From NCBI RefSeq assembly GCF_030811455.1, contig NZ_JAUSQU010000001.1, forward strand, positions 2,232,001 through 2,296,000: DNA of 64,000 nucleotides, given 5' to 3'. Under the pieces are notes generated by a model. The model worked only from the letters and a program-made list of their open reading frames with translations. It was not told the origin of the DNA and did no database searches. A program made the translations under genes and the position numbers. Below are positions 1 to 64,000 of this stretch, piece by piece (the stretch's first letter is position 1; each line of letters starts with the position of its first letter). The stretch is from Streptosporangium lutulentum (lineage in GTDB: Bacteria; Actinomycetota; Actinomycetes; Streptosporangiales; Streptosporangiaceae).

Positions 1-548
1 GCGTGCGGTCCACCGGTCCACGGGCGGTCGACGTCACGCAGCGCCTCGTGCAGTCGGTCACGGCCGGGAAGCCGCAGGTCTGCCCGCGGAGCGAGCCGCT
101 CGACCACAGGGGTGGCCCGATGCAACTCGGCGAGCAGGCCGACCATCTCGGTCACGTCCTCGTGCCGATGCGGGCCGAAGTCGCCGGCGGTTCCGCAGAC
201 CATCGGGAACACCGACAAGCCGTACCGCGGGGTGAGCCGCCGCAGCACAGCGCCGTCCGTGGCCGGGATCGGCGTGACGAGGAAGTCGAGTCCGGCATCA
301 CGCCGAAGGCTCAGCGCACTTTCGAGCGACCGCCCCAGAAGACCGAAGATCTCCTCGCGCGTGGCTTCGTCGGCACCCAGATCATCGGCCGTGACGAACC
401 AGGCGGCCCCGTTCCGGTCGGAGACGGACCAGTGATAGCTGCCCGCGCCCACCGGCAGGTACTCGGCCGAACTCGCCTCGACGGCCCAATATCTGCGGAG
501 CGCCGCGATCAGTTCGCTTTCGTCCAAACCCATCGGCTTGTCCCGCAT
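1..548 (-). CDS. Aminoglycoside phosphotransferase (APH)-family protein, 3' end outside window
   Basis: The minus strand reads as one open frame from an ATG at 548 to the left edge, giving 182 residues of the N-terminal half of a kinase-like protein. The start reads MRDKPMGLDE, followed by a glycine-bearing turn (LPVGAGSYHWSV), strands and a helix rich in acidic residues, and the hinge-like HRHEDVTEMVGLLAELHRAT. This pattern matches the small lobe and hinge of APH/choline-kinase-type phosphotransferases, including spectinomycin-kinase relatives. The catalytic HxDxxxxN loop would lie beyond the window, so activity and substrate cannot be judged. It is divergent from the tetR at 705. Family assignment is by recognition of the pattern; function is inferred. 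Confidence 0.7.
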   Translation of the reverse strand, partial: MRDKPMGLDESELIAALRRYWAVEASSAEYLPVGAGSYHWSVSDRNGAAWFVTADDLGADEATREEIFGLLGRSLESALSLRRDAGLDFLVTPIPATDGAVLRRLTPRYGLSVFPMVCGTAGDFGPHRHEDVTEMVGLLAELHRATPVVERLAPRADLRLPGRDRLHEALRDVDRPWTGGPH

Positions 549-669
549 GGAGAGGCATTCTGCCCTACCCGTCCTGGTGGCCGGTCGGATTTTTTCACGA
601 CGCCCGTCCGTTTCCTACCGACAGCGCCGCAGCAGGTCCCCACAGGTGTCGGACAGAGTGTGCTTGGTC

Positions 670-698
670 TTGACGAATCAAATGAACAATCTTTTAAT
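670..698 (+). promoter_or_regulatory. Sigma70-type promoter placing the tetR transcript start at its ATG
   Basis: TTGACG at 670-675 is followed after 17 bp by TTTAAT at 693-698. Only six bases separate the -10 hexamer from the ATG at 705, so a transcript would begin at or next to the start codon. No Shine-Dalgarno sequence is present. The AT-rich stretch also holds ATGAA and TTCAT half-sites that could serve TetR autoregulation. Confidence 0.5.
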
Positions 699-704
699 TC
701 ATCT

Positions 705-1340
705 ATGGGACGTATCGCGGGCGTCACCGCCGCTGAGACGCGCGAACGCCTGCTGCAAGCGGCCGCCGAGGTCTTCGCCGAGCGCGGGTACGACGGTACG
801 CGCGTGGCCGACATCGCCGCGGCCGCGGGAGTGAGCAACGGCGCGCTGTACGCGCACTTCGGCTCGAAGGCCGAACTGCTCGTGGCCGCGCTGCGGGCGC
901 ACGGGCGGCAGCTGATGGCCAGCCTGTTCGCCGCCGACCCCGACCGGTCGATCACGGAGTTGCTCCTCGCCATCGGCCGCGGGCTGCCACGCCGCCGCGA
1001 CGCCCCCCGCCATCTCATCGTCGAGGCGCTGGTCGCGGCCCGCCGTGACGAGGACGTCGCGCGTCCGATGCGCGACTACGTCGGTGAGCGAACCGACTGG
1101 ATCGCCGAGTTGGTACGCGTGGCCCAGAGCGACGGCGAGCTGGACCCCGCGCTGTCGCCCGAGGCGCTGGCCCACTTCTGCCTGCTGCTGTCAATGGGCA
1201 GCGCACTCATCACGCCGAACCTGCACGCCGTCGACGACGCGGAATGGTCGGCGTTACTCGCCCGCGTCGCGGGCGCCCTCGTCCCACCGACGCCATCACC
1301 GCATACAGAGCGGAGTCCCCATAGTGAAAGTACGAATTGA
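705..1340 (+). CDS. TetR/AcrR-family transcriptional regulator
   Basis: The 211-residue product has a typical N-terminal TetR helix-turn-helix at about residues 10-55 (ETRERLLQAAAEVFAERGY then the recognition helix ASNGALYAHFGSK-like segment VSNGALYAHFGSK). A helical ligand-binding domain follows. The ATG at 705 is chosen because it sits directly in front of the HTH and just after a promoter; a longer frame reading in from position 3 has no TetR-like sequence before it. The end overlaps the ferredoxin gene by 17 bp, so tetR, ferredoxin and P450 form one operon and the regulator probably controls the P450. A rare TTA leucine codon occurs at 1254. Confidence 0.88.
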   Translation: MGRIAGVTAAETRERLLQAAAEVFAERGYDGTRVADIAAAAGVSNGALYAHFGSKAELLVAALRAHGRQLMASLFAADPDRSITELLLAIGRGLPRRRDAPRHLIVEALVAARRDEDVARPMRDYVGERTDWIAELVRVAQSDGELDPALSPEALAHFCLLLSMGSALITPNLHAVDDAEWSALLARVAGALVPPTPSPHTERSPHSESTN

Positions 1341-1515
1341 TTCTGAGCGTTGCCACGGACACGGCCGCTGCTATGACCTTGCCCCTGATCTGTTCGGAGA
1401 GGACGACGAGGGCTACGGGCAGGTCGTCGGCGACGGGGCTGTGCCACCGGGCCAGGAACAGGCAGCACGTCTGGCCCTGGCCAACTGTCCGGAAAGAGCG
1501 ATCGAGATCCTCTAA
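1324..1515 (+). CDS. 3Fe-4S ferredoxin of the P450 partner type
   Basis: This 63-residue acidic protein carries the three-cysteine pattern of actinobacterial 3Fe-4S ferredoxins: CHGHGRC near residues 10-16 and CPERAI near the C-terminus. It begins with GTG at 1324 inside the end of tetR, with a GGAG-like site about ten bases upstream. It lies 11 bp before the P450 and is therefore its likely direct electron donor. No ferredoxin reductase is encoded nearby, so a general cellular reductase must supply electrons. The length and the single-cluster pattern are normal for the family. Confidence 0.9.
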   Translation: MKVRIDSERCHGHGRCYDLAPDLFGEDDEGYGQVVGDGAVPPGQEQAARLALANCPERAIEIL

Positions 1516-1526
1516 GGAGGCGTGGC

Positions 1527-2798
1527 ATGACCGTCGACGACCGCTTCACCCAGAGTTTCCAGGAGAGGCAGCAGAACCGGCCCCTCGAACCACGCAGTGA
1601 GATCATCACCGGCCCCGTCTCCGACTGGGCGACCGACTTCTCCCACGCCGAGCCCGAGTGGGCCGCCGATCCCTACCCCATCCAGGACGAGCTGCGGCAG
1701 CGCTGCCCGATCGCGCACACCGAGCGGTTCGGCGGCGCCTGGCTGCCGACGCGCTACGAGGACGTCGCGGCGATCGCCTACGACACCGAGCGCTTCTCCT
1801 CGCGGGCGATCATCGTGAGCAACGTCCGGCCGCCCCTTGAGCTGGCGCCGGTGGGCGGTACGCCGCCGATCTCCTCCGACCCGCCCTTCCACCACGACGC
1901 GCGCAAGCTGCTGCTGCCGGCGTTCACCAAGACCGCGGTCTCCAAGCAGGAGGAGGTGACGCGAGCGTTCTGCCACTCGCTCATCGACTCCTTCGAGGGG
2001 CAGGACGTCATCGACGCCGCCCGGGACTACGCCCAGCACATCCCGATGCGCGTCATCGCCGACATGCTCGGCTTCCCGCCCGAGGACGGGCCGCAGTTCC
2101 GTGAATTCGTCGAGAACGCGCTGGAGGGCATCAACTCCCCGCCCGAGGAGCGCATCCTCCGGGTGGAGAAGCTGTTCGACTACCTGCTCACGCAGATCCG
2201 CGACCACGTCGACAACCCGCGCGACGACCTGACGACCTACCTCATCAACGCGGAGCTCTACGGCCAGAAGCTGGAGCCGAATCACGTGGCGGGCACGATG
2301 GCGCTGCTGCTCATCGCCGGCATCGACACCACGTGGAGCGCGATCGGCGCATCGCTGTGGCACCTGGCCAAGACACCGGCCGACCGTGAGCGCCTGGTCG
2401 CCGAGCCCGCCCTGTTGCCGACCGCGATGGAGGAGTTGCTGCGGGCCTACGGGCCGGTCACGATGGCCCGGCTGGTCAAGGAGGACATGCACTGGAACGG
2501 CGTCGACATGAAGGCCGACGACTGGATCCTGCTGTCATTCCCGGCGGCCAACCGCGACCCGGCCCAGTTCGACCGGGCGGACGAGGTCGTCATCGACCGC
2601 CAGGTCAACCGGCACGCCGCGTTCGGCCTGGGCATCCACCGCTGCGTGGGCTCGCACCTGGCGCGCATGGAACTGCGGGTCGCGCTCGAGGTCTGGCTGG
2701 AGCGGATCCCGGACTTCAGTCTGGAGGACCCGGCGGCGGTGACGTGGGCCACGGGCCAGGTCCGCGGTCCCCGCACGCTCCCGCTCCGCATCGGCTGA
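1527..2798 (+). CDS. Cytochrome P450
   Basis: The 423-residue soluble P450 has the oxygen-binding helix motif AGIDTTWSA at about residues 260-268, an ExxR helix (EELLRAYG) and the haem-thiolate loop FGLGIHRCVGSHLARME with the cysteine at residue 373. An AAGGAGG ribosome site lies just before the ATG. Length and motifs indicate an intact monooxygenase. The order tetR, ferredoxin, P450 is compact, so substrate-responsive control by the TetR protein is likely. The substrate cannot be read from sequence; the sequence is not an obvious CYP105 member, unlike the second P450 at 32544. Confidence 0.93.
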   Translation: MTVDDRFTQSFQERQQNRPLEPRSEIITGPVSDWATDFSHAEPEWAADPYPIQDELRQRCPIAHTERFGGAWLPTRYEDVAAIAYDTERFSSRAIIVSNVRPPLELAPVGGTPPISSDPPFHHDARKLLLPAFTKTAVSKQEEVTRAFCHSLIDSFEGQDVIDAARDYAQHIPMRVIADMLGFPPEDGPQFREFVENALEGINSPPEERILRVEKLFDYLLTQIRDHVDNPRDDLTTYLINAELYGQKLEPNHVAGTMALLLIAGIDTTWSAIGASLWHLAKTPADRERLVAEPALLPTAMEELLRAYGPVTMARLVKEDMHWNGVDMKADDWILLSFPAANRDPAQFDRADEVVIDRQVNRHAAFGLGIHRCVGSHLARMELRVALEVWLERIPDFSLEDPAAVTWATGQVRGPRTLPLRIG

Positions 2799-2879
2799 CC
2801 GTGGAAGGGCGGCGTGCGCGGTGACGCCGTCGTCCGGTGAGCGTCGCTCTCCTGGAACGACGGGAACGACTGGAACGAC

Positions 2880-2915
2880 GGGCGGTGGCCGCGGGATGCC
2901 CCGCGGCCACCGCCC
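2880..2915. terminator. Perfect 16-bp hairpin, terminator-like
   Basis: GGGCGGTGGCCGCGGG at 2880-2895 and its exact complement at 2900-2915 flank the loop ATGC. It follows the P450 by about 80 bp and lies at the truncated end of the minus-strand GAP remnant, so it could end transcription from either side. There is no strong T-run, as is common in high-GC actinomycetes. Confidence 0.7.
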
Positions 2916-2918
2916 GTT

Positions 2919-3071
2919 CGTCAGCGTCACCGTCCCGAGATAGATCAGCAGACGGGACGTCTGCGATCGATCTGCGACGAGCATCAGGTAGACGGGGATA
3001 CCGAGGGTGCCGAAGCTCGTGCTGTCGATGATCGCCAGAGCGGCGAGGGTGAGCAGTAAGCCCGTCGTCAT
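2919..3071 (-). pseudogene. 5' remnant of a GAP-family (Sap-like) membrane protein gene
   Basis: From an ATG at 3071 the first 51 residues read MTTGLLLTLAALAIIDS, then TSFGTLGIPVYLMLV and RLLIYLGTVTLT. This is the characteristic N-terminus of GAP/Sap-type polytopic membrane proteins of actinobacteria, normally well over 200 residues. Homology stops at the base of the 16-bp hairpin, after which the frame runs on as proline- and arginine-rich noise into the P450 antisense. The remainder of the gene is missing, so this is a deletion remnant. Identification rests on the conserved IDSTSFGT segment. Confidence 0.6.
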
Positions 3072-3161
3072 GTGTCGATTATTCGATCGAAGGCCGGATC
3101 GTTCCTCCTTCCGGATGCCGAATCCGGCGTACACCCAATGGCCTACACACTCCGGGGCTTT

Positions 3162-3941
3162 TCACCCCGCGTCGCGAAGCCGTAGCGAGAGCCCGCCACC
3201 CAGAAGCGCCGCGACGGCCCATGCGGCGAGCACGCCGAGGCCCGCCCACGGGCTGAGGGGCAGGCCGGACAGATGGGTGGTCGCCTGGACGGTGAGTCCG
3301 GCGTTCATCGGCGAGATCTGCCAGAGGAGCCGCTGCCAGCCCGGATCGGAGACCATGAGGATGACGATCGGGAAAAGGTAGAGCAGACCGAGCACGGTCC
3401 CGATGGCCGCCGCGGAGTCCCGCACGGCGACGGCGATGCCGAGGCTGAGCAGGGCGACGAGCGCGAGATAGAGGACCGACCCGGCGGCCGCGCGAAGCGT
3501 CGGTCCGTCGGCCAGGGACAGCGGCGGTTGGCCGTGGGCGGGGATGAAGCCGTTGCCGGGCAGGATGAGCCGCCCGGCCAGCACGGACGTGAGCACGGCG
3601 AGGGTGCCCGCGGCGAGTGTCAGGCCGGTCAGGACGGCCGCCTTGGCGGCCAGGACGGTGGCCCGGCGCGGCGTCGCGGCCAGGGTGGTGCGGATCATCC
3701 CGGTGCTGTACTCGTCGGTGATCGCCAGTACGGCGAGGACGGCGACGATCGCCTGGCCCAGCTGAACTCCGAAAAGGCTGAGCTTGACGGTGTCGTGGTC
3801 GCAGCCCGCCGGCGGGCAGGACACGGTGGCGGTCGCGGCGGCGCTCAGCGCCACGGTCAGCGCGACGACGGCGAGCAGCAGCCGGCCGGTGCCTGGCATG
3901 GTGCGTAGTTTGGTCCACTCCGCGTGCAGTTGTTGTCTCAC
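3162..3941 (-). CDS. ABC-2 type transporter permease
   Basis: The 259-residue membrane protein starts with GTG at 3941, which overlaps the stop of the upstream permease (GTGA), with a GGAG site in front. It begins VRQQLHAEWTKLRTM, the cytoplasmic entry helix (EWTKLRT) seen in ABC-2 permeases of actinobacteria. About six hydrophobic segments and the coupling sequence ITDEYSTGMIRTTLAATPRR follow. It is the last gene of the exporter operon with the ATPase at 5503 and the larger permease at 3938. Together they probably export a hydrophobic compound or antibiotic and respond to the adjacent two-component system. Confidence 0.85.
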   Translation of the reverse strand: MRQQLHAEWTKLRTMPGTGRLLLAVVALTVALSAAATATVSCPPAGCDHDTVKLSLFGVQLGQAIVAVLAVLAITDEYSTGMIRTTLAATPRRATVLAAKAAVLTGLTLAAGTLAVLTSVLAGRLILPGNGFIPAHGQPPLSLADGPTLRAAAGSVLYLALVALLSLGIAVAVRDSAAAIGTVLGLLYLFPIVILMVSDPGWQRLLWQISPMNAGLTVQATTHLSGLPLSPWAGLGVLAAWAVAALLGGGLSLRLRDAG

Positions 3942-5506
3942 GCGTCTCTCCTGCGGAGCTGGAGGACGGCCAGGACGAGGGCGAGTGCGGTGTAGCCGCA
4001 CAGCACGGCGAGGCCGGTCCACGGCGCCAGCGGGTAGTAGCCCGCCTGGGGTACGTAGTGGCCGGTCACGTGCGCGTACTCCGGGATGCTCTGCTGGATC
4101 GCGAAGCCGGCGGCCGGGGTGAGCCGCAGCAGCCACTGCGCCGCGGTCTCGGGCAGGACGGAGACGGTCGCGAGGACGTGGGGGACGACGATCACCATGA
4201 TGGAGGTGATGACCGCCGCGACGCTGCGCCGGAACACGGCGCCGAGGGCGAGGGCGAGGACGGCGGCGACGGCGAGCAACGCCGCGACACCGGCGACGAC
4301 GCGCGTTTCGGTGAGCACCGTCACCGGGAGGACGTAGTTGCCGTTGGAACGCAGGATCTGCTCGCCGACCGTGACCGTGACCGTGGCCGCGGCCAGCCCG
4401 GCGACGAAGGTGACCGTGCCGATCACGAGGGCCTTGGCCGCCAGCGTTCTGCCGCGCCGCGGACCGGCGGTCAGGGTGGTGCGGATCATTCCCCGCCGGT
4501 ACTCGGCGGTGATGGACGTCACCGCCACCACGATCACCAGGATCAGCCCGGTGAGCACGCCGGTGAGGGTGCGCTCGACGGGCTGGCCGTCCATCAGCGG
4601 CGCGATGTCTCCGGTTCCGGTCACGGTGAACGTGCCGCCGGACTCCCGCACCCCGTTCGGACGATGGTGGCGTTCCCAATCGGTCGTTCCCGCGGCTCCC
4701 ACGGCCTCGCGGTTCCACCCGCCGCCGGGCGCGTCGCCCCGCAGGTCGACGTGGTCGAAGACGGCGGTGGCCTGGGTGAAGCGCACCTGCTCGATGCTCC
4801 CGCCGAGATCGGCCTGCTTCACCGTCAGGTCGCCCGGGGAGGTGACGAAGAGCCCGACCTGCACCGTGGCGGGCAGCCCGTCCAGGTGAGCCGTGCCGAC
4901 CTCGGTCCACCGGGTGCCGTCGGCCGACTCGTGGCCGGTGAGCGTGTCACCGGTGCGGGTCAGCCGCAACCAGCGCGGAGACGCCGTCGAGACGCCGCCC
5001 GGACGGCCGGCGGTGTCCTGGGTGAAGTTGTGCTGCATCCGCACTCCGTGGCCGCCGGTGACCATCACCGCCGCGTAGGCCGATCCCTGCCGCGTGCCCT
5101 CCTTGACGATGAGCCCGGCCTTCGCCCACGGCACGACGCCGGGGACGAGCTCGTCGTGGTTGGGCGGGGGATAGGTGATGATGCCGGTCAGCGAGGTCAC
5201 CCGGACGGTGATGCTGCCGTTTCCGGCCAGCGACCGGTGCATGAAGAAGAACCGGTCCTCCACCGCTTCGCCGTCCGGCCCCACCGGAACAGCGGGACAG
5301 GTGACCTCGACCGGACCGATGCCGCATGAGGCGTGGCTGCCTGACGCGGAGACCAGCCCGAGCAGCACGACGACCAGCGCCGCGGCCACCAGGCCGATCA
5401 CCCAGCCGCGAACCGTCCGGAACTTGGTCCACTCCGCGCGCAGCAGGTGCGCGAAGCCTTCGCGCTCGATCCGCGGGCGGTGCGGGGTGGGGGTGCCGGC
5501 GGTCAT
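3938..5506 (-). CDS. ABC-2 type permease with a large extracytoplasmic beta-sandwich insert
   Basis: The 522-residue protein shares the entry helix (LLRAEWTKFRTVRG) and coupling segment (EYRRGMIRTTLTAGPRRGR) of its smaller partner. Between the first membrane helix (residues about 34-54) and the second (about 318) it carries some 250 extracytoplasmic residues. This insert contains cysteines and a segment (SPRWLRLTRTGDTLTG with WTEVGTAHL) resembling concanavalin-like glucanase/DUF1349-type beta-sandwiches, which bind sugars or cell-wall material. The start ATG overlaps the ATPase stop. The insert suggests sensing or binding outside the membrane, which is inference. The remaining five or so membrane helices form the usual permease core. 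Confidence 0.82.
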   Translation of the reverse strand: MTAGTPTPHRPRIEREGFAHLLRAEWTKFRTVRGWVIGLVAAALVVVLLGLVSASGSHASCGIGPVEVTCPAVPVGPDGEAVEDRFFFMHRSLAGNGSITVRVTSLTGIITYPPPNHDELVPGVVPWAKAGLIVKEGTRQGSAYAAVMVTGGHGVRMQHNFTQDTAGRPGGVSTASPRWLRLTRTGDTLTGHESADGTRWTEVGTAHLDGLPATVQVGLFVTSPGDLTVKQADLGGSIEQVRFTQATAVFDHVDLRGDAPGGGWNREAVGAAGTTDWERHHRPNGVRESGGTFTVTGTGDIAPLMDGQPVERTLTGVLTGLILVIVVAVTSITAEYRRGMIRTTLTAGPRRGRTLAAKALVIGTVTFVAGLAAATVTVTVGEQILRSNGNYVLPVTVLTETRVVAGVAALLAVAAVLALALGAVFRRSVAAVITSIMVIVVPHVLATVSVLPETAAQWLLRLTPAAGFAIQQSIPEYAHVTGHYVPQAGYYPLAPWTGLAVLCGYTALALVLAVLQLRRRDA

Positions 5507-6447
5507 CGTGCCGCCTCCTGCCCGGTGGCGGCCCCCGCGGCGGCGCGGAACTCGACCGCGTCCCGAGTCAGCTCCAGATAGGCCTCCTCAAGCGTCGCGC
5601 GATGCGCCGAGACCTCGGAGAACGGCACCGCGCTCCGGTTGAGGAGCGTCACGACGCGCGTCGCCTCCAGTCCGGAGACGGTGAGGGTGTCGTGGCCGGC
5701 GACGGCCACGGTGGCACCGGCGTTCGCCAGCGCCGCCATCGCGGCGGGTCGCGCCGTGGTGCGCAACGTGACCCGGTCGCGGGACGCGGCCGCGATCAGG
5801 TCGGCCACGCCGGTGTCGGCGACGACCCGGCCGCGCCCTACCACCACCAGATGGTCGGCGGTGTCCTGGAGTTCGCTCATCAGGTGGCTGGAGACCAGGA
5901 CGGCGCGGCCCTCGGCGGCCAGCGACCGCAGGAGGCCGCGTATCCACACGATGCCCTCGGGATCCAGGCCGTTGGACGGCTCGTCGAGCATCAGCACAGG
6001 CGGGTCGCCGAGCAGGGCCGCGGCGATCCCGAGCCGCTGCCGCATGCCCAGGGAGAAATCGCCCGCCCTGCGCCGGGCCACGGACCGCAGTCCGCTCTGC
6101 TCGATCACCTCGTCGACCCGCCTGGCGCCCAAGCCCTGGGAGTGGGCCAGCCACAACAGGTGGTTGCGGGCGGTGCGGCTCGGCTGCAGCGCCGAGGCGT
6201 CCAGGAGCGCCCCGAGGCGGCACAGCGGCCGGCGAAAGCCGGTGTACGGTCGCCCGCCCACCAGCGCGCTGCCCTCGTCGGCCGCGTCCAGGCCGAGAAT
6301 CACCCGCATCGTGGTGGATTTTCCCGCGCCGTTCGGGCCGACGAACCCGGTGACCTGTCCCGGCTTCACGGTGAAGGACATCCCGTCCAGCGCGACGGTC
6401 CGGCCGAACCGCTTGCGCAGCCCGGCGACTTCGATGGTTGCTTGCAT
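5503..6447 (-). CDS. ABC transporter ATP-binding protein
   Basis: This 314-residue ATPase has Walker A GPNGAGKSTT near residue 40, the signature FSLGMRQRLGIAAALL near 135 and Walker B VLMLDEPSNGLDP near 155, followed by the switch SSHLMSELQ. The C-terminal 90 residues are the accessory domain of the drug-export (DrrA/BcrA) subclass. It is the first gene of the operon, overlapping the large permease by four bases. It is divergent from the histidine kinase at 6557, a layout typical of two-component systems that control a neighbouring detoxification exporter. Confidence 0.93.
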   Translation of the reverse strand: MQATIEVAGLRKRFGRTVALDGMSFTVKPGQVTGFVGPNGAGKSTTMRVILGLDAADEGSALVGGRPYTGFRRPLCRLGALLDASALQPSRTARNHLLWLAHSQGLGARRVDEVIEQSGLRSVARRRAGDFSLGMRQRLGIAAALLGDPPVLMLDEPSNGLDPEGIVWIRGLLRSLAAEGRAVLVSSHLMSELQDTADHLVVVGRGRVVADTGVADLIAAASRDRVTLRTTARPAAMAALANAGATVAVAGHDTLTVSGLEATRVVTLLNRSAVPFSEVSAHRATLEEAYLELTRDAVEFRAAAGAATGQEAAR

Positions 6448-6556
6448 GCGTTCGGTTCTACGGAGCCGGTCATAACGTGGGCCGAACGCGGGCCGTCATG
6501 TCGTTGTTAGGTGCGGGACGGCATCCTGGAAGCAGGCACGGAACGGGAGAGGACCG

Positions 6557-7744
6557 ATGAGGAATCCGCGACGCCTGGCGCTGCCGGGCCGCACCGTACG
6601 GCTGCGCTTCACCGCCCTGTACGGTGTTCTGTTCCTGCTGTCCGGTGTCGGACTGCTGGCCGTCACCAACCTCGTGGCCCTCGGATCGTCACGAAGCACG
6701 GTGCCGGCGGAGAACGCCCAGCTCCGGCAGCCCACGCTCGCGGCCGCCCAGGAGCAGATCGGCCTGCTCCAGACCCGGCTGTCGGAGATACATGCGGTCC
6801 AGTCGCGTCAGCTCCTGGTCGGCTCGGCGGTCGCGCTCGCCGTCATGGCCGTGGTGTCGGTCGTGCTGGGCCGGGTCGTCGCGGGCCGGGTGCTGCGCCC
6901 GCTGCGGACGATCACCACGGCCACGCGGCGGATCTCCGCCGACAACCTGCACGAGCGGCTGGCCGTACCGGGCCCCGCCGACGAGGTGAAGGACCTGGCC
7001 GACACCATCGACGGGCTGCTGGAACGCCTGGAGAGCTCCTTCGCCGCGCAGCGCCGATTCGTCGCCAACGCCTCCCACGAACTGCGCACCCCGCTGGCGA
7101 CCATGCGGGCGTCGCTGGACGTGGCCGTCGCCAAGCCGGAACCCGTACCGGCACAGACGATCGCGCTCGCCGACCGGATCCGCACCGAACTCGACCAGGT
7201 CGACCGGCTTCTGGAGGGCTTCCTCATGCTCGCCCGCACCCAGCACGGCGCCCTGTCCGACCGCGCGACGATCTCGCTCGGCCGCGTGGTGTCCGCCGCC
7301 CTGGACGCCCGAGCCGCCGACATCACGGCCGGGAGCCTGACCGTCCACGACGGCGACGTCCACGACGGCGCCTGGACGCGGGGGAGCCGCACGCTCCTGT
7401 CCCGCATGGTCGACAACGTGATCGACAACGCGGTCGTCCACAATCACGACGGCGGCTGGATCCGGGTCGCCACCACATCCGACGGCGGGACGGCGCGGCT
7501 CGTCGTGGAGACGGGCGGCCACGTTCTCGACCAGGAGCAGCTCTCGCGGCTGGCCCAGCCGTTCCAGCGGCTCGGTGCGGACCGGACCGGCTCCGGCAGC
7601 GGCTCCGGGCTCGGACTGTCGATCGTCGCGGCCGTCGCGACGGCGCACGGCGGCGACCTCGACCTGCGTGCCCGGCCCGAGGGCGGCCTCCGGGTCGCCG
7701 TCTCCCTGCCCCTGGCGGATGCGCGGGCGGGGGTTTCGGCGTGA
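6557..7744 (+). CDS. Sensor histidine kinase (HAMP-HisKA-HATPase)
   Basis: The 395-residue kinase has two membrane helices (about 17-40 and 92-112) enclosing a short extracellular loop of about 50 residues, a HAMP linker, the phosphoacceptor box FVANASHELRTPLATMRAS with its histidine near residue 176, an N box (MVDNVIDNAVVHN) and a G box (GSGSGLGLSIVAAVATAHGG). The small sensor loop suggests stimulus detection within or at the membrane. A GGGAGAGG ribosome site precedes the ATG. The stop overlaps the response regulator start as GTGA. It probably senses the substrate of the divergent ABC exporter. Confidence 0.92.
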   Translation: MRNPRRLALPGRTVRLRFTALYGVLFLLSGVGLLAVTNLVALGSSRSTVPAENAQLRQPTLAAAQEQIGLLQTRLSEIHAVQSRQLLVGSAVALAVMAVVSVVLGRVVAGRVLRPLRTITTATRRISADNLHERLAVPGPADEVKDLADTIDGLLERLESSFAAQRRFVANASHELRTPLATMRASLDVAVAKPEPVPAQTIALADRIRTELDQVDRLLEGFLMLARTQHGALSDRATISLGRVVSAALDARAADITAGSLTVHDGDVHDGAWTRGSRTLLSRMVDNVIDNAVVHNHDGGWIRVATTSDGGTARLVVETGGHVLDQEQLSRLAQPFQRLGADRTGSGSGSGLGLSIVAAVATAHGGDLDLRARPEGGLRVAVSLPLADARAGVSA

Positions 7745-8409
7745 GGGTGCTGGTGGTCGAGGACGCACGCTCCCTCGCCGCCGTCCTGGCCGAGGGCCTG
7801 CGTGATCAGGGCATGGCGGTGGACGTGGCGTACGACGGCCGGCAGGCCGCGGCCAAACTCGACCTCAACGCCTACGACGTGGTCGTCCTCGACCGCGACC
7901 TGCCGGGAATCCACGGCGACACCCTCTGCCGGATGATCACTGACCGCGATGACCGCGTCATGGTCCTGATGCTGACCGCGGCCGGCGCGCCCGGCGACCG
8001 GGTCAGCGGCCTGACCCTGGGGGCCGACGACTACCTCGCCAAGCCTTTCCACTTCCCCGAGCTGGTCGTACGCATTCGCTCCCTGGCGCGCCGCCGGCCC
8101 TTCGCCCGCCCCCGCACCCTGCGCGCGGCGGGCGTCGAACTCGATCCCCTGGGCCGCACCGCCATCCGCGACGGCCGCCGGCTGGATCTGTCGGTCAAGG
8201 AGTTCGCCCTCCTCGAAGCCCTCCTGCGCGCCGTCCCCGCCTTTCTCAGCACCGAGGATCTGCTCGAACAGGTCTGGGACGAGCACGCCGACCCGTTCAC
8301 CAACACCGTCACCGTCACCGTCGGCCGCCTGCGCCGCAAACTCGGCAGCCCTTCGATCATCACCACCACCCCCGGCGTCGGCTACCGCATCATCGACCCA
8401 CTCGATTAG
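7741..8409 (+). CDS. OmpR/PhoB-type response regulator
   Basis: The 222-residue regulator starts with GTG at 7741 overlapping the kinase stop. The receiver domain (1-115) has acidic residues VVED, the phosphoacceptor VVLDRDLPG and the conserved lysine in YLAKPF. The C-terminal winged helix (130-222) ends with the typical TVTVGRLRRKLG and GVGYRI motif. It is the cognate partner of the kinase at 6557 and is the best candidate to bind the 110-bp divergent promoter region in front of the ABC exporter. Confidence 0.92.
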   Translation: MRVLVVEDARSLAAVLAEGLRDQGMAVDVAYDGRQAAAKLDLNAYDVVVLDRDLPGIHGDTLCRMITDRDDRVMVLMLTAAGAPGDRVSGLTLGADDYLAKPFHFPELVVRIRSLARRRPFARPRTLRAAGVELDPLGRTAIRDGRRLDLSVKEFALLEALLRAVPAFLSTEDLLEQVWDEHADPFTNTVTVTVGRLRRKLGSPSIITTTPGVGYRIIDPLD

Positions 8410-8495
8410 GAGACGACCTCCAGGGGGCAACGACGGGGCTTCGCGGGGCCTTGAGGGCGGGCGGTGCGGATCGGGTGCGGCGATTGCGGGCGCGG

Positions 8496-9107
8496 TCAGT
8501 CCAGGGCGAACGACCCTGTGGCGATCTCGCCTGCCGGCTCGTACGTACCGATCATGACGCCGGTGGTGGAGACCGTGCTGTCGACGAGCTTCAGCCCGGA
8601 GGGAAGGGTGCCTTCCGGGAACAGGCGTTTGCCCGACCCGATGACGAGGGGGAAGACCCACAGGCGGTACCGGTCGACGAGGTTGTGGCGCAACAGCGTC
8701 TGGATCAGGTTCCCGCTGCCGTGAACCTGCAGCTCCGGCCCGTCCTCCTGCTTGAGCGCCGCGATGCCCTCGGCCACGTCTCCCTCGATCAGGACCGACC
8801 TGTTCCACTCCAGCGTGGGGCGACCCCGCGACGCGACGTACTTGGTGGCGTCGTTCAACGGCTTGGATCCGGCCTCCTCCGGGACGTGCGGCCAGTGCGC
8901 GGCGAAGATGTCGTAGGTCTTGCGCCCGAGGACGAGGTCGAACGGCTTGCCCATCACCTCGCCCATGACCTGGTTCATCCGGTCGTCCCAGTAGTTCACC
9001 GACCAGCCACCGTGGGTGAACCCGCCGGTGTCGTCCTCTCCGGGTCCGCCCGGTGCCTGCATGACCCCGTCGAGGGTCAAGAAGGTGTTCAGGATCAGTT
9101 TCCTCAT
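8496..9107 (-). CDS. RibD C-terminal/dihydrofolate-reductase-like protein
   Basis: The 203-residue product starts MRKLILNTFLTLDGVMQAPGG, the hallmark of the RibD_C/DHFR-fold family common in actinobacteria. The nucleotide-binding pattern continues with DLVLGRKTYDIFAAHWP and LQVHGSGNLIQTLLRH. These proteins are presumed NADPH-dependent reductases, but physiological substrates are rarely known. The ATG at 9107 is supported by homology beginning at that methionine, although the frame is open further upstream. It stands alone on the minus strand, about 190 bp downstream of the SRPBCC gene, and the two may be cotranscribed. Confidence 0.85.
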   Translation of the reverse strand: MRKLILNTFLTLDGVMQAPGGPGEDDTGGFTHGGWSVNYWDDRMNQVMGEVMGKPFDLVLGRKTYDIFAAHWPHVPEEAGSKPLNDATKYVASRGRPTLEWNRSVLIEGDVAEGIAALKQEDGPELQVHGSGNLIQTLLRHNLVDRYRLWVFPLVIGSGKRLFPEGTLPSGLKLVDSTVSTTGVMIGTYEPAGEIATGSFALD

Positions 9108-9297
9108 CTTCTGTGTCCTTTCGATCGGATCCGCTTCATGCGGATGGTGTTCCGGCACGGCACCGCGTCGTGCCGTGCCGCGGCGAACGCCGGGTACGGG
9201 CTCAAGGGCAGGTCCCGCTCCCGGTTCCGTGCCGGAGGCGAGTACCGGAACGAGCGGGTGCACGCCGGGTCGCCGCGGGCTGATCGGGACGGGCCGG

Positions 9298-10029
9298 TCA
9301 GCCGAAGCGTTCGGCCACCCAGCCGTCCCACGCGGCCTGCTCGTCGCGGCCCGCGAAGTTCTGGTGGCCGAGCACGAGGACGTCGCCGCGGTCGGTGCCG
9401 GAGTGGATGAACCGGTACAGGCCCTCGTCCGTCCGGACGCCCAGGTTGACCGGCAGGTTCGCGTAGTAGACGACCCCGGCGGAGCCGTCGGGAAGCCGGA
9501 CGGCGTCACCCTCGGCGACGTCCGGCGTGACGTCCAGCGACTCTGTGACGATCTTCCAGATGGTGTCCGGGCCGCCCGCTCCGGGCCGGAAGGCCGTGGT
9601 GACCGACGGGGTGCGGCCGGTGAAGTACGTGAGGTACTGCTTGAGAGTCTCCAGGTAGATGGGCCAGCCGGCCTTCATCGCCTCGAACTCGGTCTCCCAG
9701 TCGTCGCCGAGCATGCCGTTCTGCACGATGCGCAGCACGGTCGTGCCGCCGCCACGCCCCTCGATGAGGTACTCGATCGCCATGAACCGGCCGTCGGGGG
9801 CCTCGGCGCCGCGGGTCACGAGGCGGGTGCCCGGCTCGTAGGCGGTGATCGTGGCCTTCTCGGTGTGGCCCGGCATCGTGAGGTCGGCGGGACCGCCGAC
9901 GGACGTGCCGAGCTCGGTGCGTCCCATGAACCAGGAGTCGACGCCCGGCCCGGTCGCGATCGCGTCCCAGACCTGCTCGGGCGTGGCGCCGAACTCGATC
10001 TCCTGACTCAACTCGAACGGGTGCGTCAT
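9298..10029 (-). CDS. SRPBCC (AHSA1/START-like) domain protein
   Basis: The 243-residue protein begins MTHPFELSQEIEFGATPEQVWDAI, the first strand and helix of the Bet-v1/START fold used by AHSA1-like proteins. The conserved SWFMGRTE and ETEFEAMKAGWPIYLETLKQYL segments complete the N-terminal domain by about residue 155; a second weaker half follows. Such proteins bind small hydrophobic ligands and are usually encoded next to an ArsR regulator. Here the start codon overlaps the stop of the ArsR remnant (ATGA), so its translation was, and may still be, coupled to that ORF. Ligand unknown. Confidence 0.85.
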   Translation of the reverse strand: MTHPFELSQEIEFGATPEQVWDAIATGPGVDSWFMGRTELGTSVGGPADLTMPGHTEKATITAYEPGTRLVTRGAEAPDGRFMAIEYLIEGRGGGTTVLRIVQNGMLGDDWETEFEAMKAGWPIYLETLKQYLTYFTGRTPSVTTAFRPGAGGPDTIWKIVTESLDVTPDVAEGDAVRLPDGSAGVVYYANLPVNLGVRTDEGLYRFIHSGTDRGDVLVLGHQNFAGRDEQAAWDGWVAERFG

Positions 10030-10127
10030 CGGGTTTCCTTCGTGCTCGGGTGGACGGCGGCGACGATTCGGTGGTCGCGGCCGTGCTGGGCGGCGGCCGG
10101 GTCCTCGATCACGGCGACTTCCTGCAT
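10026..10127 (-). pseudogene. Internally deleted ArsR-family regulator (33-codon remnant)
   Basis: An ATG at 10127 opens a 33-codon frame that starts MQEVAVIEDPAAA, the N-terminus I recognise from winged-helix ArsR regulators encoded in front of SRPBCC genes in actinomycetes. The frame then reads QHGRDHRIVAAVHPSTKETR and stops, overlapping the SRPBCC ATG. The helix-turn-helix, about 150 or more residues, is absent, while the promoter, start and coupled stop survive. The simplest reading is an in-frame internal deletion that kept translational coupling. Alternatively it is a genuine short leader ORF. Confidence 0.55.
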
Positions 10128-10133
10128 GCCCAG

Positions 10134-10163
10134 AGATTAGCGCCCGACAAATTTTTTTGTCAA
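10134..10163 (-). promoter_or_regulatory. Strong promoter and operator-like palindrome for a leaderless transcript
   Basis: On the minus strand TTGACA (10158-10163) is followed after 18 bp by TAATCT (10134-10139). The ATG at 10127 lies at the expected transcription start, so the message is probably leaderless. A palindrome GACAAA-N4-TTTGTC (10146-10161) overlaps the -35 region and is a plausible ArsR operator. A second inverted repeat, GCGCCGA and TCGGCGC, lies just upstream at 10193-10212. Confidence 0.65.
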
Positions 10164-10308
10164 GGAAGAGTTGGTTATCGGTACTCCGCGATGCGCCGAC
10201 ATATATCGGCGCGGCGTCGAACGACACGGCTCCGGAGAGGACCGGCCGACCCCAGCGGACGTGCGTACCGGTGCGTGGTGATCTCGGGGGCGGCTGCGGA
10301 AGTACAAA

Positions 10309-10352
10309 GCCGGACAGGCCGGAGCGGTATGGGCCGCTCCGGCCTGTCCGGC
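10309..10352 (-). terminator. Perfect 19-bp hairpin downstream of the secreted-protein gene
   Basis: GCCGGACAGGCCGGAGCGG at 10309-10327 pairs exactly with 10334-10352 around a six-base loop. It follows the stop of the minus-strand gene at 10382 by about 30 bp and precedes the SRPBCC promoter, so it separates the two units. Confidence 0.8.
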
Positions 10353-10381
10353 CTGCTTGCTAGGGGAGGATCAGAGGTTCA

Positions 10382-11056
10382 CTACTTCGGTTGCACGCAG
10401 AAGCGTCCACCGCATCCGCCGATGCCGCCGCCGGGCGAGCGGGGGGCGAGGTCCTCATACCGGATGACGTTGCCGTTGGGCATGACGATGTCGGTGGCGG
10501 CGGTGTCGCCGTTGCTCGCGAAGATGTCCTCGTAGATCTCCCAGACCTTCTTGGCGAAACCGAAGACCTGGCCCCAGTCGACGCCGTTGTTCCAGTGAAC
10601 GATCTGCACGGCGTAGGTGCGGAGGGCGAGGTCCGGTGTCACCTGGCCGGTCCAGTTCTCGGTGCGGCTGGAGTAGCCGAAGGCGGTGCCGTTGACGCCC
10701 CAGCAGTCGCCGCCCACCGTGGCCAGGGCGCCGCCGTCGCGGTCCATGAGGATGGCCTTGGCGCACAGGCGCACGCCGGTGAGCCACACGCCCGACTGCA
10801 CGGTCGAGGTCCCCTTGACGCTGCCGTCGTCGTAGACCTCCGCCCTGGTGTCGATGGTCTTGTTCTGGTTGTTGGCGTGCCAGGAATGCTTGCTGTTCTG
10901 CGCCACCAGCGTGGCCGCGTGCGCCGACGGCGCGACCAGACCCAGCCCGGCGAATGCCGTCACCATCACCAGCAGGCCGCCGAACAGTCTCCTGGCCATC
11001 GCCTTCACATCCCGGCGAAAGCCCGGAACGTCGTTTCTGAGAGCGGGGGATCGCAT
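10382..11056 (-). CDS. Secreted hypothetical protein
   Basis: The 224-residue product has a signal peptide: a positively charged start with RR before the hydrophobic LFGGLLVMVTAFAGLGLV and an APSAHA-A cleavage site near residue 48. The mature part is rich in tryptophan, asparagine and glycine and has cysteines in pairs (RLCAKA with GDCWG; GGCGGRFC at the end), so it is probably a small disulphide-stabilised exoprotein. GGAG stands five bases before the ATG at 11056; an internal ATG at 10999 would give a shorter signal peptide. I do not recognise a family. It is followed by a strong terminator and stands alone. Confidence 0.75.
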   Translation of the reverse strand: MRSPALRNDVPGFRRDVKAMARRLFGGLLVMVTAFAGLGLVAPSAHAATLVAQNSKHSWHANNQNKTIDTRAEVYDDGSVKGTSTVQSGVWLTGVRLCAKAILMDRDGGALATVGGDCWGVNGTAFGYSSRTENWTGQVTPDLALRTYAVQIVHWNNGVDWGQVFGFAKKVWEIYEDIFASNGDTAATDIVMPNGNVIRYEDLAPRSPGGGIGGCGGRFCVQPK

Positions 11057-11296
11057 GCTTTCTCCATTGCCTTGGGATCGACCCCCTCACTATCAAGCTT
11101 CGTATTTCACCAGCTCAATGAGGGAAATTACGTACGTGTCGCCAAACCGGCGATCGTGTGGCAGTTCTCCGCGAACCTCGGCCCGGATGTCTGTCAGCAC
11201 TCACCGTAGATCGGGATGACGGACCGGTTCCCGCGCATACGAACCCGCGAGATCCGGCAGGCGGCCGCCTCCGGTGGCCGAGATGGATCGCGGCGT

Positions 11297-12094
11297 TCAC
11301 CCGGCCGGCGTCAGATCTGGACGGGCGTGGCCCGTGGACGCGCCGAAGACGCGCAACGAGGCTTCGGTGCGGTTGCTCACGCCGAGCTTGGCGTAGATGT
11401 TCCCGAGGTGTTTCTCCACCGTGCGAACGCTGATCCGCAGGACCTGTGCCGCCTGCGCGCTGGTGCGGCCGTTGGCGACGAGCCAGAGCACATCGGACTC
11501 GCGTGGGGTGAGGCCCGGACCGCCGATGGGCGTCGGCCCTTCCCCGCCCGACTCCGAGATCAGCAGGGCCGCGCTGCCGTGATGCCGGAACAGCCGCACG
11601 GTGAGACGGCGGGACCCGTGCGCCGTCGTGTAAGGCTGCGACGGCCGGCCCGGGAGAGGGACGCGGAGCTGCTCGGCCAGCCAGGCGTTCAGCTCATCGG
11701 GCAGCACGTCGCCTTCTCGCGCGGATATCCGGAAATACGTCGCCAGCAGCAGCCGCGCCGCTCTGTTGACGACCCGGACCTTGCCCATCGGACCGATCAG
11801 CACCACCCCGTACGCGGTGTCGTCGATCCCGTCCAGCGCGGCCAGCGCGGCTTCGAACCAGGAATGGGCCGCCGAGGCCGCGGACAGGTGAGCCGGATAC
11901 GGCTGAGTGATCGTCACCGGCCTCTGCCCGGCATCGGTGAGGTCGTGGCCGCCGGCCGACGGGACAGATCGTCCGAAGCCGGAGACCCGGCTTCGCCCGG
12001 TGCGCGGAGTGGTTGGGTGGGATCGGTTTCGCGTAGCCCTGACACTCGGCAAGGCTACGACAGGGTGATCTTTAGCTATCATACGTAATTTCAC
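11297..12094 (-). CDS. LuxR-family regulator with a PAS-like sensor region
   Basis: The 265-residue product ends in a LuxR/NarL DNA-binding domain (LTPRESDVLWLVANGRTSAQ then VRTVEKHLGNIYAKLGVSNR, residues about 195-255). Before it lies a region (AYGVVLIGPMGKVRVVNRAARLLL) typical of a degenerate PAS domain. No receiver domain is present. The GTG at 12094 has no clear ribosome site, and the first 60 residues look non-conserved, so the true start may be further in, for example the GTG before TITQPYP. It is divergent from the secreted SGNH hydrolase and could control it. Confidence 0.75.
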   Translation of the reverse strand: MKLRMIAKDHPVVALPSVRATRNRSHPTTPRTGRSRVSGFGRSVPSAGGHDLTDAGQRPVTITQPYPAHLSAASAAHSWFEAALAALDGIDDTAYGVVLIGPMGKVRVVNRAARLLLATYFRISAREGDVLPDELNAWLAEQLRVPLPGRPSQPYTTAHGSRRLTVRLFRHHGSAALLISESGGEGPTPIGGPGLTPRESDVLWLVANGRTSAQAAQVLRISVRTVEKHLGNIYAKLGVSNRTEASLRVFGASTGHARPDLTPAG

Positions 12095-12304
12095 TGATTA
12101 TCAGGTGCGAGCGAAATACACCTGAGTCAGAGACCTGGACTCGCACCCGCCCGGCTGAACTCCTGGTCGGAGACCACCGGCCGACCGCCTCCGGTGTGAA
12201 CGTTTCACGACCGCGGAGGGCCGCGCGCCAGGTACGGAGGCCACCGTACGGGGGCGTGGGCGAACGGCGTTGACCACGTGATCGCGAGTACGTACGTTGC
12301 CGCT

Positions 12305-12335
12305 GAAACATTCGGTGATCAGGGCCGAATGTTTC
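12305..12335 (+). promoter_or_regulatory. Operator-like inverted repeat in front of the SGNH hydrolase gene
   Basis: GAAACATTCGG (12305-12315) and its exact complement CCGAATGTTTC (12325-12335) are separated by nine bases that contain TGATCA. The element lies 42 bp before the SGNH hydrolase start, in the divergent region shared with the luxR gene. Eleven-base arms with a centre-to-centre distance of about two turns suit a dimeric regulator. Confidence 0.55.
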
Positions 12336-12376
12336 GGAACGGATCCGTCAACAGCCCTGCCGATGGGAGATTCCCG

Positions 12377-13846
12377 ATGAGGCGCTTCGTGTCCGTGGTG
12401 CTTGCGGTGTGGCGTGAGGCCCGCCACCGAGACCGGCGTCGTGCGCCGAGCCGGTCCGTGCCGGTCGCCGGAGGGCCGTACGCGCAGGGCACGACCTCTA
12501 TCCTCAGGGTGGCGGCCGTGGTGGCCGTCGCGGTCGCCGTCACCGCGGCGTCGCCCGCGCTCGGTGCCATGGGCGCGCGGAGCGGCGAGGGGACGCCCGG
12601 CCCCGTCGCGGGAAAGGTGACGCCCAAGATGGACGGGCACTGGGTCAACACCTGGGTGTCGATGCCGCAGCTGACCGAGCCGGGCAACATGCCGCCGGCC
12701 CCGTTCACCCAGGACGACCTGGTGCTGGCCGACAGCACGCTGCGGCAGACCGTTCGCACGTCCGTCGGCGGGCGGCAGATGCGGCTGCGCTTCTCCAACG
12801 CCTTCGGCGGCACGGCACTGCCCATCACCCGGGTGTCGGTGGCGCTCCCTGCCGGTGGCCAGGCCGGCGTCAGCGCCATCAAGGCCGGCACCTCCCGGCC
12901 GGTGACCTTCCACGGGAAGCCCTCGGTGGTCATACCGGTCGGGGCGCAGGCCGTCTCCGACCCGCTGAACTTCGAGCTGGCCCCCGGCTCCAACCTCACG
13001 GTGACGATCTATCTGGCCGAGGGGCAGAAGTCCGTCGACATCACCTCCCACCCCGGCTCCCGGACCACCTCGTACATGGTGGCCGGTGACCACGTCGACG
13101 CCGAGGACCTGCCCGGAGCCACCTCCACCGCTCACTGGTACTTCCTCAGCGGACTGGAGACGTGGTCCAAACGCACCACCGCGGGGGTCGCCATCGTCGG
13201 CGACTCGCTCACCGACGGCAGAGGCTCCACCACGAACGGCAACGACCGCTGGCCGGACCGGCTGCTCGACCGGTTGCAGGCCCACCCCGGCACCGGTGAC
13301 ATCGCGATCCTCAACCAGGCGGCCGGCGGGAACCGGGTGCTCAACGACGGCCTGGGTCCCAACGCCCTCGCACGGCTCGACCGCGACGTCTTCGCGCAGA
13401 GCGGGGTGAAGTGGCAGATCGTCTTCGAAGGCGTCAACGACCTCGGCACGGCCGAGGCCACCGAGGCCGCCCAGAAGCAGGTCGCGGCCGACCTGATCGC
13501 CGCCTACGACCAGATGATCATCCGGGCCCACGCCCACGGCATCCGCGTGTACGGTGCGACGCTGACGCCGTTCGGGGCCAACGAGATGTACGACGACGCC
13601 CAGGGATACCGGGAGGCGGCCCGGCAGACGGTCAACCAGTGGATCCGCACCAGCCGCCGGTTCGACGCGGTGATCGACTTCGATCGGGCGGCCCGCGACC
13701 CGGCCGACCTCCGGCGGTTGCTGCCCGCCTACGACGGCGGAGACCACCTGCACCTCAACCCGGCCGGCTACAAGGCGCTCGCCGACGCCGTCCCGGCCCG
13801 GCTGTTCCGCGACGAGCCGCTTCCGCGGGGGTTCGGCTTCGATTAG
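12377..13846 (+). CDS. Secreted SGNH/GDSL-family hydrolase
   Basis: The 489-residue protein carries the SGNH blocks GDSLTDGRGS (about residue 275, catalytic serine), a glycine and asparagine block (GGNRVL, GVNDLG) and DHLHLNP near residue 458 with the catalytic Asp-His pair. An N-terminal hydrophobic segment (VAAVVAVAVAVTAASPALGA, residues about 45-64) after a long basic stretch indicates export. The region between them is the beta-rich domain usual in actinobacterial secreted GDSL esterases. GGGAGA six bases before ATG 12377 fixes the start, although the frame is open upstream. Likely role: deacylation of a polysaccharide or lipid ester outside the cell. Confidence 0.88.
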   Translation: MRRFVSVVLAVWREARHRDRRRAPSRSVPVAGGPYAQGTTSILRVAAVVAVAVAVTAASPALGAMGARSGEGTPGPVAGKVTPKMDGHWVNTWVSMPQLTEPGNMPPAPFTQDDLVLADSTLRQTVRTSVGGRQMRLRFSNAFGGTALPITRVSVALPAGGQAGVSAIKAGTSRPVTFHGKPSVVIPVGAQAVSDPLNFELAPGSNLTVTIYLAEGQKSVDITSHPGSRTTSYMVAGDHVDAEDLPGATSTAHWYFLSGLETWSKRTTAGVAIVGDSLTDGRGSTTNGNDRWPDRLLDRLQAHPGTGDIAILNQAAGGNRVLNDGLGPNALARLDRDVFAQSGVKWQIVFEGVNDLGTAEATEAAQKQVAADLIAAYDQMIIRAHAHGIRVYGATLTPFGANEMYDDAQGYREAARQTVNQWIRTSRRFDAVIDFDRAARDPADLRRLLPAYDGGDHLHLNPAGYKALADAVPARLFRDEPLPRGFGFD

Positions 13847-14030
13847 ACGAGTCGTCACGAGGCCACGCGTACCGGTCGCACCCGGTGGCGTGGCCGGGCG
13901 GATTCCGCTCGGGCGGTGGGCTCAGGGGACCGTTCCGGCGGGCGGGGGGACGGTCACGGGTGATGCTGGTTGAATGATCACGTCATCGACCGCCGAAGGC
14001 CGTCACGCCGGGCATTCCAGAAAGGTCCAC

Positions 14031-16778
14031 ATGGTGATCAAGGGGCGGGACGAGGAGCGTGCGGCACTCGAACACCTCATCGCGGAGATGCGCGCGGGCG
14101 TCAGCGGGGTCCTCGTGCTCCGGGGTGAGGCCGGTATCGGCAAGAGCACCCTGCTCGACCATGCCACCCTGGTCGCGGGCCGGGCCGGGGGCGTGTCCGT
14201 CCTGCGGGTGACCGGAGTCGAGTCGGAGGCCGACTTCCCGTACGCCGCGCTGCACCGGCTGCTCATTCCCCTCCTGAAGGAGCCGAACGGGCTGCCGCCC
14301 TCCCAGGAACGGGCACTGCGGGTCGTGTGCGGCCTGGAGGAGGGACCGGTCGCCGACCGTTTCCTGGTCGGGCTGGCGACGCTGACGCTGCTGGCGGAGG
14401 CCGCCACGCGGGAGCCGCTGCTGTGTTGCGTGGACGACGCCCAATGGCTCGACCGGGAGTCGCTTCACGTGCTGACCTTCGTCGGCCGCAGGGTCCACGC
14501 CGAGGGGATCGGCCTGCTGTTCGCCGTTCGCGAGGGCGGCACCGGCCTGGAGGACCTGCCGGTCACCGAGATCACCGGTCTGGAGGAGCGGCACGCACTC
14601 GAACTCCTGCGTTCGGTGGCGACCGGCCCGCTCGACACCCGCGTCGCCGTACGCATCGTCGCCGCGACCACCGGGAACCCGCTGGCGTTGATCGACCTCG
14701 GCCGGGAGCTGTCGTCCGATCAGCTGCTGGGCGGCATGTCGCTGCCCGACCCGCTGCCCGTGGGCGAGCGGCTGCAGGATCACTATCTCCGGCAGGTGCG
14801 AGGGCTGCCTCGGGAGACGCGGACATGGCTGCTGCTCGCCGCCGCCGAACCGGGTGGCGACCTCGGCCACATCGGACGGGCCGCCGAGTCGCTGGGGATC
14901 GAGCCCGAGGCCAGCGGCCCGGCCGAGGACCTGCGGCTGCTGACGCTGCGGGCCACCGCCGGCTTCCGGCACCCGCTGATCCGTTCCGCCGTGTACGGCG
15001 GCGCCACGAGCGTGGAGCGGCGACGCGTCCACACCGCACTGGCCGCGGCCACCTCCCGGCCCGCCGACGCCGACCGGCGGGCCTGGCACCTGGCCGCCGC
15101 CGCGGTGGAACCCGACGAAGGCGTCGCCGCCGAGCTCGAACACTCCGCGGACCAGGCCGGCGGACGCGGCGGCTACGCGGCCCGCGTCACCTTCCTGAGC
15201 CGGGCGGCCGAGCTGACGCCCGAAGGCCCCCGCCGCGTCGAACGAACGCTGGCGGCGGCCGAGGCCGCCTTCACCGCGGGAGCGCCGCTGCAGGCGCAGA
15301 CCCTGCTGGACGGCATCGACGCCGCGACGATCGACGACATCGGCCGGGGCCGGGCACTGGTGGTGCGCGCGGGCGCGCTGATGGCGCTGGGCGGTGAGGG
15401 AGCGTTCGCGCAGGCGCCCCTCCTCTGTCTGAACGCCGCGCTCGCCTTCGGCGAGAAGGCGCCGGACCTGGCCCGTGACGCTCTGCTGGACGCGGTCGAG
15501 CACACCATCCGCGCCGAGCACCTGATCCGGGACACGACGCCGGCCGAGATCGCCCGGGCCGCCGAGGACCTTCTGGCGCGCACGGACACCCCGACCGTGC
15601 GCGACCTGATACTGCGCGCCTTCGCCGTGCTGGTCACCGACGGCTATGAGCAGGCCGTTCCCCACCTGCGGCGGGCCTCGCGGGCGCTGCTGGACCCCGA
15701 GACCTCCGAAGAGCACGTCCTGCGCCGCTACACCGGGGTTGTCACGATGTCCATGCTGCTGTGGGAGGAGGACCTGCACAACGGCATCATCGACCGGGCG
15801 GCCGGCATCGCCCGCAGGACCGGTGCCCTGTGGCGCCTGGACACCGCCCTGTACTGCGCGGCGATGTCCCAGACCAACCTCGGCGAGCTGGTCGCGGCCG
15901 ACGGCCTGCTGCTGGAGGGCCACCAGATCCGCTCGGCGATCGGTGCGACCGACGAGGTGTGGGCGATCTACCGGCATCCCGAGCTGCTCGCCTGGCACGC
16001 CGAGATCGACGGCCTCCCCGAGATCCTGCAGGGGTCGATGCAGGCGGCCAACTGGCTGGGCGTCGGCGCCGTCGAGTCGATCGGGCGCATCGGCCTGGTG
16101 GTCCTGGCGTTGGGCCGGGGCGACTACGCGCAGGCCCGTACGCTCGCCCACGACCTGATCGAGTCCGACACGATGGGTGTGCACTCCCGGGTGCTTCCAC
16201 ACCTGGTCGAGGCGGCCGTGCGCTCGGGCGACCGCGTACTGGCGACGGCGACGCTGCACACGCTGGAGTCCCGGGCGAGGGTGGCAGGCAACCCGTGGGC
16301 GCTGGGCCTGCTGGCGCGCTCGCAGGCCCTGCTCGCCTCCGCGGACCACGCCGAGCCGCTCTACCGTCAGGCGATCGACCTGCTCTCCGGGACGCGGGCG
16401 CGCTCGGACCTCGCCCGCGCCCACCTGGTGTACGGCGAGTGGCTGCGGCGGCAGAAGCGCCGCAGGGACGCCCGTGACCAGTTGCGCACCGCCTTGGCGA
16501 TGTTCGAGCGGATGCGGGCCGCCGGATTCGCGGCGCGAGCCGCCCAGGAGTTGTCGGCGACGGGGGAGACCGCCCGGCGCGGGACGGCCGACACGGTGAC
16601 CGTCCTCACCCCGCAGGAGCTCACGATCGCCAGACTGGCCAGAGGCGGCGCGACCAATTCCGAGATCTCCGCCCAGCTGTTCATCAGTGTCAGCACCGTC
16701 GAGTATCACCTGCGGAAGATCTTCCGCAGGCTCGGCGTCACCTCGCGGCGGCACCTCGGCCGATCCCTCCCCGACTGA
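14031..16778 (+). CDS. LAL-type (large ATP-binding) LuxR-family regulator
   Basis: The 915-residue protein starts with an AAA/STAND ATPase: Walker [14 protein letters not shown] near residue 35 and Walker [13 protein letters not shown] near 145. About 450 residues of helical, TPR-like repeats follow, then a LuxR DNA-binding domain at the extreme C-terminus ([35 protein letters not shown]). AAAGG before the ATG at 14031 supports this start over an in-frame ATG at 13974. The family (MalT-like, LAL) usually activates secondary metabolism or sugar use in response to a ligand. No obvious target operon adjoins, unless it is the racemase gene downstream. Confidence 0.9.
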
Positions 16779-16805
16779 TCGCGGTGACGACCACGCGCAG
16801 GTCCG

Positions 16806-16825
16806 GGGCCGGGCCGGGCCGGGCC
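16806..16825. repeat. Four tandem GGGCC units
   Basis: GGGCC occurs four times in direct tandem, followed by GGACC. The tract lies in the 122-bp gap after the LAL regulator, next to a 7-bp hairpin at 16860-16877. It may assist termination; slippage is also possible. Confidence 0.6.
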
Positions 16826-16900
16826 GGACCCGGCTCGCCCGTCCGCGCCCGGACCCGGTACCCGGCCGAGGCCGGGTGACGAACCGATAGGTTGAACCGC

Positions 16901-17713
16901 ATGGCTGTTGCGTTGATCGACTCCGGGCTGGGACTTCTCCCGACGGCAGGATGGCTTCGGTATCTCCGTCCCGACCTCGACCTCGTGCTGTGCCTGGATC
17001 CCGAGGGCATGCCGTGGGGGCCTCGCAGTGAGGCGTCGATCACCGAACGGGTCCTGGCGGCGGCGAAGGCGGTCGCCGAGATGGAGCTCGACGCCATCGT
17101 GGTTCCGTGCAACACCGCGAGCGTCACGGCTCTGGACGCGCTGCGGGCGATGTTCGAGCCCGGCGTGCCGGTGGTGGGAACGGTGCCCGCGGTGAAACCG
17201 GCGGCCGCCACCGGTGAGCCGTTCGCCGTGTGGGCCACCGCCGCGACCACCGCGAGCGACTACCAAGCGCGCCTGATCGACGCCTTCGCCAACGGGCGAC
17301 CCGTCGAACGGGTGGCATGCCTCGGGCTCGCCGAGGCGGTGGAGCGCGGAGACCTCGAAGCGGCGCGCGAGGCCATCGCCGACGCGGCGAAGCGAACGCC
17401 CGGGCACTGCACGGGGGTGGTCCTCGGGTGCACCCACTACCCGCTGGTCAGTGCGGAGATCGCGGCCAGTATGCCCGGCGTCGCCAATCTCTACGACAGC
17501 GCCGAGGCGGTGGCCCGCCAGACCTTGAGGCGTCTGAACCTGCCCGAGCGATCCGACACCGGTCTCGGCGCGGTCGAGGTCCTGCTCAGTGGCAGGGCCG
17601 GGACGCTTCCCGCGAGCGCGCACGTTTTCCCTCTCGGCCGCGCCATCGCCTCGGGTGAACGGATCACCCGTGACCTCCTGCCGGAGGCGACCTCCCGCAC
17701 GCCCGGTCACTGA
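16901..17713 (+). CDS. Glutamate racemase-like (Asp/Glu racemase superfamily) protein
   Basis: The 270-residue product has both cysteine motifs of cofactor-independent glutamate racemases: VPCNTAS near residue 71 and LGCTHYPL near 180. These provide the two catalytic thiols that would interconvert L- and D-glutamate for peptidoglycan. The N-terminal DSGLG matches the substrate-binding aspartate segment. Spacing and length are normal. The gene is not next to rnz/rph-type neighbours where the housekeeping murI usually lies, so this may be a second racemase. An in-frame TTG nine bases upstream is an alternative start. Confidence 0.82.
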   Translation: MAVALIDSGLGLLPTAGWLRYLRPDLDLVLCLDPEGMPWGPRSEASITERVLAAAKAVAEMELDAIVVPCNTASVTALDALRAMFEPGVPVVGTVPAVKPAAATGEPFAVWATAATTASDYQARLIDAFANGRPVERVACLGLAEAVERGDLEAAREAIADAAKRTPGHCTGVVLGCTHYPLVSAEIAASMPGVANLYDSAEAVARQTLRRLNLPERSDTGLGAVEVLLSGRAGTLPASAHVFPLGRAIASGERITRDLLPEATSRTPGH

Positions 17714-17792
17714 TCGTCGCTCCCCGCATGCCGTGCACCCCATCGGACGCCCCGTAAGGATGTCGGCGATGTCCGCTTTATCCGACTGTGAC

Positions 17793-17822
17793 TTGACGTC
17801 GAACGCGTCCAGCCGGTTACAT
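17793..17822 (+). promoter_or_regulatory. Promoter of the lacI-ABC-ARH operon
   Basis: TTGACG (17793-17798) and TTACAT (17817-17822) are separated by 18 bp. Transcription would start near 17829, just before the first LacI-type operator. The placement predicts repression by roadblock or exclusion of polymerase and autoregulation of lacI together with the whole operon. Confidence 0.6.
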
Positions 17823-17833
17823 TCCCTCATCCC

Positions 17834-17878
17834 GTAAACGTTTTCAGGGTTTTCTACATCACCCCTGTAAACGTTTAC
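17834..17878 (+). promoter_or_regulatory. Two LacI-type operators 33 bp apart
   Basis: GTAAACGTTTAC at 17867-17878 is a perfect 12-bp palindrome with the central CG typical of LacI/GalR operators. GTAAACGTTTTC at 17834-17845 differs at one position. Their centres are 33 bp apart, about three helical turns, so two dimers would bind the same face of the DNA. Both lie between the predicted transcription start and the GTG of lacI. Confidence 0.82.
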
Positions 17879-17902
17879 CGACTTTGACGACCGAGGTGAC
17901 AC

Positions 17903-18916
17903 GTGAATGAAGGGCCGACGATCACGACGATCGCCCAGCACGCGGGCGTGTCGATCGCCTCGGTGTCGCGCGTGCTCAACGGGCTACCCACCAGGGCCGA
18001 AACCGAACGCCGCGTGATGAGCTCCGCACGGGAGCTCGGCTACGTGCCGAACTCGATGGCCAGGTCGCTGAAGTCCAGGCGCAGCAACCAGATCGGCTTC
18101 GCGATGGCCGACATAGGCAACCCGGTGTACCTCGCGATGATCCGCGAGATCCAGCCGGTGCTCAAGGAGGCCGGCTACCGGCTCGTCCTGCACTCCACCA
18201 ACGTGGACGCCGCCGACGAGATCAGCGTGCTGCGCGGCCTCGGGGAGCGGTATGTGGACGGCCTCATCATGATCCCGCTGCGTGTGACCGACGAGCACCT
18301 GAAGATGTTCGCCGCCGCCCGCGCGCCGATCGTGATCATCGGTTCGGTCCCCGAGGGCACTCGCGTCGACAACGTGAGGACCGACTCACGTCTGGGGGTG
18401 CGCCTCGCCGTCGAGCACCTTCACGGCCTCGGCCGCAGGCGGATCGGCTTCGTGAACGGCCCGCTCGACACCATCCCCGGCGCCGCCCGCTCGGCCGCCT
18501 ACACCGAGGCGCTGGCGGCGCTCGGCCTGCCGTACGACCCCGGCCTGGTGCAGGTGGGCGACTTCTACCGCCCGGAAGGCGCCCGGGCCACGGCCCGACT
18601 GATCGAACGCGCGCCCGACCTCGACGCGCTGCTGTGCGCCAACGACCTGATCGCGCTCGGGGCGCTCGACGTCCTGCGGCGCGAGAGACGGCGGGTGCCG
18701 GAGGACGTCGCCGTGGCGGGCATGGACGACACCGACCTCGCCACCGTGGCCTGGCCCCCGCTGACCAGCGTCTCGCTCGGCTCGGCCGAACGCGGCCGGG
18801 CGGCGGCCGAGCTCCTGCTCGACCGGCTGGCCCGCGGTGACCGCGCGCCCCGAGCGGTCACCGTCGAGCCCCGGCTCGTGATCCGCGCCTCGACCACGGG
18901 GGAGGAGAACTCATGA
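17903..18916 (+). CDS. LacI-family transcriptional regulator
   Basis: The 337-residue repressor has the LacI HTH (TITTIAQHAGVSIASVSRVL, residues 6-25), the hinge helix containing ARSLKSRR and a periplasmic-binding-protein-like sensor domain. GAGGTGA two bases before the GTG at 17903 fixes the start. It is the first gene of its own operon, behind two operator sites, and its stop overlaps the first permease gene (ATGA). The ligand is expected to be the transported compound or a catabolite of it, possibly a riboside; this is inferred from the downstream genes. Confidence 0.93.
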   Translation: MNEGPTITTIAQHAGVSIASVSRVLNGLPTRAETERRVMSSARELGYVPNSMARSLKSRRSNQIGFAMADIGNPVYLAMIREIQPVLKEAGYRLVLHSTNVDAADEISVLRGLGERYVDGLIMIPLRVTDEHLKMFAAARAPIVIIGSVPEGTRVDNVRTDSRLGVRLAVEHLHGLGRRRIGFVNGPLDTIPGAARSAAYTEALAALGLPYDPGLVQVGDFYRPEGARATARLIERAPDLDALLCANDLIALGALDVLRRERRRVPEDVAVAGMDDTDLATVAWPPLTSVSLGSAERGRAAAELLLDRLARGDRAPRAVTVEPRLVIRASTTGEENS

Positions 18917-19845
18917 CTTTGACGGCCGACAGGACGCGAAAGCCCGCCACGGGTCACGGCGGGGCGAAGAAGAGGAGCCGGCAGGGGCGCGAGACGTTAG
19001 TGCTCATGCTGCCGGCGCTCGTGCCGGTGCTGATCTTCAGCGTCGGACCGCTGCTCTACGGCATCTTCCTCGCCTTCACCGACGCCAGGTCGGGGCGCAA
19101 CGCCGTGACCTCCTTCGTGGGCCTGTCGAACTTCGGCGAGCTGATGACCGACGCGGACTTCTGGGCGTCGTTCCGCATCGGCCTGATCTGGGCGGTCTCG
19201 GTCACCGTGCTGCAGTTCCTGGCCTCGCTGGGGCTGGCCCTGCTGCTCAACGAGAACCTGCGGTTCCGGTCGTTCGCCCGGGTGCTGGTCCTGGTGCCGT
19301 GGGCCATGCCGCCCGTCGTCATCGGGCTGATGTGGCGGCTCGTCTACCACCCGAACGCCGGGATCCTCAACAGCATGCTGCAAGAGGCCGGCCTGCTCGA
19401 CCACAACATCGACTGGCTCAACAACTTCTCCATCGCGCTACCCGCGGTGATCGTCGTCGGGATCTGGACGGGCATGCCGCAGACGACCGTCGTGCTCCTG
19501 GCGGGACTGCAGAGCGTGCCCAAGGAGCTGTACGAGGCCGGCCACATGGACGGGGCCTCGACCTTCCGGCGCTTCTGGAGCATCACGCTGCCGCAGCTGC
19601 GCCCGGTCATCGTGACGATCACGTCCCTGGACTTCGTCTGGAACATCAACCAGTTCGGCCTGGTCTACGTCCTCACCCAGGGCGGGCCGGGCGGGCAGAC
19701 CAGGCTGCCGATGCTCTTCGCCTACGAGGAGGCCTTCCGCTACGGCTTCTTCGGGTACGCGGCCACGCTCGGCGTCGCCTTCGTGATCGTCGTGCTGGCC
19801 GTGCTGGGCCTCTACATATGGCGGCAGCTGCGAGAGGCGAACTGA
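18913..19845 (+). CDS. Carbohydrate ABC transporter permease (MalF-like)
   Basis: The 310-residue integral membrane protein has six hydrophobic segments and the cytoplasmic EAA loop ELYEAGHMDGASTFRRFWSI at about residues 210-229, which docks on the ATPase. An N-terminal basic tail of 30 residues precedes the first helix. It overlaps lacI by four bases and precedes the MalG partner by one base. No ATPase gene is in the operon, so the shared MsiK-type ATPase probably energises uptake. A rare TTA leucine codon stands at 18997 (codon 29). Confidence 0.92.
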   Translation: MTLTADRTRKPATGHGGAKKRSRQGRETLVLMLPALVPVLIFSVGPLLYGIFLAFTDARSGRNAVTSFVGLSNFGELMTDADFWASFRIGLIWAVSVTVLQFLASLGLALLLNENLRFRSFARVLVLVPWAMPPVVIGLMWRLVYHPNAGILNSMLQEAGLLDHNIDWLNNFSIALPAVIVVGIWTGMPQTTVVLLAGLQSVPKELYEAGHMDGASTFRRFWSITLPQLRPVIVTITSLDFVWNINQFGLVYVLTQGGPGGQTRLPMLFAYEEAFRYGFFGYAATLGVAFVIVVLAVLGLYIWRQLREAN

Positions 19846-19846
19846 C

Positions 19847-20665
19847 ATGCGCAGACCACTGCAGTACCTCGCCCTGCTGGGCTACGTGATCTTCCTGGCC
19901 TTCCCGATCGTCTGGCTGCTGTCCACGGCGCTCAAGTCGTCGCGGGAGATGGCGAGCCTGGTCCCGACGTGGATCCCGCGCCACCCGATCCTGTCGAACT
20001 TCGCCGACGCGTTCAGCGAGCAGGACCTCGTCGGCAGCGCGCTGCGCAGTCTGGCGGTGGCGGTCGCGTGCTCGGTGCTGACCATCGTGATCGCGCTGCC
20101 CGCCTCGTACGCGATGGCCCGCCACCGCTCGCTCATCAGCAGGTTCGCGGTCGGCTGGGTGCTCGTCAGCCAGGTCTTCCCGTTCATCCTGATCATCATC
20201 CCGCTCTTCATGGTGCTGCGGAGCCTGGGCCTCGTGAACACCCTGCCCGGCCTCACCGTCGTGCACGTCACCTTCGTGCTGCCGTTCGCGCTGTGGATGC
20301 TCCAGGGGTACGTGCGTGCGGTGCCGCGTGAACTGGAGGAGGCCGCGGCGGTCGACGGCGCGGGCCGGATCCGCTCCCTGGTGAAGATCGTCGCGCCGCT
20401 GCTCGCCCCCGGCGTGGTCGCCACGGCGCTGTTCGCGTTCATCTCCTCCTGGAACGAGTTCCTGTTCGCACTGGTCGTCCTCAAGGACCCCGACGTGGCG
20501 ACCCTGCCACTGACCCTCGTGAAGTTCACCGGCGCGGAGGGGGTCGTACGGCTCGGCCCGCTCGCGGCGGCGTCACTGCTCGCGACGATCCCGAGCCTGG
20601 TGTTCTTCGCGATCATCCAGCGACGACTCAGATCGGGCCTGATGGCCGGTGCCGTCAAGGGATAG
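19847..20665 (+). CDS. Carbohydrate ABC transporter permease (MalG-like)
   Basis: The 272-residue permease has six membrane segments and the EAA loop ELEEAAAVDGAGRIRSLVKI near residues 162-181. It follows its MalF-like partner directly and pairs with it to form the membrane channel. The C-terminal ending RRLRSGLMAGAVKG is the standard end of MalG proteins. The substrate-binding lipoprotein follows after about 60 bp. Confidence 0.93.
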   Translation: MRRPLQYLALLGYVIFLAFPIVWLLSTALKSSREMASLVPTWIPRHPILSNFADAFSEQDLVGSALRSLAVAVACSVLTIVIALPASYAMARHRSLISRFAVGWVLVSQVFPFILIIIPLFMVLRSLGLVNTLPGLTVVHVTFVLPFALWMLQGYVRAVPRELEEAAAVDGAGRIRSLVKIVAPLLAPGVVATALFAFISSWNEFLFALVVLKDPDVATLPLTLVKFTGAEGVVRLGPLAAASLLATIPSLVFFAIIQRRLRSGLMAGAVKG

Positions 20666-20724
20666 CACCAAAAGAAACCCCCTCAACCATGGCGAAGCCA
20701 CAGCATCCCCCGAAGGAGAATCAC

Positions 20725-22041
20725 TTGCGTACCAGAACCGCACTCGCGGTGGCGGCGGTCATGACGGCCGCGCTGACGGCCGGCTGCTCGTCGGCCGGAG
20801 GCACCGGCGCCGGCGGCGGTGACCAGGCCTCCGGGCCGGTGAGCCTGAAGTTCCTGAGCCTCGCCTGGCAGAAGGAGTCCATCGCCGCGAACAAGCAGCT
20901 CGTCGACGAGTGGAACAAGGCCAACCCCGACACCCAGGTCGAATACGTCCAGGGTAGCTGGGACAACGTCAACGACCAGCTCGTCACCTCGTTCGAGGGC
21001 GGTGACCCGCCGGACGTCATCCACGACGACTCCCCGGCGCTCGCCGGCTTCGCCTCGCGCGGCTACCTCATGGACCTCACCGGCAAGCTTCCCGCCGAGC
21101 TGAAGAGCGACATCCCCCAGCCCGCCTGGGACACCGTGACCTTCGCCGACGGCAAGGGCGGCCAGGGCGTGTACGGCGTGCCCTTCCTCCAGGAGTCGCA
21201 GGTCATCATCGCCAACAAGAAGCTGCTCGACGCGGCGAAGGTCCGCATCCCGACCCCCGAGGCCCCCTGGACCTGGGACGAGTACGCCGAGATCAGCAAG
21301 AAGCTCACCAAGGACGGCGTCTTCGGGGTGGCCTGGCCGCTGAAGGCGCCCGTCAACAAGGTGCTCAACCTCGGCCTGAACTTCGGCGGCACCTTCTTCA
21401 CGACCGACGGCACCAAGGCCACGGTCAAGGTCGGTCCCGAGGAGCGCGAGGTGCTCCAGCGCATCCACGACCAGCTCTACAAGGACAAGTCGGCCGACCC
21501 GTCCGCGCTCGGCATGGGCACCGCCGACCCGCTGCCCGGTTTCTACGCGGGCAAGTACGCCATGCTCCCCGCGGGTGTCTACCTTCGCCAGCAGGTCGTG
21601 GAGCAGGCCCCGCCCGGCTTCGAGTGGATCACGATCCCGCCGCTGAAGGGCACCACCTCCGAGCAGGGCGCCACGTCGCAGACCCTGTCGGTCGCGGCCG
21701 ACAGCGCGTACCCCGACCAGGCGACGAAGTTCATCGCGTTCTTCCTGAACAGCACCAACCAGGCCAAGCTCGCCAAGGGCGACTGGCTGCTCCCGACCAG
21801 CATGAAGGCCGCGAGCGACCCGTCGATGACGACGACGGAGAACGGCTGGGACGTGGCGACCGCCTCCGCCAAGGACCTCGTGGTCGCCCCCTACCTGCGG
21901 GTGAACGGGTTCGACGAGTGGAAGAGCAAGGTGGCGACGCCCACCCTGCAGCAGTACTTCGCCGACAAGATCACCCTTGACCAGGCGGCCGAGACGCTCG
22001 TCGCGGAGGGCAACAAGGTGCTGGAGCGTTACAACAAGTGA
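20725..22041 (+). CDS. Extracellular solute-binding lipoprotein of the ABC importer
   Basis: The TTG at 20725 stands six bases after GAAGGAGAA and opens a 438-residue protein with a lipoprotein signal: RTRTALAVAAVMTAALTAGC, with the lipid-modified cysteine about 22 residues in. The mature protein is a family 1 (cluster B-type) sugar-binding protein; WDNVNDQLVTSFEGGDPPDV matches the conserved domain I segment. It should capture the substrate outside the membrane and deliver it to the two permeases. An upstream in-frame ATG at 20689 would add a non-signal extension and is disfavoured. The stop overlaps the first ARH gene as GTGA. Confidence 0.93.
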   Translation: MRTRTALAVAAVMTAALTAGCSSAGGTGAGGGDQASGPVSLKFLSLAWQKESIAANKQLVDEWNKANPDTQVEYVQGSWDNVNDQLVTSFEGGDPPDVIHDDSPALAGFASRGYLMDLTGKLPAELKSDIPQPAWDTVTFADGKGGQGVYGVPFLQESQVIIANKKLLDAAKVRIPTPEAPWTWDEYAEISKKLTKDGVFGVAWPLKAPVNKVLNLGLNFGGTFFTTDGTKATVKVGPEEREVLQRIHDQLYKDKSADPSALGMGTADPLPGFYAGKYAMLPAGVYLRQQVVEQAPPGFEWITIPPLKGTTSEQGATSQTLSVAADSAYPDQATKFIAFFLNSTNQAKLAKGDWLLPTSMKAASDPSMTTTENGWDVATASAKDLVVAPYLRVNGFDEWKSKVATPTLQQYFADKITLDQAAETLVAEGNKVLERYNK

Positions 22042-23000
22042 AACTGAACCGCGCCCGGGGGTGCCTGCTCGGCCTGGCGGCCGGCGACGCCCTCGGGCGG
22101 CCCGCCGAGAACCTCGCCCCGGGGGAGATCGCCCGGCGCTGGGGCCGTCTCACCGAGATCGAGCCGGGCATGGGCGGCACCGACGACACCGAGTACACCG
22201 TCTTCGCCTCCTCCCTGCTGTGCAAGTACGGCTCGGCGATGACCTCCTCCGACGTCGCCAGGGAGTACCGCGAGCAGATCATCCCGAACATCGAGGGACC
22301 GATGCGCGGCGCGGGCTTCTCCGAGCTCGGGGCCATCCAGGCGCTGCGCCGGGGCATCGAGCCACCGCTGTCCGGTCTGTGGCACCAGCACGGATGGTCG
22401 GACGGGCTCGCCATGCGCGCCGCGCCGTACGGGATCTTCGCGACCGGCGACCCGGACGAGGCGGCCCGGCTGGTGGCGGTCGACGGGGTGGTGAGCAACA
22501 GCGGCGAGGGCGTGTACGGCGGCCAGGCCGTCGCCGCCGCGGTGGCCGTCGCCATGACCGGGGCCTCGCCGAACGAGGTCGTCGAGGCCGGGATCGCCGC
22601 CGTCCCCGAGGACTCCTGGACCTCCCGCAACCTGCGGGCCGCCGTCGCGGCCGTCGCGGCGGGATCGGCCGAGGAGCTGTACGAGGCCGTGGTCGTGCGC
22701 CACTACCCCTGGACGGACCTCGCGCCCGAGGCGGTCGCGCTGGCCTTCGCCGGATACCTCATGGGCGCGGGCGAGGTCGAGGAGTCCGTGGTGTCGGCCG
22801 CCAACCTCGGCAGGGACGCCGACACCACCGCCGCGATCGCCGGCGCCCTCGCAGGGGCGGGGCGCGGCGAGAGCGCCGTACCGGCGCGGTGGGCAGGGGA
22901 GATCGGCCCGGTCACGGGCAGGTGCCTTCCGGTCGTCGCCGGGCGTCACGTGCTCGACGTCGCCACCGAGCTGGTGGCCGCGACGGAGAGACCGGTGTGA
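22038..23000 (+). CDS. ADP-ribosylglycohydrolase family protein, copy 1 (complete metal motifs)
   Basis: The 320-residue protein has all three ARH/DraG signatures: GLAAGDALGRPAE near residue 11, the metal-binding GTDDTEYT near 54 and NLGRDADTTAAIAGALAGA near 257. The TDD and DxD aspartates coordinate the two Mg2+ ions that position a ribosyl substrate. The GTG start overlaps the binding-protein stop, so it is translated together with the transporter. Known family members remove ADP-ribose from proteins or small molecules. Within a sugar-uptake operon that includes ribokinase, a small imported N- or O-riboside is a more likely substrate. That assignment is inference. Confidence 0.88.
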   Translation: MKLNRARGCLLGLAAGDALGRPAENLAPGEIARRWGRLTEIEPGMGGTDDTEYTVFASSLLCKYGSAMTSSDVAREYREQIIPNIEGPMRGAGFSELGAIQALRRGIEPPLSGLWHQHGWSDGLAMRAAPYGIFATGDPDEAARLVAVDGVVSNSGEGVYGGQAVAAAVAVAMTGASPNEVVEAGIAAVPEDSWTSRNLRAAVAAVAAGSAEELYEAVVVRHYPWTDLAPEAVALAFAGYLMGAGEVEESVVSAANLGRDADTTAAIAGALAGAGRGESAVPARWAGEIGPVTGRCLPVVAGRHVLDVATELVAATERPV

Positions 23001-23074
23001 ACGCCCGCGCGAGCCGGCGGGCACGTTCACGGCACCGGTCCGAAGGATGTTCACGGCACCGGCCTGAGAGATAA
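22997..23074 (+). other. Candidate coupling mini-ORF between ARH copies 1 and 2 (25 codons)
   Basis: A GTG overlapping the copy 1 stop opens a 25-codon arginine-rich frame that ends in TAA ten bases before the next ATG. It contains a 14-bp direct repeat. Coding status is unproven. Confidence 0.3.
23025..23062 (+). repeat. Two direct copies of a 14-bp sequence
   Basis: GTTCACGGCACCGG occurs at 23025-23038 and again at 23049-23062, a period of 24 bp. It lies in the only longer gap between the first two ARH genes. It may be a duplication scar or a binding site for a regulator or small RNA. Confidence 0.7.
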
Positions 23075-23083
23075 AGGAGAGAC

Positions 23084-24055
23084 ATGTCATCGGGGGACAG
23101 GATCCGCGGGGCCTTCATCGGCCTCGCGATCGGCGACGCGGCCGGTTGGCCGTCCGCGCGGCACCGCTCCGCGCTGCTCGCGCCCTGGAGCAGGCGGCTC
23201 GGGCGGGAGCTGGACGGCTTCGCCGAGGAGCATCGGGTCACGACTCCGCCCGTGCCCTTCACACTGAACCAGCCCGTCGAGCCGCTGGCGATCGGGCCGT
23301 CCGACGACGCCGAGTGGCTGGCCTGGACCGCGCTCACCATCCATGAGGACCGCGCCGAGGCCTTCGGCAGGCTGGCGGGCCGGTCGGACCTGCGCGTGCG
23401 GATCTCCGTGCGCTCGGCGCTGGACAACCTGGCGGCGGGCAAACGGCCCCCGGCCAGCGGTCACGACAACCCGCACTTCTTCGACGACGCGGCGGCCGTA
23501 CGGGCCGTCGCCTTCGGGGCGATCGGAGCCGACCCGAGGGCCGACGCCTCGGTCACCAACGCCGGGGACGGCGTCCACGCGGCGATGGCCGTGGCGGCGG
23601 CGGTCACCGAGCTGGTGGCGGGCGCCTCGATGGTCTCGGCCGTCGAGGCGGCCCTGGCCGAGCTGCCCGAGGACACCGCGATCGGTTACGCGACGAGGAC
23701 GGCGCTCGCGGTGGCGCGAAAGGCGGGCGACCCCTTCGCGGCGGTCCCTGCCCTGGACGCGGCCCTGCTCGACCACGTCTACAGCTACGGCGTCGCGGCC
23801 TCGCAGACGGTCGCGGTGGCGCTCGCGCTCGCGGAGGTGTCGCAGGGCTCGCTCAGCGCGGCCGTGCCCGCCGCCGCGTGCCTGCCCTCGCTCGCCGACT
23901 CCGCCCCCGCGCTGACCGGGGCGCTGACCGGGGCTTTCACCGGGTACGAAGCGCTTCCGGAAGGCTGGCGGGCCGCGGCGCGCACGCTGACCGGCTGCGG
24001 CCTGCCGGACCTGGCAGGAACGGATCTCATCGACATCGCTGGAGGACTCGCATGA
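23084..24055 (+). CDS. ADP-ribosylglycohydrolase family protein, copy 2 (degenerate metal site)
   Basis: The 323-residue protein keeps the fold signature GLAIGDAAGWPSA near residue 14 and a PSDDAEWLAW motif near 73. The C-terminal motif reads PSLADSAPALTGALTGA where relatives have GRDADT, so the first of the two metal-binding aspartates is replaced by leucine. The protein has the usual length, so it is not a truncated pseudogene. It may have lost hydrolase activity, bind a single metal or act on a different ligand. An AAAGGAGAG site precedes the ATG. The stop overlaps copy 3 (ATGA), suggesting a heteromeric or sequential role. Confidence 0.82.
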   Translation: MSSGDRIRGAFIGLAIGDAAGWPSARHRSALLAPWSRRLGRELDGFAEEHRVTTPPVPFTLNQPVEPLAIGPSDDAEWLAWTALTIHEDRAEAFGRLAGRSDLRVRISVRSALDNLAAGKRPPASGHDNPHFFDDAAAVRAVAFGAIGADPRADASVTNAGDGVHAAMAVAAAVTELVAGASMVSAVEAALAELPEDTAIGYATRTALAVARKAGDPFAAVPALDAALLDHVYSYGVAASQTVAVALALAEVSQGSLSAAVPAAACLPSLADSAPALTGALTGAFTGYEALPEGWRAAARTLTGCGLPDLAGTDLIDIAGGLA

Positions 24056-25224
24056 CGCCGCAGGACGATCTGCTGACCGACAAGGCCGTCGGATGTGTGA
24101 CGGGCGCGGCGGTCGGCGACGCGCTCGGCGGCGCGACCGAGGGCTGGACGTCCGAGCAGATCCAGGACCGCTACGACGGGTACGTGACGGGCATCGTCCC
24201 GCCGTACTTCGAGGACTGGCGCAACGCCCGTCCCATCGCCCCGTACCACAAGGGCGACGGCCACGTCACCGACGACACCCTGATGACCCACGCGCTGATC
24301 CGCGTGTACGAGAAGGCCGGCCGGCACCTGGACGCGTACGCGGCGGCCGAGTACCTGGTGCCCGAGATGATGGGCGAGAAGCGCTGGATCCCCGAGCTGG
24401 AGGCCGAGGCCCTGCCCCTGCAACGGGTCTTCCTCGCTGAGAAGTGGCTGGTCCTGCGCCTGCACTACGGCCACGTCGACCCGCGCGAGGCGGGCGTCGG
24501 CAACATCGTCAACTGCGGCGCCGCCATGTACATGGCACCGGTCGGCATCGTGAACGCGGCCAACCCCGACGCGGCGTACGCCGAGGCCGTCGACCTGGCG
24601 GGCGCCCACCAGTCCAGCTACGGCCGGGAGGCCGCCGGGGTGCTCGCCGCCGCCGTCGCCGAGGCCATGCGCCCGGGCGCGAGCGCGGACTCGGTGGTCG
24701 CCACGTGCCTGCGCCTGGCGCGGGACGGCACGCGGGCCGCCATCGAGGCCGTCTGCGAGCGGGCACGGGACTTCGGCCACTGGGAGGGATCGTTCGGCGC
24801 GCTGCGCGAGGCCGTCGCCCCCTACGACACCGTCGCGGAGACCTACCGTGACCAGGGGCTCGGAGCCCGGAGGCCGAGCCGCCTGCACAGCATCGAGGAG
24901 TTGCCGCTGGCGCTCGCCTTCCTGCTGATCGCCGGGGGCGACTACCGCGACACCGTCCTCGGGGGCGTGAACTACGGCCGTGACGCCGACTCGATCGCCA
25001 GCATGGGCGGGGCGATCGCCGGGGCGCTCTCGGGCGCCAAGGCGGTGCCCTCGGAGTGGCTCGACCCGGTGGCGGAGGCCAGCAGGATCGACCTGGTGGC
25101 CCCCGGCGTGTCCATCGCCGAGGTGGCCCGCCGCCTCCACGTCGCCGACCTCGCCACCCGCCGGGCCCACGAGAGCGCCTTCACCTCCCTGACCTGGGAC
25201 ACCTCCGCGGGCGAGACGGCATGA
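24052..25224 (+). CDS. ADP-ribosylglycohydrolase family protein, copy 3
   Basis: The 390-residue protein is the longest single-domain copy with full motifs: GAAVGDALGGATEGW near residue 18, HVTDDTLMTHALI near 74 and NYGRDADSIASMGGAIAGAL near 305. Compared with copy 1 it has an insertion rich in aromatic residues (YFEDWRNARPIAPYHKG) before the TDD motif, which would shape the substrate pocket differently. GGAGG stands six bases before the ATG, which overlaps the stop of copy 2. It is probably an active Mg2+-dependent ribosyl hydrolase; its particular substrate is unknown. Confidence 0.87.
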   Translation: MTPQDDLLTDKAVGCVTGAAVGDALGGATEGWTSEQIQDRYDGYVTGIVPPYFEDWRNARPIAPYHKGDGHVTDDTLMTHALIRVYEKAGRHLDAYAAAEYLVPEMMGEKRWIPELEAEALPLQRVFLAEKWLVLRLHYGHVDPREAGVGNIVNCGAAMYMAPVGIVNAANPDAAYAEAVDLAGAHQSSYGREAAGVLAAAVAEAMRPGASADSVVATCLRLARDGTRAAIEAVCERARDFGHWEGSFGALREAVAPYDTVAETYRDQGLGARRPSRLHSIEELPLALAFLLIAGGDYRDTVLGGVNYGRDADSIASMGGAIAGALSGAKAVPSEWLDPVAEASRIDLVAPGVSIAEVARRLHVADLATRRAHESAFTSLTWDTSAGETA

Positions 25225-25304
25225 CCGGCCGGACCCGGGATCGGCGGAGGGCGGACGGCGTGACCGCTTCGATCAGGGACGTCTCAGCGGGGGAGAGGGC
25301 ATGA
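25221..25304 (+). other. Candidate coupling mini-ORF between ARH copies 3 and 4 (27 codons)
   Basis: The ATG overlaps the stop of copy 3 and the TGA overlaps the ATG of copy 4, both as ATGA. The 27-residue product starts MTGRTRDRRR and ends GERA. It could keep ribosomes moving between the genes. Confidence 0.35.
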
Positions 25305-26680
25305 CCGATCGCCTGATCCGGCTGACCTGGGTGCAGCCGGAGGACCTGGTCGGCCACGAGCTGCGCCAGGCGGCCCAGGACGGCCGCCGGGCGGAGGCCG
25401 CGGGGATCGCCGCCCGGTGGCACTCCGCCGGAGGGCACGACGCGCCGCCCCGGGCGGGGGCCTCTCCGGAACCCGCCACGCCGGAGCTGCGCCGCCTGGC
25501 CGGGGAACTGCTGGACGAGCTGGCCGCGATCCCGTCCCCCCTTCCCGAGCCGTCCGGGCTTCCCGGCATCCTTGCGAGCGCTCCCGGAGCCCCGGCCCCG
25601 GTGGCCGCCGACCCCGGCGGGCTCTCCGAACGGCTGCTCGGCGCGTGGCTCGGGCGCGCCGCCGGGTGCGTGCTGGGCAAGCCGGTGGAGAAGATCCCCC
25701 GCGAGGGCATCAGGGAGATCGCGGAGGCCACCGGCAACTGGCCCATCCGGGGCTGGTTCACCGCGGCCGGCCTTCCCGGCGACGTGGCGGCCCGCTGGCC
25801 GTGGAACAGGCGCAGCGCCGTCAACTCCCTGGCCGAGAACATCGACGGGGTGCCCGAGGACGACGACCTCAACTTCCCGCTGCTGTCCCTGTCCCTGCTG
25901 GAGCGCTTCGGCCGGGACTTCACCACCGCGGACGTCGCCGCGATGTGGCTGGACGAGCTGCCCGCGGGCCGCGTCTTCACCGCCGAACGGGTGGCGTACC
26001 GCAACCTGCTCGACGGGGTGGAGCCACCGGGCACGGCGACGTGGCGCAACCCGTTCAGGGAATGGATCGGCGCGCTGATCAGGGCGGACGTGTACGGCTG
26101 GGTCAACCCGGGCGACCCCCGCACCGCGGCCGAGTTCGCCTGGCGGGACGCCCGTCTCAGCCACACCGCCAACGGGATCTACGGCGCGATGATGGTCGCG
26201 GCCATGTGCGCGAGCTCCCTCGTCGCCTCCTCGGTCAGGGAGGTCGTCGCCGCGGGGCTCTCCGTCGTCCCCGCCGGGTCGCGGCTGGCGCGAGCCGTAC
26301 GGGACGCCGTCGCCGACGCGGAGTCCGAGCCGGACTTCGAGCGGGTGGTGGACCGGCTGTACGAGCGTCACGGCGGCCTGCACTGGGTCCACACGATCAA
26401 CAACGCGGCGCTGGTCGCGGCGGCCCTGACCCATGGGCGCGGGGATTTCACGGCCTCGATCGCCGGGGCCGTCGCCGGAGGCTGGGACACCGACTCGGCG
26501 GGAGCGACGGTGGGATCGATCGCGGGCGGGCTGCTCGGCGCGTCAGGGATCCCCGCCGAGTGGGCGCTGGAGAACCGGCTGGCCAGCGGCATGCGAGGTT
26601 TCGACGGCATCGGCTTCGACGAGCTCACCCGCCGTACCCTGGCGGTCGCGGGGGCACAGCCGTGCGACCCGGCGTCATGA
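25301..26680 (+). CDS. ADP-ribosylglycohydrolase family protein, copy 4 (N-terminally extended)
   Basis: The 459-residue protein has about 110 extra N-terminal residues, beginning MTDRLIRLTWVQPEDLVGHE and rich in proline and alanine, ahead of the ARH domain. In that domain the first signature is GRAAGCVLGKPVEK, with cysteine where other copies have the GD aspartate. The metal motifs are VPEDDDLNFPLL and GGWDTDSAGATVGSIAGGLLGA, so metal binding is probably retained. A GGGGGAGAGG site precedes the ATG. This belongs to a separate ARH subgroup often found with carbohydrate kinases. Its role next to ribokinase supports a ribosyl-releasing step. Confidence 0.87.
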   Translation: MTDRLIRLTWVQPEDLVGHELRQAAQDGRRAEAAGIAARWHSAGGHDAPPRAGASPEPATPELRRLAGELLDELAAIPSPLPEPSGLPGILASAPGAPAPVAADPGGLSERLLGAWLGRAAGCVLGKPVEKIPREGIREIAEATGNWPIRGWFTAAGLPGDVAARWPWNRRSAVNSLAENIDGVPEDDDLNFPLLSLSLLERFGRDFTTADVAAMWLDELPAGRVFTAERVAYRNLLDGVEPPGTATWRNPFREWIGALIRADVYGWVNPGDPRTAAEFAWRDARLSHTANGIYGAMMVAAMCASSLVASSVREVVAAGLSVVPAGSRLARAVRDAVADAESEPDFERVVDRLYERHGGLHWVHTINNAALVAAALTHGRGDFTASIAGAVAGGWDTDSAGATVGSIAGGLLGASGIPAEWALENRLASGMRGFDGIGFDELTRRTLAVAGAQPCDPAS

Positions 26681-26751
26681 CCCGCCCGTCCCGGCGGTCG
26701 CGGGCAGCCGGTCACCACCGGGTGACGGGCGAGCGAGAGGACAGAGCATGA
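26677..26751 (+). other. Candidate coupling mini-ORF between ARH copy 4 and ribokinase (24 codons)
   Basis: It begins at an ATG overlapping the copy 4 stop and ends at a TGA overlapping the ribokinase ATG. The product MTRPSRRSRAAGHH... ends in GEREDRA, similar in ending to the mini-ORF at 25221. Confidence 0.35.
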
Positions 26752-27623
26752 TCTCGGTTTTCGGCAGCGCCAACATGGACCTGGTCGCCTACACCGCGAC
26801 CGCCCCCAGGCGTGGCGAGACGGTGACCGGCCGGGCGTTCGGCACGGTGCCCGGCGGCAAGGGCGCCAACCAGGCCGTCGCCGCGGCCCGCGCCGGCGCC
26901 GAGGTCGCGTTCGTCGGCGCGGTGGGGGACGACGCCTTCGGGCCGGTCATGCGAGAGACCCTGGAGTCGGCGGGCGTGGACGTGAGCCGCCTCCGGGTCG
27001 TGCCGGGCTCCTCGGGCATCGCCCACATCGTCGTCGACGACGAGGGCGGCAACTCCATCATCGTGATCCCCGGCGCGAACGGCACCGTGACGGGCGTCTC
27101 TCAGGACGATCTCTCCGTCATCGCCCGCTCCGACGCGCTGCTGCTCCAGCTCGAACTGCCCATGGAGGCCGTGGTGGCCGCGGCCCGCCAGGCCGAGGTC
27201 CCCGTGATCCTCACTCCCGCCCCGGCCCGGGAGCTGCCGTCCGAGCTGCTCGGCGCCGTCGCCCTGATCGTGCCCAACGAGCACGAGGCCGAGGCGATCA
27301 CCGGTCTCGCCGACCCCGGCGAGGCACTCGAGGCGCTGCTGGACCTCGTCCCCGAAGCCGTGATCACCCTCGGCGGGCGGGGCGCGCTGTACGGCTCGCG
27401 TTCCGGCGAACGGCTGCGCGTGCCCGCCGTACCGGTGAAGGCGGTCGACACCACGGCGGCGGGGGACACCTTCGTCGGCGCGCTGGCCGTGGCGCGGGCC
27501 GAGGGCAGGCCGCAGGCGGAGGCCCTGCGGTTCGCCGCCACGGCGGCGGCCCTGTCGGTGCGGCGCGAGGGCGCCAGCACGTCGATGCCCACCCGCGCCG
27601 AGATCGACGCGGCACTGCGGTGA
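26748..27623 (+). CDS. rbsK: Ribokinase (PfkB family)
   Basis: The 291-residue kinase has the ribokinase N-terminal signature GSANMDLVAYTATAP, the sugar-binding GGKGANQAVAAARAG near residue 38 and the C-terminal PfkB signature DTTAAGDTFVGAL near 235 with the catalytic aspartate. It would phosphorylate D-ribose at O5 using ATP. In this operon ribose would come from ARH-type cleavage of an imported riboside. The ATG at 26748 is supported by homology beginning there and by the overlap with the preceding mini-ORF. Other PfkB substrates such as modified nucleosides cannot be excluded. Confidence 0.88.
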   Translation: MISVFGSANMDLVAYTATAPRRGETVTGRAFGTVPGGKGANQAVAAARAGAEVAFVGAVGDDAFGPVMRETLESAGVDVSRLRVVPGSSGIAHIVVDDEGGNSIIVIPGANGTVTGVSQDDLSVIARSDALLLQLELPMEAVVAAARQAEVPVILTPAPARELPSELLGAVALIVPNEHEAEAITGLADPGEALEALLDLVPEAVITLGGRGALYGSRSGERLRVPAVPVKAVDTTAAGDTFVGALAVARAEGRPQAEALRFAATAAALSVRREGASTSMPTRAEIDAALR

Positions 27624-27751
27624 CCGCCGCCGGGCCCGCCCGCGTCCCGGCGACGGTCACCGGACGCCGATCCTCGCCGCGTCGAGCCGTACGGGGACAC
27701 CGCGCCGAGCCCCCGGCGGGCGTGGCCGAGAACATGGAGGAACACCGATGA
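27620..27751 (+). other. Candidate coupling mini-ORF between ribokinase and CoA-transferase (43 codons)
   Basis: A GTG overlapping the ribokinase stop opens 43 codons that end at a TGA overlapping the ATG of the CoA-transferase. It has an internal ATGGAGGAA that also provides the ribosome site of the next gene. Confidence 0.3.
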
Positions 27752-28920
27752 AAGCCCTGGAAGGCGTCCGCGTCCTCGACCTCGCGACGCTGTTCGCCGG
27801 ACCGATGGCGGCGATGCTGCTCGGTGACTTCGGCGCGGAGGTCGTCAAGGTCGAGCACCCGGCCAAGCCGGATCCCTCGCGAGGGCACGGGCCCGGCGGT
27901 CTGTGGTGGAAGATGCTCGGCCGCAACAAGCGGGCCATGACCCTGGATCTGTCCACGACCGAAGGCCAGGACCTGCTCCTCGCCCTGGTGCGCGACGCCG
28001 ACGTGGTCGTCGAGAACTTCCGGCCGGGAACGCTGGAGCGGTGGAACCTCCCCTACGACCGGCTCCGTGAGGTCAACCCGCGCCTGGTGCTCGCCCGGGT
28101 CACGGGCTTCGGCCAGTTCGGGCCGTACGCGAAACGGCCCGGGTTCGGCACGCTCGCCGAGGCGATGAGCGGGTTCGCCGCGATGACCGGCGAGCCCGAC
28201 GGGCCGCCGACCCTGCCGCCGTTCGGCCTGGCCGACGGCATCTGCGCCCTCGCGACGGCCTACGCCGTGATGGCGGCGCTTCGCGCGCGTGAATCCACCG
28301 GGGTGGGGCAGGTGGTCGACATGTCGATCATCGAACCCATCCTGACGGTGCTCGGGGCCCAGCCGACGATCTACGACCGGCTCGGGATCGTGCCGCCCCG
28401 CACCGGCAACCGTTCGGTGAACAACGCGCCGCGCAACACCTACCGGTGCGCGGACGGCTCCTGGGTGGCGGTGTCGACCTCGGCGCAGAACATCGCCGAG
28501 CGGGTCATGCGTCTGGTCGGCAGGCCCGAGTACATCGCCGAGCCGTGGTTCGCCACCGGCGCGGGACGGGTCGAGCACGCCGCCGAACTCGACGAGGCCG
28601 TCGCCGCCTGGGTCGCCGCGCGGACCCGCGACGAGGTGCTGACCGTGTTCGAGGAGGCACAGGCCGCGGTGGCGCCGATCTACGACGTGCGCGACGTGCT
28701 GACCGATCCGCAGCTCACCGCCCTGGACGCCGTCACCACCGTGGAAGACCCCGAGCTCGGGCCGCTGCGGATGCAGAACGTCATGTTCCGGCTGTCGGAC
28801 ACCCCGGGAGAGATCCGCTGGACCGGCCGTCCCCACGGCGCCGACACCTCCGGCCTGTTGTCGGAGCTGGGCCTGTCGGCCTCGGACATCGAGACACTGC
28901 GAGAGAAGGGAGTGGTCTGA
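27748..28920 (+). CDS. Class III CoA-transferase (CaiB/BaiF/formyl-CoA transferase family)
   Basis: The 390-residue protein starts MKALEGVRVLDLATLFAGPM and contains LLGDFGAEVVKVEHP, VENFRPGTLERW and GLADGIC with the likely catalytic aspartate near residue 168. These are diagnostic for the family, which moves CoA between carboxylic acids. ATGGAGGAA upstream supplies the ribosome site. Directly followed by a CitE-like lyase, it probably activates a hydroxy-dicarboxylic acid to its CoA thioester so that the lyase can split it. The acid may be the aglycone of the imported compound. The pairing is known for citramalate- and itaconate-type pathways; use here is inferred. Confidence 0.9.
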   Translation: MKALEGVRVLDLATLFAGPMAAMLLGDFGAEVVKVEHPAKPDPSRGHGPGGLWWKMLGRNKRAMTLDLSTTEGQDLLLALVRDADVVVENFRPGTLERWNLPYDRLREVNPRLVLARVTGFGQFGPYAKRPGFGTLAEAMSGFAAMTGEPDGPPTLPPFGLADGICALATAYAVMAALRARESTGVGQVVDMSIIEPILTVLGAQPTIYDRLGIVPPRTGNRSVNNAPRNTYRCADGSWVAVSTSAQNIAERVMRLVGRPEYIAEPWFATGAGRVEHAAELDEAVAAWVAARTRDEVLTVFEEAQAAVAPIYDVRDVLTDPQLTALDAVTTVEDPELGPLRMQNVMFRLSDTPGEIRWTGRPHGADTSGLLSELGLSASDIETLREKGVV

Positions 28921-28994
28921 TGCCGGACCGCCCGCCCGAGACGGACCCGGCCATCCCGCACGCGCCGCCTACGAGGGGAGCCGGGTCGTGCTGA
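28920..28994 (+). other. Candidate coupling mini-ORF between CoA-transferase and lyase (24 codons)
   Basis: The ATG overlaps the CoA-transferase stop (TGATG), and the frame ends seven bases inside the lyase gene. The product MPDRPPETDPAIPHAPPTRG is proline-rich. Coding status unproven. Confidence 0.3.
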
Positions 28995-29803
28995 CCTTTC
29001 TGTACGCGCCCGCCGACCGGCCGGCGCTCGTGGCCAAGGCGCTCGCCGGGCCCGCCGACGTGGTCATCGTCGATCTGGAGGACGCCGTCGCGGCGGACGG
29101 CAAGGGCCAGGCCCGGGCGGAGCTCGTACGGCTGCTCGCCTCTCCTCAGCCGCGTGTCCAGATCAGGATCAACGACGTGCGCACGGCCTGCGGCCAGGCG
29201 GACCTGCTGGCCATCGGAGCCCTGTGCTCGGGCACGGCCGGCATCCGGGTGCCGAAGGTCGAGTCGGCCGCCGACGTCCGTGACGTCGCCGAGGCCGTGC
29301 CGGGCATCGCGTTGCACCCGCTCGTCGAGTCGGCCCTCGGCCTCGAACGGGCCTACGAGATCGCCTCGGCCGATCCGGCGGTGGCGAGCATCGGCCTGGG
29401 TGAGGCGGACCTGCGTGCGGACCTGGGCGTCAGCGACGAGGCGGGCCTGGCCTGGGCGCGGTCGCGGGTGGTGGTCGCCGCCCGCGCGGCCGGACTGCCG
29501 TCGCCCGTCCAGTCGGTCTACACCGACTTCCGCGACCTGGAGGGCCTGGCCGAGTCGTGCCGCGTCGGCCGTTCCATGGGTTTCCGCGGCCGGGCCGCCA
29601 TCCACCCGGCCCAGCTCGCGGTCATCGAGGCCGCCTACCGCCCGACGGAGGAGGAGGTCATGGCCGCCAACGAGGTCGTGGCGGCGGCCGGAGTCGGCGC
29701 CGTGGCGCTCCCGGACGGCCGCTTCGTCGACGAGGCCGTCGTCCGCCAGGCCAGAAGCGTCCTCACCGACGCCCTCCGCACCCCGTCGATCGGCTCGGGC
29801 TGA
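28988..29803 (+). CDS. CitE/HpcH-type CoA ester lyase (aldolase)
   Basis: The 271-residue TIM-barrel protein starts with GTG (LTFLYAPADRP) and has DVVIVDLEDAV near residue 28, RINDVRT near 60, PKVESAADV near 85, a metal-binding GLGEADLRADLG near 138 and GRAAIHPAQLAVIEAAY near 200. These are the CitE signatures: arginine, glutamate and aspartate for Mg2+ and the CoA ester. It would cleave a 3-hydroxy-acyl-CoA such as malyl- or citramalyl-CoA into acetyl-CoA and an oxo acid. It is the last gene before a hairpin terminator and closes the LacI-controlled operon. Confidence 0.88.
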   Translation: MLTFLYAPADRPALVAKALAGPADVVIVDLEDAVAADGKGQARAELVRLLASPQPRVQIRINDVRTACGQADLLAIGALCSGTAGIRVPKVESAADVRDVAEAVPGIALHPLVESALGLERAYEIASADPAVASIGLGEADLRADLGVSDEAGLAWARSRVVVAARAAGLPSPVQSVYTDFRDLEGLAESCRVGRSMGFRGRAAIHPAQLAVIEAAYRPTEEEVMAANEVVAAAGVGAVALPDGRFVDEAVVRQARSVLTDALRTPSIGSG

Positions 29804-29874
29804 CGAGACGGCCGGTGCGGCCGCCTCGCAGATCCGAAGGCCGGACTCGCGATGGTCTTCAAGCCGGTCGAGCC

Positions 29875-29908
29875 GCCCCGGGCCCGCCTTCATGGCCGGG
29901 CCCGGGGC
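29875..29908. terminator. 12-bp hairpin between convergent genes
   Basis: GCCCCGGGCCCG (29875-29886) pairs exactly with CGGGCCCGGGGC (29897-29908) around ten bases, of which some may pair further. It lies about 70 bp after the lyase stop and 50 bp from the stop of the minus-strand MFS gene, so it can serve both. Confidence 0.75.
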
Positions 29909-29959
29909 GACGGCGTCTCGCCCGGAGTGCCGCTCAGTCCGCCTGCGGAAAGGGAACGG

Positions 29960-31438
29960 TCACGAACCGGCGGAGGGCGCCGTGGCCGGAGTCGGGGCGA
30001 GGGGGTGCGGTGCCACCGGGGCCGGAGCCGGGCGGCGGCGAGGGAGGAAGGCCGCGAAAACGAAGGCGACGAGAGCCGCCCCGGCGCCGATGGCCATGAC
30101 CGTGCGGAAGCCGTTCGCGGAGGGGAAGGTGGCGGCGCCGACGGTGGTGGTCATCTGGGCCAGGACGACGCCGGCCACCGCGCTGGAGATCGAGGTGCCC
30201 ATGGACCGCATCAGCGTGTTGAAACTGTTGGCGGCGGCCGTCTCCGACACCGGCACGGCCGCCATGACCAGCGCGGGCATGGCTCCGTACGCGAGGCCGA
30301 TGCCGGCTCCGATCACGGCGGAGACGAGCACGAGGTGCCAGACGGCGGACATCAGCGCGATGCTCAGGCCGTAGCCGGCGGCGACCACGATGGCGCCGAG
30401 CATCAGTGTCACCTTCGGGCCCTTGGCCTTCGAGATCCGCGCGGACAGAGGTGCCGTGACCATCATCACCAGACCGGACGGCGCCAGCACCAGGCCCACG
30501 GCCAGCATCGACTGGCCCAGGCCGTAGCCGGTGGCCTTCGGCAGCTGCAGAACCTGCGGAAGCACCAGGGACATCGCGAACATCGCGAATCCGAACACCG
30601 CGGACGCGAGGTTGGTGAACAGCACCTGCCGGCGGACGGTGGTGCGCAGGTCCACCAGCGGCTCCCGGGTGCGCAGTTCCCACCAGCCCCACAGGAGGAG
30701 TACGACGACCGACACGCCGAACAGGCCCAGGGTCTGGGCACTGCCCCAGCCCCAACCGGCGCCCTTGGAGATGGCCAGCAGCAGGCAGAGCAGTCCGGTC
30801 GACAGCCCGGCCGCACCTACCACGTCGAAGCGTCCTCCGGTGCGGACGGCGGACTCCGGTACGAGCGTCAGCACGAGCACGGTGGCGACGGCGCCGAAGC
30901 CCGCCGCCGTCCAGAACAGCATGTGCCAGTCGGCGCGTTCGGCCAGCAGGGCCGCCGCGGGCAGGCCGAGTGCGCCGCCCACCCCCAGCGAGGCGCTCAT
31001 CAGCGCGGTCGCGGAGCCGAGCCGCTCGGCCGGGAGTTCGTCGCGCATGATGCTGATCCCCAGCGGGATGACCCCGGCTGCCAGACCCTGAAGCGCGCGT
31101 CCGACGACCAGGGGCGTCAAGGTGTCGCTGAGAGCGGCGACGGCCGAACCCGCCACCAGCAGGACAAGGCTGAGCAGCAGCATGCGTCGCTTGCCGTACA
31201 TGTCACCCAGCCGTCCCATCACCGGCGTCGCGACGGCGCCGGCGAGCAGCGTGGCGGTGATCGCCCAGGTGGCGTCGGACGGGGAGGCTCCCAGGAGCGT
31301 GGGAAGTTGGGGGATGAGCGGGATGATCAAGGTCTGCATGAGCGAGACCACGATCCCGGAGAGAGCCAGCACCGCCACGATGGTGCTCGCCCGCGATGGG
31401 GCGACGGTTTGGGCGGTTTGGGAAGGGGTGCGGGGCAT
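29960..31438 (-). CDS. MFS drug exporter (DHA2, EmrB/QacA-like)
   Basis: The 492-residue membrane protein has about 14 hydrophobic segments, motif A GRLGDMYGKRRMLL near residue 75, and motif C-like GLGVGGALGLPAAALLA. These place it among proton-driven multidrug antiporters of the DHA2 family. The proline-rich cytoplasmic tail (RRRPAPAPVAPHPLAPTP) is usual. It is divergent from a tetR gene with a palindromic operator between them, which suggests ligand-induced export. A terminator separates it from the convergent lyase gene. Confidence 0.9.
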   Translation of the reverse strand: MPRTPSQTAQTVAPSRASTIVAVLALSGIVVSLMQTLIIPLIPQLPTLLGASPSDATWAITATLLAGAVATPVMGRLGDMYGKRRMLLLSLVLLVAGSAVAALSDTLTPLVVGRALQGLAAGVIPLGISIMRDELPAERLGSATALMSASLGVGGALGLPAAALLAERADWHMLFWTAAGFGAVATVLVLTLVPESAVRTGGRFDVVGAAGLSTGLLCLLLAISKGAGWGWGSAQTLGLFGVSVVVLLLWGWWELRTREPLVDLRTTVRRQVLFTNLASAVFGFAMFAMSLVLPQVLQLPKATGYGLGQSMLAVGLVLAPSGLVMMVTAPLSARISKAKGPKVTLMLGAIVVAAGYGLSIALMSAVWHLVLVSAVIGAGIGLAYGAMPALVMAAVPVSETAAANSFNTLMRSMGTSISSAVAGVVLAQMTTTVGAATFPSANGFRTVMAIGAGAALVAFVFAAFLPRRRPAPAPVAPHPLAPTPATAPSAGS

Positions 31439-31484
31439 GGTGATGCTTTCGTTTCGGCATCCAAGACAAGCGCGATGACGAGCA

Positions 31485-31506
31485 TTAAATCAAGCGCTTG
31501 ACTTAA
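31485..31506. promoter_or_regulatory. TetR-type operator and promoter in the MFS/tetR divergent region
   Basis: TCAAGCGCTTGA (31490-31501) is a perfect 12-bp palindrome, extended to 22 bp (TTAA to TTAA, 31485-31506) with one mismatched pair. It overlaps TTGACT (31498-31503), the -35 of a promoter with TTTACT at 31522-31527 reading toward tetR. A regulator bound here would block both directions. Confidence 0.75.
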
Positions 31507-31567
31507 GCTAACAGCAATAGGTTTACTGACCGCCAACGGGTGGTCGTTCCGGAAGGAGGTGCCCACG

Positions 31568-31606
31568 ATGAGGCAGGGTGACGGTGAGCATGGCCGTCCG
31601 GGCTGA
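31568..31606 (+). other. Possible 12-codon leader ORF overlapping the tetR start
   Basis: A near-perfect AAGGAGGT (31553-31560) stands seven bases before an ATG at 31568 that is out of frame with tetR. The 12-codon product MRQGDGEHGRPG ends within the tetR coding start. It could couple translation of tetR or be a trace of a frameshift at the true tetR start. Confidence 0.4.
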
Positions 31607-32240
31607 GCGGGTCAGCGCGACGCGAGAGCAGATCCTGGCGGCGGCGGAGCGGCTGTTCGCCGAGCACGGGGTGTTCGCCGTGTCCAACCGTCAGGTCAGT
31701 GAGGCCGCCGGGCAGGGCAACAACACCGCGGTCGGCTATCACTTCGGTACGAAAGCAGACCTGGTGCGGGCGATCGTGCGTAAACACACCGAGCGGATCG
31801 AGCGGATCCGCCAGGGCATGGTGGCCGAGGCCGGTCGTTCGGCCGAGGTGCGAGACTGGGTGGCCTGCCTGGTGCGACCGGTCGCCGAACATCTGGCCGC
31901 CCTGGGCAACCCGACGTGGTTCGCCCGGTTCGGCGCCCAGGTGATGACCGATCCCACCCTGCGCGACATCATGATCGACGAGGCTCTCACCTCCCCCTCG
32001 CTTCGGCAGATGCTCGACGGGCTGCACCGGTGCCTTCCCGAGTTACCGGCCGAGGTGCGGGCCGAGCGCGCCGACATGGCGAGACAGCTGATGATCCATA
32101 TGTGCGCCGAGCGCGAGCGCGCTCTCGCCGACGGTCTCCCCACACCTCGGTCCAGCTGGCACGACGCCGCCACGGGGCTGATCGACGCGATCACCGGGAT
32201 GTGGCTGGCCCCCGTCACGCCAGAGCCGCGGACGAACTGA
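31578..32240 (+). CDS. TetR/AcrR-family transcriptional regulator
   Basis: The 220-residue regulator has a TetR HTH (TREQILAAAERLFAEHGVFA, then AVGYHFGTKADLVRAIV) in its first 65 residues, and the larger C-terminal domain (HLAALGNPTWFARFGAQVMTD) seen in actinobacterial P450- and MFS-linked TetR proteins. Start choice is uncertain: GTG at 31578 or ATG at 31590; the best Shine-Dalgarno points instead to an out-of-frame ATG at 31568. It is divergent from the MFS exporter and 15 bp before an ATG in frame with the P450, so it likely controls both. Confidence 0.87.
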   Translation: MTVSMAVRAERVSATREQILAAAERLFAEHGVFAVSNRQVSEAAGQGNNTAVGYHFGTKADLVRAIVRKHTERIERIRQGMVAEAGRSAEVRDWVACLVRPVAEHLAALGNPTWFARFGAQVMTDPTLRDIMIDEALTSPSLRQMLDGLHRCLPELPAEVRAERADMARQLMIHMCAERERALADGLPTPRSSWHDAATGLIDAITGMWLAPVTPEPRTN

Positions 32241-32543
32241 ACCGGAGAGGAAGCCATGACCGCCCTCGGCGGCGACCGGCCCATCGCCTCGCCCCCGCTC
32301 CCGGCCCGGCGCGTCCGGGGCTGGGATCCGAGCCCACGGCCGCCGTCCGCCGAGGCCGGGGTGGCCGTCCCGGACGGTCACCCGCCGGCGACCACTGGTC
32401 GCGCGACGCCCCCCGACGGCACGATCACCACCGTCCCCGGCCGGAACATACCCGGGCAGGGAGGCACGGCGCCTCTCCGGTCTCGCTCCGGCCCTGTGGC
32501 AGCGAACGGAAAGATCAACTACTTCTCGGAAGGAAAGCGATCG
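32241..32543 (+). other. 303-bp segment with an in-frame extension of the P450 gene
   Basis: No separate gene is recognised. An ATG at 32256, well served by GGAGAGGAAG, opens a frame that runs into the P450 and would add 96 residues rich in proline, glycine and arginine, without P450 similarity. The second ATG at 32544 has its own GGAAGGAAAG site and fits the family start. The extension is therefore either a long untranslated spacer or an unusual N-terminal tail. Confidence 0.5.
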
Positions 32544-33755
32544 ATGACCGAAACGTTGAACCAGGCGGAAATCCCACAGTTCCCGATGGCCAGGGCGGCG
32601 GGCTGCCCGTTCGATCCACCGCCGACGCTGAAGGCCCTGCAGGAGGAGGGCCCACTCGTCAAGGTCAGGCTGTGGGACGGCAGGACGCCGTGGCTGGTGA
32701 CCCGGCACGCCGAACAGCGGGCACTGCTGGCCGACCCGAGGGTCAGCGCCGACATCACCCGCCCCGGCTATCCGGGCCAGACCCCGATCAGCGGCGGGTC
32801 CCCTCTGAGCTTCATCCTGATGGACGATCCCGAGCACGCCCGGTTGCGGCGGATGGTGACGGCGCCGTTCGCCGTCAAGCGGGTGGAGGCTCTGCGGCCG
32901 GTCGTGCAGAAGATCGTGGACGAGCTCATCGACGACCTGCTGGCCGGTCCCAAGCCCGTCGATCTGGTCGAGGCGTTCGCCCTGCCGGTGCCCTCGCTGG
33001 TGATCTGCGAGTTGCTCGGCGTGCCGTACTCCGACCACGACTTCTTCCAGGACAACAGCAAGACCATCGTCAAGCGCGACGTGACACCCGAGCAGCGGGC
33101 CGCCGCCGGCGGCCGGCTGGCCGAATATCTGGGCGACCTGGTGGGCCGCAAACTCGCCGACCCCGGAGACGACCTGCTGTCCCAGCTGGCCGGACGGGTC
33201 AAGGCCGGGGAGCTGTCCCAGCGGGAAGCCGCCCAGATGGGCGTGCTCCTGCTCATCGCCGGGCACGAGACCACCGCGAACATGATCGCCCTCGGCACGC
33301 TGGCACTGCTCCAGCACCCTCACCAGCTGGCCCTCCTGCGCGAGAGCGACGATCCGAAGCTGGTCGCGGGAGCGGTGGAGGAACTTCTGCGTTATCTCAA
33401 CATCACCCACAGCGGGCGTCGCCGGGTCGCCCTGGAGGACATCGAGATCGCCGGCCAGGTCATCCGTGCCGGCGACGGGCTGATCATGGCCAATGACATC
33501 GGCAACCGCGATGCCGCGACCTTCCCCGACCCCGACGAGCTGGACATCCGCCGCGACGCCCGCCTCCACGTGGCCTTCGGCTTCGGAGTGCACCAGTGCC
33601 TGGGGCAGCCACTGGCCCGGATGGAACTACAGGTCGTCTACAGCACCCTCTACCGGCGCATCCCCACGTTGCGCGCGGCGACGGATCTGGACCAGATCTC
33701 GTTCAAGCACGACGGGCAGGTCTACGGCGTCTACGAACTCCCCGTGACCTGGTGA
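32544..33755 (+). CDS. Cytochrome P450, CYP105-like
   Basis: The 403-residue P450 has the oxygen-binding helix LLIAGHETTANMIALG near residue 240, ExxR in EELLRYLNI and the haem loop FGFGVHQCLGQPLARMELQ with the cysteine at residue 352. The C-terminal LYRRIPTLRAA and the start MTETLNQAEIPQFPMARAAG closely follow the CYP105 family, known for xenobiotic and polyketide oxidation in Streptomyces. A 3Fe-4S ferredoxin gene follows after 40 bp as electron donor. With the tetR and MFS genes this looks like an inducible oxidation-plus-export cassette. Confidence 0.93.
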   Translation: MTETLNQAEIPQFPMARAAGCPFDPPPTLKALQEEGPLVKVRLWDGRTPWLVTRHAEQRALLADPRVSADITRPGYPGQTPISGGSPLSFILMDDPEHARLRRMVTAPFAVKRVEALRPVVQKIVDELIDDLLAGPKPVDLVEAFALPVPSLVICELLGVPYSDHDFFQDNSKTIVKRDVTPEQRAAAGGRLAEYLGDLVGRKLADPGDDLLSQLAGRVKAGELSQREAAQMGVLLLIAGHETTANMIALGTLALLQHPHQLALLRESDDPKLVAGAVEELLRYLNITHSGRRRVALEDIEIAGQVIRAGDGLIMANDIGNRDAATFPDPDELDIRRDARLHVAFGFGVHQCLGQPLARMELQVVYSTLYRRIPTLRAATDLDQISFKHDGQVYGVYELPVTW

Positions 33756-33795
33756 TTTTCCCGGCATCTCCATCAACGGCAATCAAGAGGATCTC

Positions 33796-33990
33796 ATGAG
33801 GATAACCATCGACCAGGACAAGTGCGTCGCCTCCGGCCAGTGTGTGACGGCCGCCATGGACGTGTTCGACCAGCGTGACGAGGACGGCATCGTGGTGCTG
33901 CTCACCTCCACCCCACCGGCCGAACTGGCCGACGACGTCCGGCAGGCCGCGATCCTGTGCCCCGCGCTGGCCATCCACATCGAGGAATGA
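33796..33990 (+). CDS. 3Fe-4S ferredoxin, partner of the CYP105-like P450
   Basis: The 64-residue acidic protein has cysteines in KCVASGQCV (residues about 10 and 16) and LCPALAI near 55, the three-cysteine pattern of SuaB/SoyB-type ferredoxins. It lies 40 bp after the P450 and differs clearly from the ferredoxin at 1324, so the two cassettes are not recent duplicates. It would pass electrons from an unlinked reductase to the P450. Confidence 0.92.
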   Translation: MRITIDQDKCVASGQCVTAAMDVFDQRDEDGIVVLLTSTPPAELADDVRQAAILCPALAIHIEE

Positions 33991-34184
33991 CGAACGGGCC
34001 GGCCGAACCCCCGGGACGCGACCGCCGGAAACGAGTGGCGGCCGTCCCGTTCGAGGGTGATCGCACGCCGGCCACCATCCTGAGCGGGGGCACCGAGATC
34101 ACCGATCCCATCGTCACCCGCCGGATCCGGCGCGGGGCTTCGCACGGACGTGCATGCGCTCTCCCTGCCTTCCGAAGAGGCTGA
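33987..34184 (+). CDS. Hypothetical 65-residue protein, doubtful
   Basis: An ATG overlapping the ferredoxin stop (ATGA) opens 65 codons starting MTNGPAEPPGRDRRKR. The last 70 bases overlap the convergent XRE gene. I recognise no domain; the sequence is arginine-rich with a possible strand segment (TEITDPIVTRRI). Position and coupling suggest it may be a remnant of a third cassette gene, but it may equally be a chance frame. Confidence 0.25.
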   Translation: MTNGPAEPPGRDRRKRVAAVPFEGDRTPATILSGGTEITDPIVTRRIRRGASHGRACALPAFRRG

Positions 34185-34710
34185 GGATCTCGACGGGCCG
34201 CCCGTCCGCGCTGCTGAACCAGTGGGGCAGCCGGGTGTCGAACTCGGCGACCTCGCCGGGACCGAGGATCAGATCGTGCTCGGCGAGGACGAGCCGCAGC
34301 CGGCCGTCCAGCACGTACAGCCACTCGTAGCCCTCGTGCGTGCGGAGATCCGGCTCGGCGCCCCGGTCGGTGATGATCATCTTGTACGCCTGGAGAGGCC
34401 CCGGACCCCGGGACAGGGGTATGAACGTACCGCCGTTCGGCAGGGTGCGGGGTGTCAGCCGTATCCGGGGATCTCCCACTTCGGGGGCGCCGACCAGGTC
34501 GTCCAGGGGCACGTGGTACGCACCGGCGAGCGGCAGCAGCAGTTCCAGGCTGGGACGCCGCTGCCCGGACTCCAGTCGGGAAAGGGTGCTCTTGGAGATG
34601 CCGGTCTCCTCGGAGAGCGCGGCCAGGGTGAGGCCGCGCTTGGCGCGCAGCCGTCTGAGCCGGGGGCCGACCTCGTCGAGGACCGATTGGTGGGGCGGTG
34701 GTCTGTCCAT
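34114..34710 (-). CDS. XRE-family regulator with C-terminal cupin domain
   Basis: The 198-residue protein has an HTH_3 domain (LRRLRAKRGLTLAALSEETG, then ISKSTLSRLESGQRRPSLE, residues 18-70) and a cupin barrel (residues 115-190) with THEGYEWLYVLDGRLRLVL and LGPGEVAEFDTRLPHWF. This architecture is typical of small-molecule-sensing repressors such as those of polyamine or amino-acid use. It is divergent from the methyltransferase, 76 bp between starts, and probably controls it through the inverted repeat at 34741. The frame is open upstream but similarity begins at ATG 34710. Confidence 0.87.
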   Translation of the reverse strand: MDRPPPHQSVLDEVGPRLRRLRAKRGLTLAALSEETGISKSTLSRLESGQRRPSLELLLPLAGAYHVPLDDLVGAPEVGDPRIRLTPRTLPNGGTFIPLSRGPGPLQAYKMIITDRGAEPDLRTHEGYEWLYVLDGRLRLVLAEHDLILGPGEVAEFDTRLPHWFSSADGRPVEILSLFGRQGERMHVRAKPRAGSGG

Positions 34711-34740
34711 GCGGGCATTCCATCCCTTTGTCCCGGAACT

Positions 34741-34756
34741 GGCAACAGGAGTTGCC
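34741..34756. promoter_or_regulatory. Inverted repeat between XRE-cupin and methyltransferase genes
   Basis: GGCAAC and GTTGCC are separated by four bases, lying midway between the two divergent starts. AACT/AGTT bases extend the symmetry weakly. It is a plausible operator for the XRE-cupin regulator. Confidence 0.5.
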
Positions 34757-34786
34757 GTCGCCACCCGGCGGGCGCAAACTCCCGGC

Positions 34787-35704
34787 ATGAGCCCACACAG
34801 CGCTTCCGGACACGGACACGGACACCACCACACCGACATCGACTGGGAGGTCATGGCCTCCCGGCTGGAGAAGGGCGGCGAGTTGCAGCTCCCGGTCCTC
34901 CGCCGGACGGCGGCCCGCCTGAGGGAGCTGCTCGGGCCGGAGAGGGAGATCCGGCGCATCCTTGACATCGGCAGCGGGCCGGGCGTGATGACCTGCGTGT
35001 TCGCCGAGACCTTCGCGGACGCCGAGGCGGTCGCCGTGGACGGCGCGCCCGGCCTGCTGGACCGCGCCCTGGCCCGTGCCGAGCGCCTCGGCCTCGGCGG
35101 CAGGGTGGCCGTCCGGCACGCGGAGCTACCCGAGGGCCTGGACGGCGATGACGAGCACGGGGAAGGCGGTCTCGGCACGGCGGATCTGATCTGGAGCAGC
35201 AAGGCCGTACACCACCTCGGAGATCAGCAGGGTGCGCTGAACGCGCTCGCCGGGGCGCTGAGGCCCGGCGGGCTGCTCGCCGTGGCCGAGGGCGGCCTGC
35301 CGATGCGCTTCCTCCCGCGCGACATCGGCATCGGCAGGCCGGGCCTCCAGGCCCGGCTCGACGTCGTCCAGGAGGACTGGTTCGAGATCATGCGAGCCGA
35401 ACTGCCCGGCAGTACCACCGTGGTCGAGGACTGGCCCGCGATGCTCAGCCGCGCCGGGCTCACCCGAACCGGCGGCTTCACGTCCCTGCTCGACCTGCAG
35501 GCGCCTCTGGGCGAGGCGGCCCGCGCCTTCCTGCACGCCCATCTGACCCGGCTGCGGGAGACGACGAGCGAGTTCCTGGACACGGAGGACCGCGGGACAC
35601 TCGACGTGCTGCTCGATCCCGTGGCGCCGGGGGGCATCCTGCGGCGGCCCGACGCCTTCCTCCTCTCCGCCACCACGGTCTTCACGGGCGTGCGACCGAC
35701 GTGA
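34787..35704 (+). CDS. SAM-dependent methyltransferase, class I
   Basis: The 305-residue protein has SAM motif I ILDIGSGPGVMTCVFAE near residue 58, an acidic residue at the end of the second strand (AVAVDGAPGLL) and motif IV-like DLIWSSKAVHHLG near 130. A histidine-rich N-terminus (GHGHGHHHTD) could bind metal. The C-terminal 120 residues form a substrate cap of unknown specificity. Control by the divergent XRE-cupin protein suggests an inducible role, perhaps in detoxification. The substrate is not predictable. Confidence 0.88.
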   Translation: MSPHSASGHGHGHHHTDIDWEVMASRLEKGGELQLPVLRRTAARLRELLGPEREIRRILDIGSGPGVMTCVFAETFADAEAVAVDGAPGLLDRALARAERLGLGGRVAVRHAELPEGLDGDDEHGEGGLGTADLIWSSKAVHHLGDQQGALNALAGALRPGGLLAVAEGGLPMRFLPRDIGIGRPGLQARLDVVQEDWFEIMRAELPGSTTVVEDWPAMLSRAGLTRTGGFTSLLDLQAPLGEAARAFLHAHLTRLRETTSEFLDTEDRGTLDVLLDPVAPGGILRRPDAFLLSATTVFTGVRPT

Positions 35705-36108
35705 AGAGGAGCCGGGGCAATGGACGGAAACGCGCAACGGACGCCCCGGTCCGGCGGGTGCTCGCCGTCCATGCCGTTGTCCCCGCTCGGCGTCGGCATC
35801 ACCGGCACGGTGACGGCGATGAAGGAACGTCCCCGATCGACGAATTCCGGTGACACCTGGCGGGGCCCGAATTCTGATGGTGACGAAAGATCGTAGTCAG
35901 TTACCGGCGTCAATGTTCGGATATATGGTCATTTGTCGATCTTGTAACCTAGTTGGTCCTGTCTCGTAACAGGTGATCATAGTGAGCCGGATAGTTCCGC
36001 TTTCCTTTGGTTTCTTCACGCACGCCGTTCATTCGTCCGCTCCAGTCTGACCGCCCGAAGGGCAAGCCGCCCGATCGGTACTCATGAGCGGAACAGAAGG
36101 GACTGCAC
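35705..36108 (+). other. 404-bp intergenic region with no recognised gene
   Basis: It is noticeably less GC-rich at 35870-36010. It holds a 7-bp inverted repeat (CCGGGGC at 35712, GCCCCGG at 35743) that may end the methyltransferase transcript and a small hairpin CCTGT/ACAGG at 35958-35973. The AT-richer part is the probable promoter region of the metallophosphoesterase gene, but I cannot assign hexamers with confidence. Confidence 0.5.
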
Positions 36109-39100
36109 TTGATGCAGCCAAGGGCAGTGCGAAAGTTACTGGGTGGCCTGGGGAGCCGACGGCGTTTCGCCGCAGCCGGCGCGGTCGCGGTGCTGCTGGT
36201 GAGCAGCCTCGTGACCGCGGCCTACGCCGACCCGGGACCGGAGGAACAGGGGCGGGGACGGCCCAGCCCGACGCCGACCGGCTCACAGACCCCTCCGGTG
36301 CTCACCCCCGTGAGCGGTTCGTACCTCGGGGGCACGGTGAAGGTCGCGGCGACCCCGACCGTGGCCGGTGACAGTGTCACGAAACTCGCCGTCGACGGCA
36401 CCGCGCTCAACGCCACCCGTACGGTGGGCGTCTCCAGGCTCAGCTTCGACGTCGGCTCGAACTCGACGGAGGCGCAGTACCACAGCTACGTGCTCGTCAA
36501 CGGCGTCTACCGCAGCGACATCGGCGACCACGTGAACGAGCGGGCGACCATCGAGATCCCGAACGAGCACCTCGTCAAGGGAGAGAACACCGTCGAGATC
36601 GTCGTCGGTACGATCCAGAGCTCATGCGGTGTCAACCACGACGACTTCGTGCTGTCCGAGGTGGGTCTGGAACTGCTCGGTGAGGTCGCGGACGGCGAGG
36701 AGAATCCCTACACCCTCTCCTTCGGCGACGGCAGCTGCGGCACGAACACCTCGCTGCTGACGCGCGCCACGCTCACGTTCTTCGTCCAGTCCGACCCGCA
36801 GGGCACCACGGGTCTCACCGCGGACGTGGACACGACGACGCTGGCGGGCGGCGAGCACGTCATCACCGCCACGACCGCGGCCAAGGTGACCGTCAAGAAC
36901 ACCGTGACCGTGAACAACGCTCCGGCCGGGGCGCCGCGACTGCTGCCGGTGGACGGCACGCTCGTGGCGGGCACCAAGCCGGTCTTCGCGACGGTCCCCG
37001 CCGGAGGCGAGGGCGGCGTCGCGTCCCTGACCGTCGACGGCGACAAGCCGGTCACGAAGGCCACGCTCGGCAACGGCGTCGCGAAGTTCGGTTTCGACGT
37101 GGGCGCGGACTCGATCGACGACAGGTTCGACAACTTCCTGCTCGTCAACGGCAAGCGCATCGACCTGGGCGGCTCCTGGGCGAACCAGCGCGTGACCGTC
37201 GCGGTCCCGGCACGGTTCCTGGTGCCCGGCGAAAACACGATCAAGGTCGTCACCGGTGACCTCAAGGAGTCCTGCGGCAACAACCGCGACGATTTCACGA
37301 TCGCCAACCTGGACCTCGCCTTCGACGGCGCCACCGTGACCGGCCGGGACGTCAAGCCCTCGTACGACCTGGGCGACGGCACCTGCGGCAGCGTTCAGAC
37401 CCTCCTCCGCGAGGCCGAGCTGCGCTACACGATCGACGCCCCGGCGGTGAACGTCATCGAGACGCTCGGCTCGGGTAACGCCACCCTCAGCTTCAACGTG
37501 GCAAGTAACTCGATCGAGGCGCGCTACCAGAACTTCGTGCTCGTCAACGGCCAGAAGGTCGTGCTCGACGGCGACTTCGTGAGCCGGCGCGTCGACCTCA
37601 CGATCCCGAACGAGTACCTCGTGCCCGGCTGGAACACGATCGACTTCGTGACCGGCACCTTCCCGACGTCGTGCGGCAACAACCGCGACGACTTCGCGAT
37701 CTCGAACATCGCCCTCACCCCTGCGCAGGGCACGGCGACCGGTCAGATGCTCAAGGCCTCGTACGGCATGGGCGACGGCAACTGCGGCGACACCGTGAAC
37801 TCGCTGACGGAGATCGACCTCGAATTCCTCGTGGACGCGCCGGCCCGCGGCCTGCGCGCGGACCTCGACACCACCGCCGTCAAGGACGGCAGGCACACCC
37901 TGGCCGCGGCGTCGGCCACGGGCCAGGTCGCCACCCGCCTGCTGATCACCGACAACTCGGCGCCGGCGGTCGCCAGGAGCGTCCCGGCCGCGGGCAAGAA
38001 GATCAACGCCTCGGTCGTGCTGGACGTCAAGCTCGAGGACGCCTCTGGCGTCGTGTCCGGGCCGGACGTCAAGCTCGACGGCCGGCCGATCGAGCTGGGC
38101 GCCCAGGTGGGCCCGGGCCTGCACTCCGGTAAGCACACCCTGGCGGTGACCGGCGCCGACGGGCTCGGCAACACCCTGACCCGCGAGATCGTGTTCGAAT
38201 CCGCGGGCATCCCGGACGTCCCCACCGAGCTGACCCCGGCGCTGGGGGCCGTCGACGTGTCGGATCCCGTCAAGCTCTCGGCGAAGGTGGCCGAACCCGA
38301 CGGCGGCCAGGTGACGGCGACGTTCTCCGAGGCCGAGATCCTGACACCCGACGAGGTGTTCCAGGGCACGGCCGCCTCCGTCCCCACGACCCTGAAGGTC
38401 CCGGGCGAGAAGAAGGCCAGGGCCACAGGACTCGATCCCGCCGACGGCAGGACACTCGACGCGCCCGTCGGCCAGGACGTCACCTACCAGCGGTACGACG
38501 TCCGGGTGAAGGGTCACGTGGACTCCCCGGTCCTGCGCTGGGAGGGCGTCATCGACCCGGAGCGCCTGGCTTCGCTGCGGGTGTGGAACACGAAGACCAA
38601 GGCGTGGGACCTGCTGACGAGCGCCCGCGGCGCCGCCGAGGGCAAGACCGTTCTCACGGCCGTCGTCGACGGGGACCACATCGACAAGCAGGAGGTCCAC
38701 GTCATGGTGACGGGCGAGGACCCGTTCGCCGACGACATCGAGCCCGGTGACCCGAACGGCTTCGCCGACCCCGCCTCCTACGACTTCTCGATCGTCCACT
38801 ACACCGACACGCAGTACATCTCCGAGGGCGCGGTGGAGCAGGAGACCCCCGAAGAGCGGGCGGTGTGGGAGTCCGCCTACTCCGGCGTCGTCGACTGGAT
38901 CAAGGCGAACAAGGACACACGCAAGATCTCGTATGTCGCGCACACCGGCGACATCATCGAGAACAACATCCGCAAGCCCACGGACGAGGCCATGCAGCGG
39001 CAGGTCGTCGGCGAGTTCGAGGTGTCCTCGAAGCAGCAGCGCGTGCTGGACGACGCGGACATCCCGAACGGCGTGATCGCCGGCAACCACGACAACCAGT

Positions 39101-40080
39101 CGGGCACCGAGGACGGGCCGGACGCGATCTACAACAGGTACTACGGCCCGAGCCGGTACCAGGACGCCTCGCAGGGCTGGCAGCACGCCAAGTACGGCGG
39201 GCCGTGGAAGGAAGGCGACAACCAGAACCACTACGACCTGTTCTCCGCGGGCGGGCTGGACTTCGTCGTGGTCGGCCTGTCGTACGGCGTGACGAGGGAC
39301 GAGGCCGAATGGGCCGACTCCGTCTTCAAGAAGTTCCCCGACCGCAACGGCATCCTGCTCTCGCACGACTACCTCGTGCCGAGCACCAACCCCGACGGGC
39401 GCGGCGCCGGATTCTCCGCCCCCGACGGCTCGATGCTCTACAAGACGGTGGTCGAGAAGAACGCGAACGTCTTCCTCATCCTCGCGGGACACGAGCACGG
39501 CGTGGGCACCAACGTGAAGCCGAAGGTGGGCCAGGTCGGCAAGGGCGTGGTCGAGCTCCTGGCGGACTACCAGTTCTACACGGTGTCGGCGGACCGGCTC
39601 GGGCTCACCGAGGTCGGCGGGTACAACCCGACGGACCAGCTCCAGTTCGGCGCGAGCTTCTTCCGGTTGCTGCAGTTCAACGTCAAGAGGGCGGAGCTGA
39701 GCGTGGACACCTACTCCCCGCTGCTCAACGACTTCGGCGCCACCGAGTTCGACCCGCTGCGCCGCTACGACGGGCGCGAGGACAACATGGTGCTGCCGGT
39801 CGATCTCACCTCCCGCACGACGAGTTTCCAGACCGACTCGCTGGCGCTCTACAAGCCCACCCGGGTCGTCGGCAAGAGCAAGGTCGCGTCGGGTCAGGTC
39901 GCCTCGGTCACCTGGAACCGCCTCAAGGACGACACGGCCTACGCCTGGTTCGTCACGGCCCGTTCCTCCGGCGGCGGCGTGACCGCCTCCGAGCCGAGCG
40001 TCTTCGTCACGAAGGACGAGCACGGCCGTCCCGGTAAGTGGGGACCGGACTCGCCCATGTACCACTGGTTCCGCCGCTAA
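36109..40080 (+). CDS. Very large secreted metallophosphoesterase with three internal repeats
   Basis: The 1323-residue exoprotein has a signal peptide (RRRFAAAGAVAVLLVSSLVT, cleavage near AYA-D). Three repeats follow at about residues 113-190, 327-407 and 462-541; each contains F(D/N)V..(S/A)NS, LVNG, a strand, then SCG(V/N)N(H/R)DDF. The C-terminal calcineurin-like domain has DTQ (897), HTGDIIENN (945), GNHDN (991), LSHDY (1083) and AGHEHG (1125), so it is probably an active dinuclear phosphoesterase or phosphodiesterase. The start is TTG at 36109 after GAAGGGA, or ATG three bases later. A role in phosphate scavenging or wall-polymer turnover is likely. The repeats resemble carbohydrate- or surface-binding modules. 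Confidence 0.87.
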   Translation: MMQPRAVRKLLGGLGSRRRFAAAGAVAVLLVSSLVTAAYADPGPEEQGRGRPSPTPTGSQTPPVLTPVSGSYLGGTVKVAATPTVAGDSVTKLAVDGTALNATRTVGVSRLSFDVGSNSTEAQYHSYVLVNGVYRSDIGDHVNERATIEIPNEHLVKGENTVEIVVGTIQSSCGVNHDDFVLSEVGLELLGEVADGEENPYTLSFGDGSCGTNTSLLTRATLTFFVQSDPQGTTGLTADVDTTTLAGGEHVITATTAAKVTVKNTVTVNNAPAGAPRLLPVDGTLVAGTKPVFATVPAGGEGGVASLTVDGDKPVTKATLGNGVAKFGFDVGADSIDDRFDNFLLVNGKRIDLGGSWANQRVTVAVPARFLVPGENTIKVVTGDLKESCGNNRDDFTIANLDLAFDGATVTGRDVKPSYDLGDGTCGSVQTLLREAELRYTIDAPAVNVIETLGSGNATLSFNVASNSIEARYQNFVLVNGQKVVLDGDFVSRRVDLTIPNEYLVPGWNTIDFVTGTFPTSCGNNRDDFAISNIALTPAQGTATGQMLKASYGMGDGNCGDTVNSLTEIDLEFLVDAPARGLRADLDTTAVKDGRHTLAAASATGQVATRLLITDNSAPAVARSVPAAGKKINASVVLDVKLEDASGVVSGPDVKLDGRPIELGAQVGPGLHSGKHTLAVTGADGLGNTLTREIVFESAGIPDVPTELTPALGAVDVSDPVKLSAKVAEPDGGQVTATFSEAEILTPDEVFQGTAASVPTTLKVPGEKKARATGLDPADGRTLDAPVGQDVTYQRYDVRVKGHVDSPVLRWEGVIDPERLASLRVWNTKTKAWDLLTSARGAAEGKTVLTAVVDGDHIDKQEVHVMVTGEDPFADDIEPGDPNGFADPASYDFSIVHYTDTQYISEGAVEQETPEERAVWESAYSGVVDWIKANKDTRKISYVAHTGDIIENNIRKPTDEAMQRQVVGEFEVSSKQQRVLDDADIPNGVIAGNHDNQSGTEDGPDAIYNRYYGPSRYQDASQGWQHAKYGGPWKEGDNQNHYDLFSAGGLDFVVVGLSYGVTRDEAEWADSVFKKFPDRNGILLSHDYLVPSTNPDGRGAGFSAPDGSMLYKTVVEKNANVFLILAGHEHGVGTNVKPKVGQVGKGVVELLADYQFYTVSADRLGLTEVGGYNPTDQLQFGASFFRLLQFNVKRAELSVDTYSPLLNDFGATEFDPLRRYDGREDNMVLPVDLTSRTTSFQTDSLALYKPTRVVGKSKVASGQVASVTWNRLKDDTAYAWFVTARSSGGGVTASEPSVFVTKDEHGRPGKWGPDSPMYHWFRR

Positions 40081-40089
40081 CCCGTCACC

Positions 40090-40116
40090 GCCGCCCCGGA
40101 CCCGGTCCGGGGCGGC
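40090..40116 (+). terminator. 12-bp hairpin after the metallophosphoesterase gene
   Basis: GCCGCCCCGGAC and GTCCGGGGCGGC are separated by three bases, ten bases after the stop codon. It stands 32 bp before the start of the HupE-like gene, so it may attenuate rather than end transcription. Confidence 0.75.
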
Positions 40117-40148
40117 ATTCACCCATCCCCGACAGGGAGAGACGAGAC

Positions 40149-41282
40149 ATGTCCCGCAGGCGCTGGCCGTCCGCCGTCGTCCTCGCCGTCATCCTCGGCG
40201 GCGTGCTGGCCGGTCTGATGCGTCCCGCTCCGGCGGCGGCGCACGACGCGACCACGGCCGCCCACGCCGAGGTGACCGGCACGGGCGCGAACGTCAAGGT
40301 CGTGCTCGACCTCGAGTACGACCTCCTCATGAAGTCGGCCTGGCTCTACGCGGAGGCCTACGAGGCGAAGGAGCGGACCGAACAGCTCCGCCAACTCGCG
40401 ATCAACCGCGACGCCGTGACCGCCTATGTCACGGACCGCTTCGCCGTGGCGTACGACGACAGGCCGTGCGCGCCCACGCCGGCGGGCGAGGCGGACGTCC
40501 GCGTCCGCGGCAAGGCGGCCTTCGCGGTGCTGACCTACGCCTACGCCTGTGCGGGCGGAGAGGGGGGAGTCCACGCGATCTCGAGCGCGCTGTTCCCCGA
40601 CACCGAGAGCTTCGTCCACAGCACGGAGACACTCGTCCGCTACGACCTCGACGGGGAGAAGGGCTCCGCGGTCCTGGTCGCCAGGAACCCGACGCTGCGG
40701 GTCGGCGAGCACCCGGCGTCCCATCAGATCGGGGAGTTCTTCCTGCTCGGCGCCGAACACCTGCTGCTCGGCCTCGACCACATCTTCTTCCTGCTCGCGC
40801 TGCTCCTCGGCGCACGCCGCCTGCGCGACATCGTCGTCACGGCCTCCGCCTTCACGGCCGCCCACAGCATCACGTTCCTTCTGGCGGCCATGGGGATCGT
40901 GGACGTTCCGGGAGAGATCGTCGAACCCGTCATCGCGGCGTCGATCATCGTCGTGGCGGTCACCAACCTCCTGGGCCGCGGGGAGGACAGCCTGGGCAGA
41001 TGGCGGCTGCCGATCGTCTTCGCCTTCGGCCTGGTGCACGGGCTGGGCTTCGCCGGGGCACTGGACATCAAGGAGAGCGGATCGTGGGAACTGCTCCTGT
41101 CGCTGCTGAGCTTCAACCTCGGCATCGAGGCGACACAGCTCGCGATCATCGCGGTGCTCTTCCCGCTGTTGCTGCTGCTGCGCCGGACGTCCGCGACTCG
41201 CTGGGCGATGGCCGCGATCTCGGTCCCCATCGTGGCGGTGAGCCTGTACTGGTTCCTCGACCGCATCCCGCTGCCGCTCTGA
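40149..41282 (+). CDS. HupE/UreJ-like membrane protein with secreted N-terminal domain
   Basis: The 377-residue protein has a signal peptide (VVLAVILGGVLAGLM to AAAH), an extracytoplasmic domain of about 160 residues and a C-terminal block of six or seven helices. The family signature GAEHLLLGLDHIFFLLALLLG near 200 provides conserved histidines and an aspartate in the membrane. HupE/UreJ relatives carry Ni2+ or Co2+, and the HupE_UreJ_2 group is found widely without known ions. It follows the metallophosphoesterase gene and may supply or sense the metal that enzyme needs; this is inference. Confidence 0.83.
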   Translation: MSRRRWPSAVVLAVILGGVLAGLMRPAPAAAHDATTAAHAEVTGTGANVKVVLDLEYDLLMKSAWLYAEAYEAKERTEQLRQLAINRDAVTAYVTDRFAVAYDDRPCAPTPAGEADVRVRGKAAFAVLTYAYACAGGEGGVHAISSALFPDTESFVHSTETLVRYDLDGEKGSAVLVARNPTLRVGEHPASHQIGEFFLLGAEHLLLGLDHIFFLLALLLGARRLRDIVVTASAFTAAHSITFLLAAMGIVDVPGEIVEPVIAASIIVVAVTNLLGRGEDSLGRWRLPIVFAFGLVHGLGFAGALDIKESGSWELLLSLLSFNLGIEATQLAIIAVLFPLLLLLRRTSATRWAMAAISVPIVAVSLYWFLDRIPLPL

Positions 41283-41456
41283 CGAAAGCCGGTCCTGGGT
41301 GCCGTCGCAGTCACCCCCCGAGCCGGGCGACCGGCCGACTGAACGATGCCGGGGGTGCGGGCCACGCGGGGAAGGCGGAGGCCGGCGCGCCGTGCATCGG
41401 TAGCCGCTCGCCCGGCTTTGGGGACGTCGCGATCATTCCCCGGTCTCGCGGGCCGT

Positions 41457-41519
41457 CGGCGATGACGGCCTCGGTGGTCGGGAACGGCGCCGCGATGGAG
41501 GCGGTGTTCTGCAGCGCGG
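41457..41519 (-). pseudogene. groEL: 63-bp copy of the groEL 3' region
   Basis: This segment matches 45039-45101 in the truncated groEL at 59 of 63 positions without gaps. On the minus strand it encodes ALQNTASIAAPFPTTEAVIA, against [20 protein letters not shown] in the larger fragment. Similarity fades on both sides. It is a relic of a groEL end, now upstream of the nitroreductase gene. Confidence 0.85.
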
Positions 41520-41628
41520 TGTGTCGGGCGCCGAACCGCGGGTCGTCGCCGGGCGGGCCGGTGGGAACGGCCGGCCTTCCCGCATCCCGCCGACCGGGCG
41601 CTCGGCATGGATCAATAAACTCCTCGGT

Positions 41629-42267
41629 ATGACATTGCTTGACCTCAATCCGGACCAGTTGCTCTCCACCACCCGCGCCGTGCGCAAGCGTCTCGACTTC
41701 ACGCGCCCGGTTCCCGACGACGTGATCAGCGAGTGCGTCGCGATGGCGTTGCAGGCGCCGTCGGGATCGAACATGGTGACCATGCGGTTCGTCGTGGTCC
41801 GCGACGAGGAGAAGCGACGCGCGATCGGCGACCTGTACGGGCAGGTGTACGCCATGTACAAGGCCTCGCCCGGCTACCCCGGCAAGCCGACCGGCGACCC
41901 CGAGCGCGACCGGATCCAGAGCCGGGTGGCGAGCTCGGCCGACTACCTGGGCGAGCACATGGGCGAGGCTCCCGTGCTGGTGATCGGCTGTAACGAGGGC
42001 AACGATCGGGCCTCGGCCACCGCGGGGATCGGCAACATTCTCCCGGCGACGTGGAGCTTCATGCTGGCGGCCCGGGCGCGCGGGCTCGGCACCGCCTGGA
42101 CGTCGATGCACCTGGTCTACGAGCGGGAGGTCGCCGAGATCCTCGGCATCCCGTACGACACCGTCGCGCAGGCGGTGCTGACGCCGCTCGCCTACACCAA
42201 GGGCACCGACTTCCGTCCGGCTCACCGCCCGGACCCCGGTCAGGTGATCCACTGGGACGCCTGGTGA
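41629..42267 (+). CDS. Nitroreductase-family protein
   Basis: The 212-residue protein has the FMN-binding nitroreductase fold: TTRAVRKRLDFTRPVP at the start, ALQAPSGSNMVTMRFVVV near residue 45, and SFMLAARARGLGTAWTSMHL near 145. It would reduce nitro compounds, quinones or similar using NAD(P)H and FMN. The ATG at 41629 fits the family; an in-frame GTG at 41521 would add a tail derived from the groEL copy region. A hairpin terminator follows, and then the IS elements begin. Confidence 0.88.
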   Translation: MTLLDLNPDQLLSTTRAVRKRLDFTRPVPDDVISECVAMALQAPSGSNMVTMRFVVVRDEEKRRAIGDLYGQVYAMYKASPGYPGKPTGDPERDRIQSRVASSADYLGEHMGEAPVLVIGCNEGNDRASATAGIGNILPATWSFMLAARARGLGTAWTSMHLVYEREVAEILGIPYDTVAQAVLTPLAYTKGTDFRPAHRPDPGQVIHWDAW

Positions 42268-42306
42268 ACTCCGGCGGCCTCGACGCGTCACACCTGGTCC
42301 AGGCCG

Positions 42307-42340
42307 GGGGAGGGCCGCGCGACACTATGCGGCCCTCCCC
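42307..42340 (+). terminator. 12-bp hairpin after the nitroreductase gene
   Basis: GGGGAGGGCCGC (42307-42318) pairs exactly with GCGGCCCTCCCC (42329-42340), followed by GAGTTCTTTC, an unusually T-rich trailer for this genome. Confidence 0.82.
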
Positions 42341-42365
42341 GAGTTCTTTCGGTGATCCGGCCTAG

Positions 42366-43780
42366 TAGGGCTTGGTTAGGTGGGGACGGGCTGGGCGTGT
42401 CTGGGTAACGCTCGGCGGCAGGTGGGGCAGATTCCGGCCCAGCACGCCAGGAGTAGTTGCAACTCGGCGATGATCCGGTAGGTGCTCAAACCGCAGCCGG
42501 CACTTTTGGGTCGAGCCGCTCCAGGGTGCAGAAGGCGTGTGCGACCGAGGCCAGGGTCACGTGATGGTGCCAGCCACTCCAGGTGCGGCCCTCGAAGTGG
42601 TCCAGACCCAGGCCGGTCTTCAACTCCCGGTAGTCGTGTTCGATGCGCCAGCGGATTTTGGCCAGGCGCACCAGGCGCCGTAGCGGGATGTCTGCCGGGA
42701 GGGTGGACAGCCAGTATTTGGTCGGCTCGCTCTCACCAGGTGGCCATTCGGCCAGCAGCCAGCACACCGGCAGATCCTCGCCCATGTGCGCGCGGCGGAT
42801 CCGTAGCCCCGCCGGCCGTACCCGCAGCGCGACAAACCGTGAGCGCAACGGCCCCTTGGACCCGGCCCGCCAGGTCACCGCGTGCAGCGCGCGCCGTCCG
42901 GCGGCGGTCACGATCTGCTGGGCTGAGCGCGGCTTGTCTCGATAACGCGGCACCGGCCGCCGCCCAGTCCCCGCATACGGCGCGACCGTCCGGCCGGCAT
43001 CGATGCCCAGCAGCGCGGTATCGGAGCGCACCCCCACCACGTAGCCGATGCCACGCTCGGTCAAGCCCAGACGAAAGGCCCCGTCTTGGCCATAGCCCTC
43101 ATCGGCGACCACCAGCGGCGCCTCCAGCCCCCAGCAACACAGCTCATCGATCATGTCCAAAGCCAGCTGCCACTTGGGCACATGAGTGATGTCCGCGGGG
43201 ATCCGGGCCCGTTGCCTGCGCGCCGCCACCGCGGCCGAATCCTCCGTGCGCGGTGAGGCCGCATCCCACCCCTCGGGCACGAACAGCCGCCAGTTCACCG
43301 GACAGGACGCGACGTCGGTGACCAGGTGCACACTCGGGGCGACCTGGCAGTTAGCGGTCTTGCCCAGCGCCCCGCAGTACTGCGGGGCCACTCCCGGCGA
43401 CTCCTCACCATCCTTGACAAAGGACACATCATCGACCACCCAGGCGGCCGGGTTGATCGCCGTGTCCATCCGCCAGGCCAGCTCGGCCAGCACCAGTTGA
43501 TGTGACCAGGGGGCGTCGGTGAGAAACTGCTGCAGCCCCTGGCGGTCCACGCCCAGCCGGGCCGCCATCGGCTCCATCGATTTACGGGCCCCGTCGGTCA
43601 GCAGGCCGCGCACATATCGTTCGCCCCATCGCCGCTGATCAGCACGGGCGAAACAGGAGAACACCTCGGCGGCGAACGTCTCCAGTCGCGCCCGCACGGC
43701 CTCGAGTTCTTGAGGGGTCATCTTCCCTCACCCCCAACGCAGGTGACATACCGTCTCCTACCCGAGGTAACCAAGTCCTA
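42366..43780 (-). mobile_element. IS701-family insertion sequence, 1415 bp, complete
   Basis: Terminal inverted repeats TAGGGCTTGGTTA (from 42366) and TAGGACTTGGTTA (reverse strand from 43780) match at 12 of 13 positions. CTAG flanks both sides (42362-42365 and 43781-43784), fitting the four-base YTAR target duplication of this family. One full-length transposase occupies the minus strand. The element looks intact and potentially active. Confidence 0.85.
42486..43721 (-). CDS. IS701-family transposase
   Basis: The 411-residue DDE transposase shows VVDDVSFVKDGEESPGV near residue 95, VVADEGYGQDGAFR near 205 and the C-terminal EHDYRELKTGLGLDHFEGR near 365, where the glutamate of the YREL-type signature lies. 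Length is normal for IS701 relatives common in Streptomyces and Streptosporangium. It starts 59 bp inside the right end of the element. No frameshift or stop interrupts it, so the insertion is probably recent. Confidence 0.9.
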   Translation of the reverse strand: MTPQELEAVRARLETFAAEVFSCFARADQRRWGERYVRGLLTDGARKSMEPMAARLGVDRQGLQQFLTDAPWSHQLVLAELAWRMDTAINPAAWVVDDVSFVKDGEESPGVAPQYCGALGKTANCQVAPSVHLVTDVASCPVNWRLFVPEGWDAASPRTEDSAAVAARRQRARIPADITHVPKWQLALDMIDELCCWGLEAPLVVADEGYGQDGAFRLGLTERGIGYVVGVRSDTALLGIDAGRTVAPYAGTGRRPVPRYRDKPRSAQQIVTAAGRRALHAVTWRAGSKGPLRSRFVALRVRPAGLRIRRAHMGEDLPVCWLLAEWPPGESEPTKYWLSTLPADIPLRRLVRLAKIRWRIEHDYRELKTGLGLDHFEGRTWSGWHHHVTLASVAHAFCTLERLDPKVPAAV

Positions 43781-43783
43781 CTA

Positions 43784-44977
43784 GTGGCCCGTCACTGAAC
43801 CTTGGACGGGTAATTGATCTCCTGGGGTGAACCCGTCAGGCTGGCTGCTTCCGCAAGATAGGGAGGTGGTCATGGCGCGCCGACCAGAGGTGTTCGTCCG
43901 GCCGTTGTCGATGGAGGAAGGCCGCAGACTGCAGCGGATCACGAGGACCGCGAAGGATCCGATCAAGTTGCGGCGGGCGATCGTGGTGATGATGTCCGGC
44001 CAGGGCCAGTCGGTGCCGGACATCACCTCGTTGATGCAGGTCGGTGACGACTACGTCCGTGATGTCATCCACGCCTTCAACGAGCGGGGGTTTGACGCGC
44101 TGGACCCAAAATGGAGCGGGGGCCGTCCCCCGGCGATCAGTGAGCGGGTGCGTGAGCGCATCTGCCTGATCGCCAAGACGGTCCCCGCTGAGTGGGGCAT
44201 CGCCGGCATGTCGACCTGGAGCCTGCGCACGCTGGCCGAGCACCTCATCGCCCGAGGGGTGGTGGCGGCGATCAGCCGCGAGCATCTGCGGCGGATCCTG
44301 CGCAAGGGCGGGGTGAGCTGGCAGACCACCACGACGTGGAAGGCATCCACCGACCCGCACTTCATCGCCAAGATGCGACGCGTGCTGAAGCTGTATGACA
44401 GCCCGCCCGCTGATGGGCGGGTGATCTGCGTCGATGAGCTCGGGCCGCTGAATCTGCTGCCGCGTAAGGGCAAACGGTGGCGACCTCAGGGTTCACCGGC
44501 CCGGCTGCGGGCCACCTACCATCGCTACGACGGCGTCATGCAGATGATCGCGGCCCTGGATCTGGCCACCGGCAAGCTGTTTTACCGCATCCGCAAACGC
44601 AAACGCTGGCGGGAGTTCTTGTCCTTCCTCAAGACGCTCCGGGCGCGCTGGCCTGGCGAAAAACTGCATGTGATCATGGATAACTACTCGCCGCACAAGC
44701 ACCGCGAGGTCCGCGCCTGGGCGGCTGCCAACGATGTCGAGCTGGTGTTCCTGCCGACCTATGGCTCGTGGTTGAACTGGATCGAGTCAGAATTCGCCGC
44801 CTTGCGCTACTACGCCCTCAATGGCACTGATCACCGCAGCCATGCCGAGCAGAACGCGGCGATCGGCGCCTATGTGCGCTGGCGCAACGCCCAAGCCCGG
44901 CCCAAGACGAACTTCGCCGCCAGCTCACCCATCAGAAGCTGGACCAGTTACCCGGCCAAGGTTGCGTGACGGGCCAC
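43784..44977 (+). mobile_element. IS630-family insertion sequence, 1194 bp, complete
   Basis: The ends GTGGCCCGTCAC...AACCTTGG...CGGGTAA match their reverse complement at 27 of 30 positions. TA flanks both sides (43782-43783 and 44978-44979), as expected for IS630/Tc1 elements. Its left end is adjacent to the right CTAG of the IS701 element, and its right end sits on the stop codon of the groEL fragment. One intact transposase gene lies inside. Confidence 0.85.
43872..44969 (+). CDS. IS630-family transposase
   Basis: The 365-residue protein has an N-terminal helix-turn-helix region (SVPDITSLMQVGDDYVRDVI) and the DDE core: VICVDELGPLNL near residue 180, LHVIMDNYSPHKH near 265 and WLNWIESEFAALR near 300. 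GGGAGG six bases before the ATG at 43872 supports the start over an upstream GTG at 43827. It nearly fills the element and ends eight bases before the right terminus. Intact. Confidence 0.9.
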   Translation: MARRPEVFVRPLSMEEGRRLQRITRTAKDPIKLRRAIVVMMSGQGQSVPDITSLMQVGDDYVRDVIHAFNERGFDALDPKWSGGRPPAISERVRERICLIAKTVPAEWGIAGMSTWSLRTLAEHLIARGVVAAISREHLRRILRKGGVSWQTTTTWKASTDPHFIAKMRRVLKLYDSPPADGRVICVDELGPLNLLPRKGKRWRPQGSPARLRATYHRYDGVMQMIAALDLATGKLFYRIRKRKRWREFLSFLKTLRARWPGEKLHVIMDNYSPHKHREVRAWAAANDVELVFLPTYGSWLNWIESEFAALRYYALNGTDHRSHAEQNAAIGAYVRWRNAQARPKTNFAASSPIRSWTSYPAKVA

Positions 44978-45882
44978 TAGAAGTCCATGTCGCCGCCGCC
45001 CGGCATGGCGGGAGCGGCTCCGGCCTTCTCGGGCTTCTCGGCGATGACGGCCTCGGTGGTCAGGAACAACGCCGCGATGGAGGCGGCGTTCTGCAGCGCG
45101 GAGCGCGTCACCTTGGCCGGGTCGATGATGCCCGACTCGAACATGTTCACGTACTCGCCGGTGGCGGCGTTCAGACCCTCACCGGGGGTGAGGTTGCGCA
45201 CCTTCTCCACCACGACGCCGCCTTCGAGACCGGCGTTGACCGCGATCTGCTTCAGCGGCTCCTCCAGCGCCTTGCGGACGATCGCGGCACCGGTGGCCTC
45301 GTCGCCGAAGAGCTCGAGCTTGTCGAACGCCTTGGCGCCGGCCTGCAGCAGCGCCACGCCACCGCCGGGGACGATGCCCTCCTCGACGGCCGCCTTCGCG
45401 TTGCGAACGGCGTCCTCGATGCGGTGCTTGCGCTCCTTGAGCTCGACCTCGGTCGCCGCGCCGGCCTTGATGACGGCGACGCCGCCGGCCAGCTTGGCGA
45501 GACGCTCCTGGAGCTTCTCGCGGTCGTAGTCGGAGTCGGTGTTCTCGATCTCGGCGCGGATCTGGTTGACCCGGCCGGCGATCTGGTCGGGGTCACCGGC
45601 GCCGTCGACGATGGTGGTCTCGTCCTTGGTGACGATGACCTGGCGGGCGCGGCCGAGCTGGTCCAGCGTGGTGGACTCCAGCTTGAGGCCGAGGTCCTCG
45701 CTGATGACCTGGGCACCGGTCAGGATGCCGATGTCGCCGAGCATGGCCTTGCGGCGGTCGCCGAAGCCCGGAGCCTTGACGGCGACCGAGCGGAAGATGC
45801 CCTTCATCTTGTTGACGATCAGGGTGGCCAGGGCCTCGCCCTCGACGTCCTCGGCGATGATCAGCAGCGGCTTGCCGGCGAG
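44977..45882 (-). pseudogene. groEL: 5'-truncated groEL (C-terminal half of a chaperonin)
   Basis: About 300 C-terminal residues of a 60-kDa chaperonin are preserved, from [20 protein letters not shown] through [36 protein letters not shown] and the tail [10 protein letters not shown]. The N-terminal 240 or so residues, including the ATP-binding DGTTT region, are missing: similarity ends near 45880, where a plus-strand tetR fragment begins. The frame continues antisense to that fragment, which would mislead annotation into a 388-residue chimera. The TAG stop coincides with the TA duplication of the IS630 element. It cannot make a working chaperonin; another groEL must exist elsewhere. Confidence 0.88.
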
Positions 45883-46233
45883 CCACTCGACCAGGCCGTC
45901 ATCGCGGCCATGATCGAGCTCTACACCGACCCCGAGCCCGACAAGGCCGGCCTGCGCATGATCATGTCGACGCCCGAGTTGGAGGGCGAGGCGCTGAAGG
46001 CGTTCACCGTGGCGGAGGGTCCGCTCGCCGAGGCGATCGCGGCGCGCACCGGCACCGACCCCGGACATGACCTGTTCCCCGCCGTCACGGCCGCCACGGT
46101 CGCCGGAGCCGTCCGCGTGGCGGGGCGGCACTGGCTCGAACACGGCACCACCGGATCCTTCGCCGCCATCCTGCGCGGTGCCCTGTCCTGTGTCGTTCCC
46201 GCCGCGCCGCCCGAAGGCCCGCAGGATCGGTGA
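45883..46233 (+). pseudogene. 5'-truncated TetR-family regulator (C-terminal part)
   Basis: From the junction with groEL the plus strand reads [20 protein letters not shown], then [20 protein letters not shown] and [20 protein letters not shown]. This is the C-terminal ligand-binding half of a TetR protein of the MftR-like type. No HTH or start codon precedes it; upstream sequence is groEL antisense. The stop at 46233 is intact. It is a deletion or rearrangement product. Confidence 0.65.
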
Positions 46234-46294
46234 CCGGCGCGCGCGGCTCCGGCGATGCGGTCAACCGGGGATCTCCCGGCCCGCCGTCTCCCCG

Positions 46295-47239
46295 TCACGG
46301 GCCCTGATCGGCCCGCCGCCTGGGAACGGGGACCCGGGTGAGGTCACGGGCGACGACGATCTCTCCGGAGAAGTGGGAGCGGGCCTCGTCGAGAAACCTC
46401 GGCTCGTCGTCGGCGTCGTAGCGCTCGGAGAAGTGGGTGAGGACCAGGAGGCGTACGCCCGACTCGGCTGCGACCCGGGCGGCCTGGCCGGCGGTGAGGT
46501 GACCGTACTCCTCGGCGAGCCCGGCCTCGGCGGCCAGGAACGTCGACTCGATGACGAGCAGGTCGGCGCCTTCGGCGAGGGCGAAGGCGTTGTCGCACAG
46601 CCGGGTGTCCATGACGAACGCGGCGCTCTGCCCGGGGCGCGGGCGGCTGCACTCCTCAAGGGTGACGGTGGCGCCTTCGACGGTGACCGTTCCTTCGCGC
46701 TGGAGTTCGCCGATGAGCGGCCCGTGGACGCCGCGGGCGCGGAGGAGTTCGGGGATCATCTGGCGTCCGTCCGGTTCGTCGAGGCGGTAGCCGTACGCGG
46801 GGACGGGGTGGGAGAGCGGGCGCGCTGTGAGGGTGACGGGCCCGGCGGGCAGGCGTACGACCTCGCCGTCGAGGGGATGCTCGGCGATGTCGGCGGTGTC
46901 GTGGAAGACGGTGGCGTGGCGCAGTCGCCGCCAGTAGGCCTGCCCGCTCAGCGGGTAGGCGGCCCCGATCCGGTGCCCGACGCCGTCGCGGGAGATCCGC
47001 TGGACGACTCCCGGAACGCCGAGGCAGTGGTCCCCGTGCAGATGCGTGACGCAGATCCAGGTGATGTCGCCGGCGCTGACCCTCGCGTGAGCCATCTGCC
47101 GCTGCGTGCCCTCACCCGGATCGAACAGGAAGCCGGCTCCGTCCCAGAGCAGCAGATACCCGTTCTGGTTGCGCAGGCGCGTGGGCACCGCGCTCGAGGT
47201 GCCGAGGATGACGAGTTCGCGAAGGGACACAGCCGCCAT
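46295..47239 (-). CDS. rnz: Ribonuclease Z-like metallo-beta-lactamase protein
   Basis: The 314-residue enzyme has the tRNase Z start [23 protein letters not shown], the zinc motif [13 protein letters not shown] (HxHxDH) near residue 65 and further ligands in [18 protein letters not shown] and LTHFSERY. It would cut the 3' trailer of tRNA precursors. It stands alone on the minus strand between the tetR fragment and furA. The ATG at 47239 is supported by similarity at the N-terminus. Confidence 0.9.
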
Positions 47240-47453
47240 GTTAGGAGGGGGCGGCCTTCGGCGTCTCCGCCCGTTGGGGCGACACGCCTTCCCGACGGAG
47301 CGGAACCCGCAGGTCCTCGTGGCCGATGTCGTCTACCATCACCCTCGATGACCATGGAGTCGGCCGGCTTGACTGTGATGCGCCCCCAAGATCACCATCT
47401 GGATGACATGTCACGCCGTAATGGGGCAAACGTTGTCCGACGCGATACTAGAC

Positions 47454-47464
47454 TTGGGTCATTC
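47454..47464 (+). promoter_or_regulatory. FurA-box-like sequence before furA
   Basis: TTGGGTCATTC matches 9 of 11 bases of the TTGACTCATTC core known from mycobacterial furA promoters. It lies 44 bp before the furA ATG in a locally AT-richer stretch (47445-47490). Autorepression of furA-katG through this site is the known arrangement. Confidence 0.45.
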
Positions 47465-47507
47465 ATTGTCTTGGATGGTTCGTGTTTGCGAAGGCAGGTT
47501 TGGCGCC

Positions 47508-47945
47508 ATGACCGCACCCAAGTCCTCGACCACCGCCGAGGAGCTGCGTGGGGCAGGCCTCCGGGTGACGGCCGCCCGCGTCGCACTGCTCGACACCGTG
47601 CGGGAGGGTGATCACCTCGGTGTCGAGGCGATCGCCTCCGGAGTGCGTGATCGTGTAGGCCACATCTCCCTTCAGGCCGTGTACGAGGCCCTCCACGCGC
47701 TCACCGCCGCAGGACTCGTGCGCCGCATCGAACCGGCCGACAGCCCGGCCCGGTTCGAGGGACGCGTCGGGGACAACCACCACCACGCCGTATGCCGGTC
47801 GTGCGGTGCCGTCGCCGACGTCGACTGCGCGGTCGGCGAGGCGCCCTGCCTGACCGCCTCCGACAGCCACGGCTTCGTGATCGACGAGGCCGAGGTCATC
47901 TACTGGGGCCTGTGCCCCAGCTGTTCCACCGCTCACAGTTCCTGA
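47508..47945 (+). CDS. furA: Fur-family redox regulator (FurA/CatR-like)
   Basis: The 145-residue protein has the Fur winged helix (LRGAGLRVTAARVALLDTV, HISLQAVYEALHAL) and a metal-binding half with VGDNHHHAVCRSCGAV and a second CPSC near the C-terminus that would hold structural zinc. It lies 33 bp before katG on the same strand, as in the furA-katG pair of mycobacteria and streptomycetes. In those, peroxide oxidation of the repressor induces catalase-peroxidase. The ATG at 47508 fits the family; the frame is open further upstream. Confidence 0.9.
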   Translation: MTAPKSSTTAEELRGAGLRVTAARVALLDTVREGDHLGVEAIASGVRDRVGHISLQAVYEALHALTAAGLVRRIEPADSPARFEGRVGDNHHHAVCRSCGAVADVDCAVGEAPCLTASDSHGFVIDEAEVIYWGLCPSCSTAHSS

Positions 47946-47963
47946 GCACTGTGATTCGCCTAA

Positions 47964-50210
<2,247 letters not shown>

Positions 50211-50216
50211 TGACGA

Positions 50217-50250
50217 CGTCCAGGCCGGCCCTCACCGGCCGGCCTGGACG
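50217..50250 (+). terminator. 14-bp hairpin after katG
   Basis: CGTCCAGGCCGGCC (50217-50230) pairs exactly with GGCCGGCCTGGACG (50237-50250) around a six-base loop, seven bases after the katG stop codon. Confidence 0.85.
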
Positions 50251-50358
50251 GGTCGCGGCGCCGTCCGATCGCAGCGCCGGCCCCACACGAGATCCGCCTG
50301 GGTCAGACCCGGCGAACGTTCACTGTCAACGCTGCCGGCCACATCGACACCCAGCGCG

Positions 50359-51114
50359 CTATCCGGTGACCGGGCGGACCGGGAGAAGGGTTCCGGAGAT
50401 GTGCTGGGCCGCGTCGCTGCACAGGAAGACGGTCAGCGCGAGAATGTCCTCGGGCTGACCGACGCGGCCACCGGGATATGCCGACGCCACCTTGTCGATG
50501 TACTCCTTCCCTACGGAGGCGCGCATCCCAGGCGTATCGGTCAGGCCCGGAGCCAGGACGGCGGTGCGCACGCCCTGGTCCGCCAGTTCCCGATGGACGA
50601 CGTTGCTCAGGATGTTCACACCCGCTTTGCTCGCCCCATACGCGGCCAAGCCCGGATTCGCCTGAACGCCGATCATGCTGGAGACGTAGACGATCCGGCC
50701 GCCGCCCCCGCGGATCATGACCGGGGCCACATGCTTGGTGACGACGAAGGACCCGACCAGGTTGGTTTCCAGCACACCGCGCAGTGTGGCGAGGTCGGTG
50801 TCCAGGACCGGGCGGGCCGGAGGCATCCATCCCGCGTTGTGCACGAGCGCGTCGATGCGGCCCCACTGCCGATCGACGCGGGTCACGGCTGCCTCGACCG
50901 CGTCCTCGTCGCTGACGTCCGCGACGACCGGGAATACCGGCCCGGCCCCGGGCAGTCGGCCGATCTCCTCGGCGAGCCGATCTCCGTCCTCCCCACGACG
51001 GGTCAGGACCGCCGTGCGCGCGCCTTCGCGGGCCAGTCCGACGGCCAGGCTTCGGCCGATTCCGCGGCCCGCGCCGGTGACCAGGATGACCTTGTCCGAG
51101 ACATTGATGTCCAT
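50359..51114 (-). CDS. Short-chain dehydrogenase/reductase
   Basis: The 251-residue Rossmann protein has TGAGRGIGRS near residue 13, HNAGW near 88, the catalytic serine in VYVSSMIGV near 140 and YGASKAGV with Tyr and Lys near 156. It is a classical SDR using NAD(P)H. A GGAAG site six bases before the ATG at 51114 sets the start. It is divergent from the XRE regulator at 51275, with a shared inverted repeat, an arrangement frequent in actinomycetes and suggestive of substrate-responsive control. Confidence 0.9.
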   Translation of the reverse strand: MDINVSDKVILVTGAGRGIGRSLAVGLAREGARTAVLTRRGEDGDRLAEEIGRLPGAGPVFPVVADVSDEDAVEAAVTRVDRQWGRIDALVHNAGWMPPARPVLDTDLATLRGVLETNLVGSFVVTKHVAPVMIRGGGGRIVYVSSMIGVQANPGLAAYGASKAGVNILSNVVHRELADQGVRTAVLAPGLTDTPGMRASVGKEYIDKVASAYPGGRVGQPEDILALTVFLCSDAAQHISGTLLPVRPVTG

Positions 51115-51208
51115 GCTCTTACTTCCTTGCGCATATGAATGAACGCGCCGCACGGGACGTGACGGGCGCGGGAGGCATGCCACCAGGGTCACTCGGGCGC
51201 GCAAGCTG

Positions 51209-51233
51209 TACCAGTAACAGCCTTATCCTGGTA
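51209..51233. promoter_or_regulatory. Inverted repeat in the SDR/XRE divergent region
   Basis: TACCAG (51209-51214) and CTGGTA (51228-51233) are spaced by 13 bp, giving half-site centres about two turns apart. The location between divergent genes fits an operator for the MmyB-like regulator. Confidence 0.5.
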
Positions 51234-51274
51234 TCAGCAGCTACCCTCCACGGACCGGTCGAAGGGGATCCCGT

Positions 51275-52153
51275 ATGTCGGACCTGGAGCGACGCAAGGA
51301 GATGGGTCGTTTCCTCATCGACCGTCGGGCACGGCTGACACCGCAGGCCGTCGGGCTGCCGCCGGGCGAACGACGCCGGACCCCGGGGCTGCGGCGAGAG
51401 GAGGTCGCCCAGCTGACGCACATCAGCACGACCTGGTACACGTGGCTCGAACAGGGACGCGGCACTCGCCCCTCGCTCCAGGTTCTCGACGCGCTGACGC
51501 GCGCGCTGCGCCTGAGTCCGGACGAACACGATCACCTGCTGGCCCTGGCCGGCTACACCGACGTCCTGGCCCCCGACGCACCCGGCGGCGCTCGTGTCCC
51601 CACGGCGGTGCAAACGATGCTCGACGCCCTGAATCCCGTTCCCGCGTATGTCATCAACCTGCGCTACGACGTCCTCGCGTGGAACGACGCCCAGCGTGCG
51701 TTCGCCGTCGACTACCCGCGCCTGCCCGCCGACGAGCGCAACACGCTGTGGCTGCTGTTTCACCATCCGGCCCTCCGCCGCCGATTCCTCGACTGGGGTG
51801 CCGATGCCGACGCCATGGTGGCCCAGCTCCGGGCGATCACTGCACGGCACGTCGGCCAGCCACAGTTCGTCGAGCTGCTCGCCCGTTTGAACTCCTCCAG
51901 CGAGGAGTTCCGCACCCGTTGGAACCGGCACGAGGTCCGTGCCGTCGCCCCGCGCGTCAAGCGGTGCCGCCACCCCGACACCGGCCGAATCGACCTGGAA
52001 GCCGTCACGATGGAACTCGTCGGCATGCCCGACGCACGCGTCGTGGCCTTCACTCCCGCCGATCCGGTCAGCGCCGCGCGGCTGCCCCTCCTGCTGGGCC
52101 GCGACGACTCCGGCGCCGTCAATCGGCGACTCGTCAAACCCGGTGAACGCTGA
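51275..52153 (+). CDS. MmyB-like XRE-family regulator
   Basis: The 292-residue protein opens with the family HTH: LERRKEMGRFLIDRRARLTP, then TPGLRREEVAQLTHISTTWY and the YTWLEQGR segment (residues up to about 65). The C-terminal MmyB-type PAS-like domain, which may bind a fatty-acid-like ligand, contains NLRYDVLAWNDA and EFRTRWNRHEVR. Such regulators typically control a divergent dehydrogenase, here the SDR at 50359. The stop codon overlaps a short hairpin before the convergent epimerase gene. Confidence 0.9.
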   Translation: MSDLERRKEMGRFLIDRRARLTPQAVGLPPGERRRTPGLRREEVAQLTHISTTWYTWLEQGRGTRPSLQVLDALTRALRLSPDEHDHLLALAGYTDVLAPDAPGGARVPTAVQTMLDALNPVPAYVINLRYDVLAWNDAQRAFAVDYPRLPADERNTLWLLFHHPALRRRFLDWGADADAMVAQLRAITARHVGQPQFVELLARLNSSSEEFRTRWNRHEVRAVAPRVKRCRHPDTGRIDLEAVTMELVGMPDARVVAFTPADPVSAARLPLLLGRDDSGAVNRRLVKPGER

Positions 52154-52164
52154 CGGTCAGCGCA

Positions 52165-52746
52165 CTAGTCGGTGATGACGACGACGCCCGACGGCTCGTC
52201 CAGCAGTTCCACCGTGCGGTCGGCGGCCCGGTCGATCTGGACGCGGGGCTCCGCGGGGAGCTGCCGCTCGTTGTAGGTGCCGGGCCCGTAGAACTGCCCG
52301 TAGCTCAGCACGACGCCGCCTTCGGCGAGAACGGAACGCTCCAGCTCGGCGACGGCCAGGGCATCGGGTCCCTCGGGCAACCGCCAGGCGACGCTTTGGG
52401 CCAGGATCTTCGGCGATCCGCTCTGTCGTGCCGCCTCGATCACGTTCCGGTTGCCCTCGGTCCGGATGCGGGCGTTCGGCTCCGCGTGATCACCGATCTT
52501 CTCCACCGCGTCCGGCAGATCGGTCAGCTCGTTCAGGATGACGTCCGGGTTGAAGTCACGAACCGCCTGGATCAATGCGTCGCGGTCGAAGACGTCACAC
52601 AGGATCGGCTCGGCGCCGAGCCGGGCCAGCGACTCCGTCTTGCCGGACGAGCGCGTCATGCCGCCGACCACGTGCCCCGCCTGGACCAACCGGGGAATCA
52701 GCCGCTGCCCGATCACGCCGGACGCACCGGCGAGGAATATCCTCAT
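52165..52746 (-). CDS. NAD-dependent epimerase/dehydratase-family protein, short
   Basis: The 193-residue protein starts MRIFLAGASGVIGQRLIPRL with the GxxGxxG nucleotide-binding loop, and continues with CDVFDRDAL and LNELTDLPD. It ends RTVELLDEPSGVVVITD, which I recognise as a usual C-terminus in this subfamily. Extended SDR proteins normally have 250-300 residues, so internal sequence (after YGQFYGPGTYN) may have been lost, but this short form could also be natural. Catalytic YxxxK is not evident; it may be an NAD(P)-binding regulator rather than an enzyme. Confidence 0.8.
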   Translation of the reverse strand: MRIFLAGASGVIGQRLIPRLVQAGHVVGGMTRSSGKTESLARLGAEPILCDVFDRDALIQAVRDFNPDVILNELTDLPDAVEKIGDHAEPNARIRTEGNRNVIEAARQSGSPKILAQSVAWRLPEGPDALAVAELERSVLAEGGVVLSYGQFYGPGTYNERQLPAEPRVQIDRAADRTVELLDEPSGVVVITD

Positions 52747-52844
52747 GATCCCTCCTGTCTGTACGGTTCGGTAGGTGAAAGCCTAGGCGCTGCTCCCTGT
52801 AGGGCCAGGTCAGGGCCTTCGGAGGGCGCGGCGGGGCTCGGCGT

Positions 52845-53600
52845 TCAGGCGTTGTAGCCGCCGTGGGCGTCCAGTACCGCGCCCGTGACGTACGACGCGG
52901 CGGGGCTCGCCAGGAAGGCGATCGCCTCGGCGATCTCGCCGGGACGGCCCATGCGCTGCAGGGACAGCGAGCCGAGCAGGGCCCTGAGGGCCTCGGGGTC
53001 CGGCGGCTCCATCCCGCTCTCCATCAGCCCGGCCTCCACGACGTTGGCCGTGATGCCCCGGGGGCCGAGGTCCCGCGCGACGCCCATGGTGTATCTCTCG
53101 ACCCCCGACTTGGTCGCCGAGTAATCGGCGAGGCCCGGGAGCCCGACCCGGGAGCCCAGTCCGGAACTCACCGTGATGACGCGGCCGTCCGCGCGCAGCA
53201 CTCGGGAGGCGGCCCGGATGACGGCGATCACGCCGAGGTAGTTGGTGGCGTGCATTCGGTCCAGTGCGGCGGTGTCGACGTCCGGGTCGTCCACCGTACG
53301 GCCCTGCTCCGGTGAGATCGCCGCGTTGTTGACGAGGATGTCCAGGCCGCCGAAGTACGCGACCACGTCGTCGATCAGCGCCGGCGCCCGGCTCATGTCC
53401 GCCTGGTCGGACTTGAAGGCGGCGACCTTCGTTCCCTTGCCGCGGACCTCGTCGACGACGGCCCGCGCCTGCTTCTCCGAGCTGACATAGGTGAAGGCGA
53501 CATCGGCGCCCCGCTCGGCCAGCAGCCGTACGGTCGCGGCTCCCAGTCCGCGGGATCCCCCGGTGACCAGGGCGACCTTGCCCGTGAGTGGCTTGTTCAT
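52845..53600 (-). CDS. Short-chain dehydrogenase/reductase, Rrf2-linked
   Basis: The 251-residue SDR has TGGSRGLGAATVRLLAERGA near residue 13, NNAAIS near 93, the catalytic serine in VSSGLGSRVG near 145 and YSATKSGVERY near 158. It starts with ATG at 53600 behind GAGGTGAG; a GTG nine bases earlier overlaps that site and is less likely. It is divergent from an Rrf2 regulator with repeated operator-like sequences in the 130-bp gap. A role in reducing a reactive carbonyl or quinone is plausible. Confidence 0.9.
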   Translation of the reverse strand: MNKPLTGKVALVTGGSRGLGAATVRLLAERGADVAFTYVSSEKQARAVVDEVRGKGTKVAAFKSDQADMSRAPALIDDVVAYFGGLDILVNNAAISPEQGRTVDDPDVDTAALDRMHATNYLGVIAVIRAASRVLRADGRVITVSSGLGSRVGLPGLADYSATKSGVERYTMGVARDLGPRGITANVVEAGLMESGMEPPDPEALRALLGSLSLQRMGRPGEIAEAIAFLASPAASYVTGAVLDAHGGYNA

Positions 53601-53646
53601 TCTTCTCACCTCGCTGGTTGGCTTCTCCCGACTGTCGAAACATTAA

Positions 53647-53701
53647 TTGTTACAACAGCCTGATCGCAACGTTGGCTGTTACGACAAGGCGGCTGTAACA
53701 T
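53647..53701. promoter_or_regulatory. Rrf2-type operators and promoter between SDR and rrf2 genes
   Basis: TTGTTACAACAGCC (53647-53660) and GGCTGTTACGACAA (53674-53687) form an inverted repeat matching at 11 of 14 positions; GGCTGTAACA repeats at 53691-53700. They overlap TTGGCT (53672-53677) and TAACAT (53696-53701), a promoter reading toward rrf2 with an 18-bp spacer. Autorepression is implied. Confidence 0.6.
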
Positions 53702-53730
53702 AGAGCGTTGCGACCGGGAGGAGACGGTTC

Positions 53731-54165
53731 ATGAGCGCCAACAGCAGGTTGACCATCGCCGCTCACGCGCTGGCCTGGATCAGCCTCTACCAGCGCCAGG
53801 GTCATGAGGTCGCCACTTCCGAGCAGATCGCGACCAGCGCGAACACCAATGCCGTGGTGATCAGGAGGCTGCTCGGCGAGCTGCGCAGGGCGGGGCTGGT
53901 GGAGTCCCGGCGGGGCGTGGGCGCGGGCTGGTCGCTGGCGCGCGAGCTGGAGTCGATGACCCTGCTCGACGTGTACGAGGCGGTGGAGCCCGGCCCGCTG
54001 TTCGCGATGCACCGCGCCACCCCGGATCAGGGGTGCGTGGTGGGTTACGGCATCCAGCCGGCGATGCGGGGCATCTACGAGGGCATCGAGGAGACCCTGA
54101 GACGCGAGCTGGCCCGCGTCACGCTGGAGGACGTCCTCCGGGACGTCCTCGCGGCACCTCGCTAG
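53731..54165 (+). CDS. Rrf2-family transcriptional regulator
   Basis: The 144-residue protein has the Rrf2 winged helix (RLTIAAHALAWISLYQ, then ATSEQIATSANTNAVVIRRL and LVESRRGVGAGWSLA). It keeps only one cysteine (QGCVVG near residue 100), so it cannot carry a three-cysteine Fe-S cluster like IscR; it belongs to the cluster-free, YwnA-like group that senses redox or small ligands. GGGAGGAG precedes the ATG. It overlaps the convergent small membrane-protein gene by four bases. Confidence 0.9.
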   Translation: MSANSRLTIAAHALAWISLYQRQGHEVATSEQIATSANTNAVVIRRLLGELRRAGLVESRRGVGAGWSLARELESMTLLDVYEAVEPGPLFAMHRATPDQGCVVGYGIQPAMRGIYEGIEETLRRELARVTLEDVLRDVLAAPR

Positions 54166-54407
54166 CCCCGTTTGCGGCTTCGCCGGGTGAACGCGTCACC
54201 GGCCGCGCCTATCGCGAAGCCGAGGACGATCATGACGACGTAGCTGTAGATCTCGTAGCCGTCGGGGGCCAGGAACCGAACAAAACCCATGAAATGGATC
54301 CAGCCGAGCCACTCGTGCAGGAGGCCGCTCCCGCCGCCGACGACAAGGACGAAGCACAGCAGACCCGACAGGGCCGCCAGGGGGGACTTCGGGTTGGTGG
54401 AGGTCAT
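54162..54407 (-). CDS. Small membrane protein, two hydrophobic segments
   Basis: The 81-residue protein has hydrophobic segments at about residues 11-28 (LSGLLCFVLVVGGGSGLL) and 50-68 (YSYVVMIVLGFAIGAAG), with the tryptophan-rich loop HEWLGWIHFMGFVRFL between them and a basic tail (FTRRSRKRG). I do not recognise a named family. The start at 54407 is chosen because the preceding frame lacks hydrophobic character. It is convergent with rrf2 and stands alone. Confidence 0.65.
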   Translation of the reverse strand: MTSTNPKSPLAALSGLLCFVLVVGGGSGLLHEWLGWIHFMGFVRFLAPDGYEIYSYVVMIVLGFAIGAAGDAFTRRSRKRG

Positions 54408-54564
54408 GGCCCCACGGTAGGCGGGCGATGCCGGGCGCCGGATCGGGCTTAGGACGGCCGTGCGATGACCGAAGTCGGCCGTCGGTGGCCGAAGGGCCGT
54501 ACTTAAGTATCCGGTCGCGGCACAGATGCCCGGTCGCGGGCGGGGCCCGCGTAGATTACCGGGC

Positions 54565-55743
54565 ATGCGCCGCATCGACCGCACTCGCCGGGACTGGGCC
54601 GCAGATCTGGGGTTGTTCCTCTTCGCCACCTGCTTCGCCGCCGTCAGCTCGCAGTCCGTGCCGGTCGTGGCGGATCTCGATCCCGTGTGGCGGGCCGCTG
54701 ATCAGGTGGTCGGGGGGCTGGGGTGCGCGGCGGTGCTGCTGCGGCGGCGCTGGCCGGTGTCGTTGGCGGTGGTGCTGCTGCTGGCGGGCACCCAGGCGCA
54801 CTATCTGACCGGTCCGGCGATGGTGGCGGTGTTCACGGTGGCCGCGACCCGGCCGTGGAGAGCCACGGCGTGGGTGGCGGCGCTGGCCTTCGCCCCGCTT
54901 CCCATCTTCCTGTGGCGGCTGCCCGAGCTGCCCGAGGGCCAGGCGGGCTCGGCGCTGACGTACTTCGCGCTGATCGCCGGGGCCATCGGGTGGGGACTGT
55001 TCCGGAGGTCCCGGCAGCAGCTGATCGCTTCGCTGCGGGAGCGCGCGGAGCTGGCCGAGGCGGACGCGGAGTTGCGGGCCGAGCGGGCCCGGCGCGAGGC
55101 TCGGGAGGAGATCGCCCGTGAGATGCACGACGTGCTCGGGCACCGGCTGTCGCTGATGAGCGTGCACGCCGGGGCCCTGGAGTTCAACACGGGCGCGCCC
55201 CGGGTGGAGATCGAGCGGGCCGCCGGGGTGATCCGGGAGAGCGCCCACCTGGCCCTGCGCGACCTGCGCGAGGTGATCGGGGTGCTTCACGCGGGGCCGG
55301 CGGGAGGCGAGCGGCCACAGCCGGACCTGGCGGACCTGGACCGGCTGGTGGCGGAGGCGCGGGCCGCGGGCGGCCGGATCGAGCTGACCGGACCGCCGGA
55401 CGGGCCGGTGCCGCCGCCCGCGGTAGGGCGGACGGCGTACCGGATCGTGCAAGAGGCACTGACCAACGCGCGCAAGCACGCGCCCGGTGCGGCGGTCGCG
55501 GTCCGGGTGACCGGAGGCCCGGCGGACAGGCTGACGGTTGAGATCCGCAACGCGCTGCCGCCCGGACCGGCTTCGGGCGCGGACAGGGGCGAAGGCGGCG
55601 GGCAGGGACTGATCGGACTGGCCGAGAGGACCCGGCTGGCAGGCGGCGAGCTGAGGGCCGGCCCCGCCGGCGACGGATTCCGGGTCTGCGCCTGGTTACC
55701 CTGGCCTGCGGCGGATGCGATGTCCGCCGCAGGCCAGGAATGA
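54565..55743 (+). CDS. NarL-type sensor histidine kinase
   Basis: The 392-residue kinase has four or five N-terminal membrane helices (residues 12-150), a coiled region (LRERAELAEADAELRAERAR), the HisKA_3 box EEIAREMHDVLGHRLSLMSV near residue 200 with the phosphoacceptor histidine, an N box QEALTNARKHAPGA near 300 and a G box GGGQGLIGLAERTRL near 355. There is no ribosome site; TAGATT at 54552-54557 lies seven bases before the ATG, so the transcript may be leaderless. A TTA leucine codon occurs at 55696. It precedes its response regulator by 13 bp. Confidence 0.92.
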   Translation: MRRIDRTRRDWAADLGLFLFATCFAAVSSQSVPVVADLDPVWRAADQVVGGLGCAAVLLRRRWPVSLAVVLLLAGTQAHYLTGPAMVAVFTVAATRPWRATAWVAALAFAPLPIFLWRLPELPEGQAGSALTYFALIAGAIGWGLFRRSRQQLIASLRERAELAEADAELRAERARREAREEIAREMHDVLGHRLSLMSVHAGALEFNTGAPRVEIERAAGVIRESAHLALRDLREVIGVLHAGPAGGERPQPDLADLDRLVAEARAAGGRIELTGPPDGPVPPPAVGRTAYRIVQEALTNARKHAPGAAVAVRVTGGPADRLTVEIRNALPPGPASGADRGEGGGQGLIGLAERTRLAGGELRAGPAGDGFRVCAWLPWPAADAMSAAGQE

Positions 55744-55756
55744 GGGGAGTGCGTAA

Positions 55757-56419
55757 GTGATCCGCGTCCTGCTTGTCGACGACGACGCGATCGTGCGGGC
55801 CGGGCTGCGCCTGATGCTGGGCGGCGCCCCGGACATCGAGATCGTCGCGGAGGCCGCCGACGGGGCGGAGGTGCCCGCGCTGGTGGCCGCGTACGGACCC
55901 GACCTGGTGCTGATGGACATCCGGATGCCGGGCGTCGACGGGCTGGCCGCCACCAAGGCGCTCCGGGCACAGCCCGGCGCTCCGGAGGTCCTGGTCCTGA
56001 CCACCTTCCACACCGACGCGCACGTACTGCGGGCCCTGCGCGCCGGCGCGGCCGGATTCCTTCTCAAAGACACCCCGCCGCAGGACATCGTCGCGGCCAT
56101 CCGGACCGTGGCCGCCGGGGACCCGGTACTTTCCCCCGCCGTCACCCGCCGGCTCATCGTGCAGGTGGCGGGCGGCTCCGGGCAGGACGACCGGGCCGCC
56201 GCAGCCCGGACACGGCTGGACCTCCTGGCCGAGCGGGAGCGGGAGGTGGCCCGGGCGGTCGGGCGCGGCCGTTCCAACGCGGAGATCGCGCGGGAGTTGC
56301 ATCTGGCGCTGCCGACGGTGAAGGCACACGTGTCACGCATCCTGACCCGGCTGGATCTCAACAACCGCGTCCAGATCGCTCTGCTGGTCCACGACGCGAG
56401 CGCGTCGGAAGACGCCTGA
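55757..56419 (+). CDS. NarL/FixJ-type response regulator
   Basis: The 220-residue regulator has a receiver domain (IRVLLVDDDAIVRAGLRLML, phosphoacceptor in LVLMDIRMPG near residue 54, lysine in FLLKDTPP) and a LuxR-type HTH near 155-210 (EREVARAVGRGRSNAEIARE, LPTVKAHVSRIL). It lies 13 bp after the kinase gene with a GAGGGGAG site between, so the pair forms one operon and one phosphorelay. The regulon is not identifiable from the neighbourhood. Confidence 0.93.
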   Translation: MIRVLLVDDDAIVRAGLRLMLGGAPDIEIVAEAADGAEVPALVAAYGPDLVLMDIRMPGVDGLAATKALRAQPGAPEVLVLTTFHTDAHVLRALRAGAAGFLLKDTPPQDIVAAIRTVAAGDPVLSPAVTRRLIVQVAGGSGQDDRAAAARTRLDLLAEREREVARAVGRGRSNAEIARELHLALPTVKAHVSRILTRLDLNNRVQIALLVHDASASEDA

Positions 56420-56575
56420 GCACCCGCTCCCACGAAGTCCACGCCGCACGTCGGTCCCGATGCTCACGGCGGGCTCTTGCCGACGAGCCGTGATGCCCGG
56501 TTTGGTGGACTGAGCGTGCTCTGAGACTCTGATGTGCCCACCGAACCGGGCGACTCCAGTGCCTGAGGAGAAGAC

Positions 56576-57238
56576 ATGATCAAGATCCTGATTGTGGACG
56601 ACCATGCGCTGGTTCGCGCGGGATTCCGCATGATCCTGGATGCCCAGGACGACATGACCGTGGTGGGGGAGGCGGAAGACGGCAATGAGGCGCTGCGCCG
56701 TACCCGGGAACTGCTGCCGGACGTGGTGCTGATGGATCTGCACATGCCGGGTGCCGACGGCATCACCGCCACCGGCGCGATCATCTCCGAGTCGCCCGGG
56801 GTGCGGGTGCTCGCACTGAGCACCTTCGACCTGGACGAGTACGTCGTCGACACGCTGCGGGCCGGCGCGTCGGGCTTCCTGCCCAAGGACATCTCTCCCG
56901 AGGAGTTGGTGGAGGGTGTGCGGGTGGTGTACCGAGGGGAGGCGGCGGTCGCGCCCCGACTGCTGACCCGTCTGATCGGCACGTTCGTCCGGGCGGCACG
57001 ACCGCGCGGTTCGGTCGCGCCCGGCCTTCTGGCCGAACTGACCGACCGCGAGCGGGAGGTGCTGACGCTCATCGCCCGCGGCCGGTCCAACACCGAGATC
57101 TCCGCGACCCTGCAACTGGCCGCCTCCACCGTGAAGAACCACGTGAGCAGCCTGTTCGCCAAGATCGGTGTCCGTGACCGCGCCCAGGCCGTCATCGCCG
57201 CCTACGAGGCCGGTCTCATCACTCCCCGGGATTCCTGA
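56576..57238 (+). CDS. NarL/FixJ-type response regulator, tandem orphan
   Basis: The 220-residue protein has the same architecture as the previous gene: IKILIVDDHALVRAGFRMIL, VVLMDLHMPGADG, FLPKDISPEE and a LuxR HTH (EREVLTLIARGRSNTEISAT, STVKNHVSSLF). Identity between the two is moderate, so they are old paralogues or independent acquisitions. It is separated by 156 bp from the first regulator and has no kinase of its own, so it may cross-talk with the kinase at 54565 or with a distant one. GAGGAG precedes the ATG. Confidence 0.92.
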   Translation: MIKILIVDDHALVRAGFRMILDAQDDMTVVGEAEDGNEALRRTRELLPDVVLMDLHMPGADGITATGAIISESPGVRVLALSTFDLDEYVVDTLRAGASGFLPKDISPEELVEGVRVVYRGEAAVAPRLLTRLIGTFVRAARPRGSVAPGLLAELTDREREVLTLIARGRSNTEISATLQLAASTVKNHVSSLFAKIGVRDRAQAVIAAYEAGLITPRDS

Positions 57239-57285
57239 GCCGGGCCTTCTCACGGAACGTCGCGTTCATGGAATGATCGAGCGCC

Positions 57286-57615
57286 ATGGAGATCATCGAC
57301 AGCGGGCGGTTCGTCCCCACGGAGGACGGGGCCGCCGACTACGCGGAGCACCTGCGGGTGCCCGCGCTCAGCTTCGGGACGTATTCCATCCCGGCCGGCG
57401 CGACAGACGGGCAGTCACCGCACAACGAAGACGAGATCTACGTCGTGACGAGCGGGCGCGGCTCCTTCACCTCCGGCGGCCACACGGTCGAGGTCGGCCC
57501 CGGCACCACGCTCTTCATCCCGGCCCGTGAGGAACACCGCTTCCACGACATCACCGAGGACCTGGTGGCACTGGTGTTCTTCGCCCCCGCGTACACCGGG
57601 ATCCCTCAGCCCTAG
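57286..57615 (+). CDS. Cupin-domain protein
   Basis: The 109-residue single-domain cupin has the two metal-binding motifs: PHNEDEIYVVTSGRGSFTSG near residue 46 (His, Glu) and PAREEHRFHDI near 85 (His, His). These would form a metal site in a beta barrel. Single-domain cupins of this size act as dioxygenases, isomerases or ligand-binding proteins; nothing more specific can be read. It follows the orphan response regulator by 47 bp and could be cotranscribed. Confidence 0.88.
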   Translation: MEIIDSGRFVPTEDGAADYAEHLRVPALSFGTYSIPAGATDGQSPHNEDEIYVVTSGRGSFTSGGHTVEVGPGTTLFIPAREEHRFHDITEDLVALVFFAPAYTGIPQP

Positions 57616-57684
57616 CGCCGGTTCCGTCGTGACGGTGACGCCGGGCCGGCGCGTATCTCTGGTTCCCTCATCGACCCTGTCGAC

Positions 57685-57722
57685 GTAGTACTCTGCACGG
57701 AGTGGTCAAACCGTAGTACTAC
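57685..57722 (+). promoter_or_regulatory. Repeated GTAGTACT sites before tetR
   Basis: GTAGTACTAC (57713-57722) is a perfect 10-bp palindrome; GTAGTACT occurs again at 57685-57692, centres 28 bp apart. They lie 40-75 bp before the tetR start and are likely its autoregulatory operators. Confidence 0.55.
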
Positions 57723-57759
57723 ATTCAGAGTTGTTCCACCTTGGGTTCGGGAGACGGCG

Positions 57760-58347
57760 ATGCGGCAGAATCCGGCACGGCGGGCGGCGCTCCTCGACGC
57801 GGCCATCGAGGTCCTGGCCCGCGAAGGGGCGCGCGGACTGACCTTCCGCGCCGTCGACATCGAGGCGCAGGTGCCCAACGGTACGGCCTCCAACTACTTC
57901 AACAACCGCGACGACCTGCTCACCCAGGTCGGCCACCGCTTCTACGAGCGGCTGGAACCCGAGCCCGGCGTGATGGCCGCCGTGCTGGAGGGGCCGCGCG
58001 ACCGCGACAGGGTCACCGAGCTCATGCACGACCTGGTGGACCGCGTCAGCCACTTCCGCTCCGGCTACCTGGCCCTGCTGGAACTGCGCCTGGAGGCCAC
58101 CCGCCGCCCGGAGTTGCGACGCCTGCTCACCGAACGCATCCGCGCCGACGTCGAGGCCAACGTCGACCACCACACGCAGGCCGGTCTGCCCGGCGACGCG
58201 ACCACCGTGGTCCTGCTCTATCTGGCACTGAACTGGCTGATCCTGGAACGGCTCACGCTGCCCGACATCTTTCCCGAGAATCAGATCCACGCCATGGTCA
58301 CCGACATCGTCGAACGCATCCTGCCCGGTCCCGGCCGCTCGGCCTGA
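57760..58347 (+). CDS. TetR/AcrR-family transcriptional regulator
   Basis: The 195-residue protein has a TetR HTH (RRAALLDAAIEVLAREGARG, then PNGTASNYFNNRDDLLTQVG) and a C-terminal helical domain with the FRSGYLALLELRLEATRRPE segment common to TetR proteins of the DUF-type C-terminal group. Its upstream region has palindromic repeats. There is no divergent gene close by; the cupin gene upstream is on the same strand. Targets are therefore probably itself and distant genes. Confidence 0.88.
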   Translation: MRQNPARRAALLDAAIEVLAREGARGLTFRAVDIEAQVPNGTASNYFNNRDDLLTQVGHRFYERLEPEPGVMAAVLEGPRDRDRVTELMHDLVDRVSHFRSGYLALLELRLEATRRPELRRLLTERIRADVEANVDHHTQAGLPGDATTVVLLYLALNWLILERLTLPDIFPENQIHAMVTDIVERILPGPGRSA

Positions 58348-58430
58348 CGCCCGCGTCCTCTGTTGTGACCGCTTCCGTCCACTGACAGTCCCACGGCGCC
58401 CGTGTCGCCGCCCAGTTCGGAGTTTCGGCA

Positions 58431-59039
58431 GTGCTTTTTGATGTCACCCGCAGCGAACTCGTCGACGTCTTCGGCGAGGACCGTCTCACGACCCTGCCCT
58501 CCATCGCCTTTCCGCCCGCCGCCGCGGACACCGAGGGCGCCCGCCTCCTGCAGACCGTCGGCGTCCCCACCGGGACGCTCCGGCTGCGTGAGCCCGTCGA
58601 GGACTCCGGTCGCCTGCCCCTCGTCCAGGACGTCATTGACGTCGAGGACTTCGAGGACGCCTCGGAGGGCGCGGGCGAATGGCCCGTCATCGGCTGGTTG
58701 CTCAACGCCCACCTCGCCCTCGACCCCGGTTCCGGAAAGGTGCACGCCTTGGACGCCGACGAGGAGATCGTGCGGGAACTCCACACGGACGTCTCCTCCC
58801 TCGTCCAGGTCGCCCTCCGGTTCCAGCGACTGCTGGAAGGGTTCACCTTCGGAGGCGGCGAGGAAGCCGACTTCGAGCGTCTGGAACGCGAGGTCGAGCT
58901 TATCCGTCAGGAGACGAGCGGCATTGACCCGCTTCCCTTCCAGGACGACGAGACCGTCTGGTCGGTGGTCGGCGAGGAGATCGCCGCGGGCCGACGCTTC
59001 AAGGGCGACAGTCCGGGAGCCCGCTCGCTCTACGGGTGA
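58431..59039 (+). CDS. SUKH-4-like immunity protein family
   Basis: The 202-residue acidic protein starts with GTG (LFDVTRSELVDVFGED) and has the LTTLPSIAFPPA segment, GWLLNAHLALDPGSGKVHAL and the C-terminal LEGFTF and helix. These features resemble SUKH-superfamily proteins of the SUKH-4 group, which neutralise polymorphic or contact-dependent toxins. No toxin with a delivery domain lies beside it, but a secreted HNH nuclease gene begins about 435 bp downstream. Family membership is a recognition of pattern without alignment. It could equally be an orphan stress protein. A strong hairpin terminator follows. Confidence 0.6.
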   Translation: MLFDVTRSELVDVFGEDRLTTLPSIAFPPAAADTEGARLLQTVGVPTGTLRLREPVEDSGRLPLVQDVIDVEDFEDASEGAGEWPVIGWLLNAHLALDPGSGKVHALDADEEIVRELHTDVSSLVQVALRFQRLLEGFTFGGGEEADFERLEREVELIRQETSGIDPLPFQDDETVWSVVGEEIAAGRRFKGDSPGARSLYG

Positions 59040-59056
59040 TCGCCGGCCGATGTCGC

Positions 59057-59087
59057 CCACGCACCGCGCGGTCTGCGCGGTGCGTGG
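59057..59087 (+). terminator. 13-bp hairpin after the SUKH-like gene
   Basis: CCACGCACCGCGC (59057-59069) pairs exactly with GCGCGGTGCGTGG (59075-59087) around a five-base loop, 17 bases after the stop codon. Confidence 0.85.
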
Positions 59088-59474
59088 CCGCCTTCCTCCC
59101 TCTTGAGCGTGGGACGGAACAGCTGGAGGCAGCAGGCATCGCCGCCTGCCGGGGGAGGTAGCACAATTGACTCCACGGCCGCTCGTTGGTGATCGGGTTC
59201 TAGACAAACCAGATCGTTGACGCGACCGCTCGGCGTACCCGTCACCCGCTCGCCGATCACATCGATCTCCTCGCCCGGGTCCTGATCCAGTAACGCCGCA
59301 CGATGCCGAGCTCGGTGTCCCGGACGTCCGCCGGGACACCGCCGTGGCGTTCGATCGCCAGGGAGCACCGGTGGCCGCGGACGGTCATGGAGGCGCCGCG
59401 CGCTTACGCGAGCGTGACATGTGCCTACCCGCCAGGCCCTCTCATACCGCTGCCGCCGGCGGGGAATGACTGGT
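59088..59474. other. 387-bp region without a convincing gene
   Basis: The minus strand is open through this stretch and one short part (ERVTGTPSGRVNDLVCLEPD) looks protein-like, but no start with a ribosome site and no known domain are evident. It may be a decayed gene fragment. The sequence near 59200-59225 is locally AT-richer and may hold a promoter. Confidence 0.4.
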
Positions 59475-60146
59475 ATGGATGGAACCATGATCTTATTGAG
59501 GCGGACAGGCCGAATCGCCGTACTCACGCTTCTGGTCATCCCGATCATCGCCGTCACCACCGCCCAGCAGGCGGCAGCCGACTCGCGCAAGCGGCCACAG
59601 GCCGACGCCGGGACGCAGGCCCGCCGCATGCTGGCGCAGCTGAAAGTCGCCAAGCCGTTGTCGATCCGTGGTTACAACCGTGAGCGGTTCCAGCCCCGAT
59701 GGGCACACCACAAGGGCACCTGCGACGCACGAGAGATGGTTCTGGCCCGCGACGGGCGAGGCGTGCGCAGAAACGCCGCCTGCCACCCGGTCAAGGGCGT
59801 CTGGTACAGCCCGTACGACGGCAGGTCGCTGAAAAGCGAGAAGCAGATCGACGTCGACCATGTCGTGCCGCTGGCGTATGCCTGGCGCTCCGGCGCCAGC
59901 AAATGGAGCCAGGCGCGGCGGCGCGCCTTCGCCAACGACCTCACCCGCCCCGAGCTGATAGTGACCAGCCATTCCGTCAACATCGCCAAGGGCGCCCAGG
60001 GGCCGCAGAGCTGGCGTCCGCCGCGCCGCGGCTATTGGTGCCGCTATGCGACCTCATGGATCACCGTGAAGCATCACTACCGGCTCTTCGTGACCCGGCA
60101 GGAGAAGGTGGCCCTGCTCAACATGCTCCGAACCTGCCGAGGGTGA
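59475..60146 (+). CDS. Secreted HNH nuclease (DUF1524/GmrSD C-terminal-like)
   Basis: The protein of about 223 residues has a signal peptide (RRTGRIAVLTLLVIPIIAVT, cleavage near QQAAA-D). The mature part contains DVDHVVPLAYAWRSG near residue 130 and LIVTSHSVNIAKGAQGP near 165, the HNH/betabeta-alpha-metal pattern of secreted DUF1524-type nucleases, with cysteine pairs (GTCDAR, ACHP) outside the core. It would degrade extracellular DNA. Three in-frame ATGs at 59466, 59475 and 59487 are possible starts; the last carries a TTA codon soon after. Its position downstream of a SUKH-like immunity gene is noted but may be coincidental. Confidence 0.82.
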   Translation: MDGTMILLRRTGRIAVLTLLVIPIIAVTTAQQAAADSRKRPQADAGTQARRMLAQLKVAKPLSIRGYNRERFQPRWAHHKGTCDAREMVLARDGRGVRRNAACHPVKGVWYSPYDGRSLKSEKQIDVDHVVPLAYAWRSGASKWSQARRRAFANDLTRPELIVTSHSVNIAKGAQGPQSWRPPRRGYWCRYATSWITVKHHYRLFVTRQEKVALLNMLRTCRG

Positions 60147-60308
60147 TGATCGAGATGCGGCCGGGAAGGAGAGCGAGCACCGGTACACCGTGACCGCGTC
60201 GACGAGGATGCCTCCGGATGTAGAAACGGCCGGTTGCCCGTTCGACGTCTGGATGAGGGTGCCGCTCGGCAGAATGGCCGGGCGGTACTCGCCGAAAAAG
60301 GAGACGTC

Positions 60309-60692
60309 ATGAAGGTCATGGTTGTGATCAAGGTCAGTGGCGCGGACGAGGACAAGATCGCTCCGACGCGGGAGATGGTGGCGGAGATGGAGGTCTACAA
60401 CGAGAAGCTGATCAAGGCGGGCATCATGCTCGACGGCGGGGGTCTCAAGCCGAGCTCCGAGGGGGCGCAGGTCGTCTTCGAGGGAGGCGCGACGTCGGTC
60501 GTCGACGGCCCGTTCACCGAGTCCAAGGAGATCATCGCCGGCTACTGGGTCTGGCAGGTCAGCTCCCTGGAGGAGGCCGTCGAGTGGGCCCGGCAGTGCC
60601 CCGCCAACCCCGACAGCGGGATGCGGGAGGTCCTGGAGGTGCGCCCGTACTACGAGGATGAGGACTTCGCGGACCTGGGAACGCAGGGCTGA
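60309..60692 (+). CDS. YCII/DGPF-domain protein
   Basis: The 127-residue protein has the YCII-related DGPF motif VVDGPFTESKEIIAGYWVWQ near residue 65 and the family ending EVRPYYEDEDF. AAGGAG stands seven bases before the ATG. DGPF proteins are characteristic partners of ECF42-group sigma factors, and one follows after 31 bp. Their biochemical role is not established; a ferredoxin-like fold related to muconolactone isomerases is expected. Confidence 0.92.
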   Translation: MKVMVVIKVSGADEDKIAPTREMVAEMEVYNEKLIKAGIMLDGGGLKPSSEGAQVVFEGGATSVVDGPFTESKEIIAGYWVWQVSSLEEAVEWARQCPANPDSGMREVLEVRPYYEDEDFADLGTQG

Positions 60693-60723
60693 GGACGCCC
60701 CCGGAGTTCGAGGAGAGGCCCCG

Positions 60724-61968
60724 ATGGACGCGCGGCGCACGGTCGAGGCGGTGTGGCGGATCGAGTCCGCGCGCCTGGTGGCCTTCCTGGCCCGGGTGAC
60801 CCAGGATGTCGGGCTCGCCGAGGAGGCCGCGCAGGAGGCGTTCGTGTGCGCCCTCGAACAGTGGCCGCAGCGAGGCGTCCCGCGTAATCCCGGCGCGTGG
60901 CTGACCACCGTCGCCAAGCGCCGGGCGATCGATCTGATCCGGCGCGAGCACGTGCGGGACCGGAAGTACGCCCGGCTCGCCGCCGACCTTCTGGCACCGG
61001 GGCCGGAGGCCGGCGGCACGGCCGACTCGGAGCTGCTGTCGCTGGTCTTCGTCGCCTGCCACCCGGTCCTGTCCCGCGAGTCACGCGCGGCGCTGGCACT
61101 GCGCCTGGTCGGCGGGCTCAGCACCGAGGAGATCGCCCGTGCGTTCCTGGTGCCCGCCGCCACCATGGGGCAGCGGATCAGCCGGGCCAAGCGCACGCTG
61201 GCCGAGGCGCAGGTGCCGTTCGAGGTGCCCGGCGACGAGGAACTTCCGACGCGGCTGTCGGCGGTGCTGGAGGTCGTCTACCTCGTTTTCAACGAGGGGT
61301 ACTCGGGCACGTCGGGTGAGGAGTGGATCCGCCGGGACCTCGCGGAGGACGCCATGCGCCTCGGCCGTATCCTGGCCGGTCTGATGCCCCGCGAGCCGGA
61401 GGTGCACGGGCTCGTGGCGCTGATGGAACTGCAGGCGTCCCGTTTCCGGGTCCGCACCGGCCCGGACGGCGAGCCCGTCCTGCTCCAGCACCAGGATCGT
61501 TCCCGCTGGGACCGCACGCTGGTGACGCATGGGCTGGCCTCTCTCGCGCGGGCCAAGGGAGCAGGCAGGCCACTGGGGCCGTACACCGTGCAGGCGGCCA
61601 TCGCCGCCTGCCACGCCCGCGCCCGTCGTTTCGAGGACACCGACTGGGAGGCGATCATCGCACTGTACGACGCTCTCGCCCAGCTCGCGCCCTCACCCGT
61701 GGTGGAGCTCAACCGCGCGGTCGCGCTGCTTCACGCGGACGGGCCCCAGGCGGCGCTGGAGGCACTCGACGCCATCCGCGAGGACCCCCGGATGGCCCGC
61801 TACCACCTGCTCGGCGCCGTGCGCGGCGACGTCCTGCTGTGCCTGGGCCGGCACGCCGAGGCGGCCGAGGAACTGGAACGGGCGGCCGGCGTGGCACCGA
61901 CGACACGCGAGCGCACGCTGCTCATGGAGCGAGCGGCCGCCGCGATCTCAGCGTCCCCGGCCGGGTAG
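60724..61968 (+). CDS. ECF42-type sigma factor with C-terminal TPR-like extension
   Basis: The 414-residue protein has sigma2 (LAEEAAQEAFVCALEQWPQR, AWLTTVAKRRAIDLIRRE) and sigma4 (ALRLVGGLSTEEIARAFLVP, RISRAKRTL) regions in its first 185 residues. About 230 helical residues follow, starting VVYLVFNEGYSGTSGEEW, the hallmark of this group, and ending in TPR-like repeats (AVALLHADGPQAALEALD). No anti-sigma factor is encoded; the extension is thought to regulate activity. The DGPF gene directly upstream is its expected target and operon partner. Confidence 0.93.
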   Translation: MDARRTVEAVWRIESARLVAFLARVTQDVGLAEEAAQEAFVCALEQWPQRGVPRNPGAWLTTVAKRRAIDLIRREHVRDRKYARLAADLLAPGPEAGGTADSELLSLVFVACHPVLSRESRAALALRLVGGLSTEEIARAFLVPAATMGQRISRAKRTLAEAQVPFEVPGDEELPTRLSAVLEVVYLVFNEGYSGTSGEEWIRRDLAEDAMRLGRILAGLMPREPEVHGLVALMELQASRFRVRTGPDGEPVLLQHQDRSRWDRTLVTHGLASLARAKGAGRPLGPYTVQAAIAACHARARRFEDTDWEAIIALYDALAQLAPSPVVELNRAVALLHADGPQAALEALDAIREDPRMARYHLLGAVRGDVLLCLGRHAEAAEELERAAGVAPTTRERTLLMERAAAAISASPAG

Positions 61969-62037
61969 ACGCGGCCCCCGGCCGGCGTGGTCACGGAACT
62001 GCCGGCCCCCGGGCCTCGTCGGAGGCGCTCTTCGAGG

Positions 62038-62877
62038 TCATCGGTCCCATCGGCGGAACCCCCCTTCGCTGTTGACGACCTGTCCGGTGATCCAGGCGGC
62101 TTCGTCGGTGACGAGCCAGGCGATGAGGCGGGCGGGGTCGTCGGGAGTGGCCCAGCGTTGTCCCGGAAAGCGGCGGCTGACCGCCTCGTGGACCTCGGGT
62201 GGCGCGTAGCCGGTGTCGACGGGGCCCGGGTTGACGGTGTTGAGCGTGACGGCCTGGTCGGCGAGGTGGTCGGCCAGGGTGCGGGTGATGGAGGCGAGGG
62301 CGCCCTTGGCGGCGGCGTAGGCGACTTCGCCCCGCATGGGGCCGAGATCTTGCCCGGAGGTCATGAAGATGACACGGCCTCCGGGCCGCCCGTCGTGCTG
62401 GTCGGCGAAGGCCTGGGTGAGCAGGATGACCGATCGGGTGTTGACGGACCAGTGAGCGTCGAGCATGCCGGCGTCCAAGGTGCCCAGCGGCCCGTCGCCG
62501 CCGCTGCGGGCATGGTTGCAGACGAGGATGTCGAGGTGACCGAATGTTCGGACCGCCGCGGAGACCAGGTCGGCCGGCGCGTCCGGCTCGGCGAGGTCGA
62601 GGCCCAGATGGTGGACGGTCGCGTCGTCGGCGGCCAGCGCCTCGGTCACTCCTTGAACGATCGCGTGGGGTCCACCGGGATCGGCTCCCCAGGGCTGGTC
62701 GTGGTCGTGGGGAGCATGGTGATGAAGGAACAGGCCGGCTCCCAGGGACCCCAGCCTGCGGGCGATCGCGTATCCGATGCCGTCACGTCGGCTCACTCCG
62801 GTGACCAGGGCGGTCCGGCCACGGAGCGGCAGCGGATCGCGGCGCAGCCGGGAGAGGTCACGTTCAGCGTGGGTCAT
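62038..62877 (-). CDS. Short-chain dehydrogenase/reductase
   Basis: The protein of 279 residues has TALVTGVSRRDGIGYAIARR near residue 23, a long loop with HHHAPHDHDQ, LVCNHARSGGD near 115, the catalytic serine in FMTSGQD near 163 and YAAAKGALASITRTLADHLA near 180. The variant glycine loop and histidine-rich loop are typical of SDR proteins annotated as 3-ketoacyl-ACP reductase-like in Streptomyces. The ATG at 62877 is preferred to an upstream one at 62901. It is convergent with the sigma factor gene. Confidence 0.88.
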   Translation of the reverse strand: MTHAERDLSRLRRDPLPLRGRTALVTGVSRRDGIGYAIARRLGSLGAGLFLHHHAPHDHDQPWGADPGGPHAIVQGVTEALAADDATVHHLGLDLAEPDAPADLVSAAVRTFGHLDILVCNHARSGGDGPLGTLDAGMLDAHWSVNTRSVILLTQAFADQHDGRPGGRVIFMTSGQDLGPMRGEVAYAAAKGALASITRTLADHLADQAVTLNTVNPGPVDTGYAPPEVHEAVSRRFPGQRWATPDDPARLIAWLVTDEAAWITGQVVNSEGGFRRWDR

Positions 62878-62931
62878 GAACACAATCCTCGCCGTCGTCA
62901 CGGGCGGGGTCCAACGGTTTGACGATCCCGG

Positions 62932-64000
62932 TCACGTGGTCGGGCGGTGCGCTCTCATCCACTGCGCGAAGGCGGCCAGGCCCTCCTCGGGGCCGGCGCG
63001 GCCGACGCCGATACGGAAGCGGTCGGTGGGGGTGGGGGTGAGTTCGGAGTGGTAGATGCCGGCGGGCAGCAGCAGGACGCCGGACTCCTCCACCAGGCGG
63101 GTGCAGAACTCCTCCACGCCTTCCGGGCCGAGGTAGCGAGGGTAGGCGACACAGCCGCCGTCCGGTGCCCGCCACTCGAAGAGGTCCGCGAACTCGGCGA
63201 AGAACGCGTCGAAGACCGGCAGGTTCGCCGCGATCAGGGCCCGGTTGCGGTCCAGGATCGTCTTTCGGGCCTTGATCGCGACGCGGGCCAGAACCTCGCT
63301 GGGAGCGGAGTTGCAGATGGTGGTGTAGTGCTTGGCCCGCTCCAGGCGGGACAGCAGGTCCCGGTCGCGGCAGGTGATCCAGCCGATCCTCAGGCCCGCC
63401 AGGCCCAGGGCCTTGGAGGTCACGTTCAGCGACAGGGCCCGCTCGGACAGATCCGCGGCCTGCGGCAGGGTGCGAGCCGGATCGAGCTCCAGGCCGCGGT
63501 AGACCTCGTCGCTGAACAGGTGGATGCCGCGCTCGTCGCACAGCCGTACCAGCTCGGTGAAGTCGGCGGTGTCGATGACCTTGCCGGTGGGATTGTTGGG
63601 GAAGTTCACCGACACCACCCGGGTGTTCGGCCGGATCGCCGCCCTCACCCGGTCGAGGTCCAGGGCCCAATCGCGGTCAGGATCGAGGGCGACGCCGGTG
63701 ACCTCGCACAGCGCGAGCGGCACGGTCTCGGCCGCCTGGTAGTTCGGGGTCACCACCACCGCGTGATCGCCCGCGTCCAGCAGGACGTTCATCGCCAGGT
63801 ACAGGGCTTCCTCGGCGCCCGCGAAGCAGATGACGTCGGCGGCGTCCGCCCGCTCGTAGGTCTGGGCGATCGCCTCGCGCAGGGCAGGATCGCCGTAGGT
63901 CTCGGTGTAGCCCAGGGACAGGTTCTCGAACGCGGCCCGGTCCCGGTCGTCGGCCAGGGCGAGCAGTTCGGTGAGCGTCATGGTCTGGGCGTCGGAGGCG
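62932..64000 (-). CDS. Class I/II PLP-dependent aminotransferase, 5' end outside window
   Basis: The frame is open to the right edge, and residues before the ATG at 63981 (ASDAQT) fit the family, so the true start lies beyond the window. Visible motifs: GYTETYGDPALREAI, VICFAGAEEALYLAMNVLL, VVSVNFPNNPTGKV (substrate and PLP contacts), FSDEVYRGLE (PLP aspartate and tyrosine) and NVTSKALGLAGLRIGW with the PLP lysine. The C-terminus DRFRIGVGRAGPEEGLAAF carries the carboxylate-binding arginine. It is an active aminotransferase; the amino donor cannot be determined. Confidence 0.9.
   Translation of the reverse strand, partial: ASDAQTMTLTELLALADDRDRAAFENLSLGYTETYGDPALREAIAQTYERADAADVICFAGAEEALYLAMNVLLDAGDHAVVVTPNYQAAETVPLALCEVTGVALDPDRDWALDLDRVRAAIRPNTRVVSVNFPNNPTGKVIDTADFTELVRLCDERGIHLFSDEVYRGLELDPARTLPQAADLSERALSLNVTSKALGLAGLRIGWITCRDRDLLSRLERAKHYTTICNSAPSEVLARVAIKARKTILDRNRALIAANLPVFDAFFAEFADLFEWRAPDGGCVAYPRYLGPEGVEEFCTRLVEESGVLLLPAGIYHSELTPTPTDRFRIGVGRAGPEEGLAAFAQWMRAHRPTT

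Follow-up and report, generated by a model that had tools for sequence, protein, structure and literature searches.

Bacterial PF03747 proteins are generally named ADP-ribosyl hydrolases (ARH), and the available parts of two papers on Streptomyces proteins follow this usage (PMC9411070, PMC5087735). The four consecutive ARH/DraG homologues of S. coelicolor, SCO2028-SCO2031, are listed as DraG/ARH homologues and uncharacterised hydrolases in the first, and SCO2028-2030 as uncharacterised hydrolases in the second; in the parts available, neither paper gives them an operon or a catabolic role. According to the available part of a third paper, SCO2028 and SCO2030 do not act on U-alpha-ADPr, the one substrate concerned (PMC13036486). 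For human ARH1, the available text places the 2'' hydroxyl of the distal ribose between both metals, with the 3'' hydroxyl touching one (PMC6309922), and an available excerpt gives alpha-NAD, O-acetyl-ADP-ribose and alpha-ADP-ribosyl acceptors as substrates of ARH1 and ARH3 (PMC9738213). The E. coli operon yegTUV, with GgaR/YegW, combines a transporter, an ARH protein and a PfkB kinase under a local repressor, and the function of its enzymes is given as unknown in the available part of PMC10819704. Among the matches listed in a search of the open-access literature, no paper described an ARH operon with ribokinase/transporter/LacI genes.

We analysed a window of 64,000 nucleotides from Streptosporangium lutulentum, to which all coordinates refer, that contains a related but distinct gene set. 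Whereas yegTUV has an MFS nucleoside-type transporter, a GntR repressor, one ARH gene and no CoA-transferase or lyase, the locus described here has a LacI-family regulator and a PF01547/PF00528 importer, and is therefore not an operon of the yegTUV type. Identity to YegU is 26% for ARH-A and 25% for ARH-C, and B and D align in short pieces only. A parallel set in the same genome comprises an NCS1-type permease (PF02133), an isochorismatase-family hydrolase, a GntR regulator, an ARH protein and a PfkB kinase; its ARH protein is 34% identical to YegU.

The locus spans 17903-29803, entirely on the plus strand, and holds the collinear LacI, importer, ARH, ribokinase, CoA-transferase and CitE-like genes that a first-pass annotation had listed, in the families it had named. 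The LacI-family regulator (17903-18916; PF00356, PF13377) is followed by two ABC permeases, P1 of the UgpA/MalF type (18913-19845; PF00528, with UgpA the best NCBIfam match, under its cut-off) and P2 (19847-20665; PF00528). The next gene encodes a carbohydrate-type solute-binding protein (SBP; 20689-22041; PF01547) most of whose PDB relatives carry the names of sugar-binding or extracellular binding proteins. The PF01547 protein and two PF00528 permeases make the importer CUT1 type, and the operon itself has no ATPase gene. Four ARH genes come next: A (22038-23000; PF03747, 2e-55), B (23084-24055; 1.7e-27), C (24052-25224; 1.7e-47, scanned from 24055), which is the most conserved, and D (25301-26680; 3.7e-51), which has an N-terminal extension of about 100 residues. 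The set ends with a ribokinase (26748-27623; TIGR02152, scanned from 26754), a class III CoA-transferase of the CaiB type (27748-28920; PF02515, 7.7e-126) and a CitE-like acyl-CoA lyase (28988-29803) with acyl-CoA lyases among its PDB matches. The best starts for ARH-C and the ribokinase are 24052 and 26748. Nudix, phosphatase and base-catabolic families are absent from the matches of the operon's proteins. A nucleoside-hydrolase reading was considered and set aside, no such family occurring among those matches. No Rfam family reached its gathering threshold across 16500-31600.

The genes had been described as tightly overlapping. This is true of LacI-P1, SBP-A and B-C, which share 4 bases each, but not of A-B, C-D, D-ribokinase, ribokinase-CaiB and CaiB-CitE, which are separated by gaps of 67-124 bases. 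A single promoter had also been proposed. A possible one can be read by eye on the plus strand (17793-17823; TTGACG at 17793, TACATT at 17818), but a consensus scan gave none at the locus, the 19-base spacing being outside the limits of the scan. Both LacI-type operators were confirmed, GTAAACGTTTTC at 17834-17845 and GTAAACGTTTAC at 17867-17878; they lie on the plus strand and are kept in relatives. As in other local sugar regulons of the LacI family, a local LacI gene has palindromic sites with a central CG before its own operon, which includes an ABC importer; the difference is that this operon has ARH proteins, and profile searches gave no GH-family match among its products. In the main text of a 2014 survey of LacI regulons, a term search found neither 'ADP-ribosyl' nor 'CGTTTAC' (PMC4052901).

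All four ARH proteins exceed the PF03747 cut-off of 26.2 bits (A 188.9, B 97.3, C 162.9, D 174.9), so the count of four hydrolases in the first-pass annotation is right for the family, but the metal site is complete in only three of them, A, C and D. We compared distinct sequences longer than 250 residues for the pattern E...DD...DxD[ST]. The second metal motif is present in 107/107 A, 92/93 C (one is truncated) and 92/94 D sequences, the two deviating D copies being those of loci L126 and L141. In the same 107, 93 and 94 sequences, the first DD is found in 107, 93 and 92, and the Glu in 103, 92 and 91. B keeps the first DD in 100/100 distinct sequences, has the Glu in 2 of 98 readable ones, and has the first Asp of the second motif in none of 99 readable ones. 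A, C and D thus carry the two-metal motifs and B does not, and from its sequence B is probably an inactive, non-catalytic partner of A. An active protein beside a degenerate paralogue recalls ARH1 and the inactive ARH2. The fold is that of DraG, ARH1 and ARH3 (B and D by Foldseek on predicted structures, A and C by sequence), and A, C and D share the two-metal motifs of these enzymes. The operon proteins differ from them in low identity, in the metal ligand missing from B, in an altered loop that reads xNGAAMR in DraG and YegU, and in the position of their genes with a sugar-type importer. A, C and D also keep a Gly, and C, D and most A sequences a His, that our mapping equates with pyrophosphate contacts of ARH1/ARH3, so a nucleotide-like ligand could still be accommodated.

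The gene order is kept more than by chance. Among 40 loci read from the order, drawn from 39 of 87 B-positive genomes and picked for spread over genera, LacI-P1-P2-SBP-A-B-C-D is intact in 33, on one strand in 33/33; we call these main-type loci. This agrees with the claim of a conserved, regulated set in which ARH proteins take the place that glycosidases would have in a sugar operon. With gene starts in relatives taken from a simple gene caller, C-D is a 4-base overlap in 25/33 main-type loci and D-ribokinase in 20/27. The other seven of the 40 loci have A-B alone with permeases, one such importer locus adjoining SIS-domain and BadF-type kinase genes. Wide-flank reading beyond the 40 added one more B-positive place and six loci that have C but no B nearby. 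In five divergent loci, C-D occur with a glycosidase-like/FGE-domain protein (X) and without ribokinase or A-B, an arrangement that fits a sugar other than ribose; X without ribokinase is found in seven loci. The FGE-sulfatase domain is the only nameable part of X, and its N-terminal part, which has no tool match, looks by eye like a TIM-barrel glycosidase.

When presence in the locus rather than adjacency was scored, A, B, C and D were all present on a single strand in 67 of the 68 named loci whose flanks were long enough (12 of 80 were dropped for short flank); the exception, L103, lacks C by that test. Of these 68, 25 keep A-D without LacI and the importer, as do 25 of the 28 Streptomyces loci among them. 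The first-pass annotation had named, as its first refuting condition, ARH genes scattered independently of the transporter and kinase; they are tied to the importer in 33 of the 40 loci of the order but not in most Streptomyces. An orthologous binding protein is encoded elsewhere in 7 of 12 such Streptomyces genomes, and import is thus not always part of the system. The Streptomyces transporter trio lies near a gene read by eye as glycosyltransferase-like, with no ARH gene there. No operator common to the Streptomyces enzyme module and the transporter was found (0/30 upstream regions, 0/7 transporter loci). From order and number, this module is probably SCO2028-2031.

The operators are conserved too, and in some genomes the exact site also precedes a further gene. 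Sites like GTAAACGTTTAC (at most 2 mismatches) lie upstream of LacI in 66/66 distinct regions (those under 200 bases or identical were dropped), with two sites in 62; the density is 128 sites in 19 kb of LacI-upstream DNA vs 2 in the 1.2 Mb remainder of the same loci. In the 10.6 Mb S. lutulentum genome the exact 12-mer occurs only at this locus. A search allowing one mismatch gave four places, including these two operators, compared with one for a reversed control pattern; neighbour genes read by eye place neither of the other two before an esterase or a sugar gene set. Across 33 genomes with the operon, the exact operator is present in 30, and the reversed control in none of the 33. Seven exact sites in these genomes are off-operon: one is upstream of a ricin-lectin-domain protein gene, and six are 11-80 bases upstream of the same PF00756 esterase/beta-propeller gene. 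Of 249 genomes of the order, 19 have this gene; every one of the 19 belongs to the 83 with ARH-C, carries the operon and has an exact operator upstream of the gene (hypergeometric 1.9e-10 for co-occurrence with the operon, which ignores relatedness, 14 of the 19 genomes being one genus). The esterase is CE1-like, with feruloyl esterases among its PDB relatives, and reads as secreted from its N-terminus judged by eye. The same switch seems to control an esterase in some species; S. lutulentum itself has no propeller esterase at E 1e-100. Neither this esterase nor the probable inactivity of B had been foreseen by the first-pass annotation.

The genes downstream of ARH-D are accessory, with the ribokinase in 27/33 main-type loci, CaiB in 22/33 and CitE in 18/33. 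The ribokinase passes the curated TIGR02152 equivalog cut-off (303.0 vs 299.65 bits). CaiB matches PF02515 but falls under the succinate-glutarate CoA-transferase equivalog cut-off (231.4 vs 750 bits), and the CitE-like lyase falls under those of RipC, the itaconate / citramalyl-CoA lyase (172 vs 375), and citE (131 vs 443). Itaconate degradation also pairs a CoA-transferase with a CitE-like lyase (RipC/Ccl), but the operon here differs in its low RipC score and in having no hydratase gene. All 11 genomes without an in-operon CaiB have a copy elsewhere (64-69% identity) vs 4/23 of those with one that have a second copy at at least 60%, a complementary distribution confounded by descent, since 9 of the 11 are one genus. 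CaiB-CitE pairs also form a unit off-operon, in the loci scanned with an FCD-type GntR and a DctM-type transporter. The earlier proposal of two branches, one for ribose and one for a hydroxy acid, is therefore supported in part; overall, that annotation had the anatomy right and the function partly right.

We think it rather probable that these genes form the centre of a catabolic regulon under LacI control, serving the use of a carbohydrate-like compound taken up from outside; the likeliest such compound is a glycoside that bears an ester and contains a furanose, for instance ribose. In some genomes, the secreted-looking esterase would trim or free the compound outside the cell. The binding protein and two permeases would import it. 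ARH-A, C and D would act as two-metal hydrolases on the glycosidic bonds of the compound, and B would be A's non-catalytic partner. The ribokinase would phosphorylate the released pentose, while CaiB would put CoA on a hydroxy acid set free in the process, the resulting CoA compound then being split by the CitE-like lyase in a retro-aldol cleavage. LacI would keep the genes repressed in the absence of the compound or a product of it. The conserved order, the operators, the esterase under the same operator, the ribokinase score, the CaiB distribution, the parallel YegU-like set and the recurrence of A-B with permeases favour this reading. Points against it are that S. lutulentum lacks the propeller esterase and any exact operator off the operon, that the seventh off-operon site precedes a ricin-lectin-domain gene, that 25 of the 68 named loci have no LacI or importer, that C-D occur with X and no ribokinase in five loci, and that the presumed pyrophosphate-contact residues are kept.

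The best-surviving alternative, unlikely but with a real chance, is that the substrate, an oligosaccharide or a glycoside of plants, contains a sugar other than ribose, for example another furanose, with ARH proteins turned glycosidases and the kinase a ribokinase relative of shifted specificity. The carbohydrate-type importer, the CE1-like esterase with its feruloyl esterase relatives, the seven X loci without ribokinase and the A-B locus beside SIS-domain and BadF-type kinase genes all suit it. It has to explain a kinase that scores above a curated ribokinase cut-off and is kept in 27/33 main-type loci, and metals that in human ARH1 contact the 2'' and 3'' hydroxyls of the distal ribose (PMC6309922, part available). 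Salvage of ADP-ribose, NAD breakdown products or nucleoside-like compounds, with the ARH proteins acting on small-molecule ADP-ribosyl or ribosyl-base bonds, is quite improbable. The operon's proteins show no nudix, phosphatase or base-catabolic family among their matches, and we know of no CUT1-type importer for nucleotides, which counts against this reading. The YegU-like ARH gene of the same genome does sit with a PF02133 permease and a PfkB kinase, and the small substrates of ARH1/ARH3 agree with such chemistry (available part of PMC9738213), but SCO2028 and SCO2030 are inactive on U-alpha-ADPr, one substrate only (available part of PMC13036486). Ordinary protein or nucleic-acid de-ADP-ribosylases placed in a sugar operon by chance would match the listing of SCO2028-2031 as DraG/ARH homologues (available part of PMC9411070) and the mostly importer-less Streptomyces module, but are more improbable still, given four ARH genes tied to one importer in 33/40 loci, a B degenerate in 99/99 readable copies yet kept beside A, and the esterase under the same operator.

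Returning to the ester-bearing furanoside, we tentatively suggest, as a bolder and rather doubtful proposal, a new class of catabolic glycosidase: the ARH fold would have been recruited four times, one non-catalytic member being paired with A, to cleave furanosidic bonds of an environmental ester-bearing compound, with ribose passing to the ribokinase and a hydroxy acid to the CoA-transferase and retro-aldol lyase. If this is true, the four Streptomyces proteins listed as 'DraG homologues' would belong to sugar catabolism rather than to the removal of ADP-ribose from proteins. A conserved operon that combines three intact ARH proteins and one degenerate one with a sugar-type importer, LacI operators, a ribokinase and a hydroxy-acid branch implies that part of PF03747 likely works on small molecules. 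For SCO2028-2031 the operon offers an assignment that can be tested directly, and for yegTUV a clue to its interpretation. In soil actinomycetes, enzymes named for protein de-ADP-ribosylation appear to serve in the catabolism of a nutrient taken up from outside.

The operon lies at 17903-29803 on the plus strand. By profile matches it encodes LacI, permeases 1 and 2, a binding protein, four paralogues of the ADP-ribosylglycohydrolase (ARH) family (ARH-A to ARH-D in gene order), a ribokinase, the CoA-transferase CaiB and a CitE-like lyase. Each ARH protein scores above the PF03747 cut-off, and the kinase above that of TIGR02152 ribokinase. The CoA-transferase and the lyase match their families, each below every equivalog cut-off. 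PF03747 matches occur at seven places in the 10.6 Mb source genome, and the operon accounts for four. Three flanking ORFs were read from sequence: a large ORF that looks like a regulator, ATPase-like at its N-terminus and LuxR-like at its C-terminus (13974-16778), one resembling Asp/Glu racemase immediately 5' of LacI (16892-17713), and an MFS-exporter-like ORF directly 3' of the operon on the minus strand (29960-31438).

Relatives of ARH-B occur in 87 of 249 genomes of the order (E 1e-10), and those of ARH-C in 83 (E 1e-60). The block from LacI through the permeases, binding protein and ARH-A to ARH-D is found on one strand and in the same order at 33 of 40 loci with a wide flank. These main-type loci carry the ribokinase (27/33), CaiB (22/33), CitE (18/33) or all three (13/33). 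At the remaining seven, ARH-A and ARH-B are the sole ARH genes, accompanied by permease genes and their own regulator. These loci (L054-L058, L076, L077) have no operon-type ARH-C, ARH-D, ribokinase or CoA genes, and L054 adjoins RpiR, SIS_2 and BadF-type kinase genes. Six divergent ARH-C-bearing loci were also read. Five have C-D followed by a protein X, without A, B or ribokinase, and four of the five include CaiB-CitE; at the sixth the contig ends early. Protein X (534-709 aa; L047:11565-13166, L050:12096-14171 and L165-L169) joins an FGE-sulfatase domain to an N-terminal part that looks like a glycosidase but matches no family. It sits after ARH-D, ahead of CaiB in six of seven X loci, and no ribokinase relative was found in the seven. 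From these variants, C-D looks like a constant hydrolase pair and A-B an addable one, with ribokinase and X as alternatives.

The best 80 loci from a search of named genomes were taken, of which 68 had enough flank to score. The 80 include Streptosporangium, Sphaerisporangium, Microbispora, Microtetraspora, Nonomuraea, Actinoallomurus, Nocardiopsis, Allokutzneria, Streptomyces and others; among the matches listed, the nearest named relatives by ARH-A are Streptosporangium and Sphaerisporangium. All four ARH genes are present in 67 of the 68 loci, and LacI and the importer accompany them in 42. LacI and the importer are absent from 25, all titled Streptomyces, and 23 of these have A-B-C-D-ribokinase-CaiB-CitE. 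Three other Streptomyces loci (L130, L142, L153) retain both. Two scanned Streptomyces flanks show a VIT1 gene (L123) and lgt (L126) as neighbours, and gene sizes suggest that the other Streptomyces modules occupy the same spot. An importer trio lies elsewhere in 7 of 12 tested Streptomyces genomes without an in-module importer (binding protein 50-54%). Most of these trios (L158-L164) are near a gene of macrolide glycosyltransferase-like size, a reading also made by sequence in L158 and L159; no ARH gene was found near them. SCO2028-2031 probably correspond to the A-D module, judging by their four consecutive tags and by gene order in Streptomyces. The four SCO genes are listed as uncharacterised DraG/ARH homologues in an excerpt of PMC9411070, as are SCO2028-2030 in one of PMC5087735. 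The excerpted part of PMC13036486 reports no detectable activity of SCO2028 and SCO2030 on U-alpha-ADPr.

The ARH metal motifs are E...DD...DxD[ST], and losing a single metal ligand by mutation is reported to be enough to inactivate human ARH1 and Latimeria ARH3 (excerpt of PMC6309922). ARH-A, -C and -D retain the motifs. ARH-B retains the first DD but lacks the first Asp of the second motif in all 99 readable copies; the Glu is present in 2 of 98. ARH-B and ARH-D are both predicted to adopt the ARH fold (mean pLDDT 82 and 83), and the best structural matches of ARH-B are DraG. With a metal ligand lost yet an ARH fold predicted, ARH-B resembles human ARH2, for which the portion of PMC9738213 consulted records no activity. 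Adjacency suggests that ARH-B may be a partner of ARH-A.

Eleven of the 33 main-type loci have no CaiB, and each of these 11 genomes has one elsewhere (64-69% identity). A second CaiB (at least 60%) occurs in 4 of 23 genomes with an in-operon copy. Nine further CaiB places were read, in 8 of the 11 genomes. CitE adjoins CaiB in seven of the nine, and genes of 445-447 and 74-75 aa follow as a pair in four; the pair scanned in L181 is DctM-type. Scans of L181 and L184 each confirmed an FCD-type GntR gene. This pattern fits a carboxylic-acid unit taken in or shared by the operon; descent could also explain it.

Two 12-bp LacI-type operators (17834-17845 and 17867-17878) are located between a possible promoter and LacI. 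With up to two mismatches, the operator is present in all 66 distinct LacI upstream regions, twice in 62; elsewhere in those loci, 1.2 Mb of sequence contains 2 sites. Exact operators, one or more each, occur in 30 of 33 operon-bearing genomes searched; the reversed control pattern gave 0 sites across the same 33. Seven exact sites lie outside the operon: six are 11-80 bases 5' of one esterase gene, and the seventh precedes a ricin-lectin-domain protein. The esterase (~700 aa; loci L192-L197 and L198-L216) has a PF00756 domain, SBBP beta-propeller repeats and an N-terminus that resembles a signal sequence; our gene caller split the L192 copy into pieces. The nearest solved relative of the propeller is CylK, and those of the front part are an esterase, a putative esterase and feruloyl esterases. 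Among the 249 genomes the esterase occurs in 19, all within the 83 with ARH-C and all with an exact operator upstream; the search did not find it in the window's own genome.

A second ARH gene set in the source genome (L179:3828-8913, about 5165800-5170900 of G000:C1; profile matches) comprises an NCS1-type permease, an isochorismatase-family hydrolase, GntR/UTRA, a YegU-like ARH (34% identity to E. coli YegU) and a PfkB kinase. In the E. coli operon yegTUV, too, an ARH gene is found with transporter and kinase genes; the part of PMC10819704 seen gives no known function for the enzymes.

The best-supported reading, drawn from sequence, is that the operon would be a catabolic system under regulation, in which ARH proteins serve as the hydrolases. 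These would cleave ribosides, a proposal with family chemistry and the ribokinase as its whole basis. The simplest putative substrate is an ester-bearing furanoside, since its use would call for an esterase and an importer, along with furanosidases, a pentose kinase and a CoA branch for the hydroxy acid.
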